Below are positions 1-40,519 of a DNA stretch of 40,519 nt, piece by piece. Position 1 is the stretch's first letter. The number at the start of each line of letters is the position of its first letter. The DNA is from a virus. A program made the translations under genes and the position numbers. Under the pieces are notes generated by a model. The model was not told the origin of the DNA and did no database searches. It was given only the letters and a program-made list of their open reading frames with translations. Where the stretch lies: positions 1-40,519 of IMG/VR virus record IMGVR_UViG_3300025865_000005. One strand, written 5' to 3'.

Positions 1-127
1 CAGCGAGCTTCACGACCTCGGCCAGCACGAGCGCCTCAGGGGCGTCTTCGGCCAGGTTGAGCTTGGTTGCTACGGTCTTCATGGGGTCACTTCCTTTCGT
101 TGCGGCGTCGCCATCGGCGAGCACCAC
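1..127. repeat. Terminal direct repeat, left copy (circular-assembly overlap)
   Basis: Identical to 40393-40519 over 127 bases. Joining the two copies keeps the minus-strand protease/scaffold frame open across the junction, giving 1437 nt, which is exactly 479 codons. The repeat therefore marks a circular or circularly permuted molecule of 40,392 bp. A 127-base overlap is the size of a common largest assembly k-mer, so it is probably an assembly artefact rather than a biological terminal repeat. Confidence 0.95.
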
Positions 128-1015
128 GTCTTGGCCTTCGTCAGCCTTCGCAGGTTGCGAAGCAGCGTCGGAACTGCCGTCTATGGGCTCGGCGTGGTCG
201 CCGGGGTCTTCGGTGAGTGAATGGGCGGAGGCCTTGCGGATGGCCTCGCGGAGATAGGTGCGGATGACGGGGATGCCGAGCTTGCCGCCGAGCGCCTCGT
301 TGGCTGCGGTGAGCGCCTCTTCGAGCTTGGCGACCGCGGCGGCGACAGGGTCCGTTTCGGCAAGGCTGCGGGGGTCTTCGCTTGCCTTCATGTTGTCGGG
401 CACGTCGTCTTCCGTCTTGCCGGGGTTCGCCTTCAGCCACTTGGCACGCATCTTGGCCTTGATGAACTCGGGGATGGCGGCGAGAGTCACCTCGGACAGC
501 GACAGCGTCACCACGGCGCGCTGCTTCTCGGCGGCGTTCTTGACGCCGGGCATGAGGCGCAGGACGGGCGTGTTCGTCAGGGTCAGCGAGCGCAGCACGT
601 TCTCAACCTTCTCGCCGGTGTCGTTCAAGGTGACGGGGCCGATCTCGACGCTGCCGTACTTGTACTGGTCGTCGCTGAGCATGCCGGCGCCAAAGCCGGT
701 CCACTTGACGTCCGCCCAGAGTGCCAGGCCGGTGACGTCCTCCTCCTCGTAGCTGGCGAGGTAGACGCGCTTCACCCACCCGGCCGCCGGCACCGAAGTG
801 TCATGCTTTCCGGAGCTGTCGACGACAGGCTCGGTGCCGAGAATGCCCGCCTCAAAGTTGGCGATCATCTCGTTGGCGAGGTCTTCCGTCAGCGCCAGGT
901 CCGGGTAGAGGGTGCTGTGCCACTCGCCAATCGGGAAGACCATCATTGGGGTCGTGTCGCCCGCGGCGATCGTCTCAGCGAGGCGCAGGCGGAAGAGTTC
1001 GGCGATGCCGTTCAT
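1..1015 (-). CDS. Mu I-like prohead protease/scaffold, N-terminal part (continues at 40392)
   Basis: The ATG at 1015 overlaps the portal stop (ATGA). The frame stays open to base 1 and continues at 40392 down to 39971, giving 478 residues in the circle. The N-terminal ~165 residues resemble the Mu gpI protease: IGEWH near residue 29, DSSGKHD near 66, an AAGW motif, a V-K-WTGFG segment near 103, YKYGSVEI near 118 and LTLTNTPVLRL near 144. His71 and Ser122 are candidate catalytic residues, assigned by position only. The rest is charged and Ala-rich, as expected for an internal scaffold. It would process the prohead after assembly. It lies between portal-MuF and the decoration and capsid genes, the Mu-like order. 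Confidence 0.85.
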   Translation of the reverse strand, partial: MNGIAELFRLRLAETIAAGDTTPMMVFPIGEWHSTLYPDLALTEDLANEMIANFEAGILGTEPVVDSSGKHDTSVPAAGWVKRVYLASYEEEDVTGLALWADVKWTGFGAGMLSDDQYKYGSVEIGPVTLNDTGEKVENVLRSLTLTNTPVLRLMPGVKNAAEKQRAVVTLSLSEVTLAAIPEFIKAKMRAKWLKANPGKTEDDVPDNMKASEDPRSLAETDPVAAAVAKLEEALTAANEALGGKLGIPVIRTYLREAIRKASAHSLTEDPGDHAEPIDGSSDAASQPAKADEGQDVVLADGDAATKGSDPMKTVATKLNLAEDAPEALVLAEVVKLA

Positions 1016-3258
1016 GCGGATGCTCCTTGGTCCTGTGCGATCTCGTAGACCACGAGGCATCTGCAGCGGTCGCCACCCTCGCAGTCCGGGTTTGGCGTCC
1101 AGCTCTCGGCCAGCGTCAGGTCCGTTGTGGTGTCACCGTCCTGTGCACCACAGGGGTCGCATGTGGCGCCATCGAGCAGCGCCGAGTACGCGGCGTCCTC
1201 GATCTGTTGCGCTTGCGCCTGCGCCTCGTCTGCGCGGCCGAGCTGCATGAGGTCGGAGACGATGCCCGCGAAGCGCAGGGCGGCGGCGTCGGACTCGCGC
1301 ACGATGGCCGTCGCGAGTCCGGCCTCGTCGACCGGCACGCCGCTGGCCAGGCGCGCAGCGGCAGCGGCGGCGGCGGCCTGAGTGGCGGCGGCAAGACTGC
1401 GCGCAGCCATCTCGGACTGCTGCGCGATCGCTGCGTCCTTGGCAGCGCGCTGGGGGCTCACCTTCGGCTTCTCCGCGGCGGCGATGCGCGCGCCAACGGC
1501 GTCAGGCGTCCACGGCTTGCCGGCCTTCTGGCGCGCCAGCTCGTCGCGTACCTGCACCATGCCGGCGTCGTAGAAGTCAAGAAGCACTGCCGAGATCTCG
1601 GCGGTCAATTTGTCGACCATGGGCGGCGCGCCCGCTGCGAACTTTGGCAACTGCCCCTTGTCGGCAGCGATGCGAGCGCGCCGCCCGAGTTCGGCCGCGA
1701 GGGCGTCTCGGGTCGCCTGCGTGGCCACGCGGATCGCCGTCCGTGAGTCGTCGAAACGGGAGGTCAGCTCGGCGAGGTTCAGGTAGACCTCGACGCCACG
1801 CGGAGGGCGGAGCTCGGCAAGCTGGAGGCCGGGACCGTGAGAATGTGGTGCCTCACTGGCCTTGGCTCCGCCCTCTGGCGGCTGTCCATCGCCTGCCGGT
1901 GGCTGCGGCGGGACGACTTTGGCGGGGGTCGGAGGAATCTTCTTCGCGTCGACGACGACCTGTGCGTCTGTACCCTCTGGCATGCCAGCCTCGGAGCGCG
2001 CCCACTCCTGCACCTCGGGGGACAACGTGGGGAACGCCTGGGAAAACCACAGCAGGGCCTGCGCGAAGGACTTGAGGTCGACGGCCTGCACGTTGCCGAA
2101 ACGCAGCTTGGGCAGGTTGTCGTCGCGGGGGAAGTTCTCGGCAATGAGCTGGTGGATGAGCCCGCCGCGGGCGTTGAGCACGTCCTCGCGGCCCTTGGCC
2201 TCAGCCTGGATGCCGTTGTTGAACAGGTCGGAGAGCGTCGTGCCGAGGGCGCGGCTGCCGGAATTGCTCGTGCCGAGGTCGAAGACCTGAGCTTGGCAGA
2301 CAGAGGTGATCTCGGTGTCACGCTGCTTGATGGCTTCGAGGATGTCCGAGATGTTCGCATTGCCGGTGAGCAGCGTGATCCGCGTGTCGGCCGTGTGGCG
2401 GAAGAAGGCGTCAGGCGTGAGCCCGAAGCGGCGCCCCATGTTGTCGAGCTTGGCCGCGGTTTCGTTGTCAGGCTCGTCGTCGGTCTCGATGTCAGGCACG
2501 CCGCCGAGCTTGCGGGCCATGATCGGCAGCTCGATCTCGAGCTCCTCCTTGATCTTCCAGGGCTTGTACATGGGCCGCATAATGGAGCGGCCGGTGAACG
2601 AGTCGCCCTCCTTCTGGTGGGCGAACCAGACGATCTTCTCGCCGGGGATTACGCGCTCGCCGCCGTCGATCGGACGCTGCACGACGTGATCTATGGCGCC
2701 ATCTTTGACGTGGATGTCCTCGACCCAGATGGACGAGGCGGGGCGCAGCGCCAGGCGGCAGCGCGCCTCGCCGTCCTCGATCCGCCAGACGATCTCGAAG
2801 CATGAGAAGCCGTAGTCGAGGGACAGTAGGGAGTCCTGCAGGAAGCTGCGCCAGGGGAAGTCGTTCAGCAACAGGCGCTCGGCGAGTTCTGCCTTGGCAG
2901 CGGCGTCGGGGTTCTCAACCACTCCCTGCGCGTTCTTAGCTCCGCCGGGGGCAGGCTCCATGTGGGCCTGCGCCTGCAGCATGGGCAGGTTCTGGGCCTG
3001 GCGCAGGCCCCAGATGTGGGGGTCGCTCCAGCGCATGCGCCGGTAGAGCGTGCCGCCCTGACGACCGCGCAGTTCGTACTTGTACTCGGGGTCGATGAGG
3101 CTGGCCGTGCCGTCATTGGAGGTCGCGTAGGAGACGGAGTTGGAGCCGCGCTCGGTGGTGTCCGTGCCCTTGCCGCCCTCGGTTAGAGACAGCGAAGCCG
3201 GGCGTTCAGAGCTGAACGCCCAGCGAGCCGCAGCAGTGATGCGGTCGGTGATGGCCAC
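1012..3258 (-). CDS. Portal protein (DUF935, Mu gp29-like) fused to MuF-like minor head protein
   Basis: Protein of 748 residues with a GTG start. Residues ~40-460 look like a DUF935 portal: RMRWSDPHIWG, a DYGFSCFEIVW segment, PGEKIVWFAHQ and GRSIMRPMY. A Pro/Gly-rich linker (~450-490) follows. The C-terminal ~250 residues look like a MuF head-morphogenesis protein, ending in a cysteine cluster (GATCDPCGAQDG, then DCEGGDRCRC). The portal forms the dodecameric DNA gate at one capsid vertex, and MuF proteins bind its inner side. In Mu these are two genes, so a single reading frame is notable. No strong ribosome site is visible at GTG 3258. The stop overlaps the protease start. Confidence 0.88.
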   Translation of the reverse strand: MAITDRITAAARWAFSSERPASLSLTEGGKGTDTTERGSNSVSYATSNDGTASLIDPEYKYELRGRQGGTLYRRMRWSDPHIWGLRQAQNLPMLQAQAHMEPAPGGAKNAQGVVENPDAAAKAELAERLLLNDFPWRSFLQDSLLSLDYGFSCFEIVWRIEDGEARCRLALRPASSIWVEDIHVKDGAIDHVVQRPIDGGERVIPGEKIVWFAHQKEGDSFTGRSIMRPMYKPWKIKEELEIELPIMARKLGGVPDIETDDEPDNETAAKLDNMGRRFGLTPDAFFRHTADTRITLLTGNANISDILEAIKQRDTEITSVCQAQVFDLGTSNSGSRALGTTLSDLFNNGIQAEAKGREDVLNARGGLIHQLIAENFPRDDNLPKLRFGNVQAVDLKSFAQALLWFSQAFPTLSPEVQEWARSEAGMPEGTDAQVVVDAKKIPPTPAKVVPPQPPAGDGQPPEGGAKASEAPHSHGPGLQLAELRPPRGVEVYLNLAELTSRFDDSRTAIRVATQATRDALAAELGRRARIAADKGQLPKFAAGAPPMVDKLTAEISAVLLDFYDAGMVQVRDELARQKAGKPWTPDAVGARIAAAEKPKVSPQRAAKDAAIAQQSEMAARSLAAATQAAAAAAAARLASGVPVDEAGLATAIVRESDAAALRFAGIVSDLMQLGRADEAQAQAQQIEDAAYSALLDGATCDPCGAQDGDTTTDLTLAESWTPNPDCEGGDRCRCLVVYEIAQDQGASA

Positions 3259-3309
3259 GGCATAAGCCTGCGGCCGGTCGCGTGGTGAAATTGGCTGTAG
3301 TTTGCGAGG

Positions 3310-4878
3310 CTAGAAGCCGCTCGGACGACTGCCTGACATGTTCGTCGAGATGCCGCCGCCAGAGGACGCTCCTCGGCGCCGGCGGTAGCGACAGATGTGC
3401 CAGTAGCGAAGCGCGTCGAGGGGATGCGAGTAGACCTTGTGGTCGGTGTCGTAGATGTTGTCGTCGTTACGATGCGGTTGGACGTTCGCGAGGGCCGCGA
3501 TCAGGCCGGCGCAGCGCGGGTGAACGATGAGGCGCTTCTGCGTGTCCTCGATGGCAACTCCGGACTCGTCGCCGATGGACTCCATCATCAGTGTCACGCC
3601 GTCGTTCACCTTGCTGGGCTTGCCCTCGCAACGCATGCCGAGGTCGCGGAAGACGTCAAACTCGCTACGCTTCGTCTGCGTGTTGCGATATCTGCCGGCG
3701 GGGTCGGAAAAGGGGCCGCGGACCTTGACGCCGAACTTGTACCGCGCCAGCCTCGCGAGGATGCCCTCTCCAAAGTCAGTGGTGCGCGGCTCGTCGACGG
3801 GCAGGTACTCATCGAAGACGAAGGGCTGGCCCGAGGGAGATATCTGCAGGAAGAGCGCGGCCGGGTGCGCGAGCCCCCAGTCGACGCACGTCTCTGTTGC
3901 CCAGCCCGGCACGACGTCGAACTCGCGCACGTTCTGCGCCCGCTTGAAGCACTTGAAGAAGGCGCCTTCACGGGGCCGGAAGACGTCGGTGATGTCGCGT
4001 GCCAGCTCACGGGCTGCGAGGTCGGGGTCGGCCGCCTCGTCGACGTTCTGCCGGAACCACTCGTCGTCGCGCCGCGGGTCTGCGGTCGCGGACACGAAGT
4101 GAGACCGCCACTTGCCCTTGCCGCCCTCCGCGTTCTTGAAGAGCGTGGCAAAGTCGTCCGCGTCGCCGTCGCCGGTCGAGACCACGTGCACCCGGTGGGC
4201 GCCATGCTCGAGCGCGGCGAGCTGCTGCATTGGCCATGGCCAGGAGGCGAACTCGTCGCAGAGAGTCCAGTAGGCGGCGTCTCCGCGGGCGATGTGGCGC
4301 GTTGCCGTTTTGGTCTGGAAGCGGCTGCCGTTCTCCAGCGTGATGCTGGTGGTCGTCTTGCCGACGATTGTCGGTCGCCAGGCATCCATCGCCGCGGGCG
4401 ACCCAGGCAGCACGGCCATGTGCGGCGGGTCGGTGTTGGCGTCGTAGCCCATGAGGATCAGCAGGCGGCGAATCGCGTCCTTGGCGTCGTCGCCGGACTG
4501 ACGGGCGATGTTGAAGAGACGGTTTCCGCCGACGATGCCGGCGTGCAGCATGGCTGCCAATTCGAGCCAGGTGATGCCGATCTGCCTGCCCTTGGGGACC
4601 ACGAGGAAGCGCTCGCGCTCGATCACCCCGAGGGCGACTCGTTGGTCAGGCCACAGGTGGAAGGGGATGAGGCCGACCTCGGTCGCGCCTTCCTTCTCGA
4701 CGATCAGGCAGGACTCGACGAAGTCCTCGACCGGGATAGGCCCAACGTGGCGGTTTGATCCGACCAGGGGCTCGTCGATGCGCGCCGCGAGCTCCTGGAC
4801 GACCTGCTCCTCGGGCATCCGGGCGACGACGCGCTCGATCCTACTGCGCAGATCCTCGCGTGATTGCGTCAGCTTCAC
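3310..4878 (-). CDS. terL: Terminase large subunit (packaging ATPase/nuclease)
   Basis: Protein of 522 residues. GRQIGITW at 97-104 is the Walker A region of the form common in Mu-like terminases (GRQxGIT/SW, without the usual lysine). YWTLCDEFASW around 203-213 is the Walker B with Asp-Glu. The nuclease domain begins at CVDWGLAHPAALF near 331, with Asp333 a likely metal ligand, followed by a VFDEYL strand. It drives DNA into the prohead and cuts the concatemer. The GTG start at 4878 lies 38 bases inside terS, so translation is probably coupled. A slightly later start is possible. Confidence 0.92.
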   Translation of the reverse strand: MKLTQSREDLRSRIERVVARMPEEQVVQELAARIDEPLVGSNRHVGPIPVEDFVESCLIVEKEGATEVGLIPFHLWPDQRVALGVIERERFLVVPKGRQIGITWLELAAMLHAGIVGGNRLFNIARQSGDDAKDAIRRLLILMGYDANTDPPHMAVLPGSPAAMDAWRPTIVGKTTTSITLENGSRFQTKTATRHIARGDAAYWTLCDEFASWPWPMQQLAALEHGAHRVHVVSTGDGDADDFATLFKNAEGGKGKWRSHFVSATADPRRDDEWFRQNVDEAADPDLAARELARDITDVFRPREGAFFKCFKRAQNVREFDVVPGWATETCVDWGLAHPAALFLQISPSGQPFVFDEYLPVDEPRTTDFGEGILARLARYKFGVKVRGPFSDPAGRYRNTQTKRSEFDVFRDLGMRCEGKPSKVNDGVTLMMESIGDESGVAIEDTQKRLIVHPRCAGLIAALANVQPHRNDDNIYDTDHKVYSHPLDALRYWHICRYRRRRGASSGGGISTNMSGSRPSGF

Positions 4879-5275
4879 CGATTACGTCCTCGAGTAGCAG
4901 GTCGACAAGCTGCTGCCGCGCCGTGGCGATGTCCACCCGTAGCGGCGCCTTGAGCCCAAGCAGCTCGTCGATCTTCTCCTGCGCGGCGAGCGCGGTGCGG
5001 TGGTCCTTGTCGGTCATGCAGCGCGCGAAGATATCGTGCTTGCGCGCCAGTGAGCGGCCGAACTCAAGGTCGCGATCGACTGCGCCGGACTCAATCAGGA
5101 GCTGCTCTGCCTGCTTCATATAGCGGTCGATCGCGCTTTCGCTCTTCGGCCAGGTGGGGTACTTCGAGCGCACGTGGTCCATGATGCGCTGGCGGTCGAG
5201 GCCGAGCAGCAGCAGCCGGTAGACGATGTCGACGCGGACGCGAATGGCGGCCCTTCCCGACTTATTGCCGCTCAC
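4841..5275 (-). CDS. terS: Terminase small subunit
   Basis: Protein of 144 residues whose GTG start overlaps the ParB-methylase stop (GTGA). The N-terminal half contains a helix-turn-helix-like stretch (VYRLLLLGLDRQRIMDHV) and a helical segment follows. This matches small terminase subunits, which bind the packaging site and load TerL. Its position immediately upstream of terL is the main support, because small subunits vary greatly in sequence. The downstream terL overlap fits co-translation of the complex. Confidence 0.8.
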   Translation of the reverse strand: MSGNKSGRAAIRVRVDIVYRLLLLGLDRQRIMDHVRSKYPTWPKSESAIDRYMKQAEQLLIESGAVDRDLEFGRSLARKHDIFARCMTDKDHRTALAAQEKIDELLGLKAPLRVDIATARQQLVDLLLEDVIGEADAITRGSAQ

Positions 5276-6585
5276 GGAAGGCGCTCCGCCGCCACGTCCG
5301 CGAAGCTGCGCCCATCACCCTCGAGCGTCGCTGCCGCGCCCGCGTAGGCCTCCCAGCGCGCCACGGCCACGTCGACGAAGGCGGGGCTCTGCTCCATGGC
5401 GCAGCAGGCTCGGCCAGTGTTCTCGGCAGCGATGATCGCCGTGCCACTGCCGCTGAACGGCTCATAGATGAGGCCGCCGAGCTTGGTGTGGTAGAGGATC
5501 GGGCGACGAATCAGCTCGACCGGCTTCATTGTCGGGTGCAGGTTGCCCGGCGCGTCCTCGATCTTCGACTCAATCTCCCAGACGGCGGTGGCGTTCGCCG
5601 GCGGTCTGATCGCTGACCCGGGCCGCTCGCCTTGGAGCCAGCCGTACATCATCGGCTCGTAGTCCCACATGAAGTCGCAGCGCGTGAGCACGTGGCGACT
5701 CTTCTTCCAGATCAACACCTGGTGGGGCAGGAGGCCCACCTCGCGCCAGGCCTCCAAGACGATGTCGACCTTCATCATGCCAAACCACTGGTAGACAACA
5801 GGCCGCGGCGAGAGCGCGACCTCGAGCGCGATTGAGAGGAAGTCGCGGTAGAAGGTGACGGAGCTGTCGTGGTCGGTGTAGGCGTCCCAGTGCTTCGTCC
5901 CTGCGTCTTTCTCGGCGCCGGGCTTCTTGCCGCCATTGGCCCAGGTCTGGGGATGGTTGCCGCCGTCGTAGTCGACGAGGTAGGGCGGGTCGGTGGCCAT
6001 GAGCGTGGCGCGCTTGCCGTCCATCAGGCGCTTCACGTCGTCGGAGCTGGTGGAGTCCCCGCAGAGCAGTCGATGCTTGCCCAGCAGCCACAGGTCGCCG
6101 GTGCGCGAGGCGGGGATCTCGGGCGGGTCGCAAGGCGTGTCCTCGTCCGTCAGACCCTCGGTCGGCTCTGCGAGCAGCGCCGCGATCTCGTCCTCATCGA
6201 AGCCCGTGAGCACCAGGTCAACGTCGAGGCCGAGCAGCTCCTCCAGCTCGATCGCGAGCAGCTCGTCGTCCCACGAGGTCTCCATGGCAGTGCGGTTGTC
6301 GGCGAGGCGCAGGGCTTTGACCTTGGCCGGCGAGAGGTCGGCGCAGACGATCACCGGGACCTTGGCAAGCTCGAGGCGCTGGGCCGCGAGGAGGCGTGTG
6401 TGGCCGGCGATGATCACGCCCTCGCCGTCGACGAGGATCGGGTTCTTGAAGCCGAACTCGTGGATGCTGCCGGCAACCTTGGCGATCGCCTGCTCAGGAC
6501 ACTGCCTGGCGTTGCGTGCGTAGGGCGTGGGCTTCGTGGTTGGCCACCACTCGACCAGCAGCACTGTGCTTTCGCTGGTACTCAT
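5272..6585 (-). CDS. ParB/sulfiredoxin-like domain fused to DNA methyltransferase (N4/N6, beta class)
   Basis: Protein of 437 residues. The first ~130 residues form a ParB-like nuclease/CTPase fold: ILVDGEGVIIAGHTRLLAAQ (50-69) and a LADNRTA motif. The second part is an amino-methyltransferase with DPPY at 199-202 (catalytic) and EPFSGSGTAI near the C terminus (SAM-binding), the beta-class order. Phage ParB-methylases modify phage DNA against host restriction and may mark packaging DNA. The start is taken at ATG 6585 because it overlaps the previous stop (ATGA); the frame extends further upstream only as a shadow of the preceding gene. It sits directly before terS. Confidence 0.9.
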   Translation of the reverse strand: MSTSESTVLLVEWWPTTKPTPYARNARQCPEQAIAKVAGSIHEFGFKNPILVDGEGVIIAGHTRLLAAQRLELAKVPVIVCADLSPAKVKALRLADNRTAMETSWDDELLAIELEELLGLDVDLVLTGFDEDEIAALLAEPTEGLTDEDTPCDPPEIPASRTGDLWLLGKHRLLCGDSTSSDDVKRLMDGKRATLMATDPPYLVDYDGGNHPQTWANGGKKPGAEKDAGTKHWDAYTDHDSSVTFYRDFLSIALEVALSPRPVVYQWFGMMKVDIVLEAWREVGLLPHQVLIWKKSRHVLTRCDFMWDYEPMMYGWLQGERPGSAIRPPANATAVWEIESKIEDAPGNLHPTMKPVELIRRPILYHTKLGGLIYEPFSGSGTAIIAAENTGRACCAMEQSPAFVDVAVARWEAYAGAAATLEGDGRSFADVAAERLP

Positions 6586-6995
6586 GCCCCCACTCTCCCG
6601 CTTGTGCCCGGCGAAATTGGCGCAAGTTTGCGTCCCGCCCGGCCGGCGCCGACGATGCGCACGATCCCACTGGCCCGCAGGCGGCAGACGGACTCCTTGA
6701 CGGCGCGGTAGTTCTCCTCGAAAGGATCGCAGCCCAGCGCCCGGTAGAGGTTCACCGGCTGGCCGCGCGCCCGCCACAGCAGCACGAGTACGCGCTCGTC
6801 GAGGTGGGCGTCGTGGCGAGGGTTGTAGCCGCTGGTGGGGTGGCAGTCGCAGACCAGGTCACCGAGGCAGTGATCACCGCGCAGCTCGGCGCCGCAGACA
6901 ACGCAGTGCGGACTGTCCTGGCGCAGAATGCTGCGCCGGCGGGCGGGCTTGACGACGATGGGCTCGGGGCGGGCGGGGCGGTGGGGGGAGACCAC
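6582..6995 (-). CDS. Zinc-ribbon plus winged-helix DNA-binding protein
   Basis: Protein of 137 residues with a GTG start. Residues 29-52 hold cysteine/histidine pairs (CVVCG, then CLGDLVCDCH) consistent with a small zinc site. The second half (DERVLVLLWRARGQ to RLRASGIVRIVGAGR) reads as a winged helix. It is the last gene before the ParB-methylase and could regulate late transcription or take part in packaging. The function is not established. Confidence 0.65.
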   Translation of the reverse strand: MVSPHRPARPEPIVVKPARRRSILRQDSPHCVVCGAELRGDHCLGDLVCDCHPTSGYNPRHDAHLDERVLVLLWRARGQPVNLYRALGCDPFEENYRAVKESVCRLRASGIVRIVGAGRAGRKLAPISPGTSGRVGA

Positions 6996-6996
6996 G

Positions 6997-7320
6997 TCAC
7001 AGGTCCATGACTTGGCACATTGTCTCTATGGCGAGCCCGACCGCCACGACCGTGCGGTTCTCGACGAGAGCGACGGTGTGCCGTGCCCAGGTGCGGCCGT
7101 GCATGCCGCAGTAGTCAGATCCCTGCCGCCGCGGATACCTGCACCGGGAGTACACAGGCAGGCCCGTCCACGAGTCGCTGACGACCCGCATCCCCTGGCG
7201 CACACGCACAGAAGCCCAGCACCGGCAGTCTCCGGGGAGGGGATGAATGCGGCTGTTCCCGCAGACTGGAGTCGGCCACTTCTGACGCTCGTCGAGCGTT
7301 CGCCAGTCGGGAACGCTCAC
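6997..7320 (-). CDS. Hypothetical Cys-rich phage protein
   Basis: Protein of 107 residues, GTG start, ending one base before the next gene. It has five cysteines (CGNSRIH, GDCRCW, SRCRYP, YCGMHG) in the style of small zinc-binding phage proteins such as the CxYPRxxGxxYCxxH type. No function is recognised. It lies in a tight run of small genes feeding into the packaging genes. Confidence 0.6.
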   Translation of the reverse strand: MSVPDWRTLDERQKWPTPVCGNSRIHPLPGDCRCWASVRVRQGMRVVSDSWTGLPVYSRCRYPRRQGSDYCGMHGRTWARHTVALVENRTVVAVGLAIETMCQVMDL

Positions 7321-7330
7321 GCCCCCGCCC

Positions 7331-7534
7331 CTACTCCGTGAACTCCTCCAGTGCCCGCGACACGCGATCGCGCGCTGCTGAGACGGTCAGGTAGGCGGTG
7401 CGGAAGGGATCGTTTTCGTCGAGCGCCTGCAACAGGTGGCAGTACAGGACATGAGCGAGGTCGCAGGCAGTACGCGAACTGCTGCCCTGGGCAATGTAGC
7501 CGAGCACGAGCGCCCGTTGTTCGCTGGACATCAT
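7331..7534 (-). CDS. Small helical hypothetical protein
   Basis: Protein of 67 residues beginning with two adjacent ATG codons (7534 and 7531) and ending with TAG. It is predicted mostly helical (SEQRALVLGYIAQG; RDRVSRALEEF) and its N-terminal half could hold a helix-turn-helix. No family is recognised. It follows the HNH gene stop at a distance of 9 bases. Confidence 0.55.
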   Translation of the reverse strand: MMSSEQRALVLGYIAQGSSSRTACDLAHVLYCHLLQALDENDPFRTAYLTVSAARDRVSRALEEFTE

Positions 7535-7543
7535 CCATCCATT

Positions 7544-8080
7544 TCACACCAAAACCCCGGCAAAGTCCATCGGGTGCTTGGCTCCCTTGGACAGGTTGCA
7601 GTGTGAACACGAAACCACGATGTTCTCTGGTCCGTTGCCACCGCCAAGGAACAGCGGGATAACGTGATCGACGTGCTTCTTGCGCCATGCGACCTTGGCC
7701 CCACACCAATAGCAGCGGCCCTTCTGGCGGTCGTACTGCGCGCGGGTGTCGGCGGCGGTGTGCGTGCCCTCGGCGCCGAGTTTGCGCGCCTTCCTGCATC
7801 GTTGCCGGGTAGCAAACTCGGCCAAGTGGCCAACGTGATAGGCGCGCGACCGCTCCGCTATCTTCTCTCCATTGAGCTCACGATACCGACGGTTGGCTTC
7901 ACACCGCTGTTCCCGGTGTTTCCGGTCGTAGGATCTATGGACCTCGGCAACTTTGTCAGGGTTCGCTTCCCTGTAGAGATGGCCGTATTCCGCGCTGGCC
8001 GCCCGGCAGAGATGGCACCGGCATTTGACGGTGTTGTAGCGACGCATTGTCCCGTGCGCTCTGAGAAGGTCAACTATCAC
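7544..8080 (-). CDS. HNH endonuclease, copy 1
   Basis: Zinc-binding HNH nuclease with the motif set RCYWCG, HVDHVIPLFLGG, SCSHCN and a PMDFAG ending. The C-terminal ~60 residues are closely similar to the protein at 24599-25141, and the N-terminal zinc-like segment (CRCHLCRAASAEYGHLYR) also matches. Start: GTG 8080 is preferred because the shared 5' element lies 23 bases upstream of both this codon and the start of copy 2. An in-frame GTG at 8140 would add 20 residues that overlap candidate attP arm sites. It could be a homing endonuclease or, given its place before terS, a packaging-associated HNH protein. Confidence 0.82.
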   Translation of the reverse strand: MIVDLLRAHGTMRRYNTVKCRCHLCRAASAEYGHLYREANPDKVAEVHRSYDRKHREQRCEANRRYRELNGEKIAERSRAYHVGHLAEFATRQRCRKARKLGAEGTHTAADTRAQYDRQKGRCYWCGAKVAWRKKHVDHVIPLFLGGGNGPENIVVSCSHCNLSKGAKHPMDFAGVLV

Positions 8081-8103
8081 GCGCCGAGCGTACCGACAGG
8101 CGT

Positions 8104-8117
8104 TGTTGGAGGAGGGA
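8104..8117 (-). promoter_or_regulatory. Conserved element upstream of HNH copy 1
   Basis: On the minus strand this reads TCCCTCCTCCAACA, located 23 bases before GTG 8080. Close matches occur 23 bases before the HNH copy 2 start (25165-25180) and 24 bases before ATG 24544 (24569-24582). The element is pyrimidine-rich and anti-Shine-Dalgarno-like. Its role (leader, translational control or recombination scar) is unknown. Confidence 0.4.
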
Positions 8118-8130
8118 GAGGGCACGGGAG

Positions 8131-8149
8131 ATGTGCCCACTATGTGCCC
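8131..8149. promoter_or_regulatory. Candidate integrase arm-type sites, left side of attP
   Basis: ATGTGCCC occurs at 8131-8138 and 8142-8149, 11 bases apart (about one helical turn). The same word with one more matching base, ATGTGCCCC, recurs at 8365-8373 on the other side of the tRNA-like core. Direct repeats flanking a core are the usual design of arm sites bound by the N-terminal domain of tyrosine integrases. Assignment is by pattern and context only. Confidence 0.45.
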
Positions 8150-8210
8150 CGCTTATGGCTATAGGGTCCGTGGACCGGGCAGCAGACATCACGTCGATCG
8201 CGGGCTCGTT

Positions 8211-8228
8211 TACCCTCGGAAACCCTCG
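8211..8228. repeat. ACCCTCG direct repeats left of the attP core
   Basis: TACCCTCG (8211-8218) and AACCCTCG (8221-8228) lie 10 bases apart. AACCCTCG recurs at 8351-8358. The inner copies are about 38 and 34 bases from the two ends of the tRNA-like core, roughly symmetric. They may be a second class of integrase or excisionase site. Confidence 0.35.
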
Positions 8229-8266
8229 ACGTAGACGGCTCTCGTGGACCACTCAGGAGACCGCCA

Positions 8267-8316
8267 GCGGTCTACGGAACCGAAGGTCGCAGGTTCGAGT
8301 CCTGCCGTGCGCGCCA
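8267..8316 (+). other. attP: attP core: 3' half of a tRNA-Arg (anticodon ACG)
   Basis: The bases read as the 3' half of a tRNA: anticodon stem 8267-8271/8279-8283 (one terminal G-A mismatch), loop CTACGGA with anticodon ACG, variable loop AGGTC, T stem GCAGG/CCTGC around loop TTCGAGT, acceptor strand CGTGCGC, discriminator G and CCA. No 5' half able to pair with the acceptor strand lies upstream, so this is not a tRNA gene. It is a tRNA-derived integration site 65 bases past the integrase stop. Integration would restore the host tRNA-Arg 3' end. Confidence 0.85.
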
Positions 8317-8364
8317 TCGATTTGCAGGCTAAGTGCAAGCCCTCGCTCGAAACCCTCGCCGCCG

Positions 8365-8373
8365 ATGTGCCCC
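8365..8373. promoter_or_regulatory. Candidate integrase arm-type site, right side of attP
   Basis: ATGTGCCCC, matching 8142-8150, placed between the attP core and the integrase stop. The direct repeat AACCCTCG at 8351-8358 lies just before it. Together with the left-side copies it outlines a two-armed attP of about 245 bases. Confidence 0.4.
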
Positions 8374-8380
8374 GGAAGTG

Positions 8381-9535
8381 TCAGACTTTCTGCGAAAGTC
8401 GCTTCTGCAGGCTCGCCGCCGCCGGGCCCTGGACGGCCAGTTTGGAGTGCAGATAGCCCTCCGTCGTCTTCATGTCGGCATGCCCCTGACGGTCACGGAT
8501 CGTGAGCGGGTCAATGCCGTCGTCGCGCAGCCAGGTGGCGTGCGTGTGGCGCAGGGTGTGGAAGTCGGCGTCCTCGATGCCGAACTCCGCGAGCAAGTCG
8601 GCGAAGTGGTGCGTGAAGGTGTCCGGGCAACGCCGCTTGCCGTGCTTGCCCGGGAACACCCAGCCCTCGCTGTTCCATCCCCGCTCGCGCAGGGACCGCT
8701 CCTTCTGGCGCAGCCGCACAGCGCGTAGCTCATCCACGGCATCCGGCGGCAGCAGGACCGGCCGCACCTCCTCACCCTCTGCCTTCGTCGGTTTGAGGAC
8801 AGGCCCATATCCCTTCCTCTGCACGAGATTCCAGCGAGCGTATAGGGCGCCGGCCTTGAAGTCGATGTCAGGCCACCTCAGGGCCAGCACTTCGCCGCGA
8901 CGCAGGCCAGCAGACAACCCGGTGAGCGCGGGCCCGTAGAGGTCGTCACGCTCGCCACCCTTGCGCTTGGGCACCTTGGCGCGGGCAGCAAGGGCACCGT
9001 CCAGGATCTTCCTGACTTCCTTCACGGACAGCGACCGCCGCGGATGCCCGGCCCGCGGCTTCCTGCTCTTCACGGCCTCGGCGGCGTTCCACTCGAGGCG
9101 ACGGGTGCGCACGCCGAAAGACAGCACGGAGCGCAGGCAGGAGAGGTGATGCTCGACGGTCATCGCGGCCAGGCCGGCGCGTCGCTTGGCGGCCTTGAAG
9201 CGCAGCACGTCAGTTGGCCCGATGTCTGCGGCGATGTCCTTGCCGAAGTACGGCACGACGTGCTTGCGCAGGATCGACTCATAGCCTGTCTGCGTGGTCG
9301 GCGAGAGCTCTGCCATGTGGAGATCTCGGTAGTCGTCGACGAGCCGCTCGAAGGTCTCGCCGGAGTAGGTGCGCTGGCCGCGCCGCTTGATCTTGGCTGC
9401 GAGCTGCTTCCGGGCTTCGCGGACGGCGACGCGCTCAGTACGCCCGATCGCATTCGCCCGCACCCTCCGGGCTCCACTACCCTCCGACTCGAACGCCCGC
9501 CAGCGTCCGTCCGGCAGCTGCGCCGTCCACCCCAT
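8381..9535 (-). CDS. int: Tyrosine recombinase integrase
   Basis: Protein of 384 residues. An N-terminal arm-binding part is followed by a SAM-like core-binding domain (~55-150) and the catalytic domain (~165-384). Catalytic residues are visible: Arg212 in AGLRRGE, His326 and Arg329 in FHTLRHTHAT, His352 in GHADMKTTEGY and the nucleophile Tyr361. It would integrate the phage at a host tRNA-Arg(ACG) gene through the adjacent attP. The ATG at 9535 has no Shine-Dalgarno sequence but a TACACT hexamer 6 bases upstream, pointing to a leaderless mRNA. It follows the early operon after a 33-base gap. Confidence 0.95.
   Translation of the reverse strand: MGWTAQLPDGRWRAFESEGSGARRVRANAIGRTERVAVREARKQLAAKIKRRGQRTYSGETFERLVDDYRDLHMAELSPTTQTGYESILRKHVVPYFGKDIAADIGPTDVLRFKAAKRRAGLAAMTVEHHLSCLRSVLSFGVRTRRLEWNAAEAVKSRKPRAGHPRRSLSVKEVRKILDGALAARAKVPKRKGGERDDLYGPALTGLSAGLRRGEVLALRWPDIDFKAGALYARWNLVQRKGYGPVLKPTKAEGEEVRPVLLPPDAVDELRAVRLRQKERSLRERGWNSEGWVFPGKHGKRRCPDTFTHHFADLLAEFGIEDADFHTLRHTHATWLRDDGIDPLTIRDRQGHADMKTTEGYLHSKLAVQGPAAASLQKRLSQKV
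8384..8400 (-). terminator. Hairpin at the 3' end of the integrase gene
   Basis: Perfect 7-bp stem (GACTTTC/GAAAGTC) with a 3-base loop, overlapping the last integrase codons. No T-run follows on the minus strand, so it is at best a weak terminator or an mRNA 3'-end stabiliser. It could separate integrase transcription from the late genes. Confidence 0.35.
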
Positions 9536-9541
9536 CGGGGC

Positions 9542-9547
9542 AGTGTA
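9542..9547 (-). promoter_or_regulatory. Candidate leaderless -10 element of the integrase
   Basis: TACACT on the minus strand fits the actinobacterial TANNNT -10 consensus. Only six bases separate it from the integrase ATG, so transcription would start at or next to the A of ATG. No convincing -35 is seen. The lack of a ribosome binding site supports leaderless translation. Confidence 0.5.
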
Positions 9548-9568
9548 TCAGGAGGCGACGGCTCGTCA

Positions 9569-9718
9569 TCAGTTGTCCACCCGACAGCACCACACGTGCT
9601 GCACGTGCAGCACGTGGCAGCGGCAGGAGAGCGCGCAGGAGAACGTCACGGCGAGCAGGTGGGGGCCAACGGCGACGGTCCAGCCGGTCGTGATGGGTGT
9701 CGGAGAGGCGGCCTTCAC
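9569..9718 (-). CDS. Small Cys/His-rich conserved phage protein
   Basis: 49 residues, GTG start overlapping the resolvase stop, two TGA stops in tandem nearby (9569 and 9566). The sequence has a GWTVAVGPHLLAVTFSC strand and a SCRCHVLHVQHVWCC cysteine/histidine cluster, suggesting metal binding. The cluster is encoded by the 24-base palindrome at 9593-9616, so the DNA may serve as both code and signal. Function unknown. Confidence 0.55.
   Translation of the reverse strand: MKAASPTPITTGWTVAVGPHLLAVTFSCALSCRCHVLHVQHVWCCRVDN
9593..9616. repeat. Perfect 24-bp palindrome with three nested CACGTG sites
   Basis: The 24 bases equal their own reverse complement. They contain CACGTG at 9593-9598, 9602-9607 and 9611-9616. 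The site is 58 bases upstream of the integrase ATG, inside the end of the small gene 9569-9718. Such a palindrome could be a binding site for a dimeric regulator or extrude as a cruciform. CACGTG also sits in the spacer of the early promoter (21313-21320). Confidence 0.85.
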
Positions 9719-10278
9719 GCCGCGTCCCTCCTTGCAGGCTTGGGCCAGTCGAGCTTGTGGATCTTCGCAGCCTGGGCGGCCGGCACCTTGGCGATCGGGC
9801 CGCCGTAGGCCTCGCGAGCGGCGCACCACAGCAGGTAGGCGTCGACCTCGTCGTCCTGCGAGTGCGACTCGCCGAGGTGAAAGCGGCGGATGGCCGCGTT
9901 CAGCATGTTGTGCTTGGCCGCCTTGCCGTCGCCGGTGGCGAAGTACTTCAGCGTCGAGGGGTTCACCAGCACGGTCGTGATGTGGTGCTCGTACAGCCAC
10001 AGCTTGAGGCAGCCCGCGAGCTCGTGGCGCTCTGCGGTGCCGGGGTAGTTGACCCCGAAGGCGTAGCCCTCGATGACCACGATGTCGACGCCGAAGGTGA
10101 GCTTGGTGATGGCGCGCACGATCTGGCTGATGCGGTCGTAGCCGCGCAGCTTGCACTGGATGAGGCCGGGGGCGCCGTTCAGGCAGTACCCGACGCTGGT
10201 GAGCGACAGGTCGAGGGCGAGGATGGAGGGGCGAGGGGACCGCAGTCCCCCGCCCTCCATCTCGAGCTGGTGGCTCAC
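9715..10278 (-). CDS. RuvC-like Holliday junction resolvase
   Basis: Protein of 187 residues with the RNase H/RuvC fold pattern: ILALDLSLTSVGY (Asp23), VVIEGYAFG (Glu70), VNPSTLKYFATG, and SQDDEVDAYLLW with Asp142/143 and Asp146. These supply the acidic metal-binding set. It would cut branched recombination or replication intermediates before packaging. The start GTG 10278 overlaps the previous stop (GTGA). The upstream extension of the frame is a shadow. Confidence 0.85.
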   Translation of the reverse strand: MSHQLEMEGGGLRSPRPSILALDLSLTSVGYCLNGAPGLIQCKLRGYDRISQIVRAITKLTFGVDIVVIEGYAFGVNYPGTAERHELAGCLKLWLYEHHITTVLVNPSTLKYFATGDGKAAKHNMLNAAIRRFHLGESHSQDDEVDAYLLWCAAREAYGGPIAKVPAAQAAKIHKLDWPKPARRDAA

Positions 10279-10514
10279 TGGTGGCACATTCTGTCGGGGT
10301 GTTTCCCGCACCAGAGCTCTGGTCCGGTGGCTGGGAACTCACATCCCGCCCGTTCGTTCTCTTCGTCGAACCATGGCTTCGGAGGGCCGACTCTGCAGTC
10401 GCCCATCTTGCTGGGCCGAAGCTCGCTCTTCACGATGTCGCCTTCCCGCCAGTAGTAGGGCTCTTCTCCCTGCGCCCACCACGGGCACGTTGTGCACGTT
10501 CCGCGGCCGCTCAC
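10275..10514 (-). CDS. Small zinc-binding hypothetical protein
   Basis: 79 residues, GTG start overlapping its upstream neighbour. The pattern TCTTCPWW, GDCRVGPP and ELWCGKH resembles a small phage/prophage protein type with TCxxC, CR-PP and WCGxH motifs, probably binding zinc. Role unknown. It belongs to the early operon just before the resolvase. Confidence 0.6.
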   Translation of the reverse strand: MSGRGTCTTCPWWAQGEEPYYWREGDIVKSELRPSKMGDCRVGPPKPWFDEENERAGCEFPATGPELWCGKHPDRMCHQ

Positions 10515-10960
10515 GTGCCGGCCCTCCTCACCTCAACGTGCAGGACATTGCCGGGCAGGTGCCAGGCCGGATAGGCGCTGACCCACACCTCGAGTCCCGC
10601 CAGCTGCAGAGCCTCGAGATTGCGGATTCCATCGGGTCCAAGCCCGTAGGGCTGTCCGACCAGGCAGTAGGGCACGCCCGCCATGGTCCAGCGCGTCCCG
10701 TGGTCAAACCAGGAAGGATCGCCCCACGGCTGCCGCTTTCCTCTAAGCCAAGCCACCGGGTCTCCGCCGGCGTGGCTTTGGCGCAGGCCATGCCTCTTTG
10801 CCCAATCCTTCTTGAGGTCGACCGGGGGCAGGTCGATCCCGAGCGCCTTCACGATCTGCCCGTTGATCTCAAGCGCCGCGTCCAGATCGTCCTTCGCCAT
10901 CGCCTGTTCGAAGTCTGCGTGGAGCTTCTTGAGCACCACCACCAGCTTTGCGTCGATCAT
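10511..10960 (-). CDS. Conserved phage hypothetical protein
   Basis: 149 residues, with an N-terminal helical region (~1-45) and a C-terminal region containing HGLRQSHAGGDPVAWLRG, PWGDPSWFDH and VGQPYGL. I recall this motif set from phage hypothetical proteins but know no function. The ATG overlaps the previous stop (ATGA), consistent with coupled translation in the early operon. Confidence 0.6.
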   Translation of the reverse strand: MIDAKLVVVLKKLHADFEQAMAKDDLDAALEINGQIVKALGIDLPPVDLKKDWAKRHGLRQSHAGGDPVAWLRGKRQPWGDPSWFDHGTRWTMAGVPYCLVGQPYGLGPDGIRNLEALQLAGLEVWVSAYPAWHLPGNVLHVEVRRAGT

Positions 10961-11568
10961 GCGTCCTCACCGCTCTCGGCCTCGTCGCACTTGCCCTCGC
11001 CCTCGGGGTACTCCCACTCAGCGTCGGTGGTCTCGCCGTCTGTCTCAGGATCGGCCGGAATATCCCCGGAATCTTCTGCGCCCGTTTCGCCAACGGTCTC
11101 CTGCGTCTCATCGTCCACCTCGTCTACCCCGCCGCACCTCGGGCAGCGCGTCTCGCCGTGAACGACCTCCATGTACGTCTCGGTGTCCGCGGCGTCCTCG
11201 CAGACGTAGCGGCCCTCGAACTCGCCACTCGAATGCACGGCGAACACCGGGCAGCGGGCGCCGAGGCAGGTCCGCTCGTAGACGAGCTCGGAGGCGTCGC
11301 CGTCGAGCAAGGTCATCTCGGCCCACTCGCGGTCAAGCGAGCCGCTCGGTATCTGAGCCTGGTCGCTGATAAAGGTCAGCGTGCCCTTCTTGCAGTGCAG
11401 GTCGTGCATCTGCGTGAGGACCCGGGGCAGGTCGTCGACGCTGAACTTTACGTCGCCCTTGAAGTCAGGCTTCATGGCGCCGCAGCCGTTGAACTCAACG
11501 GCGAACGTGGTGCTCGGGAACGTGGTCTCGGTGTCGTCGCTCACGGTGGGTGTCCTCCTGGACGTCAT
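10957..11568 (-). CDS. Hypothetical acidic protein with zinc-like cysteines
   Basis: 203 residues if started at ATG 11568 (ATGA overlap with the previous gene). A GTG at MSDDTETT, 27 bases later, has a better ribosome site (AGGAGG) and is an alternative. The middle has cysteines (YERTCLGARCPVF; ETRCPRCGG) that could bind metal. The last ~55 residues are strongly acidic (Glu/Asp-rich) and probably disordered. No family recognised. Confidence 0.55.
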   Translation of the reverse strand: MTSRRTPTVSDDTETTFPSTTFAVEFNGCGAMKPDFKGDVKFSVDDLPRVLTQMHDLHCKKGTLTFISDQAQIPSGSLDREWAEMTLLDGDASELVYERTCLGARCPVFAVHSSGEFEGRYVCEDAADTETYMEVVHGETRCPRCGGVDEVDDETQETVGETGAEDSGDIPADPETDGETTDAEWEYPEGEGKCDEAESGEDA

Positions 11569-11831
11569 GGCCGGCGCACCTGGCGCGCGTCGGCAACCTT
11601 GCGGGCAAGATCTGCGGGAATGATGGTGCGGGTGGGCTCGTAGGCGTCGGCGTAGATGAGGCCGGTGGCGTCGCGGTAGGCGCTCATCACGCCGAGGTCC
11701 TTCTCGAGGACCGCCGCGACGACCCAGATCTCGCCGTCCGGCGTCTCGACTGCGTCGCCGGGCTTGATCAACGCGGCGTACTCGTCTTCCCGGTCGTGGT
11801 CCGGGGGTGGGGTGGGCGTAGAATCTTCCAT
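11565..11831 (-). CDS. Hypothetical protein with SH3-like C-terminal part
   Basis: 88 residues from ATG 11831, which has a ribosome site (GGAGGCG) 5 bases upstream. The frame also extends to ATG 11918, overlapping the previous stop, but that extra stretch contains a strong hairpin and low-complexity residues, so it is more likely a leader. IKPGDAVETPDGEIWVVAAV looks like a small beta-barrel. Function unknown. Confidence 0.5.
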   Translation of the reverse strand: MEDSTPTPPPDHDREDEYAALIKPGDAVETPDGEIWVVAAVLEKDLGVMSAYRDATGLIYADAYEPTRTIIPADLARKVADARQVRRP

Positions 11832-11858
11832 GTGATCGCCTCCAGGGGCGGTTGCCAC

Positions 11859-11887
11859 GGGGGAGGCAGTTGACGCTGCGCTCCCCC
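11859..11887 (-). terminator. Strong hairpin in an intergenic leader
   Basis: Stem GGGGGAG/CTCCCCC (7 bp), one bulged base, then GCAG/CTGC (4 bp) closing a 6-base loop. No T-run follows on the minus strand. It lies in an 84-base space between two early genes, so it may be a partial terminator or an RNA-processing or stability element tuning downstream expression. Confidence 0.4.
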
Positions 11888-11914
11888 ACTTGCTGATGGT
11901 GAGCAGGGCAGGGC

Positions 11915-12073
11915 TCATGCGTCGTTGGCCTCGCGGCGCCTGCGCTCGAATCCGATGCCGTCTTTTGCACCCTCGAGGTAGGCGGACACCCGGCCCCTTC
12001 CGGCCAGCCAGCAGCCGAGCGCGGTGCCGAGGTAGAAGCAGGCGACCCCGGCGGCGAGGATGGCGAAGATCAC
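11915..12073 (-). CDS. Small membrane protein
   Basis: 52 residues. GTG start overlapping the MT-A70 methylase stop. Residues ~2-24 (IFAILAAGVACFYLGTALGCWLA) form one transmembrane helix, followed by a charged tail rich in Arg and Glu. Function unknown; a single-span protein encoded among replication genes. Confidence 0.55.
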   Translation of the reverse strand: MIFAILAAGVACFYLGTALGCWLAGRGRVSAYLEGAKDGIGFERRRREANDA

Positions 12074-12630
12074 GACGTCACCATCTCAACGTCGCAGCGG
12101 CACTCGTTGCCCCAGGTGTCCCAGCCGAGGCGTTGCCGCCTCGCGAAGAGCTCAAGGTAAGGGCCGGGGCTGGCGGACTCCACGAGGTCGAGGAATCCCT
12201 CGGGCTTCTGTGAGTGCCGGCGCGGCGCTGCCCAGTCGCCCACGCTGCCGACGTCGTTCACGTTGAACGGAAGCGACCCGCGCCGGCAGACTAGGATGAT
12301 CTCGTGCTGGGGGCGCGGGAACTTGCCCAGGCCCATGCACGACTTGCGCCAGACCATCTCGCTCACGACCTTGAAGCCCCACGCCTCGGCAGTCTTGACG
12401 CCTTCGCCGATGCGGTTGAGCCCCGCGGTGACCCAGAGGTAGAGGTGTGCTTCGTCTTCGGCGAAGTCGACGACGGGGAGCGCGCGGATCTCGTCAAGTG
12501 TCTGGAGATGGTACGGGGCAAAGCCGTCGCGACCACGCAGGCCGCCCTTCGGCGCAAGTGGACGTGTGCGGTAGTCGCAGTCGCCAACAGCGGGCCACGG
12601 CGGGTCCGCCACGATGGTCCGGTACTTCAC
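12070..12630 (-). CDS. MT-A70-family DNA adenine methyltransferase
   Basis: 186 residues with the catalytic motif DPPW at 9-12 (VADPPWPAVGD), a LYLWVT strand, a MVWRKS segment near 110 and a C-terminal PGPYLELFARR motif, all typical of MT-A70 N6-adenine methylases. It probably methylates phage DNA against restriction or affects replication. GTG 12630 overlaps the replication initiator stop (GTGA). It is a second methylase besides the ParB fusion at 5272-6585. Confidence 0.9.
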   Translation of the reverse strand: MKYRTIVADPPWPAVGDCDYRTRPLAPKGGLRGRDGFAPYHLQTLDEIRALPVVDFAEDEAHLYLWVTAGLNRIGEGVKTAEAWGFKVVSEMVWRKSCMGLGKFPRPQHEIILVCRRGSLPFNVNDVGSVGDWAAPRRHSQKPEGFLDLVESASPGPYLELFARRQRLGWDTWGNECRCDVEMVTS

Positions 12631-13664
12631 GACGCCTCCTCCTCGACCCGCTCGACGGCCGGCAAGGTCGTGCCGATGCGCACCGGCTCACCCTTCCGGC
12701 GCTTGTCGCGCTTCGTGCGCCGCAGCTCCTCGAGCTTGCGGTCACCGATGAGGTCGGCCAGGCCGAAGCGCAGCAGCCGCGACTTCATCACGGCGGCCAC
12801 GTCCTGCGAGCCGTGCAGGTTGGCGACCGCGGCCACGACCGCTTGTTCGCAGATGCCGTCACGCTGCGGCCGCTCGAACTCACCGAAGGCGGCCTGGCAG
12901 GCGGCGCAGACGTGGGCGGCGTAGGCCTCGAGCAGGTGGTCGAGGTCGCCGGCGGTGCCGACCTCCTTCTGTTGTTCGGGGTGAAGACCGACCAGCATCG
13001 CCCGGCGCAGTGGCGCGAAGGCGCTGGCGGGGAAGTCGTGGGCCGGGCAGCGATTGCCGTCGCAGGTCCCCACGTTGTCACTAGTCGCGGTATCCAAGGC
13101 TGCCGCGCCGTCGCCTTCGGTGTCCCCTGGCGGCTCTGGCTCGTGCTCTTCATGCTCGATTGAGCATCCCCGCTCTGGCTTTGCGGAGTTATCCACAGGC
13201 TTCGGCGCAGCAGGGGGGGTAGGGGGGGTTCTTTCTTTCTCTCTATCTATCTCTCTCTCTGCCAGCGGTCGACCGGCGGTCGAACTTTGGTCGTCCTCTG
13301 TACGTCCAGCGGACGCACGCCTGTCGGCCGACCTTTTGCACTCGGCTGCCTTGCGTTCGACCATCTTTCCACCCCAGTCCATCCAGTCGTGGACCGCGAG
13401 CCGATCGACGCCGTTTTCGAGGTAGCCAGATGCCGTTGCCGCTGCCACGAACGCACCCTCTTCACCATCCCACCCGGCTCCGATCTCGACCTCTTCAGCG
13501 TCGAACCGGGACAGGTCACCGTCTGGTGCGAACTCGGCTGTGAACGACCACAGGCAGGCCATGTGTCCAGCAGCGGCAGCGTGAGGGATGGAGAGTCGCT
13601 TGGCCAGGCGCCGGGTCTTCGGATGGGTGAAGACGCCGGCGTGCAGCTTGATCCACTCGCTCAT
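12627..13664 (-). CDS. Phage replication initiator / replisome organizer-like protein
   Basis: 345 residues. The N-terminal ~100 residues (EWIKLHAGVFTHPKTRRLAK, GHMACLWSF, LAVHDWMDWGGK) resemble the winged-helix domain of phage replisome-organizer proteins. A long charged and Pro-rich linker (~105-190) follows, then an alpha-helical C-terminal domain with four cysteines. The linker is encoded by an extreme purine/pyrimidine tract (13213-13261), a candidate origin by analogy with origins inside lambda O-type genes. The start is ATG 13664, overlapping the previous stop. No helicase gene was recognised nearby, so host replication proteins are presumably recruited. Confidence 0.65.
   Translation of the reverse strand: MSEWIKLHAGVFTHPKTRRLAKRLSIPHAAAAGHMACLWSFTAEFAPDGDLSRFDAEEVEIGAGWDGEEGAFVAAATASGYLENGVDRLAVHDWMDWGGKMVERKAAECKRSADRRASAGRTEDDQSSTAGRPLAEREIDREKERTPPTPPAAPKPVDNSAKPERGCSIEHEEHEPEPPGDTEGDGAAALDTATSDNVGTCDGNRCPAHDFPASAFAPLRRAMLVGLHPEQQKEVGTAGDLDHLLEAYAAHVCAACQAAFGEFERPQRDGICEQAVVAAVANLHGSQDVAAVMKSRLLRFGLADLIGDRKLEELRRTKRDKRRKGEPVRIGTTLPAVERVEEEAS
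13213..13261. other. G7-TA-G7 plus pyrimidine tract, candidate replication origin
   Basis: On the plus strand two runs of seven G, separated by TA, are followed by about 32 bases of almost pure C/T with a short CTATCTATC region and (CT)n. This is unlike the rest of the genome. It lies in the linker region of the replication initiator gene. Such tracts can form triplex or quadruplex structures and unwind readily. Origin function is inferred. Confidence 0.4.
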
Positions 13665-14218
13665 GGCCTCACCAGCCCTCTCAGGTCGAGCTGTTCCAGG
13701 ACCTCGAGCTTGCGCAGCGTGCGCCTCGTGATGTTCTGCGATCGTGCGATCTGCAGGCTTGGCGTCTGCGCCTTCGACCCCAGACGGCCGGCGATCTTGT
13801 AGCGCGCCCAGCCGCGTCCGAGCAGGCGCGAGACGATGGCCTCGGCCTCCTCCTTGCCGACGAACGAGCCAAGCGCGCCCTCGTCCACCGCCACGGACAT
13901 GATCGCCTGCTCCGTGCTCCAGCGGACGTGCTTGCGCTCGCCGCGCCGGATCTTCTCGATGACCGACAGCGCGACTCCGCTGAGCTCGTGGACGCGGCGC
14001 TTGCCGATGCCGCTGCGTTGCAGGAGCAGCAGGTGGTCTCTGGACGGCAATGCGGACACGAGCCGTCCGGGGTTCTCGCCGATGCGCTTGGCGCGGTAGT
14101 AGGCGCGGGCGTAGTCGCGGTTGGCCACCGTGCAGTCCGGGCAGCGGCAACCCTGGTTGACGTAGGAGGTGCGGGTGCCGTGGCGCCAGCCGCCGAGCTT
14201 GGTCATGATGGCGGTCAT
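13661..14218 (-). CDS. Helix-turn-helix protein with N-terminal zinc-like motif
   Basis: 185 residues. The N terminus (HGTRTSYVNQGCRCPDCTVA) has a CxCxxC metal-type motif that I associate with actinobacterial phage and prophage proteins. Residues ~80-115 (GIGKRRVHELSGVALSVIEKI) form a helix-turn-helix, and a second HTH-like segment lies near 150-180 (SQNITRRTLRKLEVLEQL). Likely a transcription regulator or replication accessory factor. Start at ATG 14218 (ATGA overlap). Confidence 0.7.
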   Translation of the reverse strand: MTAIMTKLGGWRHGTRTSYVNQGCRCPDCTVANRDYARAYYRAKRIGENPGRLVSALPSRDHLLLLQRSGIGKRRVHELSGVALSVIEKIRRGERKHVRWSTEQAIMSVAVDEGALGSFVGKEEAEAIVSRLLGRGWARYKIAGRLGSKAQTPSLQIARSQNITRRTLRKLEVLEQLDLRGLVRP

Positions 14219-15162
14219 GGCGTCACCGCCGCCAGCTCGTGGGTGGCCTGCATGTCGAGCCATTCATTCCACCTGGTCGGTCCTAACTCCACCTGAGCGC
14301 GGTCAAGCCACGCTCCCGACTGCTTGAACCAGAGCGCCACCCCTGCCGCCTTGCACTGCCGGTACACATCCAGCGCCCACTCAGGCTGCATCGGCCGCGC
14401 TCCGGGGCCGGTCTCGCCGCCGAGGACTACGAGGTCGAGCTTCGCTCCCAGGTGCGGGTAGCCGATGTACGGCTCAGAGACCCCAGACAGAGTGTTGTAG
14501 TGAGTCTTCGCCTCATGTGTCAGTTGCTCGGCCTCTGCGTTGTACACGTTCTCCATGTCCACTGGCTCCAGCATCGGCTCCAGACTTACCCACCGCACCG
14601 CCGCCGGTGTGTCCAGCAGCAGCGGGACGAGGCGGTCGGCCTCCTCCTGGCTCGTGACGGTGACGCCGAGGTGCCAGTTGTCAGGCGGAAACTCATCGCT
14701 CGGCAGCTGAGCGGTCCACAGCGCCTCCTGCCAGTCTTTGACCGTGTTGCGCATGCGTTCGGGACGCTTGGTCAGCAGCAGGTAGGTGTGCTGCGGGTTC
14801 TCGATCATCGCCAGGAACACGCGGATGATCTGCTCGTCTGTGATCGCCTCGTGGAACAGGTCGCCCATGAAGCTCACGCCAATGCGGCGGGGCTTCCGCC
14901 AGTGGAGCGGCTGCTCCAAACGGTCGGCGTGGAAGGTGGGGGTGAAGGTGGCCTTGCCGGTGCCGTGGCACTGTCCGCACTGCCCACCATCGAGCGGGCT
15001 GTCTGAGCGGACGCCGGTGCCGTGGCATCTCGGGCACTTCCACAGGTTCCGCCCGAACATGCGCCTGGCGTAGCAGTGCTCGCAGCCGGGGCTCACTATG
15101 TCGTCGCCGCAGCCGGTGGTGACGTTCCAGACTTCGTCGAGGTAGGGGATCGCCGTGCTCAC
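14215..15162 (-). CDS. DUF5131 (phage Gp37/Gp68-like) protein with inserted DnaJ-type zinc motifs
   Basis: 315 residues. WNVTTGCGDDIVSPGCEHCYARRM (12-35) is the hallmark Cys cluster of DUF5131 (radical-SAM-related; Cys18, Cys27, Cys30). IGVSFMGDLFHE, LLLTKRPERM, VTVTSQEEADRL, WVSLEPML and LVVLGGETGPGARPM are further family motifs. Between the Cys cluster and the next motif lie two CxxCHGTG units (43-50, 62-69) like the DnaJ zinc centre. The biochemical role of the family is not firmly established. GTG start overlapping its upstream neighbour. Confidence 0.85.
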   Translation of the reverse strand: MSTAIPYLDEVWNVTTGCGDDIVSPGCEHCYARRMFGRNLWKCPRCHGTGVRSDSPLDGGQCGQCHGTGKATFTPTFHADRLEQPLHWRKPRRIGVSFMGDLFHEAITDEQIIRVFLAMIENPQHTYLLLTKRPERMRNTVKDWQEALWTAQLPSDEFPPDNWHLGVTVTSQEEADRLVPLLLDTPAAVRWVSLEPMLEPVDMENVYNAEAEQLTHEAKTHYNTLSGVSEPYIGYPHLGAKLDLVVLGGETGPGARPMQPEWALDVYRQCKAAGVALWFKQSGAWLDRAQVELGPTRWNEWLDMQATHELAAVTP

Positions 15163-15446
15163 TCGTCCTCCTCGTCTTCCACCGGCGCCTCCGTGAAGAA
15201 GGCCGGCGAGAGGATGTGGTGCGACGGCACTTCGACGAGCCCGGCGTCAGTGAGGTTGAGGGGCTCGAAGCAGGCCAACGGCACGACGATTCCGATCTTG
15301 ACGGCGATCTCGTCGCGGAGCAGCTTGCCGGGCTTACCGATGGTGGCCCGCGCGACCTTGCCCCCAATGATGCGCTTCGTGCTCCAGTAGTTGCGCTTCC
15401 CCTTGATGACTAGGTACGCATTGACGGTGATTGCGTCGTCGCTCAT
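15159..15446 (-). CDS. Hypothetical protein (ASCH-gene neighbour)
   Basis: 95 residues with beta-rich composition (AITVNAYLVIKGKRNYWSTK; KVARATIGKPG) and an acidic C terminus. The ATG at 15446 overlaps a TGA in the zinc-ribbon frame (ATGA). It is in the same frame as the ASCH start at 15845 with no stop between, so a 228-residue read-through protein is formally possible. No family recognised. Confidence 0.55.
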   Translation of the reverse strand: MSDDAITVNAYLVIKGKRNYWSTKRIIGGKVARATIGKPGKLLRDEIAVKIGIVVPLACFEPLNLTDAGLVEVPSHHILSPAFFTEAPVEDEEDE

Positions 15447-15845
15447 GGGTCCACCATCCCTCGGTCGTACTGAAGCTCGCAGGGGCAGTGCGTGTTGCTG
15501 CTCGGGTTCTGAGTGCCGCAGCCGGGGCAGGTCGCCGACCGATGCCTCCAATGCCTTTTCCCAGCCAGCGCCCAGTGTCGGGAGGCAGTCCACCACGTCG
15601 ACGCGGCCCACGATGCAGCCGCGGGGCAGGTCCGAGATGAGAATGCCGAGCGTGTCCACGCAGATGTCGCTGAGCTTGAAGTAGGCGGTCGCCCCAATCT
15701 TGTCAGCGAGCTGCATGTGAGTGAGCTTCGCCGCGTGGATGAGCAGCGGCCCGCGATGCATGGTCGCCCAGGAGCGCGTCTCGTTCTTCTTGATACCAGC
15801 GGCCCAGAGCGAGGCCCAGGGCTGCCAGAGGGTGAGGGCTTTCAC
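15443..15845 (-). CDS. ASCH-domain protein, apparently frameshifted into a C-terminal zinc ribbon
   Basis: The start (GTG 15845, GTGA overlap) gives MKALTLWQPWASLWAAG, ETRSW and MHRGPLLIHAAK, the classic ASCH beginning; this fold binds RNA or modified nucleosides. The frame is recognisable to about GWEKALEASVGDL. From ~15535 a different frame (+1) encodes CPGCGTQNPSSNTHCPCE, a good zinc ribbon, and its TGA overlaps the next ATG exactly. No start codon lies close before the ribbon. Either one frameshift joins the two parts (mutation, assembly error or programmed shift) or the ribbon is fortuitous. Confidence 0.6.
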
Positions 15846-16165
15846 GACGCCACCTTCTCCCGCTTCTCGACCCACGATTCGCGGGTCGGACAACGCAGAT
15901 CGGGATAGTTCTGGTTGAGCAGGCGTGCGAGACCCGAGCTGATGTGGTCGTTCACGAGCAGCGATCGGCTGGCGCGCATGCCCAGCTTCGAGGCATGCTC
16001 CGGCCGGCGCAGGACGCAGCAGTAGTAGCGGGTCGACGGCGCGATGCCGCGGGCCCGGTCCTCGTGGGCCAGGCTGACGATGAAGCGCCAGGCCGCGGGG
16101 TTGCTCCGCTTCCACGCGATCGCGTCTTGCAGGGGGTCACAGGTGAGGGTGAGCTGGTCAGTCAC
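15842..16165 (-). CDS. Hypothetical phage protein
   Basis: 107 residues, GTG start. The sequence (PLQDAIAWKRSNPAAWRFIVSLAHEDRARG, then CVLRRPEH, and SLLVNDHISSGLARLLNQ) resembles conserved phage proteins of unknown function. It is probably DNA-related from its helical character and its place in the replication/recombination operon. It overlaps the preceding gene by 8 bases. Confidence 0.55.
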   Translation of the reverse strand: MTDQLTLTCDPLQDAIAWKRSNPAAWRFIVSLAHEDRARGIAPSTRYYCCVLRRPEHASKLGMRASRSLLVNDHISSGLARLLNQNYPDLRCPTRESWVEKREKVAS

Positions 16166-16364
16166 GGTGCACCTCCAAACGTGCGACCGCGAGCCCGTCG
16201 CACTGGCGCACGACCCTCAACCAGTCCTTGAGGGACTGTGCGTCCAGATCGGTGCCTGAGTCGGGGACCGGCTCGTAAAGGTGCGTGCGGACTATTCCGT
16301 CTTCGTCGCGGGTCGTGACGTTGACCAGGACCCCGCAGACGGGCAGGGCGGCGATGAGCTTCAC
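16158..16364 (-). CDS. Small hypothetical protein
   Basis: 68 residues from GTG 16364, overlapping the stop of the winged-helix gene (GTGA). Beta-rich (VCGVLVNVTTRDEDGIVRTHLYEP) with a helix near SLKDWLRVVRQ. Not assigned to a family. The larger frame upstream is a shadow of the neighbouring gene. Confidence 0.5.
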   Translation of the reverse strand: MKLIAALPVCGVLVNVTTRDEDGIVRTHLYEPVPDSGTDLDAQSLKDWLRVVRQCDGLAVARLEVHRD

Positions 16365-16747
16365 GACGCCTCCCATCCCCAGCACCGGCAGTTGAGCCCG
16401 ACGTGCGGCCAGTGCGTGCGATCGCAGGCCGACGTCACTGGCGAGCGGTGGCAGCAGTTCGCACACCGCTCGGCGCCCAGCGTCGGCATCGGCACGAGCT
16501 TCACGTAGCCGCCGCCGCTGCCGGGCACGCCTTCGATGGCGATGTCACGCCTGAGGCGCACAGCCGCGTTGTTGATGGCGCCGCGACCGACCTCGAAGCC
16601 GAGCTCGGCGCACACGTCGGCCGTGGTGATGATCTCGTTGGGCCGGCGCTCCGTGAGGCGCAGGAGGACGCGACGGGTGGTGAGCAGGTCGGAGTGGTGG
16701 GCGTTCGGCGGGATGGTGAAGCGCTTTGTTGTCGTGGCGGGGGTCAT
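16361..16747 (-). CDS. Winged-helix protein with C-terminal cysteine motif
   Basis: 128 residues. Residues ~20-85 (DLLTTRRVLLRLTERRP to DVCAELGFEVGRGAINNAAVRLRRD, ending GGGYVKLV) read as a winged helix. The C terminus has CANCCH, CD, and CRCWG cysteines, probably metal-binding. It is one of two adjacent winged-helix genes (next 16744-17166), likely DNA-binding regulators or recombination helpers. Confidence 0.65.
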   Translation of the reverse strand: MTPATTTKRFTIPPNAHHSDLLTTRRVLLRLTERRPNEIITTADVCAELGFEVGRGAINNAAVRLRRDIAIEGVPGSGGGYVKLVPMPTLGAERCANCCHRSPVTSACDRTHWPHVGLNCRCWGWEAS

Positions 16748-17166
16748 GACGCCACGCTACAGTCAAAGAGTGATGGAGGAGCCAGCATCTCCAGCTCTAG
16801 GTCGAGCCTGCTGCGCTGGCAGGGGGAACAGTACTGGTCCTCCCGGTGGTCCCTCGCCAGATGCGCCCCGCAGGCTGCGCAGCTCACGCAGTCAGCGGCG
16901 ACCGGCGAGGACGCCCCGCGTGGCCGCGTCATGAGCACGTAACAGGCGCCGCGGTGCGAGCCGATGGGATTGTAGTTGTGGAAGCCGTAGCCGCGGCTGG
17001 CCAGCCTCCCCAGAGCGACGCTCACGTAGCTGCGCCCGCCGCGGTCGTTCTCTTCGTAGCCACAGGCGACCGCCAGCTCGCGCATGGTCCTGGGGCCCTC
17101 ACTGAGCAGGTCGATGATGATCTGTTGCCTCGGCGTGAGGGCGGTGGGAATGGTCGCGGTACTCAT
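16744..17166 (-). CDS. Winged-helix plus zinc-ribbon DNA-binding protein
   Basis: 140 residues from ATG 17166 (ATGA with the upstream gene). TPRQQIIIDLLSEGPRTMRELAVACGY to VALGRLASRGYGFHNY is a winged helix, and CVSCAACG plus YCSPCQ form a four-cysteine ribbon near residues 95-122. Possibly a regulator of early genes. It shows the same HTH-plus-zinc layout as its neighbour at 16361, although the two are not obviously homologous. Confidence 0.68.
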   Translation of the reverse strand: MSTATIPTALTPRQQIIIDLLSEGPRTMRELAVACGYEENDRGGRSYVSVALGRLASRGYGFHNYNPIGSHRGACYVLMTRPRGASSPVAADCVSCAACGAHLARDHREDQYCSPCQRSRLDLELEMLAPPSLFDCSVAS

Positions 17167-18020
17167 GACCGCGCCTGCAGGTATTGCAGCGCCGCCTGCG
17201 CCTGGCCCATCGTCAGATTCTGCAGCGTCGGCGCCCCCACGGCGTCGCACACGGCGGCCAGCAGCTCGCCCTCGTCGGCGCCTTCGTTGATGGCCTTGTT
17301 CCAAGCGTTGTCCAGCAGATTCTGCCGCGCCGGGGTCACCGGGTCGGTGGTCTTCACGAGAGGGCCGCGGCCGGGGACGTCACCGTCGTCGATTGCGGCG
17401 TCCTCCAGGAGCCCGCCCTGCGCCTCGTCACTGCCCTTAGGCGTGGCGACGCCTTCTAGGGACCTCTGTGTGGCCGTGGTCGGCGTTTCCGCGTTGCCAT
17501 CTGCGGCCACTTCGCCGGTCACGGGGTCGACGTTTGCCGGCGCGCTGTCGCTGCCGCTGTTCCGCGTTGGATGCAGCACCTTGTGGATCGGCTTGCGCTT
17601 CTTGCCGCCCTTCATCTTGAGGACGATCTCCACGGGGAGGTCTCTGTCGAGCTCGGGCCCGCCGGCGACCCTCACGGATGGCTTGCCGAGATACTTGCCC
17701 GCCACCTCGCAGGGCTCTTGCTGGACGAGCGCCTTGCGGCCGAACCACTGCTCGTAGTGCGGCGTTCCGAACAGCGCCTCGAGCAGCTCACAGTTGATGA
17801 CGTTCGCCACCCACTCGGTCTTCAGGAGGTCCTCGATCTTCCCCGTCTGCGGGTTGCGGTGCTGGCCCTTGAAGGTGATCGCGATCTCCTTCTTGATCTT
17901 CTCGTTGTCGTCGAGCATCTCTTCGCCCTTCACCTCGACGATGGTGATGAGGGCGGGGCCTGTCTCCAGGTCTTCGGGAGAGAGGAAATTGCTGCCTCTC
18001 AGGCTTCTCCAGTCAGTCAT
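17163..18020 (-). CDS. Recombination-module protein, putative ssDNA-binding
   Basis: 285 residues. The N-terminal ~130 residues (FLSPEDLETGPALITIVEVKGEE, KKEIAITFKG, TEWVANVINCELLEALFG, QWFGRKALVQ, GKPSVRV) match a phage family usually found beside exonuclease and RecF-like genes and often described as a single-strand-binding-like OB-fold protein. A disordered linker (~155-225) and a C-terminal helical domain (LLDNAWNKAINEG, then TMGQAQAALQYL) follow. It fills the place where RecT or Bet would be expected but lacks RecT motifs. Function inferred from context. Confidence 0.6.
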   Translation of the reverse strand: MTDWRSLRGSNFLSPEDLETGPALITIVEVKGEEMLDDNEKIKKEIAITFKGQHRNPQTGKIEDLLKTEWVANVINCELLEALFGTPHYEQWFGRKALVQQEPCEVAGKYLGKPSVRVAGGPELDRDLPVEIVLKMKGGKKRKPIHKVLHPTRNSGSDSAPANVDPVTGEVAADGNAETPTTATQRSLEGVATPKGSDEAQGGLLEDAAIDDGDVPGRGPLVKTTDPVTPARQNLLDNAWNKAINEGADEGELLAAVCDAVGAPTLQNLTMGQAQAALQYLQARS

Positions 18021-18823
18021 GGTGTCTCCAGTTCGTCATCGTCGTCCCAGAGGTCCCAGGGCGGCAGGTTGAGCTTGCTGCGCCCCGAGAACTGCCCTGG
18101 CCACGTGTCGGTGCGCAGGCACTGGGCAAGCTGATCGTGCAGGCGGCGGTCGAGTTGCTGTGCTGCGTCGAGCTCGGCGCCGACGATCTCGATCACCCGC
18201 ACGTCGGCGACGTCGGTGTTCTCGACGGCGATGATCAGAGCGTCGTAAGGTACGCCGGTCTCGACGTACATCCCGCCGGCGTAGTCGATGAGCTGGCCGT
18301 GGTAGCAGTAGCGGCCAGCCGCGCGCCCGAACCCGTTGTCGCTGATGTCCGCGGCCGTCTTGAGGTCAGTGACGATGTGGAGGTCAGGCGCTGTGACCCA
18401 GTCCATCCGGGCCTTGCGCTTGATGCCGGTCTCCGGGTCGGTCCACGTGACGACCTGCTCGGCCTGCCCCGGGAGCGCGAGCACCTCGGCCGCGTCAGGG
18501 TCAGAGCGCACGGCCTCTGCGATGCGGAGCGCGTTCTCCCGCTCGGCCGGCTTCATGATCTTCTCGGGATCGTGCGCGGCCTTGAACGCCTTCCAGTCGT
18601 TGCTGTTGCGGTTGAGGTCGCAGACGACGAACTCGGCGTCGAACAGCTCGGGCTCGAAGACGGCGGCGTGCACCTGTCGTCCGAGCACCGTCGAAGGCGT
18701 GTCAGGCCGGTGCGTCTGTGAGCGAACCTTGTAGTGAAGGAAGCTGGTCTTCCCCTCCCTGAGGTGCGACCAGCGCACGCCGGACACGTCCACGTACTCG
18801 GCGTAGCTCATGCGTTGGATCAT
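18017..18823 (-). CDS. RecE-like/exonuclease VIII-type PD-(D/E)XK nuclease
   Basis: 268 residues. An early SHLREGKTSFLHY helix and GRQVHAAVFEP (His52) are followed by the nuclease core: Glu122 in QVVTW context, ARMDWV (Asp141) and TDLKTA (Asp153-Leu-Lys155), the PD-(D/E)XK signature. YCYHGQLIDYAGG is the following helix, rich in conserved aromatic residues. It should degrade one strand of double-stranded ends to feed the recombination system with the neighbouring ATPase and ssDNA-binding protein. ATGA overlaps are present at both ends. Confidence 0.85.
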   Translation of the reverse strand: MIQRMSYAEYVDVSGVRWSHLREGKTSFLHYKVRSQTHRPDTPSTVLGRQVHAAVFEPELFDAEFVVCDLNRNSNDWKAFKAAHDPEKIMKPAERENALRIAEAVRSDPDAAEVLALPGQAEQVVTWTDPETGIKRKARMDWVTAPDLHIVTDLKTAADISDNGFGRAAGRYCYHGQLIDYAGGMYVETGVPYDALIIAVENTDVADVRVIEIVGAELDAAQQLDRRLHDQLAQCLRTDTWPGQFSGRSKLNLPPWDLWDDDDELETP

Positions 18824-20070
18824 GAGGCCACCAGCCCGTCTTCGATGACGACGCCGCAGGTGCCGGACTCGTCGACGCGCTCGATCCAGACCTGGAAGTC
18901 GTGCTCGGCGGCCATCTCGTTGATGAGCGCCATGTTCTCGGCGTCGAGCAGGGAGCCGTCGGTGATGCGGATGACGCGCAGCTGCGGGTTCATGGCCATG
19001 GCGAGCGCCAGCGAGACGCGCAGCTGCTCGCCTGAGCTGGCCTGGCAGAACGGCACGCCGTTGTAGGTCACGCCGCCGTCGCCGAACGAGAGGCCGGCGA
19101 TGGGGAACTTGGCGGCGGCGAGGCCGTCTGCCTTGCGCTTGTCCAGGACGGCGATCTCGCCCGTCTTGGCCTCGTAGGCGGCCCTGAGCGCATCGGCTGA
19201 TGCCTGCGCGGCACGGTACTGCGCCGCCTCCCGAACGGCCGCGTTCGTCTCTTCGATGGTGGCGAGGCGTTCCTTGATCGGCGCGAGGTCAGGCGCCGCT
19301 CCTAGCGCGACGAATGCCTGCCGGGCCTCACCGACTGCGGTGGTGGCCGAGGCCTGCCGGGCCTGCTGCTCCAAGAGCGCCCGCTGTGCCAGCTGCACCG
19401 AATCGGACGCAGCACGCTCCGTCTCGACGGCGGCCTGCATCCGGCGCTCTACGTCCGCGCGCCGCTGGATCTCCTGCTGCGCCGCGTCGTACTCGACGAG
19501 GACGCTGGTGGTCGAGGTCTCGTCAGCCGGCAGACCAGCCGCCGGTATGGGCAGCGACTCGGAGGCACCCTTGGCGCGAGCGAGATCCTGCCCGATTGCG
19601 TGGCGATCGTCGTAGAGCACCTGCCGCTGGCCGTCGAGCTCGTCCGGCTTGAACGGCAGGTCGACGAGGCCGAGCAGCGTCTGTACCTGCTCCCGGTCGC
19701 CCTGCTGCGTGAACGCCAGCGGGTCGAACGAGAGGTACCCGAGCAAGGCATCGAGCAGTTCTTGCGGACGCTGCCGTGTCGCTCCGTCGGCACCTTCTAC
19801 GAGCAGCGAGGTCTTGTCGCCCGCCCACTTGCGGGTGACAACGAGGTCGCCGAGGTCGAGGCGGACGCGGCCGGCATCCTCGCCGTCTCGAACCGGCCGC
19901 GGCGTGGTCTTGCCGGCGGCCTTCCAGTCGAGCGCCATCCAGATTGCGTCGAGCACGGATGACTTGCCCTGGGCGTTGCGGCCGGCGACGATCTGCACCG
20001 CGCCGTCCGGGGTGATCTCGACGGCCTTCAACCTCTTGATGTTCTGGGCTGTCAGCTTGATGATCTTCAT
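18820..20070 (-). CDS. SMC/RecF/SbcC-like ATPase
   Basis: 416 residues. Walker A is AGRNAQGKSSVLDAI (29-43), typical of RecF/Rad50 proteins. The middle (~185-320) is coiled coil (VEYDAAQQEIQRRADVERRM and later repeats). The ABC signature is SSGEQLRVSL (345-354). The Walker B is unusual (VIRITDGSLLD, ~367-377) in having Asp-Gly rather than Asp-Glu. A single chain with one short coiled coil suggests a compact Rad50-like partner for the adjacent nuclease. First large gene of the early operon. Confidence 0.85.
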   Translation of the reverse strand: MKIIKLTAQNIKRLKAVEITPDGAVQIVAGRNAQGKSSVLDAIWMALDWKAAGKTTPRPVRDGEDAGRVRLDLGDLVVTRKWAGDKTSLLVEGADGATRQRPQELLDALLGYLSFDPLAFTQQGDREQVQTLLGLVDLPFKPDELDGQRQVLYDDRHAIGQDLARAKGASESLPIPAAGLPADETSTTSVLVEYDAAQQEIQRRADVERRMQAAVETERAASDSVQLAQRALLEQQARQASATTAVGEARQAFVALGAAPDLAPIKERLATIEETNAAVREAAQYRAAQASADALRAAYEAKTGEIAVLDKRKADGLAAAKFPIAGLSFGDGGVTYNGVPFCQASSGEQLRVSLALAMAMNPQLRVIRITDGSLLDAENMALINEMAAEHDFQVWIERVDESGTCGVVIEDGLVAS

Positions 20071-20201
20071 GGTGTCTCCTCAGTCGACGGCTCGCCGCAC
20101 GGGCAGGCGTCGGGATGGTTGTAGTCGCGGCACTCCTCGCACACGTCGCCGAAGCACATGTCGGACATGGTCGGGAGGTCGATGTCCTCGACGGGGCTCA
20201 T
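20067..20201 (-). CDS. Small acidic zinc-ribbon protein
   Basis: 44 residues, ATG overlapping the previous stop (ATGA). The cysteine pattern is C-x4-CEEC then CPCG, suggesting one metal ion. Acidic elsewhere. It is part of a run of four tiny genes (20067-20753) that overlap head to tail. Function unknown. Confidence 0.5.
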   Translation of the reverse strand: MSPVEDIDLPTMSDMCFGDVCEECRDYNHPDACPCGEPSTEETP

Positions 20202-20344
20202 CGCGCCTTCTTCCAGAAGCTGCGCTGCTTGCCCCATGGACGCGGCGGCGTAGTGCGCACGACGCGCGGCTTGGGCTTTGAGATGCGGAGCCGCTTGAGG
20301 GCTCGCTTGGCGGCCTTGCGCCAGTAGCGCTCGGGAGGCCTCAT
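20198..20344 (-). CDS. Small highly basic protein
   Basis: 48 residues, Lys/Arg-rich along the whole length (RYWRKAAKRALKRLRISKPKPR, RSFWKKAR). ATG 20344 overlaps the previous stop and its TGA overlaps the next ATG. The charge suggests nucleic-acid or membrane binding. No homologue recognised. Confidence 0.55.
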   Translation of the reverse strand: MRPPERYWRKAAKRALKRLRISKPKPRVVRTTPPRPWGKQRSFWKKAR

Positions 20345-20547
20345 GACGCCGCCTCCGGTACCCACCCGACGCCGCAGCAGTTGACGCCGCGTCCGTCGTT
20401 CTGAGCCAGGTTGCAGTTGCGATAGTCACCGCAGTTGCCGCAGCTGCGCGGGCAGCCCTCGCAGGCGTCCGGCCTCTCGTCGTCGAGCACACTGCAGAAC
20501 TGGCAGCCCGCGTCGGGCTGGCGGTTGTCGTCGTAGGGGGCGCTCAT
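20341..20547 (-). CDS. Small Cys-rich protein
   Basis: 68 residues with ten cysteines in pairs (GCQFCSV, CEGCPRSCGNCG, NCNLAQ, NCCGVG), so probably two metal sites. ATG 20547 overlaps the preceding stop (TGATG). It may be a DNA- or protein-binding early inhibitor; no family recognised. Confidence 0.55.
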   Translation of the reverse strand: MSAPYDDNRQPDAGCQFCSVLDDERPDACEGCPRSCGNCGDYRNCNLAQNDGRGVNCCGVGWVPEAAS

Positions 20548-20753
20548 CAGAACCCCACCAAGTGACGGTCGGCCTCTTCGTCGCATTCCTCGCAGACGAG
20601 CACGTCGTACCCGGTGCCCCACGGGCGGGCGTTCGTGATCTCGACCGTCCAGACCAGCTCACCCTCGCACTCAGCGCACACGCGCTGCCGACGGGCGGCG
20701 GGCTTGGGGAGGCCGAGAAAGCCGGCGGCTTGGGCCATGGTGATGGTGCTCAT
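20547..20753 (-). CDS. Small zinc-finger protein
   Basis: 68 residues. AQAAGFLGLPKPAARRQRVCAEC is followed by VLVCEECDEEADRH, giving two CxxC pairs separated by a beta-rich stretch, a treble-clef or ribbon-like layout. ATGA overlap with the gene before. Function unknown. Confidence 0.55.
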   Translation of the reverse strand: MSTITMAQAAGFLGLPKPAARRQRVCAECEGELVWTVEITNARPWGTGYDVLVCEECDEEADRHLVGF

Positions 20754-20950
20754 GACTTCACCGCGTCGATGAAATGCCACTGTACGAGATGCCGTGCGTG
20801 GTCGAGAACGCTCTCTCCGACCCGCTGCGTCGTGCGCCGGCCGCTCGGGTACTCCGTCACCCTGAAAAGCAGGTCGTCAGTGGCCCGGCGATACAGCTTC
20901 TCTTTGCCGTTCTCGTGCTCGGCGAGGAGCTTGTAGGGGTCGTCGCTCAT
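20750..20950 (-). CDS. Small hypothetical protein
   Basis: 66 residues from ATG 20950 (ATGA overlap). Contains KLYRRATDDLLFRVTEYPSG, a beta hairpin-like region, then a helix (ESVLDHARHLVQWHFIDAV). No cysteine cluster and no recognised family. Second gene of the early operon. Confidence 0.5.
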   Translation of the reverse strand: MSDDPYKLLAEHENGKEKLYRRATDDLLFRVTEYPSGRRTTQRVGESVLDHARHLVQWHFIDAVKS

Positions 20951-21219
20951 GAGGGCCAGCCGAGCGTGAGAACGACGCACACGGCGAGCAGGGCGGTCCC
21001 CACGACGAGCGTGGCGAGCGCCCAGGCGGCGGCGTCCGAGAGGGTCACGCGAGGCTTGCGATTCCAGCGGCGACGGGCGATGCGCGAGGCCGGGACATTG
21101 CGCAGAGCCGTTTTCGTGCTACTGTTAACGGCAACTGCCTGGGGTTTTGACAGATTCTTCGGGTCAGCTAGGGCCGGGCGCCGTACCAGCGGCTGCTCGG
21201 CCCGTCTCTTACGGGCCAT
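20947..21219 (-). CDS. Small basic protein with C-terminal membrane helix
   Basis: 90 residues. The N-terminal two thirds are basic (ARKRRAEQPLVRR, RIARRRWNRKPR) and residues ~63-88 are a transmembrane helix (AAAWALATLVVGTALLAVCVV). AGGAGC lies 6 bases before ATG. It is the first gene behind the early promoter and is preceded by an 8-codon leader ORF. It could be an early membrane-active or host-takeover protein; unknown. Confidence 0.55.
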   Translation of the reverse strand: MARKRRAEQPLVRRPALADPKNLSKPQAVAVNSSTKTALRNVPASRIARRRWNRKPRVTLSDAAAWALATLVVGTALLAVCVVLTLGWPS

Positions 21220-21228
21220 CTCTTGCTC

Positions 21229-21255
21229 CTATCGGTCGTTCACCCCTGCGGTCAT
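21229..21255 (-). CDS. Leader ORF of 8 codons
   Basis: ATG to TAG encodes MTAGVNDR, preceded by a near-perfect Shine-Dalgarno sequence AAGGAGGTGA (21267-21276). Its stop overlaps the ribosome site of the next gene. It may couple or attenuate translation of the first early gene, or only serve as a ribosome loading site. No peptide homologue can be claimed. Confidence 0.35.
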   Translation of the reverse strand: MTAGVNDR

Positions 21256-21304
21256 ATGTCTGTGTCTCACCTCCTTGCGTTCACGGCTTCAGTTGACGTG
21301 GATG

Positions 21305-21333
21305 ACGCTATACCACGTGGCGCTCTATGTCAA
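21305..21333 (-). promoter_or_regulatory. Early promoter for the minus-strand operon
   Basis: TTGACA (21333-21328) is followed after 17 bases by TAGCGT (21310-21305), or after 15 by TATAGC. Either gives a sigma-70-type promoter; the TTGACA box is perfect. The spacer contains CCACGTGG (21313-21320), and a partly palindromic CTGATATTCAG (21337-21347) touches the -35 side. Both are operator candidates. This promoter could drive 21255 down to about 9.6 kb. Confidence 0.6.
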
Positions 21334-21343
21334 CATCTGATAT

Positions 21344-21550
21344 TCAGGGTGACAATTTCCTGTCATCTCTGAGTTCCATGACGATGCTGCGCCAGAGCTT
21401 GTGGTAGCCATTCCGCGTCTCGTAGGAGAGCAGGTAGCCGTCCTTGACCCAGCGAGCGATGGTTGTCTCGGTGACCTCGAGGATGCCGGCGGCTTCTCGG
21501 TAGGTGATGCACTCCTTGCCGCGCGGCCGAGCTCTCTTTCGTGGTGCCAC
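21344..21550 (-). CDS. Small helix-turn-helix protein (MerR/excisionase-like)
   Basis: 68 residues from GTG 21550, preceded by AAGGAGG. ECITYREAAGILEVTETTIARWVKDG is a clear MerR/Xis-type helix-turn-helix, and YLLSYETRNGYHKLW reads as the wing. The small size fits an excisionase or a compact repressor/activator. It lies between the divergent lipoprotein promoter and the early promoter, the usual place for a control gene, and is the best candidate switch protein in the genome. Confidence 0.72.
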   Translation of the reverse strand: MAPRKRARPRGKECITYREAAGILEVTETTIARWVKDGYLLSYETRNGYHKLWRSIVMELRDDRKLSP

Positions 21551-21567
21551 TGCCCCTCCTTGCCGGA

Positions 21568-21635
21568 ATCACCCGTCCCCGGTGATGTCGACACAATACA
21601 CCCGATGCAACACGGAAACCCTCACTCTCTCCGTG
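21568..21635. promoter_or_regulatory. Divergent control region with dyad symmetries
   Basis: Contains ATCACC-N7-GGTGAT (21568-21586) and CACGGA-N13-TCCGTG (21611-21635), both with six-base arms. The region lies between the HTH gene on the minus strand and the lipoprotein gene on the plus strand. They are plausible operators; no binding protein is known. Confidence 0.35.
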
Positions 21636-21647
21636 CCCCTGATGCTC

Positions 21648-21676
21648 TTTACTCTACCTCGCGCGGTGCCGATAAT
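21648..21676 (+). promoter_or_regulatory. Promoter of the lone plus-strand gene
   Basis: TTTACT (21648-21653), a 17-base spacer, then GATAAT (21671-21676). This is among the most consensus-like sigma-70 promoters seen in the window. It would start transcription near 21683, giving a short leader with GAGGAGGGGGC as the ribosome site before ATG 21709. Confidence 0.65.
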
Positions 21677-21708
21677 ACTCCCCAAGGGGCAACGTCTGAG
21701 GAGGGGGC

Positions 21709-22092
21709 ATGAAGTACGTCCGGGGATTCCTGATCGTCGCGCTCGCGCTCGCGGTGTTGGGGCTCATCGCCTGCGGCAGCGACACGAGTACCAGTCCTGC
21801 GCCGACCGACGCGAAGGGCAAAGAGGCCGTCGCCTTGGTGTCCGTTGCCGCGAAACGTCTGGCCGTCATTACGAGACAGACTACGGCCGGCAACATCGCG
21901 GCGGCGACGAAGGGCTGGAACAAGCTCAGGAGCATCTACCCGCCCAGCGACGACACCTACATGGTCATGCTCTGCAGCGACTACCAGACCTACGCCTACG
22001 CGGTGCGCGACTACATCGCGGGCACGGGGACGCTGCAGAGCGTCCAGGACGTGGCCTCGACGGTGAGCACCGACCTGCTGGCCATGCAGTAG
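21709..22092 (+). CDS. Secreted lipoprotein, candidate lysogenic conversion/superinfection-exclusion gene
   Basis: 127 residues with a signal peptide (Lys2/Arg5, hydrophobic 7-21) and lipobox LIAC, the lipid-bearing cysteine being Cys22. A short Ser/Thr/Pro linker is followed by a helical domain (VALVSVAAKRLAVITRQTT to ATKGWNKLRSIYPP) with a second cysteine (MLCSDYQTYAYAVRDYIAG). It is the only recognised gene on the plus strand, with its own promoter and a terminator-like hairpin. That arrangement fits a gene expressed from the prophage. Phage lipoproteins can block DNA entry of related phages, so that role is plausible but unproven. Confidence 0.75.
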   Translation: MKYVRGFLIVALALAVLGLIACGSDTSTSPAPTDAKGKEAVALVSVAAKRLAVITRQTTAGNIAAATKGWNKLRSIYPPSDDTYMVMLCSDYQTYAYAVRDYIAGTGTLQSVQDVASTVSTDLLAMQ

Positions 22093-22097
22093 AGACA

Positions 22098-22134
22098 CCT
22101 GCGGCCCCAGCCAGTCACGCACCGGGGCCGCAGG
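22098..22134. terminator. Strong hairpin between convergent genes
   Basis: Perfect 11-bp stem (CCTGCGGCCCC/GGGGCCGCAGG) with a 15-base loop, between the plus-strand lipoprotein stop and the minus-strand holin-like stop. There is no T-run, as is common in high-GC genomes. It probably ends transcription from both sides. Confidence 0.6.
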
Positions 22135-22142
22135 ATCGACGC

Positions 22143-22343
22143 CTAGAACTTTGTGTTTGGCCAGAGATACTTCTTGAGCCCGTACAGGACTCCACCGATG
22201 ACGAGGATGAGCGCCGCGTTGTCGACGCCGATCTGGTGCAGGTTGTCGCCGGTGGCGAGCCAGTTCACGAGTGCCCCGATGAGCGGGAAGACCACCGTCC
22301 AGAAGGCACGGATGAGCGCCGCAATCAGCTTGGTCGTGTTCAC
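22143..22343 (-). CDS. Holin-like small membrane protein
   Basis: 66 residues from GTG 22343 with GGGGAGG 5 bases upstream. Two hydrophobic segments (IAALIRAFWTVVFPLIGALVNWL and NAALILVIGGVLYGL) and a short basic C terminus (KKYLWPNTKF) fit a two-span holin that opens the membrane for the endolysin. It is the last gene of the late/lysis strand. Assignment rests on topology and location. Confidence 0.6.
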   Translation of the reverse strand: MNTTKLIAALIRAFWTVVFPLIGALVNWLATGDNLHQIGVDNAALILVIGGVLYGLKKYLWPNTKF

Positions 22344-22346
22344 TTT

Positions 22347-22538
22347 TCACCTCCCCAGTTTCCGCAGTTCCGAGGCCGCCACCTGCCAGCGCGGACGCTT
22401 CCCGGCGCCTGCGTTGAGGTTGCGTCCCCTGAGCCGGCCGGTGCGCAGCTCGAAGTGCACGACCCACATGCTCTTGCCGCTGGCATCGGCGTACTCGCGC
22501 GCGGTGATCCACTTGCGGCCACAGAGCCGCGCATTCAC
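22347..22538 (-). CDS. Small DNA-binding-like protein
   Basis: 63 residues from GTG 22538 (GTGA overlap). RKWITAREYADASGKSMWVVHFELRTGRL with a basic C terminus (GKRPRWQVAASELRKLGR) has an HTH excisionase-like look. Role unclear. Its place behind the lysis genes is unusual for an excisionase. Confidence 0.5.
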   Translation of the reverse strand: MNARLCGRKWITAREYADASGKSMWVVHFELRTGRLRGRNLNAGAGKRPRWQVAASELRKLGR

Positions 22539-22612
22539 TGCCTCACCCACCGATGCAGCAGGTAGCCGACCACGGCCAGGCCGACGAGGACGAAGGCGAG
22601 GAAGGCGATCAC
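22535..22612 (-). CDS. Tiny single-span membrane protein
   Basis: 25 residues: a hydrophobic stretch (IAFLAFVLVGLAVVGYLL) ending in HRWVRQ. GTG start and TGA stop overlap both neighbours (GTGA). Size and position suggest a lysis accessory (pinholin-like or antiholin-like), but no sequence family can be claimed. Confidence 0.5.
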   Translation of the reverse strand: MIAFLAFVLVGLAVVGYLLHRWVRQ

Positions 22613-22779
22613 GACGCCTGCCTCCCCGCCCGCCGCGCCTCGACCGCGACTTGGCGGAGCGACTTGCGATTGATCTCGCCGCGCGTCATGTGCTCGAGGT
22701 TCCACTGCTGCGCGTAGCGGTCGCCGTAGGCGGCCATGCGCAGGAGGCGGCGGACCTGTTTCGCGCGGCGGCCGCTCAC
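22609..22779 (-). CDS. Small basic hypothetical protein
   Basis: 56 residues, 13 of them Arg plus two Lys. Starts with GTG overlapping the gene before and stops in the next gene's GTG. Middle: AAYGDRYAQQWNLEHMTRG; end: RQVAVEARRAGRQAS. Helical, possibly nucleic-acid binding. The overlaps on both sides argue for a real gene. Confidence 0.5.
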   Translation of the reverse strand: MSGRRAKQVRRLLRMAAYGDRYAQQWNLEHMTRGEINRKSLRQVAVEARRAGRQAS

Positions 22780-23477
22780 AGGAACCTCGAGGCCACATAC
22801 GCAGCGACCCGGACGCGCGTCTCGTGGCCAGTCAGCCGCTCGATGAGCCGCACGATCTCACCGATGGTGAGTAGTTCCGCGTCGATGCCGGCAAACGGCT
22901 TGATGCCCGCGAAGGGCGCCAGCCCCGCCTGTGGGGGCAGGGGACCCGAGGCCGGCGCCTCCTTCGCGGGTTGCTCCGGCGGAGGTATGACCGGAGCAGG
23001 CACCGGGGGGATGAGGTCCGGCGCCGTCTTCGCGTCTTCGATGATCGGCCAGCGGTATTCCCCGGGCGCGACCTTGACGATCTCCCCACTGGCGGCCAGG
23101 GCCTTGAGGTTCTTGTAGGCGCAGCTCGGACTGATACCCGACGACATCATCACGTCGCCGGCGTTGAAGCTCCGCGACGGGTTGCTCGCGAACACCGCGA
23201 ACACGGCCCCGCGCTTGCTTTCCTTGCCCACCTTCTCCTCCTTCGTTTCGCGGACCGCCGGCGCCGCTGTCGTCACGGCCTCACCGTGAGCCGAGGCCGG
23301 CGGCCCGCATCTGTGGTTGTCCTGGCAGGGGTCGCAGATCGGCCCTTTGTGCGTGCGCCTGAGGATGGTCCCGCAGCCGGGCATGGTGCAGACGCGGCCG
23401 GCCGGGTACTGCTTCGGGGCCCGGCCGTGGCAGCCGGGAACCTGCGGGGCGGCGGGGGTGTGGAGGGCCGGTGTCAC
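22776..23477 (-). CDS. Zinc-ribbon plus winged-helix hypothetical protein
   Basis: 233 residues from GTG 23477 (GTGA overlap). An N-terminal cysteine set (CHGRA, CTMPGCG, ICDPCQ, RCG) is followed by a winged helix at ~90-145 (KRGAVFAVFASNPSRSFNAGDVMMSSG, then AYKNLKALAASGEIVKVAPGEY). A Pro-rich linker leads to a C-terminal helical segment. Probably DNA-binding; could be a late-gene regulator although it sits in the lysis region. Confidence 0.6.
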   Translation of the reverse strand: MTPALHTPAAPQVPGCHGRAPKQYPAGRVCTMPGCGTILRRTHKGPICDPCQDNHRCGPPASAHGEAVTTAAPAVRETKEEKVGKESKRGAVFAVFASNPSRSFNAGDVMMSSGISPSCAYKNLKALAASGEIVKVAPGEYRWPIIEDAKTAPDLIPPVPAPVIPPPEQPAKEAPASGPLPPQAGLAPFAGIKPFAGIDAELLTIGEIVRLIERLTGHETRVRVAAYVASRFL

Positions 23478-23572
23478 GGTTGCAGCCTCGCGAGCATCAG
23501 CAGGGCCGGCAGCAGGGACAGCGCCGCGAGGCCGAGGCAAAGGATGAAGACTACGGCGGCAAAGAGCCTCAC
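23474..23572 (-). CDS. Tiny membrane protein
   Basis: 32 residues: RLFAAVVFILCLGLAALSLL and PALLMLARLQP, one transmembrane helix. GTG start and TGA stop overlap both neighbours. With the holin-like and 25-residue proteins, this makes three small membrane proteins in this lysis region; which one sets lysis timing cannot be told from sequence. Confidence 0.5.
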   Translation of the reverse strand: MRLFAAVVFILCLGLAALSLLPALLMLARLQP

Positions 23573-23736
23573 AGCGCCCGCCTCACGTGCCACCGGCTCG
23601 TGACGACGCGATACCCGTCCGCGAACTCGACGGCGCAGCTGTTCATGGCGCCACGGCAGAGGACGCGACAGCGTTGGCCGAATCGGGCGGGAAGGCGGGT
23701 GCGGACGCGCCAGTACAAGGGGTAGGCGTCCGTCAC
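23569..23736 (-). CDS. Small SH3-like conserved phage protein
   Basis: 55 residues from GTG 23736 (GTGA). VRTRLPARFGQRCRVLCRG and SCAVEFADGYRVVTSRWHVRR match a small beta-barrel protein I associate with actinobacterial phages. No experimentally known function comes to mind. Positioned directly after the transglycosylase. Confidence 0.6.
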   Translation of the reverse strand: MTDAYPLYWRVRTRLPARFGQRCRVLCRGAMNSCAVEFADGYRVVTSRWHVRRAL

Positions 23737-24455
23737 CACGCCGTCAACGCCCATGCCGGCAGGAACGAGCGGTGCTGGTCCTCCCACACGTCACGCGCCG
23801 CGGTGAGCGTCTCTGTGGCGTCGGAGCGGTTGAAGAAGCGGGGCTTGCCGTGGATGAGGTAGACGCCGTGAGCCCACTCCCACGCGAACTGCACGAGGCC
23901 GACGAAGCCCTGTCCGTTGTCGGCCCGCTCCCTGCCCGACGACTCCCGCATGATAGTCGAGGCGAGCTGCGACAGCGCGTAACTCGGCCAGTGAAGCCAC
24001 CGCGCCAACGGCAGCCAGCGCACGCCGTTCGACGATCCGCCAGGGTTCTTCATGTGGTAGACGAGCCGTCCGGTGCGGGCTCGGTAGGCGGCCCGGTCGT
24101 GCTTCCACGACCGTCCAGCTGCCAGCCACCGGGCGCCTGATTTGGCCCGACTTGGCTGCCGCGCGCTGTGCCTCTGGAACGGCACCACTCTGAGGGCGAG
24201 ACAGGATCGGGCGCGGCCCCACTCTCGCCAGCTACGGACGGCGGCCTTGCGCCACTTGAGAGCCCAGCGGACTGTGCCGGTGTCTGCGGGCGGCACCACA
24301 GGACTCGGGCTGGCGGTGGGAGTGGCTGGGGGACTTGGCGATCCGCTTGCGGCAGGCAGCGCACCACCAGCCGCAGCGTGAACAGACACACCCCATAGAA
24401 ACAGTCCCCCAAGAACGACCAGAACGACGACGATGAGAGCTCGGCCATAGCGCAC
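23733..24455 (-). CDS. Membrane-anchored lytic transglycosylase/lysozyme-like protein
   Basis: 240 residues from GTG 24455 with AAGGAGG 5 bases upstream. Residues 5-29 form an N-terminal membrane anchor or signal, followed by a Pro/Ser-rich linker. ASTIMRESSGRERADNGQGFVGLVQF (165-190) is the lysozyme-like SLT motif with likely catalytic Glu171. A Trp-rich tail includes WEDQHRSFLPAWALTAW. It would cut peptidoglycan glycan strands and works beside the CHAP endolysin, making lysis probably two-enzyme. Confidence 0.78.
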   Translation of the reverse strand: MRYGRALIVVVLVVLGGLFLWGVSVHAAAGGALPAASGSPSPPATPTASPSPVVPPADTGTVRWALKWRKAAVRSWREWGRARSCLALRVVPFQRHSARQPSRAKSGARWLAAGRSWKHDRAAYRARTGRLVYHMKNPGGSSNGVRWLPLARWLHWPSYALSQLASTIMRESSGRERADNGQGFVGLVQFAWEWAHGVYLIHGKPRFFNRSDATETLTAARDVWEDQHRSFLPAWALTAW

Positions 24456-24523
24456 CTGCGCCTCCTTGTTCGCTTCCAGAAGCGCCGCGGCCGGCCGGCA
24501 TGGGGATGGGGACCGGCCGCGGC

Positions 24524-24582
24524 TTAGCAGGGGTGAACTGCCATGCCGGCAACGGTACAAGGCGGGGGTGTTGGAGGAGGGA
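24524..24582 (-). pseudogene. Possible relic of a third HNH gene start
   Basis: An element TCCCTCCTCCAACA (24582-24569) is followed after 24 bases by ATG 24544, which opens a 6-codon frame (MAVHPC, stop at 24524). The element, spacing and first bases (ATGGCAGTTCACCCC versus ATGGCGCTCACCCC) match the start of HNH copy 2. The rest of the gene is missing. It could instead be the sequence into which copy 2 inserted. Confidence 0.4.
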
Positions 24583-24598
24583 CAGTGCGGCGGACGGT

Positions 24599-25141
24599 CT
24601 AGAAGAGCATCCCGGCGAAATCCATAGGGTGCTGAGCCCCCTTCGCCAGGTTGCACTTGGGGCAGGTGATCACGTAGTTCCCCGGGCCATTGTGAGCGCC
24701 CCAGTCCGGCCTAGAGATGGGGACTACGTGGTCGGCGTGATACCCGTTCAGAAGTTTGGACCCACAGTAGAAGCAGCGTCCGTGCTGACGCTTGAGTTGG
24801 TCTGCCTCGTCCTGCTCCGTGAAGACGCCAGGGGCACCGCGCGTTCGCGCTATCCGAGCACGGTGGTGTTTGCGCTCCATGTCGGGGTGTGCCGCTCGGT
24901 ATCGCCGCCGGTTTTTCCGCAACCGCTTAGCGTGATTCTGATAGTAACGTCGCTCTTTCTCCCGTTCCTTGCCTCGCCGCTCGGCACGATAGCGCCGGTC
25001 ATACTCGAGTTGAGAGGCCCTGCAGGAAGAACAATTGCAGCCAAGGTGCTTGGACCCCCAGGCGTTCGGCGAGCCGTGGGTGCGCGTGAGATCGACACGG
25101 ATGGACGAACGTGAGCGGGTGCTAGACGGGGTGAGCGCCAT
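24599..25141 (-). CDS. HNH endonuclease, copy 2
   Basis: 180 residues from ATG 25141. N-terminal CNCSSCRASQLEYDRRYR is followed by a long basic helix (~60-105) and the nuclease: RCFYCG, HADHVVPISR, TCPKCN and PMDFAG. It is paralogous to 7544-8080; the last ~60 residues are near-matching. A free-standing HNH gene between lysis genes, with no role in lysis, looks like a mobile homing endonuclease. Confidence 0.88.
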   Translation of the reverse strand: MALTPSSTRSRSSIRVDLTRTHGSPNAWGSKHLGCNCSSCRASQLEYDRRYRAERRGKEREKERRYYQNHAKRLRKNRRRYRAAHPDMERKHHRARIARTRGAPGVFTEQDEADQLKRQHGRCFYCGSKLLNGYHADHVVPISRPDWGAHNGPGNYVITCPKCNLAKGAQHPMDFAGMLF

Positions 25142-25164
25142 GCGGTCACACTACGTGGGGGCCT

Positions 25165-25180
25165 TGTTGGCGGAGGAAGG
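25165..25180 (-). promoter_or_regulatory. Conserved element upstream of HNH copy 2
   Basis: The minus strand reads CCTTCCTCCGCCAACA, 23 bases before ATG 25141. It matches the element before HNH copy 1 (with a small insertion) and the relic at 24569. No Shine-Dalgarno sequence is seen between the element and the ATG. Confidence 0.4.
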
Positions 25181-25258
25181 GTGGTGCTGCGGAGGTCCGG
25201 GAAGATACGTCCCATCACTGCCCAAAGACGATGCACTGGCGCCAAACGCGCCGACGGC

Positions 25259-25714
25259 CTACGTCACTGCGCGGTAGCGGCCACCCAGAGCGCGCTGGGC
25301 GCCATCGTACTGGTCAACGAGCTCCTCGATCGCGGCCTTGTCCTCCTCGTGCATCTGCCCCTTCCCGCGCCGGGCATCCTGTTCCTTGCCTGTGTCCAGC
25401 AGCCTGTGAACGGCCGAGCGAGCCTTTTCGTCTCTCACTCGCTCCAGCAGGTATCCGATCTCGAGGAGTGTCGGCAAGTCGTCGTGAGCCGGGTCGTTGA
25501 GCGATTGGGGGAACCGTAGCAGATGGAGCCATTCTGCCAGCGCCTTCTGGAGTCTCTCGATCGTTGCCGCCTCAGCCTGGTCCCGCGCACGCTGTCGGGC
25601 GCGTAGATCCTGCCACAACATCATCGCCACCGCCGACCCGGCGGCAATGATGGCGCCGACGATTATCCAGAGCCCCTCGTTGAGTTGGCTCATTTGTTCG
25701 GCTGCGGCATGCAT
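25259..25714 (-). CDS. Membrane-anchored coiled-coil protein
   Basis: 151 residues. An N-terminal transmembrane helix (LWIIVGAIIAAGSAVAMMLW, ~15-34) is followed by a charged helical body (DLRARQRARDQAEAATIERLQKAL; YLLERVRDEKARSAV). Topology resembles an i-spanin-like or accessory lysis protein, but no family is certain. ATG at 25714; an alternative ATG is 7 codons later. It is separated from the endolysin by a relic-containing gap. Confidence 0.5.
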   Translation of the reverse strand: MHAAAEQMSQLNEGLWIIVGAIIAAGSAVAMMLWQDLRARQRARDQAEAATIERLQKALAEWLHLLRFPQSLNDPAHDDLPTLLEIGYLLERVRDEKARSAVHRLLDTGKEQDARRGKGQMHEEDKAAIEELVDQYDGAQRALGGRYRAVT

Positions 25715-25756
25715 CAGTCTCAGTCAACTCCCCCTCGTCCTCATCCCCGAGGGAAC

Positions 25757-25810
25757 CTAATCACGGACGATGTCGAGGTTGTCGCCGTAGTAGAGGGTGT
25801 TGGCGGGCAC
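25757..25810 (-). pseudogene. Truncated DNA methyltransferase N terminus
   Basis: A 17-codon frame from GTG 25810 encodes PANTLYYGDNLDIVRD then TAG. The string NTLYYGDNLDI(L/V)R is the very characteristic start (SAM-binding motif region) of site-specific adenine methylases of the type that continue with a DPPF/DPPY motif. Nothing of the rest follows, so only the first coding bases survive. It lies between endolysin and the membrane protein in a 167-base gap. Confidence 0.55.
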
Positions 25811-25881
25811 GGGGGGAGGCTATCACCGTGGCGCGTCGCCGACTAGGCGTGGAGGGGTGTTGACGAGCTGAGCGCCCGGGA

Positions 25882-26628
25882 CTACCGCTCCACCCGAATG
25901 AAGGAATCGGCCAGGCCGGCGTCGTGCAGGTCGTGGTACACCGTGCCGCCCCAGCCCTCGTTGCCACCTACGTCCCACTCGAGGCGGCTGCCGACGCTCA
26001 CGATCCTGTCGTGAAGAGTCGTGTGGTAGGCGCCGGGCCCATGGACGATGATGTCGCCGGGCAGCAGCTCCTTGAACTGGATGCAGTGCAGGCCGTCCTG
26101 GTGGTTGCGCGCCGCCTGCAGCATGGACGGAACGAACTGCCACTTTTGCGCGTTCTTGCTGAACGCCTGGCTGCCCGCGTGGATGTATGCGAGGCTCACC
26201 TCGACGTTGCACCAGGCCATCGGTCCATGGCCCCACTCGTCTGTCGCAGGGCAGTGGTTGCTGCCGGGCGGCGTCTCGTGCTGGCCGACGGTGCCGAGCG
26301 CCCAGTGCAGCGCCTTCTCAGCCATGGTGTCCTGCGGGTGCGGCTTGCGCGATTCGGCCTGACGTGCCTTGCGCCGTGCCTCGAACGCAGGCGACAGCTT
26401 GCGGTGCCCGCTGAGAAAGTCCATGAGCTGCTGAGCGCAGAACGGCTCGAACGACGGGTAGCCGAGGTGCCACTTGGCCGCGGCGACGCGGTGCGCCGTC
26501 ACGGGGCCGTAGCCGCCGTCGACCTTGAAGCGGTAGAAGTCCCCGTAGGGGTTCTTGTGCAGGGCGGACTGCAGAGCGCGCACGTCGGCGCCGTGCATCA
26601 TCGGGTGGGTGAGTCTGAGCGTTCTCAT
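25882..26628 (-). CDS. Endolysin: peptidoglycan-binding domain plus CHAP peptidase/amidase
   Basis: 248 residues. Residues ~8-60 (GADVRALQSALHKN, GGYGPVTAHRVAAAKWHLGY) are a peptidoglycan-binding domain. Residues ~100-245 are a CHAP-like domain: MAWCNVEVSLAYIHAG with nucleophile Cys140, GDIIVHGPG near 191, and YHTTLHD (His202/206). Domain order is reversed from many Gram-positive phage endolysins, which carry the catalytic domain first. It would digest the host wall after holin opening. ATG overlaps the previous gene (ATGA). Confidence 0.82.
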   Translation of the reverse strand: MRTLRLTHPMMHGADVRALQSALHKNPYGDFYRFKVDGGYGPVTAHRVAAAKWHLGYPSFEPFCAQQLMDFLSGHRKLSPAFEARRKARQAESRKPHPQDTMAEKALHWALGTVGQHETPPGSNHCPATDEWGHGPMAWCNVEVSLAYIHAGSQAFSKNAQKWQFVPSMLQAARNHQDGLHCIQFKELLPGDIIVHGPGAYHTTLHDRIVSVGSRLEWDVGGNEGWGGTVYHDLHDAGLADSFIRVER

Positions 26629-26912
26629 GGTGCTTCCTTCGTTCGGTCTGCGTTCATGCCCGCGCTGGCGACGCGCTCGGCGACGCCCTTCCAGTGCTCC
26701 TTCTGCTGCTCCATCTGGTCAAACTCCAGCCGTCCCGCCACGACCTTGCCGACCAGGGCCTTGATGACCTTCCCCTCACAGACCTCTGGATTGCCGAGGA
26801 TGCACTTCTCGCACATGTCAAAGCGGCCGCCTGATGACTCGCAGCGGCACCAGGCGGCGAGCTCGCGACAGGTCGAGCCGACGGCGTGCAGGTTGTCGAT
26901 GAGCGCGGGCAT
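26625..26912 (-). CDS. Hypothetical Cys-rich protein
   Basis: 95 residues from ATG 26912 (TGATG overlap). Cysteines in the first half (STCRELAAWCRCES, FDMCEKCILGNPEVC) suggest a metal site, and the second half is helical. It sits between tail tip/coiled-coil and endolysin genes. Function unknown. Confidence 0.5.
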   Translation of the reverse strand: MPALIDNLHAVGSTCRELAAWCRCESSGGRFDMCEKCILGNPEVCEGKVIKALVGKVVAGRLEFDQMEQQKEHWKGVAERVASAGMNADRTKEAP

Positions 26913-27439
26913 CAGTGAGACAACTGGATGATGATTGAGGCGACGGCGACGATTCCGCCGACGGCCGCGAGAATCCATGCGACGGTCGCGCTTGCGCCCT
27001 CTTGCTGGCCGCCTTGCGCCGCCTGTACCTGCTCCAGCTTGTTGATGCGGTCCTTGGCGTCGCTGATGGTGTTGTTGACGCTATCGAGGGCCGTTTGGAA
27101 CGTCGTCACGATGCTCTTGATCTGGTCGTTCGTGGCGGTCTCAGTCTTGGAGATGGCCTTCTCGAATGACAGGTTGTTCTCCCTGACCGCCTCCTTGGCT
27201 GCCGACAGGGCCGCGGCGAGGGATGCTGTGTCAGCCGCTTTCCCTTCCACCCGTTGCCTGTCCAGAAGCAGTAGCTCACGCTGGAGAGCCTCGATGTCCT
27301 TGATGCGCAGATTGGACTCGTGCGTGACACTCTGCCCGAGAAGCTCCTTCAGCCCCGCGACCGCACGCTCTAGAGCATCGGTCGTCAAAGTCGTTGGGTC
27401 GGGCCGTGAAGTCCGGTCCATTCTCTCGTCGTCAGTCAT
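26912..27439 (-). CDS. Coiled-coil protein with C-terminal membrane helix
   Basis: 175 residues from ATG 27439 with GAGGGGC upstream. About 130 residues of coiled coil (ALERAVAGLKELLGQ, IEALQRELLLLDRQRVEG, ISDAKDRINKLEQVQ) precede a C-terminal transmembrane helix (ATVAWILAAVGGIVAVASIIIQ). This topology occurs in phage proteins beside lysis genes and may be a holin partner or spanin-like. Upstream in-frame residues are a shadow. Confidence 0.6.
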   Translation of the reverse strand: MTDDERMDRTSRPDPTTLTTDALERAVAGLKELLGQSVTHESNLRIKDIEALQRELLLLDRQRVEGKAADTASLAAALSAAKEAVRENNLSFEKAISKTETATNDQIKSIVTTFQTALDSVNNTISDAKDRINKLEQVQAAQGGQQEGASATVAWILAAVGGIVAVASIIIQLSH

Positions 27440-27452
27440 CGTTTGCCCCTCA

Positions 27453-28580
27453 TCATTTCCTCGCGTGTGCGCCGGCGGCCAGCCGCGCGACCCACGCCTC
27501 ATAGCTGTCGACGTTGACGCCGAACTGCAGGGTCGCGCTCCAGTCGAGCGGGTTCAGCGTGACGTGGCTGACCTTCTCCTTGCCGACTCGCTTGTTGTCC
27601 GGCCGCAGCTTCAGCGCGTCGCCCCACGGCCCGATTCCCGTCACGGTGATGTCGCCGACGTTCGGCACACGCCCGTGCGCCTTCAGCCAACGGCGGGCGA
27701 CGCGCTCAGCGCCGGCCTTGCTGACCACCGAATCGGGCGCCACGATGGTGTCCGCCACCACGTCGCCGCCGAGCTTGAGCGTGCCGTGCATGATGACCTC
27801 GCGCGGCCTGCCGTTCTTGCTCGTGTACTTCACGCGCACCGCGTTTTTGGCGTCGCTCTCGTCGGGGCCGTTCGTCCACTTGACGCCGGCGTGCTCCTTG
27901 GGGATGGACACCGGCGTCGCGTCGTCGGGGTCGGTGAACTCAAGCTCATTGCCGTCCCAGACCGCGTAGTCCCAGCCGGTCATCGCGCAGATGTCATCGA
28001 GCGCATCCCAGCGGTCGCGCGGCAGCTCGGAGAACGCGATCTGGTCGTACTGCAACGTGCTCGCCGGGAACGTCGCGCCCGGGTAGTAGGGCTCGACGAT
28101 GTGAGCGAGCACGCGCGGCGCCGTGACGTCCCGCAAGAGATCGGAGGCATAGAGGTGATAGGACTTGAGGCGCACGCCCCACGGCGGCGGATCGGCGGTC
28201 GACGTCTGGTCGTCATAGGTGAAAGTCGCCGTCGGGTCGTCCGGCGGCGTGAAGTCCGTCGCCATGGCCTCCAGCTTGAGCACGATGCAGTGGACGCTCG
28301 CGTGGTCGATCTGGCGGCTGACGTTCACCGGCACCCATGGGACGCCCGCGGCGCGCTCCACGACCTGCCGGAAGATGGTGACGAGGTTGGGGCTGTCGAT
28401 GTGCGTGCGCCCGTAGATGCTGACCTGGTAGTTCGTCGCGAGGTCAGCCTTCTTGCCGCCGACCAGAAGGCTCATGTCGAGCGCCCGGACGCGCTGCTCC
28501 TGCCCCTCGGGGTCAACGCCGTCGAACAGCGGGTAGTAGACGCGGGCGCTGGCCTTGGGGGCGTTCGTGGGGGCGGTCAT
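27453..28580 (-). CDS. Minor tail / tail tip protein
   Basis: 375 residues, mixed alpha/beta (YQVSIYGRTHID, LYASDLLRDVTAP, NAVRVKYTSKNGRPREVI, GAERVARRWLKAHG). This pattern fits hub-like tail proteins such as the gpD/gp27 type. The location after the tail fibre genes supports a virion role. Enzymatic motifs are not visible. Confidence 0.55.
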   Translation of the reverse strand: MTAPTNAPKASARVYYPLFDGVDPEGQEQRVRALDMSLLVGGKKADLATNYQVSIYGRTHIDSPNLVTIFRQVVERAAGVPWVPVNVSRQIDHASVHCIVLKLEAMATDFTPPDDPTATFTYDDQTSTADPPPWGVRLKSYHLYASDLLRDVTAPRVLAHIVEPYYPGATFPASTLQYDQIAFSELPRDRWDALDDICAMTGWDYAVWDGNELEFTDPDDATPVSIPKEHAGVKWTNGPDESDAKNAVRVKYTSKNGRPREVIMHGTLKLGGDVVADTIVAPDSVVSKAGAERVARRWLKAHGRVPNVGDITVTGIGPWGDALKLRPDNKRVGKEKVSHVTLNPLDWSATLQFGVNVDSYEAWVARLAAGAHARK

Positions 28581-29320
28581 GGAGTCGGCAATGCGATCGT
28601 ACGCTGGGTGGCTTGGTAAGCCATGACGGGGAACGGCGACGGGTAGTAGGCGTCAGACTGGTATTTGAGCGCGGTCGTGATTCCGGGAAGCGGGGACGAC
28701 GGCAGGCTTGCCTCCTGGGAGAAGACACTCGGGTAGAGCGGATCGCTAGTCTCGTCGTCCGGCATACCCCACGTGCTCCAGTAGGAGAAGTCCGGCGTGA
28801 ACTCGGGATTTGAAACAAGGTTCGCGCCACCGACATTGTAGGCGCTTGCCACCACGCCATCCTCCACCTGCATGGCTGTCCAATACGCCCCCGCTGGGGA
28901 CGCTATTTGGCAATAGATTCGCGCCGAGATGTAGGCCGCACCAGCGGGGACGGGGGAAGTGACACATATCCGTTGCCAATCGGTCAACGATGAAGTGATC
29001 CGAGTACCGGCCCCTCCTCCCACCTCGACGAGAGCGAAGGCGGCGTCCCAGAAAAGCATCTCCAGTTCAAATAAGGCCGTGCTGTTGATACCGAGCACAT
29101 AACCGCTGGCAACGTAAGATGTCGGCAGCGGGGGAACAGTCGGCCCAGTCGGTAACGCGCTCAACAGCAGCCCGTCCGAATCCCTACTCACTGCGAACTG
29201 CGGCGCGGCGTTGTCGCGCACGCCGATGAGGATGCCCGCGGAGTCGCGGGAGACAGCGAAGGCGGGGACGCCGGACGCCTGCCCGGCCCCCGGCACGCCG
29301 ATGCGCAGCTCCTTAGCCAC
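28577..29320 (-). CDS. Tail-associated protein with CBM-like beta-sandwich repeats
   Basis: 247 residues from GTG 29320. Two FAVSRDS repeats (FAVSRDSAGILIGV, FAVSRDSDGLLLSA) lead into sandwich-like segments: YVLGINSTALFELEMLFW, DWQRICVTSPVPAGAAYISARIYC, YWTAMQVEDG, then LVSNPEFTPDFSYW. These resemble carbohydrate-binding jelly-roll domains in tail tips. Possible adsorption role. Ends in a 4-base overlap with the next gene. Confidence 0.6.
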   Translation of the reverse strand: MAKELRIGVPGAGQASGVPAFAVSRDSAGILIGVRDNAAPQFAVSRDSDGLLLSALPTGPTVPPLPTSYVASGYVLGINSTALFELEMLFWDAAFALVEVGGGAGTRITSSLTDWQRICVTSPVPAGAAYISARIYCQIASPAGAYWTAMQVEDGVVASAYNVGGANLVSNPEFTPDFSYWSTWGMPDDETSDPLYPSVFSQEASLPSSPLPGITTALKYQSDAYYPSPFPVMAYQATQRTIALPTP

Positions 29321-29987
29321 TGGTCGCCTCCACCTCGAAGACGTTCGCCGCCGTATTCGGCCCCTGGTCGGTGCGCCAGTTGTCCAAATCGCTGTCGACG
29401 TAGACGCGGCGGAAGGCGCGGTGGTTGCGCAGGTCGTTGAGGTTGCCGACGAACTCCAGCGACCAGCCGAGCTCCGTGCCGACGGACCGGCGCTGCGTCG
29501 CCAAGCGACCCTCGAACGGGTGCATGCCGTCGTAGGCGATGACGATCTGCGCACGCCGGGGCCAGCGGGCGGTGCGCTTGCTGGCGAACGAGATCGCGCA
29601 GGACTCGAAGCCGCCGTGGGCGTCAAGTTCGATGGGGAACGAGGTGATGGCGGCGTTCGGAATGCGCACGCCGCCGATGGTCACGGTGAGGTCCCAGAGC
29701 GGCGAGGCCGCGGCGTCCGGCGTGGTCCAGCCGAGAGTGTCCGTCTCCGGCAGCACAGTCCCCTCACGCAGCGCCCGGGCGCGCAAGCGAGCGCCGTTCA
29801 CCATGGCGCAGCCGATCTCCATCGTGGCGGCGCGCTGGTCCATCTCGACCTCGAACTCAGCGCCGTTCACCATGGCGCAAGACAGCTCGACCGCTGTGAT
29901 TACCGGGGCCTCTTCGCCCTCGCCGAGCCCGCCCAGGACGAGCGTGTCGCTGGTGTCGCCCAGCCCTCTGAGTACCCGACTTCCCAC
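29313..29987 (-). CDS. Tail protein with tandem 23-residue repeat
   Basis: 224 residues, GTG start directly after the previous stop. Residues ~34-79 hold two 23-residue units sharing CAMVNGA, encoded by a 21-base exact direct repeat (29790-29810 and 29859-29879, 69 bases apart). The rest is beta-rich (TVTIGGVRIPNAAITSFPI; WSLEFVGNLNDLR), resembling a tail-tip component. No enzyme motif. Confidence 0.5.
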   Translation of the reverse strand: MGSRVLRGLGDTSDTLVLGGLGEGEEAPVITAVELSCAMVNGAEFEVEMDQRAATMEIGCAMVNGARLRARALREGTVLPETDTLGWTTPDAAASPLWDLTVTIGGVRIPNAAITSFPIELDAHGGFESCAISFASKRTARWPRRAQIVIAYDGMHPFEGRLATQRRSVGTELGWSLEFVGNLNDLRNHRAFRRVYVDSDLDNWRTDQGPNTAANVFEVEATSG

Positions 29988-30722
29988 TTACGTCATCCGG
30001 TCCCGGCGGTTGGCGCCGCTGCCGTCGAAGGGCATAGTACCGGCGATGTCTTCGTAGATGGGACCGGACTTGTGCACGGTCGTGTTGTCATCCTCGAAGA
30101 CCGTCTCATCGCCGGTAGCGGGGTCGGTGTAGTTCTTGTTGTAGCGGCCCTTGAGGAGCGATGACGTATCGGTCTTGGCAGCGATGAGGTCTGCGGCAAC
30201 GGTCGCGCCCGCCGGTGCTCCACCAAGGTACTTGCCGAACGTGACGGCCGTTGCGTAGCTGGCCACAAGGGCATTCCACACGGCGGCTGCGATGGAGGCC
30301 GCCGTGGTCGCAGTCTCAATAGTCTGTGCGTGCGCGTGGACGAGCGCGGCTTCAGCATAGGCGTCGCCGGTCATGGCCGCAGCCGCGCTGCCCTTCCAGT
30401 TGACCACGTCGACCTCATCGGGCCGCGTGTGGAAGAGCAGTGCCTGGACGATCGCCCCCGTGGAGCTGGACTTGACCTGGATGATCGAGCCATAGTCGTC
30501 GTTCAGCTCGGCGGCGGAGACGTCGAGGTAGTAGAGCGCCGTCGAGGCGATCTCCGTGGCCTCGTGCGTGCAATCACCGAACGATGGAGCCCCGGCACCA
30601 TGTGCGCCGTACAGGGCAAACTCCGAGTCAAGGCCGGCCGCGCCCGTGATGAACGTGCCGTCGTTCTTCTGGATCGGGAACACGACCCTGGTGTCCGTGT
30701 TTTTCTTGCGCCAGAACTCCAT
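29988..30722 (-). CDS. Tail/baseplate hypothetical protein
   Basis: 244 residues, ATG 30722 with GAGGTGA upstream. The N-terminal half is a beta domain (TRVVFPIQKNDGTFITGAAG to YYLDVSAAELNDDYGSIIQVKS). An Ala-rich helical middle (~120-160) and a C-terminal part with KGRYNKNYTDPATGDETVFEDD follow. I take it as a tail appendage component from location; the family is not certain. Confidence 0.5.
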   Translation of the reverse strand: MEFWRKKNTDTRVVFPIQKNDGTFITGAAGLDSEFALYGAHGAGAPSFGDCTHEATEIASTALYYLDVSAAELNDDYGSIIQVKSSSTGAIVQALLFHTRPDEVDVVNWKGSAAAAMTGDAYAEAALVHAHAQTIETATTAASIAAAVWNALVASYATAVTFGKYLGGAPAGATVAADLIAAKTDTSSLLKGRYNKNYTDPATGDETVFEDDNTTVHKSGPIYEDIAGTMPFDGSGANRRDRMT

Positions 30723-30733
30723 GCGTCACCTCT

Positions 30734-31600
30734 TCATGCAATGCCCGAGGCGATGCCCGAGCCGATTCCTGAGCCGATGCTGCGGGGCACGTATGTGATG
30801 CCCGGAGGTGCTCCGCCGCCCGTCAGGTAGCTGACGACGATGATCCCCTTGGAACCAGCACCCCCGTTTCCCTCCTTGGTGCCGCCGCCACCAGACCCCG
30901 TATTTGCTGCTCCGTCGTACCCTGGAAACGTGCCGTTCCGCCCAGCACCGCCAACAGAACTGCCCCCGGTGCCCGGCGTTCCCGCCGTCGCTCCGCCGCC
31001 ACCACCACCAGCGAAGTATCCGGCGGGGAAGCCGTAACCAGCGGGCGCTTGCACCCCCGCGCCACCGTTACCGGGAACTGTGGTCGTGGAGTTGCCTCCT
31101 GCGGCCCCCGCGCCGCCGCCGCCTGCAGAATATCCAAAGGCGGACACGGCGTTGCCGCCCGCATACCCGGCCGAAGCCGAGCCACCTGTGCCGTTTTTCG
31201 AAGCACCACCACCGCTTGCGCCGCCACGGCCGTTATCTGTAGGAGCGTCGCCTGTAGCACCACCACCACCACCACTCGCAGTGTTGCCGCCGAAGATGGA
31301 AGAGTTACCATCCGTCCCTTGCTTGGTCGCAGAGGTGCCGCCTGCTGCAGCCGCAGCGACCACAGCATCCATGCTGCCACTCAATGTCACCGTGTCGTCT
31401 CGTGCCTGCCCCGCACCGCCACCGGCACTGACGCCATAGGAGCCGGCGTAGTGGCCATAGCCGCCACCGGCACCGCCGCCGACCATGAAGACTTGTGCCT
31501 CTATGCTCTCGGTGCAGACGAGCGAGTCGTTCGCGGTGAACGTGTGAACGGTATAGTCACCGTCCGTGGTAACGGTGCCACCTGTCGCGGAGAAGGCCAC
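30734..31600 (-). CDS. Glycine-rich tail fibre/adhesin protein
   Basis: 288 residues. An N-terminal beta part (TVTTDGDYTVHTFTANDSLVC) is followed by ~200 residues with dense Gly runs (GGGAGGGYGHYAG, GGGGGAT, GGGGSG-like). Such sequence can pack as a polyglycine-II sandwich, as in receptor-binding tips of some T4-like adhesins. The C terminus carries a short repeat, GSGIGSGIASGIA. GTG start. Probably contacts the host surface. Confidence 0.75.
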   Translation of the reverse strand: MAFSATGGTVTTDGDYTVHTFTANDSLVCTESIEAQVFMVGGGAGGGYGHYAGSYGVSAGGGAGQARDDTVTLSGSMDAVVAAAAAGGTSATKQGTDGNSSIFGGNTASGGGGGATGDAPTDNGRGGASGGGASKNGTGGSASAGYAGGNAVSAFGYSAGGGGAGAAGGNSTTTVPGNGGAGVQAPAGYGFPAGYFAGGGGGGATAGTPGTGGSSVGGAGRNGTFPGYDGAANTGSGGGGTKEGNGGAGSKGIIVVSYLTGGGAPPGITYVPRSIGSGIGSGIASGIA

Positions 31601-31601
31601 C

Positions 31602-31673
31602 TCACACCACCCCGCAGTGCAACGTCCCCACCGGGAACTCCACGGCCGGCAGGTCTGCGGTCAGATGGATCAC
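31602..31673 (-). CDS. Possible 23-residue protein between tail genes
   Basis: A frame from GTG 31673 to TGA 31602 encodes IHLTADLPAVEFPVGTLHCG plus two residues. It starts 1 base after the previous stop and ends 1 base before the next start, which fits the packed style. No family recognised and no strong ribosome site; could be chance. Confidence 0.35.
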   Translation of the reverse strand: MIHLTADLPAVEFPVGTLHCGVV

Positions 31674-31674
31674 T

Positions 31675-32061
31675 TCAGACCTCCGTCCAGGTGAAGTTGC
31701 CGATGGGCACGGTCACGGCCAGCCCCGCGACCGGCGAGACCGGGCTGGAGAGCATCTCGAAGAGGCGCCGGTTGCCGGCAGACGCGGCATCCCACAACTC
31801 GAGATACGAGCACTCGTCGAGGTCGGTCGCCGGCGCCGCCCAGGTCCACACAGTGGCGTTGTCGCCGCTGCCGTCGCCGTTGTTCACGATGGCCGTTGCG
31901 CAGACGACCTCGATGCGGCCGAGGCCGGAAGGCGTGCCGTATACCGTGCGGCTCGGCGCGTCGCTGACAAGCTCCGCCCAGTAGGAGGCCGGGCCTTGGT
32001 AGGATGCGCCGTGGAGGGCGGCGGTCAGCCTGAGGTTCGCTTCGTATACGTCTACGGACAT
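31675..32061 (-). CDS. Tail fibre-like beta-rich protein
   Basis: 128 residues. The layout NLRLTAALHGASYQGPASYWAELVSD, then VCATAIVNN, and LELWDAASAGNRRLFEML, ending in GLAVTVPIGNFTWTE, resembles a family of short phage tail fibre proteins with a beta-sandwich. Likely a tail-tip appendage. Followed by a small open frame and the glycine-rich gene. Confidence 0.6.
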   Translation of the reverse strand: MSVDVYEANLRLTAALHGASYQGPASYWAELVSDAPSRTVYGTPSGLGRIEVVCATAIVNNGDGSGDNATVWTWAAPATDLDECSYLELWDAASAGNRRLFEMLSSPVSPVAGLAVTVPIGNFTWTEV

Positions 32062-32071
32062 GGCAGGCTCC

Positions 32072-32482
32072 TTAGGGCAGGCATTTGAGGGTCACGTCGA
32101 ACTTCATCACCGCGCGCGACTGCGTGAGCGGCACGATCGCCGACTCGATGCCGTCGTTCTTGTAGACCGTGTACACGCGCGGCGCCAGGAACCCCCAGAC
32201 GGCGATGGTGAGCGTGTTGCGATCCTTGGCCACCTCGGCCTCGAGGTTCGCCCAGAGGCGCTCGAGGTGCTCGGGCGCGGACTCGCCTGTCGTCTCCTGC
32301 CCGGCGAGCTTCCAGTCCTGGATGGTGACGGTGCGGAAGCCCGGCACGTAGTCGGTGGTCTCGACGGGGTACTGGGCGAGCGCGTTCGCGGAGATGCCGA
32401 CGGAGCGCGGACGGGCGCCGATGACGACGCCGGCGCAAGGGGCAACGAAGGCGCCGAGCGTGACGAGGGCGTAGTCAGCCAC
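32072..32482 (-). CDS. Distal tail/minor tail protein
   Basis: 136 residues from GTG 32482, overlapping the tape-measure stop by 8 bases. Beta-rich (DYALVTLGAFVAPCAGVVIG, YVPGFRTVTIQDW, RVYTVYKND). Being directly after the tape measure, it is in the place of the distal tail or tail-tip proteins. No sequence family certain. Confidence 0.5.
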   Translation of the reverse strand: MADYALVTLGAFVAPCAGVVIGARPRSVGISANALAQYPVETTDYVPGFRTVTIQDWKLAGQETTGESAPEHLERLWANLEAEVAKDRNTLTIAVWGFLAPRVYTVYKNDGIESAIVPLTQSRAVMKFDVTLKCLP

Positions 32483-34640
32483 GACTCATCGCCCCCTTGA
32501 GACGCATCTCGCTCATGGCGATCGGCTTGACTGTGTTCCAGAGCTGGCGGGCAGCGCGTTCGTCGGTGCCGATGAGCTGGCCAATGTGAAGGTGAAAGTG
32601 TGTCTCGCCGCCGGTACTCTGCTGCTGCCCGCGCCCGGGCAACACTTGCGCCACAACCTCGTCGTAGCGGCCCTCGCCGACGCGCAGGAGAGTGCCGCCG
32701 GGGGTGCGCCTCACGTAGGCACCAGACGCCGCGAAGTGACCGCGATAGGATCCGCCGCCGCCGGCGGGGCTTTTCAGCGCGTTTGCCACGGCGTTTCCGG
32801 CCGTCCGCGAGGCGCTTCTGACATTTCCGAGCGCTGCGCTGATTCTGCCGATCTCGTTGAGCATCTGCGTCGCGTCGAGGTTGCCCATGCGGAGATCCTG
32901 CGCGGCGCGCCTGCGCAGGATGGCGATGCGGTTCTCTACGGCGACAGCGGCCCGATTGATCTTCGGCACGAGCTGATCTTGTGGGCGCCAGTCCTGGAAC
33001 ATCTGCCCCATGAGCCGGTCGGCCTGCTTCACTGTGATGTGCAAGGCGCCCATGATGCGGTCGCGGGTGCTGCGCAGCTCTGCGTCGGTGTGAGAGCCGT
33101 CGACGTTGCCGAGCACGATCTTCTTCGCGGCCAGGTCCTGGAGCTGCCTCATCTGCAACATGGTCGAGCGAAAGGCGGCGCCCGTCTGTACGGCAGACTG
33201 CGCGCCAAGGCGATCGATTGCATCGTCGATGCTGGCCTTCGACTTCGCTGCCTCGGCGGCGAGGTCCTCGGCGATCGTGTTGTTGCCCGCGCCGCCGGCG
33301 CCGCCGACTTTCCCTGTCGCCACCTGCCCCGGCTGCACCATCTCCTGCAATTTTCTTCTGGACTCCGGCGTTGACGCCCAATTCCCTATTGCGCCCTCTA
33401 TCGGATTCGCCACGAGGTAGCCAGCGAGGCCCGCGATGATAGCGCCACCAAGGACCGCGCCGATGGTCGTGCCAATTGGCACTCCAGCGCCGCCCAACCT
33501 CGACGCCGTGAGCGCTGCGTTTCCTTTGCCGGCCCCCGCGGTTACGGCATTCGCGCCAGCACCCGAAACGGCGCCGGGAATCAGGGTCTGTGCGACGGTC
33601 TGTCCGCCGGCGGTTGTTACGAAGCCCGCGCCACCGGTCCCAGCCGCACCCGCTACGCCCGCGAGACCGCTCGCCAACTGACCGCCGGCCAGGAGGGCCT
33701 TCATCTTTCCCAATACGGTCAGCATGATGGCGAAACCCTGTGCGGCCTTGGTGACAACGAGGAAAGCGGCCAGCGCCTCTCCGATCTGTATGAGGTGAGG
33801 CGCGAGCGGCCTCACGACTGCCAGAAGTTTCTTGAACTGGGGAACGAGGTCCCTGATGATGGGCATGGCCGAGCGGCCGACTTCGACGGAGAGGCCGCGC
33901 AGGTCTACCTGCAGCAGGGCCATCTGCTTCATGTCGTCCTTGGCCTTGGCCAGCTCCGTGTTGTCCATCACTTGGCCGGTGCCCTTGAGCTGCTGATTCA
34001 GCGCGTCGAGGTCGGTAGACGAAGCGCCTATCCACTTGCTGAGGCCCATGAAGCCTTTCCCGAGGAGCTTCGCGGCGATGGCCGTCCGCTCGGCGCCCGG
34101 CGGCATCTGCGACAGCTTGGAGCGCACCTCCTCAAGCGTCTGCGCCGGAGACTGCTTTTTTATCTCCGCCATGCTGATGCCGAGCCGATAGAAGGCGTCG
34201 AGGACGGGGTTGGTCTTGCTGATGTAGTCCTTGCCAGCAGCGGCAGCCTGCGCAGCCGCCTGTGCGTTCTTGTCGTAGAAACCGCTTGCGGCGTCGATGT
34301 TCTTAGAGAGCATCACGGTTGCGGTCGTGCCGGCTTCGATGGTCACGCCGTATCGCTGCCACTGGCCGACGAGCAAGGATGCGTCGGTGGCGCTGATCTT
34401 TGACTGACGCTGCAGGTCCCCGATGGAGGACGCGAGCTGCGTATAGTCCATCACGCCCTTGGTAGCGATGCCGACGATAGCCGTGAGGCCGACGGCCGCC
34501 GCTCCCTGCGCCACCTTGAGCGCCTTGCCCATGTCGGTCTGCGTCTTCTTCGACTGGCCGCCGAGATCCGAAAGCGCCTTCTGCGCGCCCTTGGAATCGC
34601 CGCCCACCACCAAACGAAGCGCGATTGTGTCGAGGCCCAC
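32475..34640 (-). CDS. Tape measure protein
   Basis: 721 residues, the longest tail gene. The N terminus is helical and coiled (GGDSKGAQKALSDLGGQSKKTQ). A central part has hydrophobic segments (ALAAFLVVTKAAQGFAIML; IGTTIGAVLGGAIIAGLAGYLV). Helical C-terminal parts follow (MLNEIGRISAALGNVRSAS). It sets tail length and is ejected with DNA. At ~0.15 nm per residue this length would correspond to a tail of roughly 100 nm (family rule, not measured). GTG start; follows the chaperone genes. Confidence 0.88.
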   Translation of the reverse strand: MGLDTIALRLVVGGDSKGAQKALSDLGGQSKKTQTDMGKALKVAQGAAAVGLTAIVGIATKGVMDYTQLASSIGDLQRQSKISATDASLLVGQWQRYGVTIEAGTTATVMLSKNIDAASGFYDKNAQAAAQAAAAGKDYISKTNPVLDAFYRLGISMAEIKKQSPAQTLEEVRSKLSQMPPGAERTAIAAKLLGKGFMGLSKWIGASSTDLDALNQQLKGTGQVMDNTELAKAKDDMKQMALLQVDLRGLSVEVGRSAMPIIRDLVPQFKKLLAVVRPLAPHLIQIGEALAAFLVVTKAAQGFAIMLTVLGKMKALLAGGQLASGLAGVAGAAGTGGAGFVTTAGGQTVAQTLIPGAVSGAGANAVTAGAGKGNAALTASRLGGAGVPIGTTIGAVLGGAIIAGLAGYLVANPIEGAIGNWASTPESRRKLQEMVQPGQVATGKVGGAGGAGNNTIAEDLAAEAAKSKASIDDAIDRLGAQSAVQTGAAFRSTMLQMRQLQDLAAKKIVLGNVDGSHTDAELRSTRDRIMGALHITVKQADRLMGQMFQDWRPQDQLVPKINRAAVAVENRIAILRRRAAQDLRMGNLDATQMLNEIGRISAALGNVRSASRTAGNAVANALKSPAGGGGSYRGHFAASGAYVRRTPGGTLLRVGEGRYDEVVAQVLPGRGQQQSTGGETHFHLHIGQLIGTDERAARQLWNTVKPIAMSEMRLKGAMSRG

Positions 34641-34645
34641 TTACG

Positions 34646-35068
34646 TCACCCCGCGAGGCTCAGGCCGAGGAGATTCATCACGGTTTCCTTGTCGAGCTCG
34701 TCGAGGTCACCGATGTACTGCGTCCCGGCCTTGCGGGTCATGGAAACCACGGGCTCGACGAAGCTCGCGGCAATCATCCAGTCGACGAACAGGGCCAGCT
34801 CTTCCTTGGTGAAGGAGTTGAGCGGGTCGGCGAACACCTCGCCGCCTTCCTTCTGCACCTTCGCCCAGAGCTTCGGCGGAACGCGGCCGGTGGCGATGTA
34901 GTATTGAATCGGCGGCCGGGACAGGCGCGCAACGGCTCCGCTCGGCAGCTCGACGACGACGCCGGGGGACTTCTTCGGCCACTCAGCAGCTGGGGTCGGA
35001 ACGAGCACCAGCGGCGCCTCTTCCGGGGGTTCCGTGACGGCCTCCGGCTGAACTTCGTCAGACATCAT
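34646..35068 (-). CDS. Tail assembly chaperone-like protein 2
   Basis: 140 residues; tandem ATGs at 35068 and 35065, with GGGAGAG better placed for the second. Contains VVVELPSGAVARL and TKEELALFVDWMIAAS. The LPSGAVA motif recurs in the neighbouring 35058-35474 protein. It takes the place of the G/T-type tail chaperones just before the tape measure, where the two would help assemble the tape. Confidence 0.6.
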   Translation of the reverse strand: MMSDEVQPEAVTEPPEEAPLVLVPTPAAEWPKKSPGVVVELPSGAVARLSRPPIQYYIATGRVPPKLWAKVQKEGGEVFADPLNSFTKEELALFVDWMIAASFVEPVVSMTRKAGTQYIGDLDELDKETVMNLLGLSLAG

Positions 35069-35474
35069 CTCTCCCTGTTCCGGGCGTGCTGAATCGGACG
35101 CCGCCCTCGGACTCGTCTTCTGATTCGCCCTCTCTACCGTCGCCCTCCCGCGCCTCTTTGAGCGTCAGTAGGCAGCCCGAGTCGAGCGCCCACGCGAGCG
35201 TCGAGTCGGAGAGGCCCATGCGGCGCGATGGGGGCTCGCTGAAGGTCTCGCAGACCATGGCCAGGGTGGCAGCCGCCTCAGAGTCCGCGAACGCCTGCAC
35301 GCCCCACAGAGCGACGCAGAAGAGGTCTTCGGGGGTGAGCGCCTCGGCGTCGACCTCGGCATGCGCCAGGGTGGCGCGCGCGACTGCCAGCAGGCCGCCG
35401 CCCCCGGAGAGCAGGGGGATGAGCCCCGGCTCTTCCAGGGGGGCGACGGCGCCGGATGGCAGGGTGACGAGCAT
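35058..35474 (-). CDS. Tail assembly chaperone-like protein 1
   Basis: 138 residues, beginning MLVTLPSGAVAPLEEP, with Ala/Leu helices (AVARATLAHAEVDAEALTPEDLF) and an acidic C terminus (REGESEDESEGG). Its end overlaps the next gene by 11 bases in a frame one base forward, so a classical -1 frameshift product is not possible; a -2 or +1 shift or independent starts are. Position after the tail tube supports the call. Confidence 0.6.
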   Translation of the reverse strand: MLVTLPSGAVAPLEEPGLIPLLSGGGGLLAVARATLAHAEVDAEALTPEDLFCVALWGVQAFADSEAAATLAMVCETFSEPPSRRMGLSDSTLAWALDSGCLLTLKEAREGDGREGESEDESEGGVRFSTPGTGRDDV

Positions 35475-35477
35475 GGC

Positions 35478-36503
35478 TCAGGCGTAGGTCGCGTAGGCGG
35501 GGGTCGAGTTGACGAGCGTTATCGTCGCCCACTTGCTCGTCGCTGAGTCATAACGCGCGGCCCAGTCGAACGAGGCCTTGTTGCGGCGCTCGTTCTTGAT
35601 GGCGTCACCCTTGCCGCTCTGGTACTGGCAGGCAGGCATCTCGACCCACATCTGGTGCTTATAGCCGGTCACCGCGTCCTGCGAGTGCGTCATCTTCAGC
35701 TTGGCGGCGAACGTGGTGCCGGCAAGCAGCGCATCGTAGTCGACGTCGATGAGCGACCGCTTGGGGATGGAGCCGCCGAGTACGGGGATCTTCTGCTCGT
35801 AGACGATGGCGTCGGGGAAACGGCTGCCTGAGGTGTAAGCCCGCTCAGTGATGATGCCGTTCTTGATGGACCAGTCGAAGTCCTCGGTGACGGCCGAGCT
35901 CGCCAGCCACGTGAGCGCCAGCTCGCCGGCGCGCCACGGCTGCGCCGCCTCGTAGCTCGGCGTAAGCACCGGGTCGGTGAGCTTCTTCGTCACGAGGTTG
36001 AGTAGCGTGGCGGCGAACGTCTGGGCGCCGCCGTCAGCCTTGAAGGACAGCTCGTCGATGCCGATGCCTTGGGCCTTGCGGAACCCGCCCGGCGGGGGCG
36101 CATAGATGAGCTGCATGGTCTGCGGGATCTCGGTCTCGCGCCACGAGAACACGTGTCGGTGGGCGCCGGCGGGAACGGTGGCCGCGTCGGGGTCGGTGAT
36201 GGTGCCGTTGCCGGGCGTGGTCACGCACCCACCACAGGCCGCGGAGAGCAGGAGTCCGAGGGTTCCCGGGTAGCAGCGCCCATCGAGTGAGCCGCTCGGG
36301 TTGTACTCGCCGACGCCAGAGTTCGGATACTCAGCGAAGCTCCCGCGCAGCTCGTCTCCGGTGTCGAGCATCTGCGGGTCCGGGTTCATGTCGATGGTCA
36401 CGGCGGGCAGATAAAACAGGTTTGACGAGACGGCGTTGGCGCCGCCCTCGGCGTTCGGAGCCTGTTCAAGCGCCGCCTGGATGTAGCCGCCGGGAGATGC
36501 CAT
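35478..36503 (-). CDS. Major tail (tube) protein
   Basis: 341 residues, mostly beta-rich with an Ig-like feel (FAATLLNLVTKKLTDPVLTPSYEAAQPW, ELALTWLASSAV, KLKMTHSQDAVTGYKHQMWVEMP). Location between tail-completion genes and chaperones, and its size, fit the tube subunit that polymerises around the tape. The clear ATG at 36503 follows the previous stop by 2 bases. Confidence 0.75.
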   Translation of the reverse strand: MASPGGYIQAALEQAPNAEGGANAVSSNLFYLPAVTIDMNPDPQMLDTGDELRGSFAEYPNSGVGEYNPSGSLDGRCYPGTLGLLLSAACGGCVTTPGNGTITDPDAATVPAGAHRHVFSWRETEIPQTMQLIYAPPPGGFRKAQGIGIDELSFKADGGAQTFAATLLNLVTKKLTDPVLTPSYEAAQPWRAGELALTWLASSAVTEDFDWSIKNGIITERAYTSGSRFPDAIVYEQKIPVLGGSIPKRSLIDVDYDALLAGTTFAAKLKMTHSQDAVTGYKHQMWVEMPACQYQSGKGDAIKNERRNKASFDWAARYDSATSKWATITLVNSTPAYATYA

Positions 36504-36505
36504 GG

Positions 36506-36712
36506 TCAGTCACCGCCCTTCGCGGTCTTCGGTTCCTTGGGGTCGACGATGGCGAGCGGCGTGCCCTTGATGGCCGCCTTCGCCTCGTCTTCAGTCATGC
36601 CGGCTTCGGAGAGTGGCAGCACGACGCCCGGCCCGTACCCGTCCTTGGGGGACGGGACGCCGGGAATCTGGCGCCGCTCGCCGGCGTACTTCGGCCAGGT
36701 CAAACCCTTCAT
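36506..36712 (-). CDS. Small hypothetical protein
   Basis: 68 residues, ATG 36712 with TAAGGAGCG upstream that contains the previous gene's stop. Basic N terminus (KYAGERRQIPGVPSP) and a charged C terminus (AAIKGTPLAIVDPKEPKTAKG). Small proteins at this position are common in tail modules. Function unknown. Confidence 0.5.
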   Translation of the reverse strand: MKGLTWPKYAGERRQIPGVPSPKDGYGPGVVLPLSEAGMTEDEAKAAIKGTPLAIVDPKEPKTAKGGD

Positions 36713-36725
36713 GCGGTCACGCTCC

Positions 36726-37220
36726 TTACGCTCGTTCGGTGGTTGACACGATGAACAATCCGGGCACGTCCTTGACCGGCCCTGAGAAGCCCTCAGGCGT
36801 CCATACGGGCTGATTCCAGTCGACGGCCTGTAGGTTGCAGTCCGCGCCCGCGATGGCGTTGTTTGCCGTCAGCAGCTCCTTCACGGCGCGCCAGTAGCGC
36901 CACAGCAGGACTTCGGCCGCGGCGGGATCGGTAGCCGGCACGACCACGTCGAGCTGAATCGCGAAGGCGAAGTCATAGCCGGCGGCGAGGTCCTTATCCG
37001 AGGCCGTCTCCGGCATCGGCGTGACGATGATCGCCGGGTAGGCGGGCAGCAGGTCCGGGCGGTACCAGTAGTAGTCGGTGGCGGCCGGCGTGGGCAGGGC
37101 GACGCCGTCGGAGAACTCGGCGTCATACAGCGCCTTGAGCGCGGTGAGCTTCGTCGCCATGCCGTTCTTGAGCACGAAGATGATGGAGCGCACCACGGAC
37201 TCGACGCCGGTCATGCCCAT
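36726..37220 (-). CDS. Tail terminator / head-tail joining protein candidate
   Basis: 164 residues from ATG 37220 (TGATG overlap with gpS/G-like gene). IIFVLKNGMATKLTALKALYDAEF and FAIQLDVVVPATDPAAAEVLLWRYWRAVKELL have the alpha/beta layout of tail terminators, which cap the tube and bind the head. Assigned mainly by gene order. Confidence 0.55.
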   Translation of the reverse strand: MGMTGVESVVRSIIFVLKNGMATKLTALKALYDAEFSDGVALPTPAATDYYWYRPDLLPAYPAIIVTPMPETASDKDLAAGYDFAFAIQLDVVVPATDPAAAEVLLWRYWRAVKELLTANNAIAGADCNLQAVDWNQPVWTPEGFSGPVKDVPGLFIVSTTERA

Positions 37221-37768
37221 CAGGCGCCTGCCTCGCGTGCGCGCACGACGCCGGCAAAGCCGCTGCCACCGATGCCCATGGAGCCGCGCGCCTCGGCGAT
37301 GAGCCACTCGTGCGTGAGCTTCTGAGTCTCCCGCCCCCACTTGGCGGGCATGCGCAGCACCGGGCGACGGCCTGAAAAGTGGACGCCGTAGGGCTTCGCC
37401 TGCGACGAATCGCTCATACCAAACGAGGCGTCGGTCTTGTGTATCGTCTCGGAGTAGCCGCTACCGCCGGTCATGGACGCACGCAGCGCCCCGGTGAGCA
37501 CGCCGATGGGGCGGCCGGGGTAGTGCTCCTGCTTCCACGCCGCGTAGGCGGTCGTGAGGTCGGCCCAGCGCGTTCCGCTGGCCGCTCCCTCGCTACCGAA
37601 CGTCTCGCCCATGCGCGCTTTGAACCAGACGCCGAGACCCTCGAAGAAGTGCGACCAGTCGGAGATGCCCTCGGTGAAGCGGGACACGCGGAACTGGAAC
37701 TCCTTGAGCGGCGGGTCGGTGCGCAGGTCGAAGGTGACGCCGCTGTTCTGGCGGGAGACGGTGGCCAT
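37220..37768 (-). CDS. Phage virion morphogenesis (P2 gpS/Mu gpG-like) protein
   Basis: 182 residues. FFEGLGVWFKARMGETFGSEG, TRWADLTTAYAAWKQEH and GRPIGVLTGALRASMTGG are the typical features of tail-completion protein S (ligand for head-tail joining). YGVHFSGRRPVLRMPAKW is in the C-terminal half. It helps link the tail to the head. Confidence 0.75.
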   Translation of the reverse strand: MATVSRQNSGVTFDLRTDPPLKEFQFRVSRFTEGISDWSHFFEGLGVWFKARMGETFGSEGAASGTRWADLTTAYAAWKQEHYPGRPIGVLTGALRASMTGGSGYSETIHKTDASFGMSDSSQAKPYGVHFSGRRPVLRMPAKWGRETQKLTHEWLIAEARGSMGIGGSGFAGVVRAREAGA

Positions 37769-38256
37769 CAGAACGGCGCCTCGCTGGTGGGCTTCCTGGT
37801 CTCGGTGGCCACGTCGGAGTAGTCGTCGAAGTCGAAGTTGATGCTCGTGCCGGACGCGACGGAATCGGCGGCGAGTCCGCCTTTGTCGATGAAGGCGAGC
37901 CCGGCGGCGTAGTCCTCACGCAGCGTGATGACCGCGCCATTGTCGCCGCCGGCCCCGGTACCGCTAGGCCACATGGCCTTGGCGATGCGCGCCGCGGCGC
38001 CGTTCATGCAGATGGTCTTGAGCGAGGCCAGCGCCTCGGTGTCAGTGGCGGGGGTCACGTAGCCGCGGCCGCGCAGGTGCATGTCGATCTCGGCGGTCAC
38101 AGACGCCAGCAGCAGCGCCGCCTGCGTGGCGCCCGGCACCGTGGCCGTGACGGCCGAGACGATCGGCGGCCCGGCATCGTAGGCCACGGCGTCACGCAGG
38201 GTGCCCACGCTGGGCAGCAGAGCGAGCGCCTCGGCCAGGGAGCAGTAGTCAGCCAT
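37768..38256 (-). CDS. Head-tail connector (DUF1320/Mu gp36-like)
   Basis: 162 residues. YCSLAEALALLPSVG, an ALLLASVTAEIDMHLRGRGYVTPATD stretch and a C-terminal helical tail match the Mu gp36-type adaptor fold: an N-terminal helical bundle with a DxxLxxRGY pattern. It probably forms a ring under the portal. Confidence 0.7.
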   Translation of the reverse strand: MADYCSLAEALALLPSVGTLRDAVAYDAGPPIVSAVTATVPGATQAALLLASVTAEIDMHLRGRGYVTPATDTEALASLKTICMNGAAARIAKAMWPSGTGAGGDNGAVITLREDYAAGLAFIDKGGLAADSVASGTSINFDFDDYSDVATETRKPTSEAPF

Positions 38257-38262
38257 TGCGGC

Positions 38263-38538
38263 TTACTCGCCCCCGTCGCCCTCGAGCAGGGCGAGCAACT
38301 CGTCCTTGTTCATGCGCTTGTCGACGGGAAGGCCGCGCGCTTCGCAGAGATCGCGCAACTCGCGGTTGCTCTTGTGGCGCGGGTCGGAGTCGGCCAGCGC
38401 CTCGAACTGCTTGTCGGTGAGAAGCTCGGCAGAGCCGGCTTCGACCATGGCCTCGTCGACGATCTCATCGGGGACTTTCTCGCCGACCTCGTAGACCTGC
38501 TCGCCGGCGTCGATCCTGTGCTTCGCGATGTACGGCAT
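38263..38538 (-). CDS. Small head-region protein with SAP/HeH-like C terminus
   Basis: 91 residues, ATG 38538 with GGAAGGAGAG upstream. The N terminus has KHRIDAGEQVYEVGEKVPD, and the C terminus (KSNRELRDLCEARGLPVDKRMNKDELLALLEG) is a helix-extended-helix/SAP-like motif that binds DNA in other proteins. It might touch packaged DNA or act as a regulator of head joining. Upstream in-frame residues are a shadow. Confidence 0.6.
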   Translation of the reverse strand: MPYIAKHRIDAGEQVYEVGEKVPDEIVDEAMVEAGSAELLTDKQFEALADSDPRHKSNRELRDLCEARGLPVDKRMNKDELLALLEGDGGE

Positions 38539-38562
38539 GCGTGCGTCTCTCCTTCCTTCTCC

Positions 38563-38595
38563 GGGGGCCGGGTCCGGAACATCGACCCGGCCCCC
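38563..38595 (-). terminator. Strong hairpin after the capsid gene
   Basis: Perfect 12-bp GC stem (GGGGGCCGGGTC/GACCCGGCCCCC) with a 9-base loop, in the 76-base gap after the major capsid stop. On the minus strand it is followed by the ribosome site of the next gene, not a T-run. It likely acts as a partial terminator or an RNA stability element that keeps capsid mRNA high. Confidence 0.5.
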
Positions 38596-38614
38596 GTCTT
38601 TAGGGTGCGTCAGC

Positions 38615-39550
38615 TCAGCTGATGACCGTGGTGAACAAGTAGCCGGCGGCGGCACACGTGACCTTCTCGTCCGTGTAGTCGTCGACGTAGCGGGCCCAGC
38701 TGCGGTGGTCGCGGTCCTCCCAGGGCTGGCTCACCTGGAAGCGCGGGACGCCGTCGACGTCCCAGGCGATGGTGCGCATCGGCACGATCACCCGGCCGCG
38801 GTTCTCGTCCACCGACTTGGGGTAGTAGGCCCAGAGGGCGCTCTTGCCCCAGAGGTCGACGAACGTCGAACCGTTGTAGTAGGTGCCGGAGCCGACCCAG
38901 ATGCGGTCGATGCCGAGCACGCTGGCGACCTGCTCCTTCGTGGGCACACCATAGGGACCGTTCGCGCCGAAGATGGCGTTCTTGATCGCCGTGATCTGAC
39001 GCAGGTACTCCCACACCGAACCGCCGATGATGAGGGTGTTGACCTCATGTCCGGTGGTCGGCCGCACGGCCGCGTTCGCGGTCACGCGGTTGCCCCACGG
39101 GTCCGGAACGGTGGAGTCCCACCGGGCCGTGCTCGTGAGGGCGCTGGTCTGCGTGAACACGCTCGCGCTGAACGCCTTGCTCGCGACGCGGTACTCGGCG
39201 TTGACCGTGACCTCGTCGACGACCGCGGCAATCGCATCCTGCTCGGGGTCGACCATCGGGTCTGCGTTGGCGATCGACTCGACGTCGGTCAGGGCCTTGG
39301 CGCCGTAGCCCTTGCAGGTGAAGTTGTCGGTCGCGTATCCCCAGTCGACGACCTTGTACTCGTCGCGGGGCGCCCGGCTGATGTCGTGCAGCCGGTTGTT
39401 CTTGTTGGCGACCCAGTAGAGGCCGGTCTGCTTCTTGCTGCGGAGCAACGGCGCGACGAGCCCGCCGATGTATCCGTCCTTGGTGCCTGCGTAGTCGAGG
39501 GCGAACCCCGACTCCGCGACGTCGATGTGAAGATCTTCTGGACGCGGCAT
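38615..39550 (-). CDS. Major capsid protein
   Basis: 311 residues. ATDNFTCKGYGAKALTDVESIANAD, EVTVNAEYRVASKAF, SVWEYLRQITAIKNAIFGANGPYGVPTKEQ, WVGSGTYYNGSTF and a C-terminal VDDYTDEKVTCAAAGYLFTTVI match Mu-like/HK97-fold capsid proteins such as Mu gpT types. ATG 39550 follows GAGGGGTGAG. It builds the icosahedral shell. Confidence 0.85.
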   Translation of the reverse strand: MPRPEDLHIDVAESGFALDYAGTKDGYIGGLVAPLLRSKKQTGLYWVANKNNRLHDISRAPRDEYKVVDWGYATDNFTCKGYGAKALTDVESIANADPMVDPEQDAIAAVVDEVTVNAEYRVASKAFSASVFTQTSALTSTARWDSTVPDPWGNRVTANAAVRPTTGHEVNTLIIGGSVWEYLRQITAIKNAIFGANGPYGVPTKEQVASVLGIDRIWVGSGTYYNGSTFVDLWGKSALWAYYPKSVDENRGRVIVPMRTIAWDVDGVPRFQVSQPWEDRDHRSWARYVDDYTDEKVTCAAAGYLFTTVIS

Positions 39551-39565
39551 CTCAGCTCACCCCTC

Positions 39566-39967
39566 TCAGGCGGGATTGGTCGAATCGCCCGGCTGGACGT
39601 CGACGATGATGGTGCCGGTGCCGGAGGCCTTGGCCTCTTTGGCGCGGCCTAGGGCGTGGTACTTGGTCGCGGCGGTCGCGGGGATCTTGATGCCGTGGCC
39701 GCTGGCGTCCGACACGATGAGGTCGTCGATGAGGATCGCCGTGGCGGCGTCGACGAAGACCTCGCACTCGCCGCGCGTCACGACGGATGCCTGACCGCCG
39801 TCGGCGGGAGCGTTCTTGAGGACGCCTTCGGGCACGTCGTTAGCCCCGGCGATGATGGCGGTCGAGGCCGCCGAGAGCTTCACGACGTGGTACTGAATGG
39901 CAGTCATGGAGCCGGACGCGATGTACGTCTTGCTCGTCACGGGGCCCATAGGCAGAATCGTGGCCAC
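39566..39967 (-). CDS. Capsid decoration / DUF2190-like protein
   Basis: 133 residues, GTG 39967 with AGGAGG upstream. Beta-rich, with ECEVFVDAATAILIDDLIVSDASGHGIKIP and AKASGTGTIIVDVQP, the layout of DUF2190/head decoration proteins, which sit on the outside of HK97-type capsids. It stands between protease/scaffold and capsid genes, the normal position. Confidence 0.7.
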   Translation of the reverse strand: MATILPMGPVTSKTYIASGSMTAIQYHVVKLSAASTAIIAGANDVPEGVLKNAPADGGQASVVTRGECEVFVDAATAILIDDLIVSDASGHGIKIPATAATKYHALGRAKEAKASGTGTIIVDVQPGDSTNPA

Positions 39968-39970
39968 TGG

Positions 39971-40519
39971 TCAGCCCTCCTTTCCGTCCAGGAAGTTCTG
40001 GTAGCGTTCCTGGATCTCGTTGTGGTTCTCGGAGAGCACGAGGCCCATGGCCTTCGGGTAGCCGATGCCGTCCTTGACCATGCGGGCCCGAGTCAGCTCG
40101 GAGAGCTCGACGTCGGCGCGCTTCGTGGGCTTGTCGTCTCCCTGGATGCCGGTGCCGTGTTCGGCCACGTCGATGACCTTGACGGTGTGGCTCGCGAGGG
40201 CCAGCTCGGCTTCGACCATGTTGCGATCGGCCAGGCCGAGGAAGTAGTCACGCTGCCCGGGGGCGACGGTGTTCTCCGTCTTGATCTTCTCGTCGAGCTT
40301 GATCGTGAAGGCGGCGATGGAACTGACCTTCTCGGTCTCGGCGAGCTTGACCTCGGCCTCGTCGGCGCGCTTCGTCTCGGCCGCGTCGTGCCCAGCGAGC
40401 TTCACGACCTCGGCCAGCACGAGCGCCTCAGGGGCGTCTTCGGCCAGGTTGAGCTTGGTTGCTACGGTCTTCATGGGGTCACTTCCTTTCGTTGCGGCGT
40501 CGCCATCGGCGAGCACCAC
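39971..40519 (-). CDS. Protease/scaffold, C-terminal part (continues from bases 1-1015)
   Basis: Continues the protein that begins at 1015; in the circle, base 1 is followed by 40392. The region carries the scaffold-like part: a highly charged helical stretch (DAAETKRADEAEVKLAETEKV), a middle helical domain and an end with LSELTRARMVKDG and IQERYQNFLDGKEG. The 127 bases at its right end are the repeat. It ends with TGA at 39971, close before the decoration gene. Confidence 0.85.
   Translation of the reverse strand: MVLADGDAATKGSDPMKTVATKLNLAEDAPEALVLAEVVKLAGHDAAETKRADEAEVKLAETEKVSSIAAFTIKLDEKIKTENTVAPGQRDYFLGLADRNMVEAELALASHTVKVIDVAEHGTGIQGDDKPTKRADVELSELTRARMVKDGIGYPKAMGLVLSENHNEIQERYQNFLDGKEG
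40393..40519. repeat. Terminal direct repeat, right copy
   Basis: Exact copy of bases 1-127. See the left copy. The two should be merged before computing lengths or gene counts. Confidence 0.95.

What the first reader, a model, noticed from the sequence alone, without database searches (positions are those of the whole stretch)
21709..22092. Lone plus-strand lipoprotein with its own promoter and terminator-like hairpin
In a genome that otherwise reads one way, one small lipoprotein gene is opposed. It has a near-consensus promoter (TTTACT-17-GATAAT), strong ribosome site, lipobox LIAC and an 11-bp GC hairpin behind it. This is the pattern of a gene expressed in the lysogen, and small prophage lipoproteins can exclude related phages.
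Basis: partly seen in the sequence, partly recalled or inferred. Interest (0 to 1): 0.6.

Follow-up and report, generated by a model that had tools for sequence, protein, structure and literature searches.

The report
Accessory lipoprotein gene in temperate phage
A soil phage with an integrase carries one small backwards-facing gene, with its own promoter, for a membrane-anchored lipoprotein; close relatives have an unrelated membrane-protein gene or nothing at that spot, so it looks like a swappable accessory gene that may protect the infected cell, though its function is untested.

Summary
Window 21709-22092 (+) encodes a 127-aa lipoprotein with an LIAC lipobox. It is the only plus-strand frame with strong coding-like codon usage (0.55 bits per codon; next best 0.19), and the only lipoprotein-like frame in a 40.5-kb genome with a 127-bp terminal repeat and an integrase. 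Its promoter, TTTACT-17-GATAAT (9 of 12), is one of only two such sites in the window, and AGGAGG precedes the ATG. One correction: the 11-bp GC hairpin has no T run, ends the opposing late operon, and persists in relatives that lack the lipoprotein.

New evidence comes from relatives at the same junction. Three (L128, L124, L132) have no opposed gene. L131 has an unrelated opposed two-helix membrane protein. L130 keeps the same promoter/leader/ribosome site and the same 3' end, but the coding sequence between is unrelated and encodes a homologue of the L131 protein.

So this is an accessory ('moron') slot in which envelope-protein genes are swapped under a conserved expression leader. Expression in the lysogen and superinfection exclusion are plausible but untested. 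The mature protein has no detectable family: the PHROG 'lipoprotein' hit rests on the signal peptide. It is a new member of a known kind.

The parts
21709..22092 (+). lipoprotein gene, 127 aa: signal peptide 1-21, lipobox LIAC (Cys22), Ser/Thr/Pro linker, helical mature domain
21648..21676 (+). sigma-70-type promoter TTTACT-17-GATAAT (9/12); the same positions in relative L130 read TTGAGT-17-GATGAT
21639..21711 (+). conserved expression leader (promoter, CCCCAAGGGGCAACGTC, ribosome site, ATG) shared with L130 although the coding sequences are unrelated
   Evidence: leader score 61 against shuffles 18.7 +/- 3.3 (max 28); coding score 40 against 40.6 +/- 7.2
21699..21704 (+). Shine-Dalgarno AGGAGG, 4 nt before the ATG
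22098..22134 (.). GC hairpin, 11-bp perfect stem, no T run, between convergent genes; conserved behind the late operon in L128, L130, L124, L131 and L132 with or without an opposed gene
22143..22343 (-). last gene of the late operon: 66-aa membrane protein, holin-like by position and hydropathy only; convergent neighbour used to find relatives
21344..21550 (-). divergent neighbour: small HTH protein, weakly like excisionase/MerR
21307..21333 (-). likely early promoter TTGACA-15-TATAGC of the leftward operon, similar in L124 and L130
   Evidence: sequence read directly

Best explanation
The gene is an independently transcribed accessory (moron-type) gene of a temperate siphovirus. It sits in a variable slot between the end of the leftward late operon and the start of the leftward early operon. 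Its own promoter, facing against both operons, most likely lets it be read from the prophage while the phage operons are silent. The product is exported, cut before Cys22, lipidated and held on the outer face of the cell membrane by a flexible linker that carries a small helical domain. The most likely use there is to protect the lysogen, first of all by blocking DNA entry of related phages, as Ltp does in Streptococcus. Shown here: the coding status, the lipoprotein signal, the promoter and ribosome site by sequence, and the presence/absence/replacement at the slot with a conserved leader. Inferred: lysogenic expression, surface location and exclusion. My estimate is about 0.85 for the accessory-slot part and about 0.4 for exclusion as the function.
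For: It is the only plus-strand coding frame of the genome. Promoter and Shine-Dalgarno are rare in the window. Relatives with strongly similar flanks lack the gene: L128/L129 (flanking 66-aa protein 95% identical), L124, L132, and G004/L031 by synteny. L131 has an opposed two-TM protein at the same place. L130 has the same leader and the same 3' end around an unrelated opposed two-TM protein, homologous to that of L131 (E = 8e-7). All three occupants are membrane-targeted. Known parallels: genes antisense to lytic genes with their own promoter are characteristic of prophage accessory loci (PMC7067206); Ltp of TP-J34 is a lipoprotein transcribed in the prophage that stops DNA injection (PMC3952083).
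Against: No transcript data exist and no host is known. The mature domain matches no known exclusion protein and the model is of low confidence (mean pLDDT 63.5) without fold matches. Base composition and codon usage are like those of the phage, so there is no sign of recent foreign origin. The promoter matches only 9 of 12 positions, and in L130 8 of 12. The host sigma factor is unknown.
Confidence: 0.55

Rival explanations
1. It is an accessory lipoprotein expressed in the lysogen but not for phage exclusion: it alters the host envelope (surface decoy, stress tolerance, nutrient binding, adhesion or signalling).
For: The same architecture and slot evidence as for the best explanation. Lipoproteins serve many envelope functions, and moron genes of other phages affect diverse host traits (PMC7067206). 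No exclusion family match.
Against: Nothing specific against it. The other occupants of the slot are small two-TM proteins without enzyme or transporter features, which fits a guard role at the membrane at least as well.
Confidence: 0.33
2. It is a lysis-phase protein (a spanin-like or lysis-timing lipoprotein) that works with the adjacent 66-aa holin-like protein.
For: It lies next to the small membrane protein that ends the late operon, with an endolysin candidate (PHROG lysis family) at 25882-26628. Rz1 spanin subunits are lipoproteins (general knowledge).
Against: Opposite strand and own promoter; absent from relatives that keep the 66-aa protein at 95% identity; 127 aa without the short proline-rich form of Rz1; likely Gram-positive-type host, where an outer-membrane spanin makes no sense.
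Confidence: 0.08
3. The plus-strand transcript matters mainly as antisense RNA or as a transcriptional roadblock between the late and early operons, and the protein is secondary.
For: The gene is antisense to and convergent with the late operon, and the intergenic hairpin is conserved.
Against: Strong codon bias and third-position G+C, a full lipoprotein signal, and replacement by another membrane-protein reading frame rather than by non-coding sequence. Relatives do without any opposed unit.
Confidence: 0.04

Closest known systems
Prophage accessory ('moron') genes, e.g. STMMW_20121 of Salmonella prophage ST64B (PMC7067206)
   Same: Single gene, opposite strand to the lytic genes, own promoter, not conserved among relatives.
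   Different: Expression in the lysogen is not shown here; no dedicated terminator; composition like the rest of the phage; the leader is kept while the coding part is exchanged.
Ltp superinfection-exclusion lipoprotein of Streptococcus thermophilus phage TP-J34 (PMC3952083) and the Ltp-like gp41 of Cutibacterium phages (PMC11480721)
   Same: Small phage lipoprotein with lipobox, probably a helical mature domain on the outer membrane face.
   Different: No sequence match to Pfam or PDB entries of that kind; lies between late and early operons, not in the integrase/repressor module; exclusion untested.
PHROG 22340 'lipoprotein'
   Same: E = 1.6e-5 over residues 1-86.
   Different: The match disappears when the signal peptide is removed, and the same profile gives weak matches (E 0.0004-0.01), mostly to its N-terminal signal-peptide part, in unrelated bacterial genomes.
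Opposed two-TM proteins at the same slot in L130 and L131
   Same: Same junction and orientation; L130 shares the promoter leader and 3' end.
   Different: Unrelated protein sequence and a different type of membrane attachment.

Membership tests
Prophage accessory (moron) gene | own promoter, separate transcription unit | tested here: met
   9/12 promoter and Shine-Dalgarno directly upstream, opposite strand; leader conserved in L130. By sequence only.
Prophage accessory (moron) gene | inserted between genes that are adjacent in relatives | tested here: met
   L128, L124 and L132 have no opposed gene between the corresponding flanking genes
Prophage accessory (moron) gene | own intrinsic terminator | tested here: inconclusive
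   GC hairpin without T run, shared with the opposing operon and conserved without the gene
Prophage accessory (moron) gene | base composition unlike the phage | tested here: not met
   codon usage scores as phage-like, G+C by position 0.56/0.50/0.91; often seen, not obligatory
Prophage accessory (moron) gene | transcribed in the lysogen and dispensable for lytic growth | not testable with these tools
   no lysogen or transcript data
Bacterial lipoprotein | positive n-region, hydrophobic core, lipobox ending in Cys within about 35 residues | tested here: met
   K2, R5, 15-residue core, LIAC with Cys22
Ltp superinfection-exclusion lipoproteins | sequence match to the Ltp domain (Pfam or solved Ltp structure) | tested here: not met
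   no Pfam family at E <= 0.1, no relevant PDB sequence at E <= 10
Ltp superinfection-exclusion lipoproteins | blocks phage DNA injection | not testable with these tools
   needs infection assays
PHROG 22340 lipoprotein | match over the mature domain | tested here: not met
   match lost without signal peptide
Rz1-type spanin | co-transcribed with or nested in the lysis genes | tested here: not met
   opposite strand, own promoter, absent from relatives with the same neighbour

The most novel reading that the evidence does not exclude
These phages keep a dedicated, reverse-facing expression slot (promoter, leader and ribosome site on one side, shared hairpin and 3' end on the other) into which unrelated envelope-guard proteins (lipoprotein or two-TM protein) are exchanged by recombination in the conserved borders. 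The slot would be a marker for finding unknown superinfection-exclusion proteins.
Probability: 0.3. Interest if true: 0.55.

Novelty: new member of a known kind. Interest (0 to 1): 0.4.

Why it matters
Most accessory genes of soil phages are unrecognised because they match no family. Here the position, orientation and a retained promoter leader point to the slot without any protein homology, and comparison of relatives gives two unrelated protein types to test for phage exclusion. If confirmed, the same comparison could be run across other phage groups to list candidate exclusion proteins.

Tried and rejected
PHROG 22340 'lipoprotein' as family: rejected, signal peptide only. NCBIfam lipoprotein and fimbria hits: far below cut-offs and N-terminal. 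Homologues of the protein in phage records, viral contigs and bacterial genomes: only one nearly identical virus record (99.99% over 7.5 kb), no others. Fold search with a single-sequence model: no match in viral or PDB libraries. Rival longer frames over the same bases (353 aa plus, 287 aa minus): negative coding scores. Hairpin as this gene's own terminator: weakened, conserved where the gene is absent. Host: not settled. The best named relatives of an early protein (18820-20070) are nearly all Actinomycetota, but the capsid protein and the 66-aa protein each hit only 1 of 396 genomes of that phylum, weakly. More slot loci: two further viral scans gave mostly loci already seen; L141, L144 and L145 start at or just before the junction.

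Full report
What is there. The window is a virus record of 40,519 bases with a 127-bp direct terminal repeat, so probably a complete genome. Portal (1012-3258), terminase (3310-4878), tyrosine integrase (8381-9535), exonuclease VIII-like recombination protein (18017-18823), tape measure (32475-34640), minor tail (35478-36503) and major head protein (38615-39550) are all on the minus strand. It is therefore a temperate-type siphovirus read leftwards. Close relatives come from several IMG/VR metagenome records. The source (I believe Arctic tundra soil, from memory of the sample numbers) was not checked here.

The focal gene. The plus-strand frame 21709-22092 gives MKYVRGFLIVALALAVLGLIAC-GSDTSTSPAPTD.... 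A codon model trained on 15 homology-supported minus-strand genes scores it at 0.55 bits/codon, against at most 0.11 for the other five frames over the same bases, and it ranks first among all plus-strand frames (second 0.19). It is also the only frame of at least 60 aa in the window that passes a lipobox rule. The promoter TTTACT-17-GATAAT is one of two sites with 9 of 12 matches in the window, and AGGAGG-N4-ATG occurs once in the window, here.

The hairpin. The stem 22098-22108/22124-22134 is perfect, 11 bp and GC-rich, but lacks a T run and lies in the 50-base gap between two convergent genes. Folding the sequence behind the last late gene in relatives gives strong hairpins in L128, L130, L124, L131 and L132 (-32 to -50 kcal/mol), and L128, L124 and L132 have no opposed gene. 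The hairpin is thus a feature of the end of the late operon, which the lipoprotein gene may share.

Comparison of the junction. Relatives were found through the 66-aa membrane protein (22143-22343) and other neighbours. Window and G001 (99.99% identical over 7.5 kb): lipoprotein. L128/L129 (66-aa protein 95% identical): hairpin, then 130-odd bases, then an HTH gene, no opposed gene. L124 and L132: no opposed gene. G004/L031, by synteny: none. L131: an opposed 78-aa protein with two hydrophobic segments. L130: an opposed 109-aa protein with two hydrophobic segments and a CxxC-CxxC tail, homologous to that of L131 (E = 8e-7). That homology supports both being real genes; their codon scores alone are modest (0.23 and 0.08).

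A retained expression leader. Between window and L130 the stretch from the promoter to the start codon aligns with score 61 (shuffles 18.7 +/- 3.3, maximum 28), and the 3' border, including the hairpin and the 22 bases GGGCCGCAGGTGTCTCTACTGC, with score 67 (shuffles 22.2 +/- 4.4, maximum 37). The coding parts between score 40 (shuffles 40.6 +/- 7.2) and the proteins are unrelated. The promoter positions correspond: TTTACT-17-GATAAT and TTGAGT-17-GATGAT. The simplest account is replacement of the coding part within a kept expression unit; direction and mechanism are not known, and this rests on one pair.

The protein. Only one further, practically identical copy was found. The PHROG 22340 match is lost when the signal peptide is removed. 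A single-sequence model is all-helical behind a flexible linker (mean pLDDT 63.5, pTM 0.52) and matches nothing. The mature part has no net charge.

How it probably works. Inference: read from its own promoter in the prophage, exported and lipidated, standing on the outer face of the membrane. All three occupants of the slot are membrane-bound, and known prophage proteins of this type include exclusion proteins such as Ltp, a lipoprotein transcribed in the prophage that prevents DNA injection (PMC3952083); an Ltp-like protein is also reported from actinobacterial phages (PMC11480721). Genes antisense to the lytic genes with their own promoter are described as typical of accessory loci (PMC7067206). 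Exclusion is the leading guess, not a result; other envelope functions remain nearly as likely.

Host. Named genomes with the nearest relatives of an early protein are nearly all Actinomycetota, headed by an Acidimicrobiaceae MAG from palsa. This suggests, but does not show, an actinobacterial host.

Verdict. Real gene, correct observation, hairpin reassigned, interpretation partly supported. It is a new member of a known kind, made more interesting by the slot comparison.

Noticed in passing
L130 8253-8582 (-) and L131 8227-8463 (-): Small opposed two-TM membrane proteins at the same junction (L130 with a CxxC-CxxC tail), homologous to each other, weakly like PHROG 8436 of unknown function.
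   Followed up: partly
window 21307-21333 (-): TTGACA-15-TATAGC next to a CCACGTGG palindrome in front of the early operon, similar in L124 and L130: likely early promoter and possible operator.
   Followed up: partly
window 21344-21550 (-), L128 8376-8609, L130 and L124 equivalents: The small HTH gene beside the slot also differs between relatives (L128 type against the L124/L130 type), so the variable stretch is wider than the opposed gene.
   Followed up: no
window 7544-8140 and 24599-25141 (-): Two endonuclease VII/HNH-like genes 38% identical to each other over 181 residues in one genome.
   Followed up: no
window 21680-21689 and L130 leader: CCCCAAGGGG (L130: CCCCGAAGGGG) at the expected transcript start, a dyad that could be an operator or a 5' stem.
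   Followed up: no
L141, L144, L145: Three further relatives' loci begin 15-285 bases before the early gene next to the slot; assembly breaks at this junction would fit strain-to-strain variation there.
   Followed up: no
L033 (G003): This 19-kb record is homologous to the window's head and tail genes only up to about 6.7 kb, with portal-like and integrase-like matches out of order after that; possibly a chimaeric assembly.
   Followed up: no
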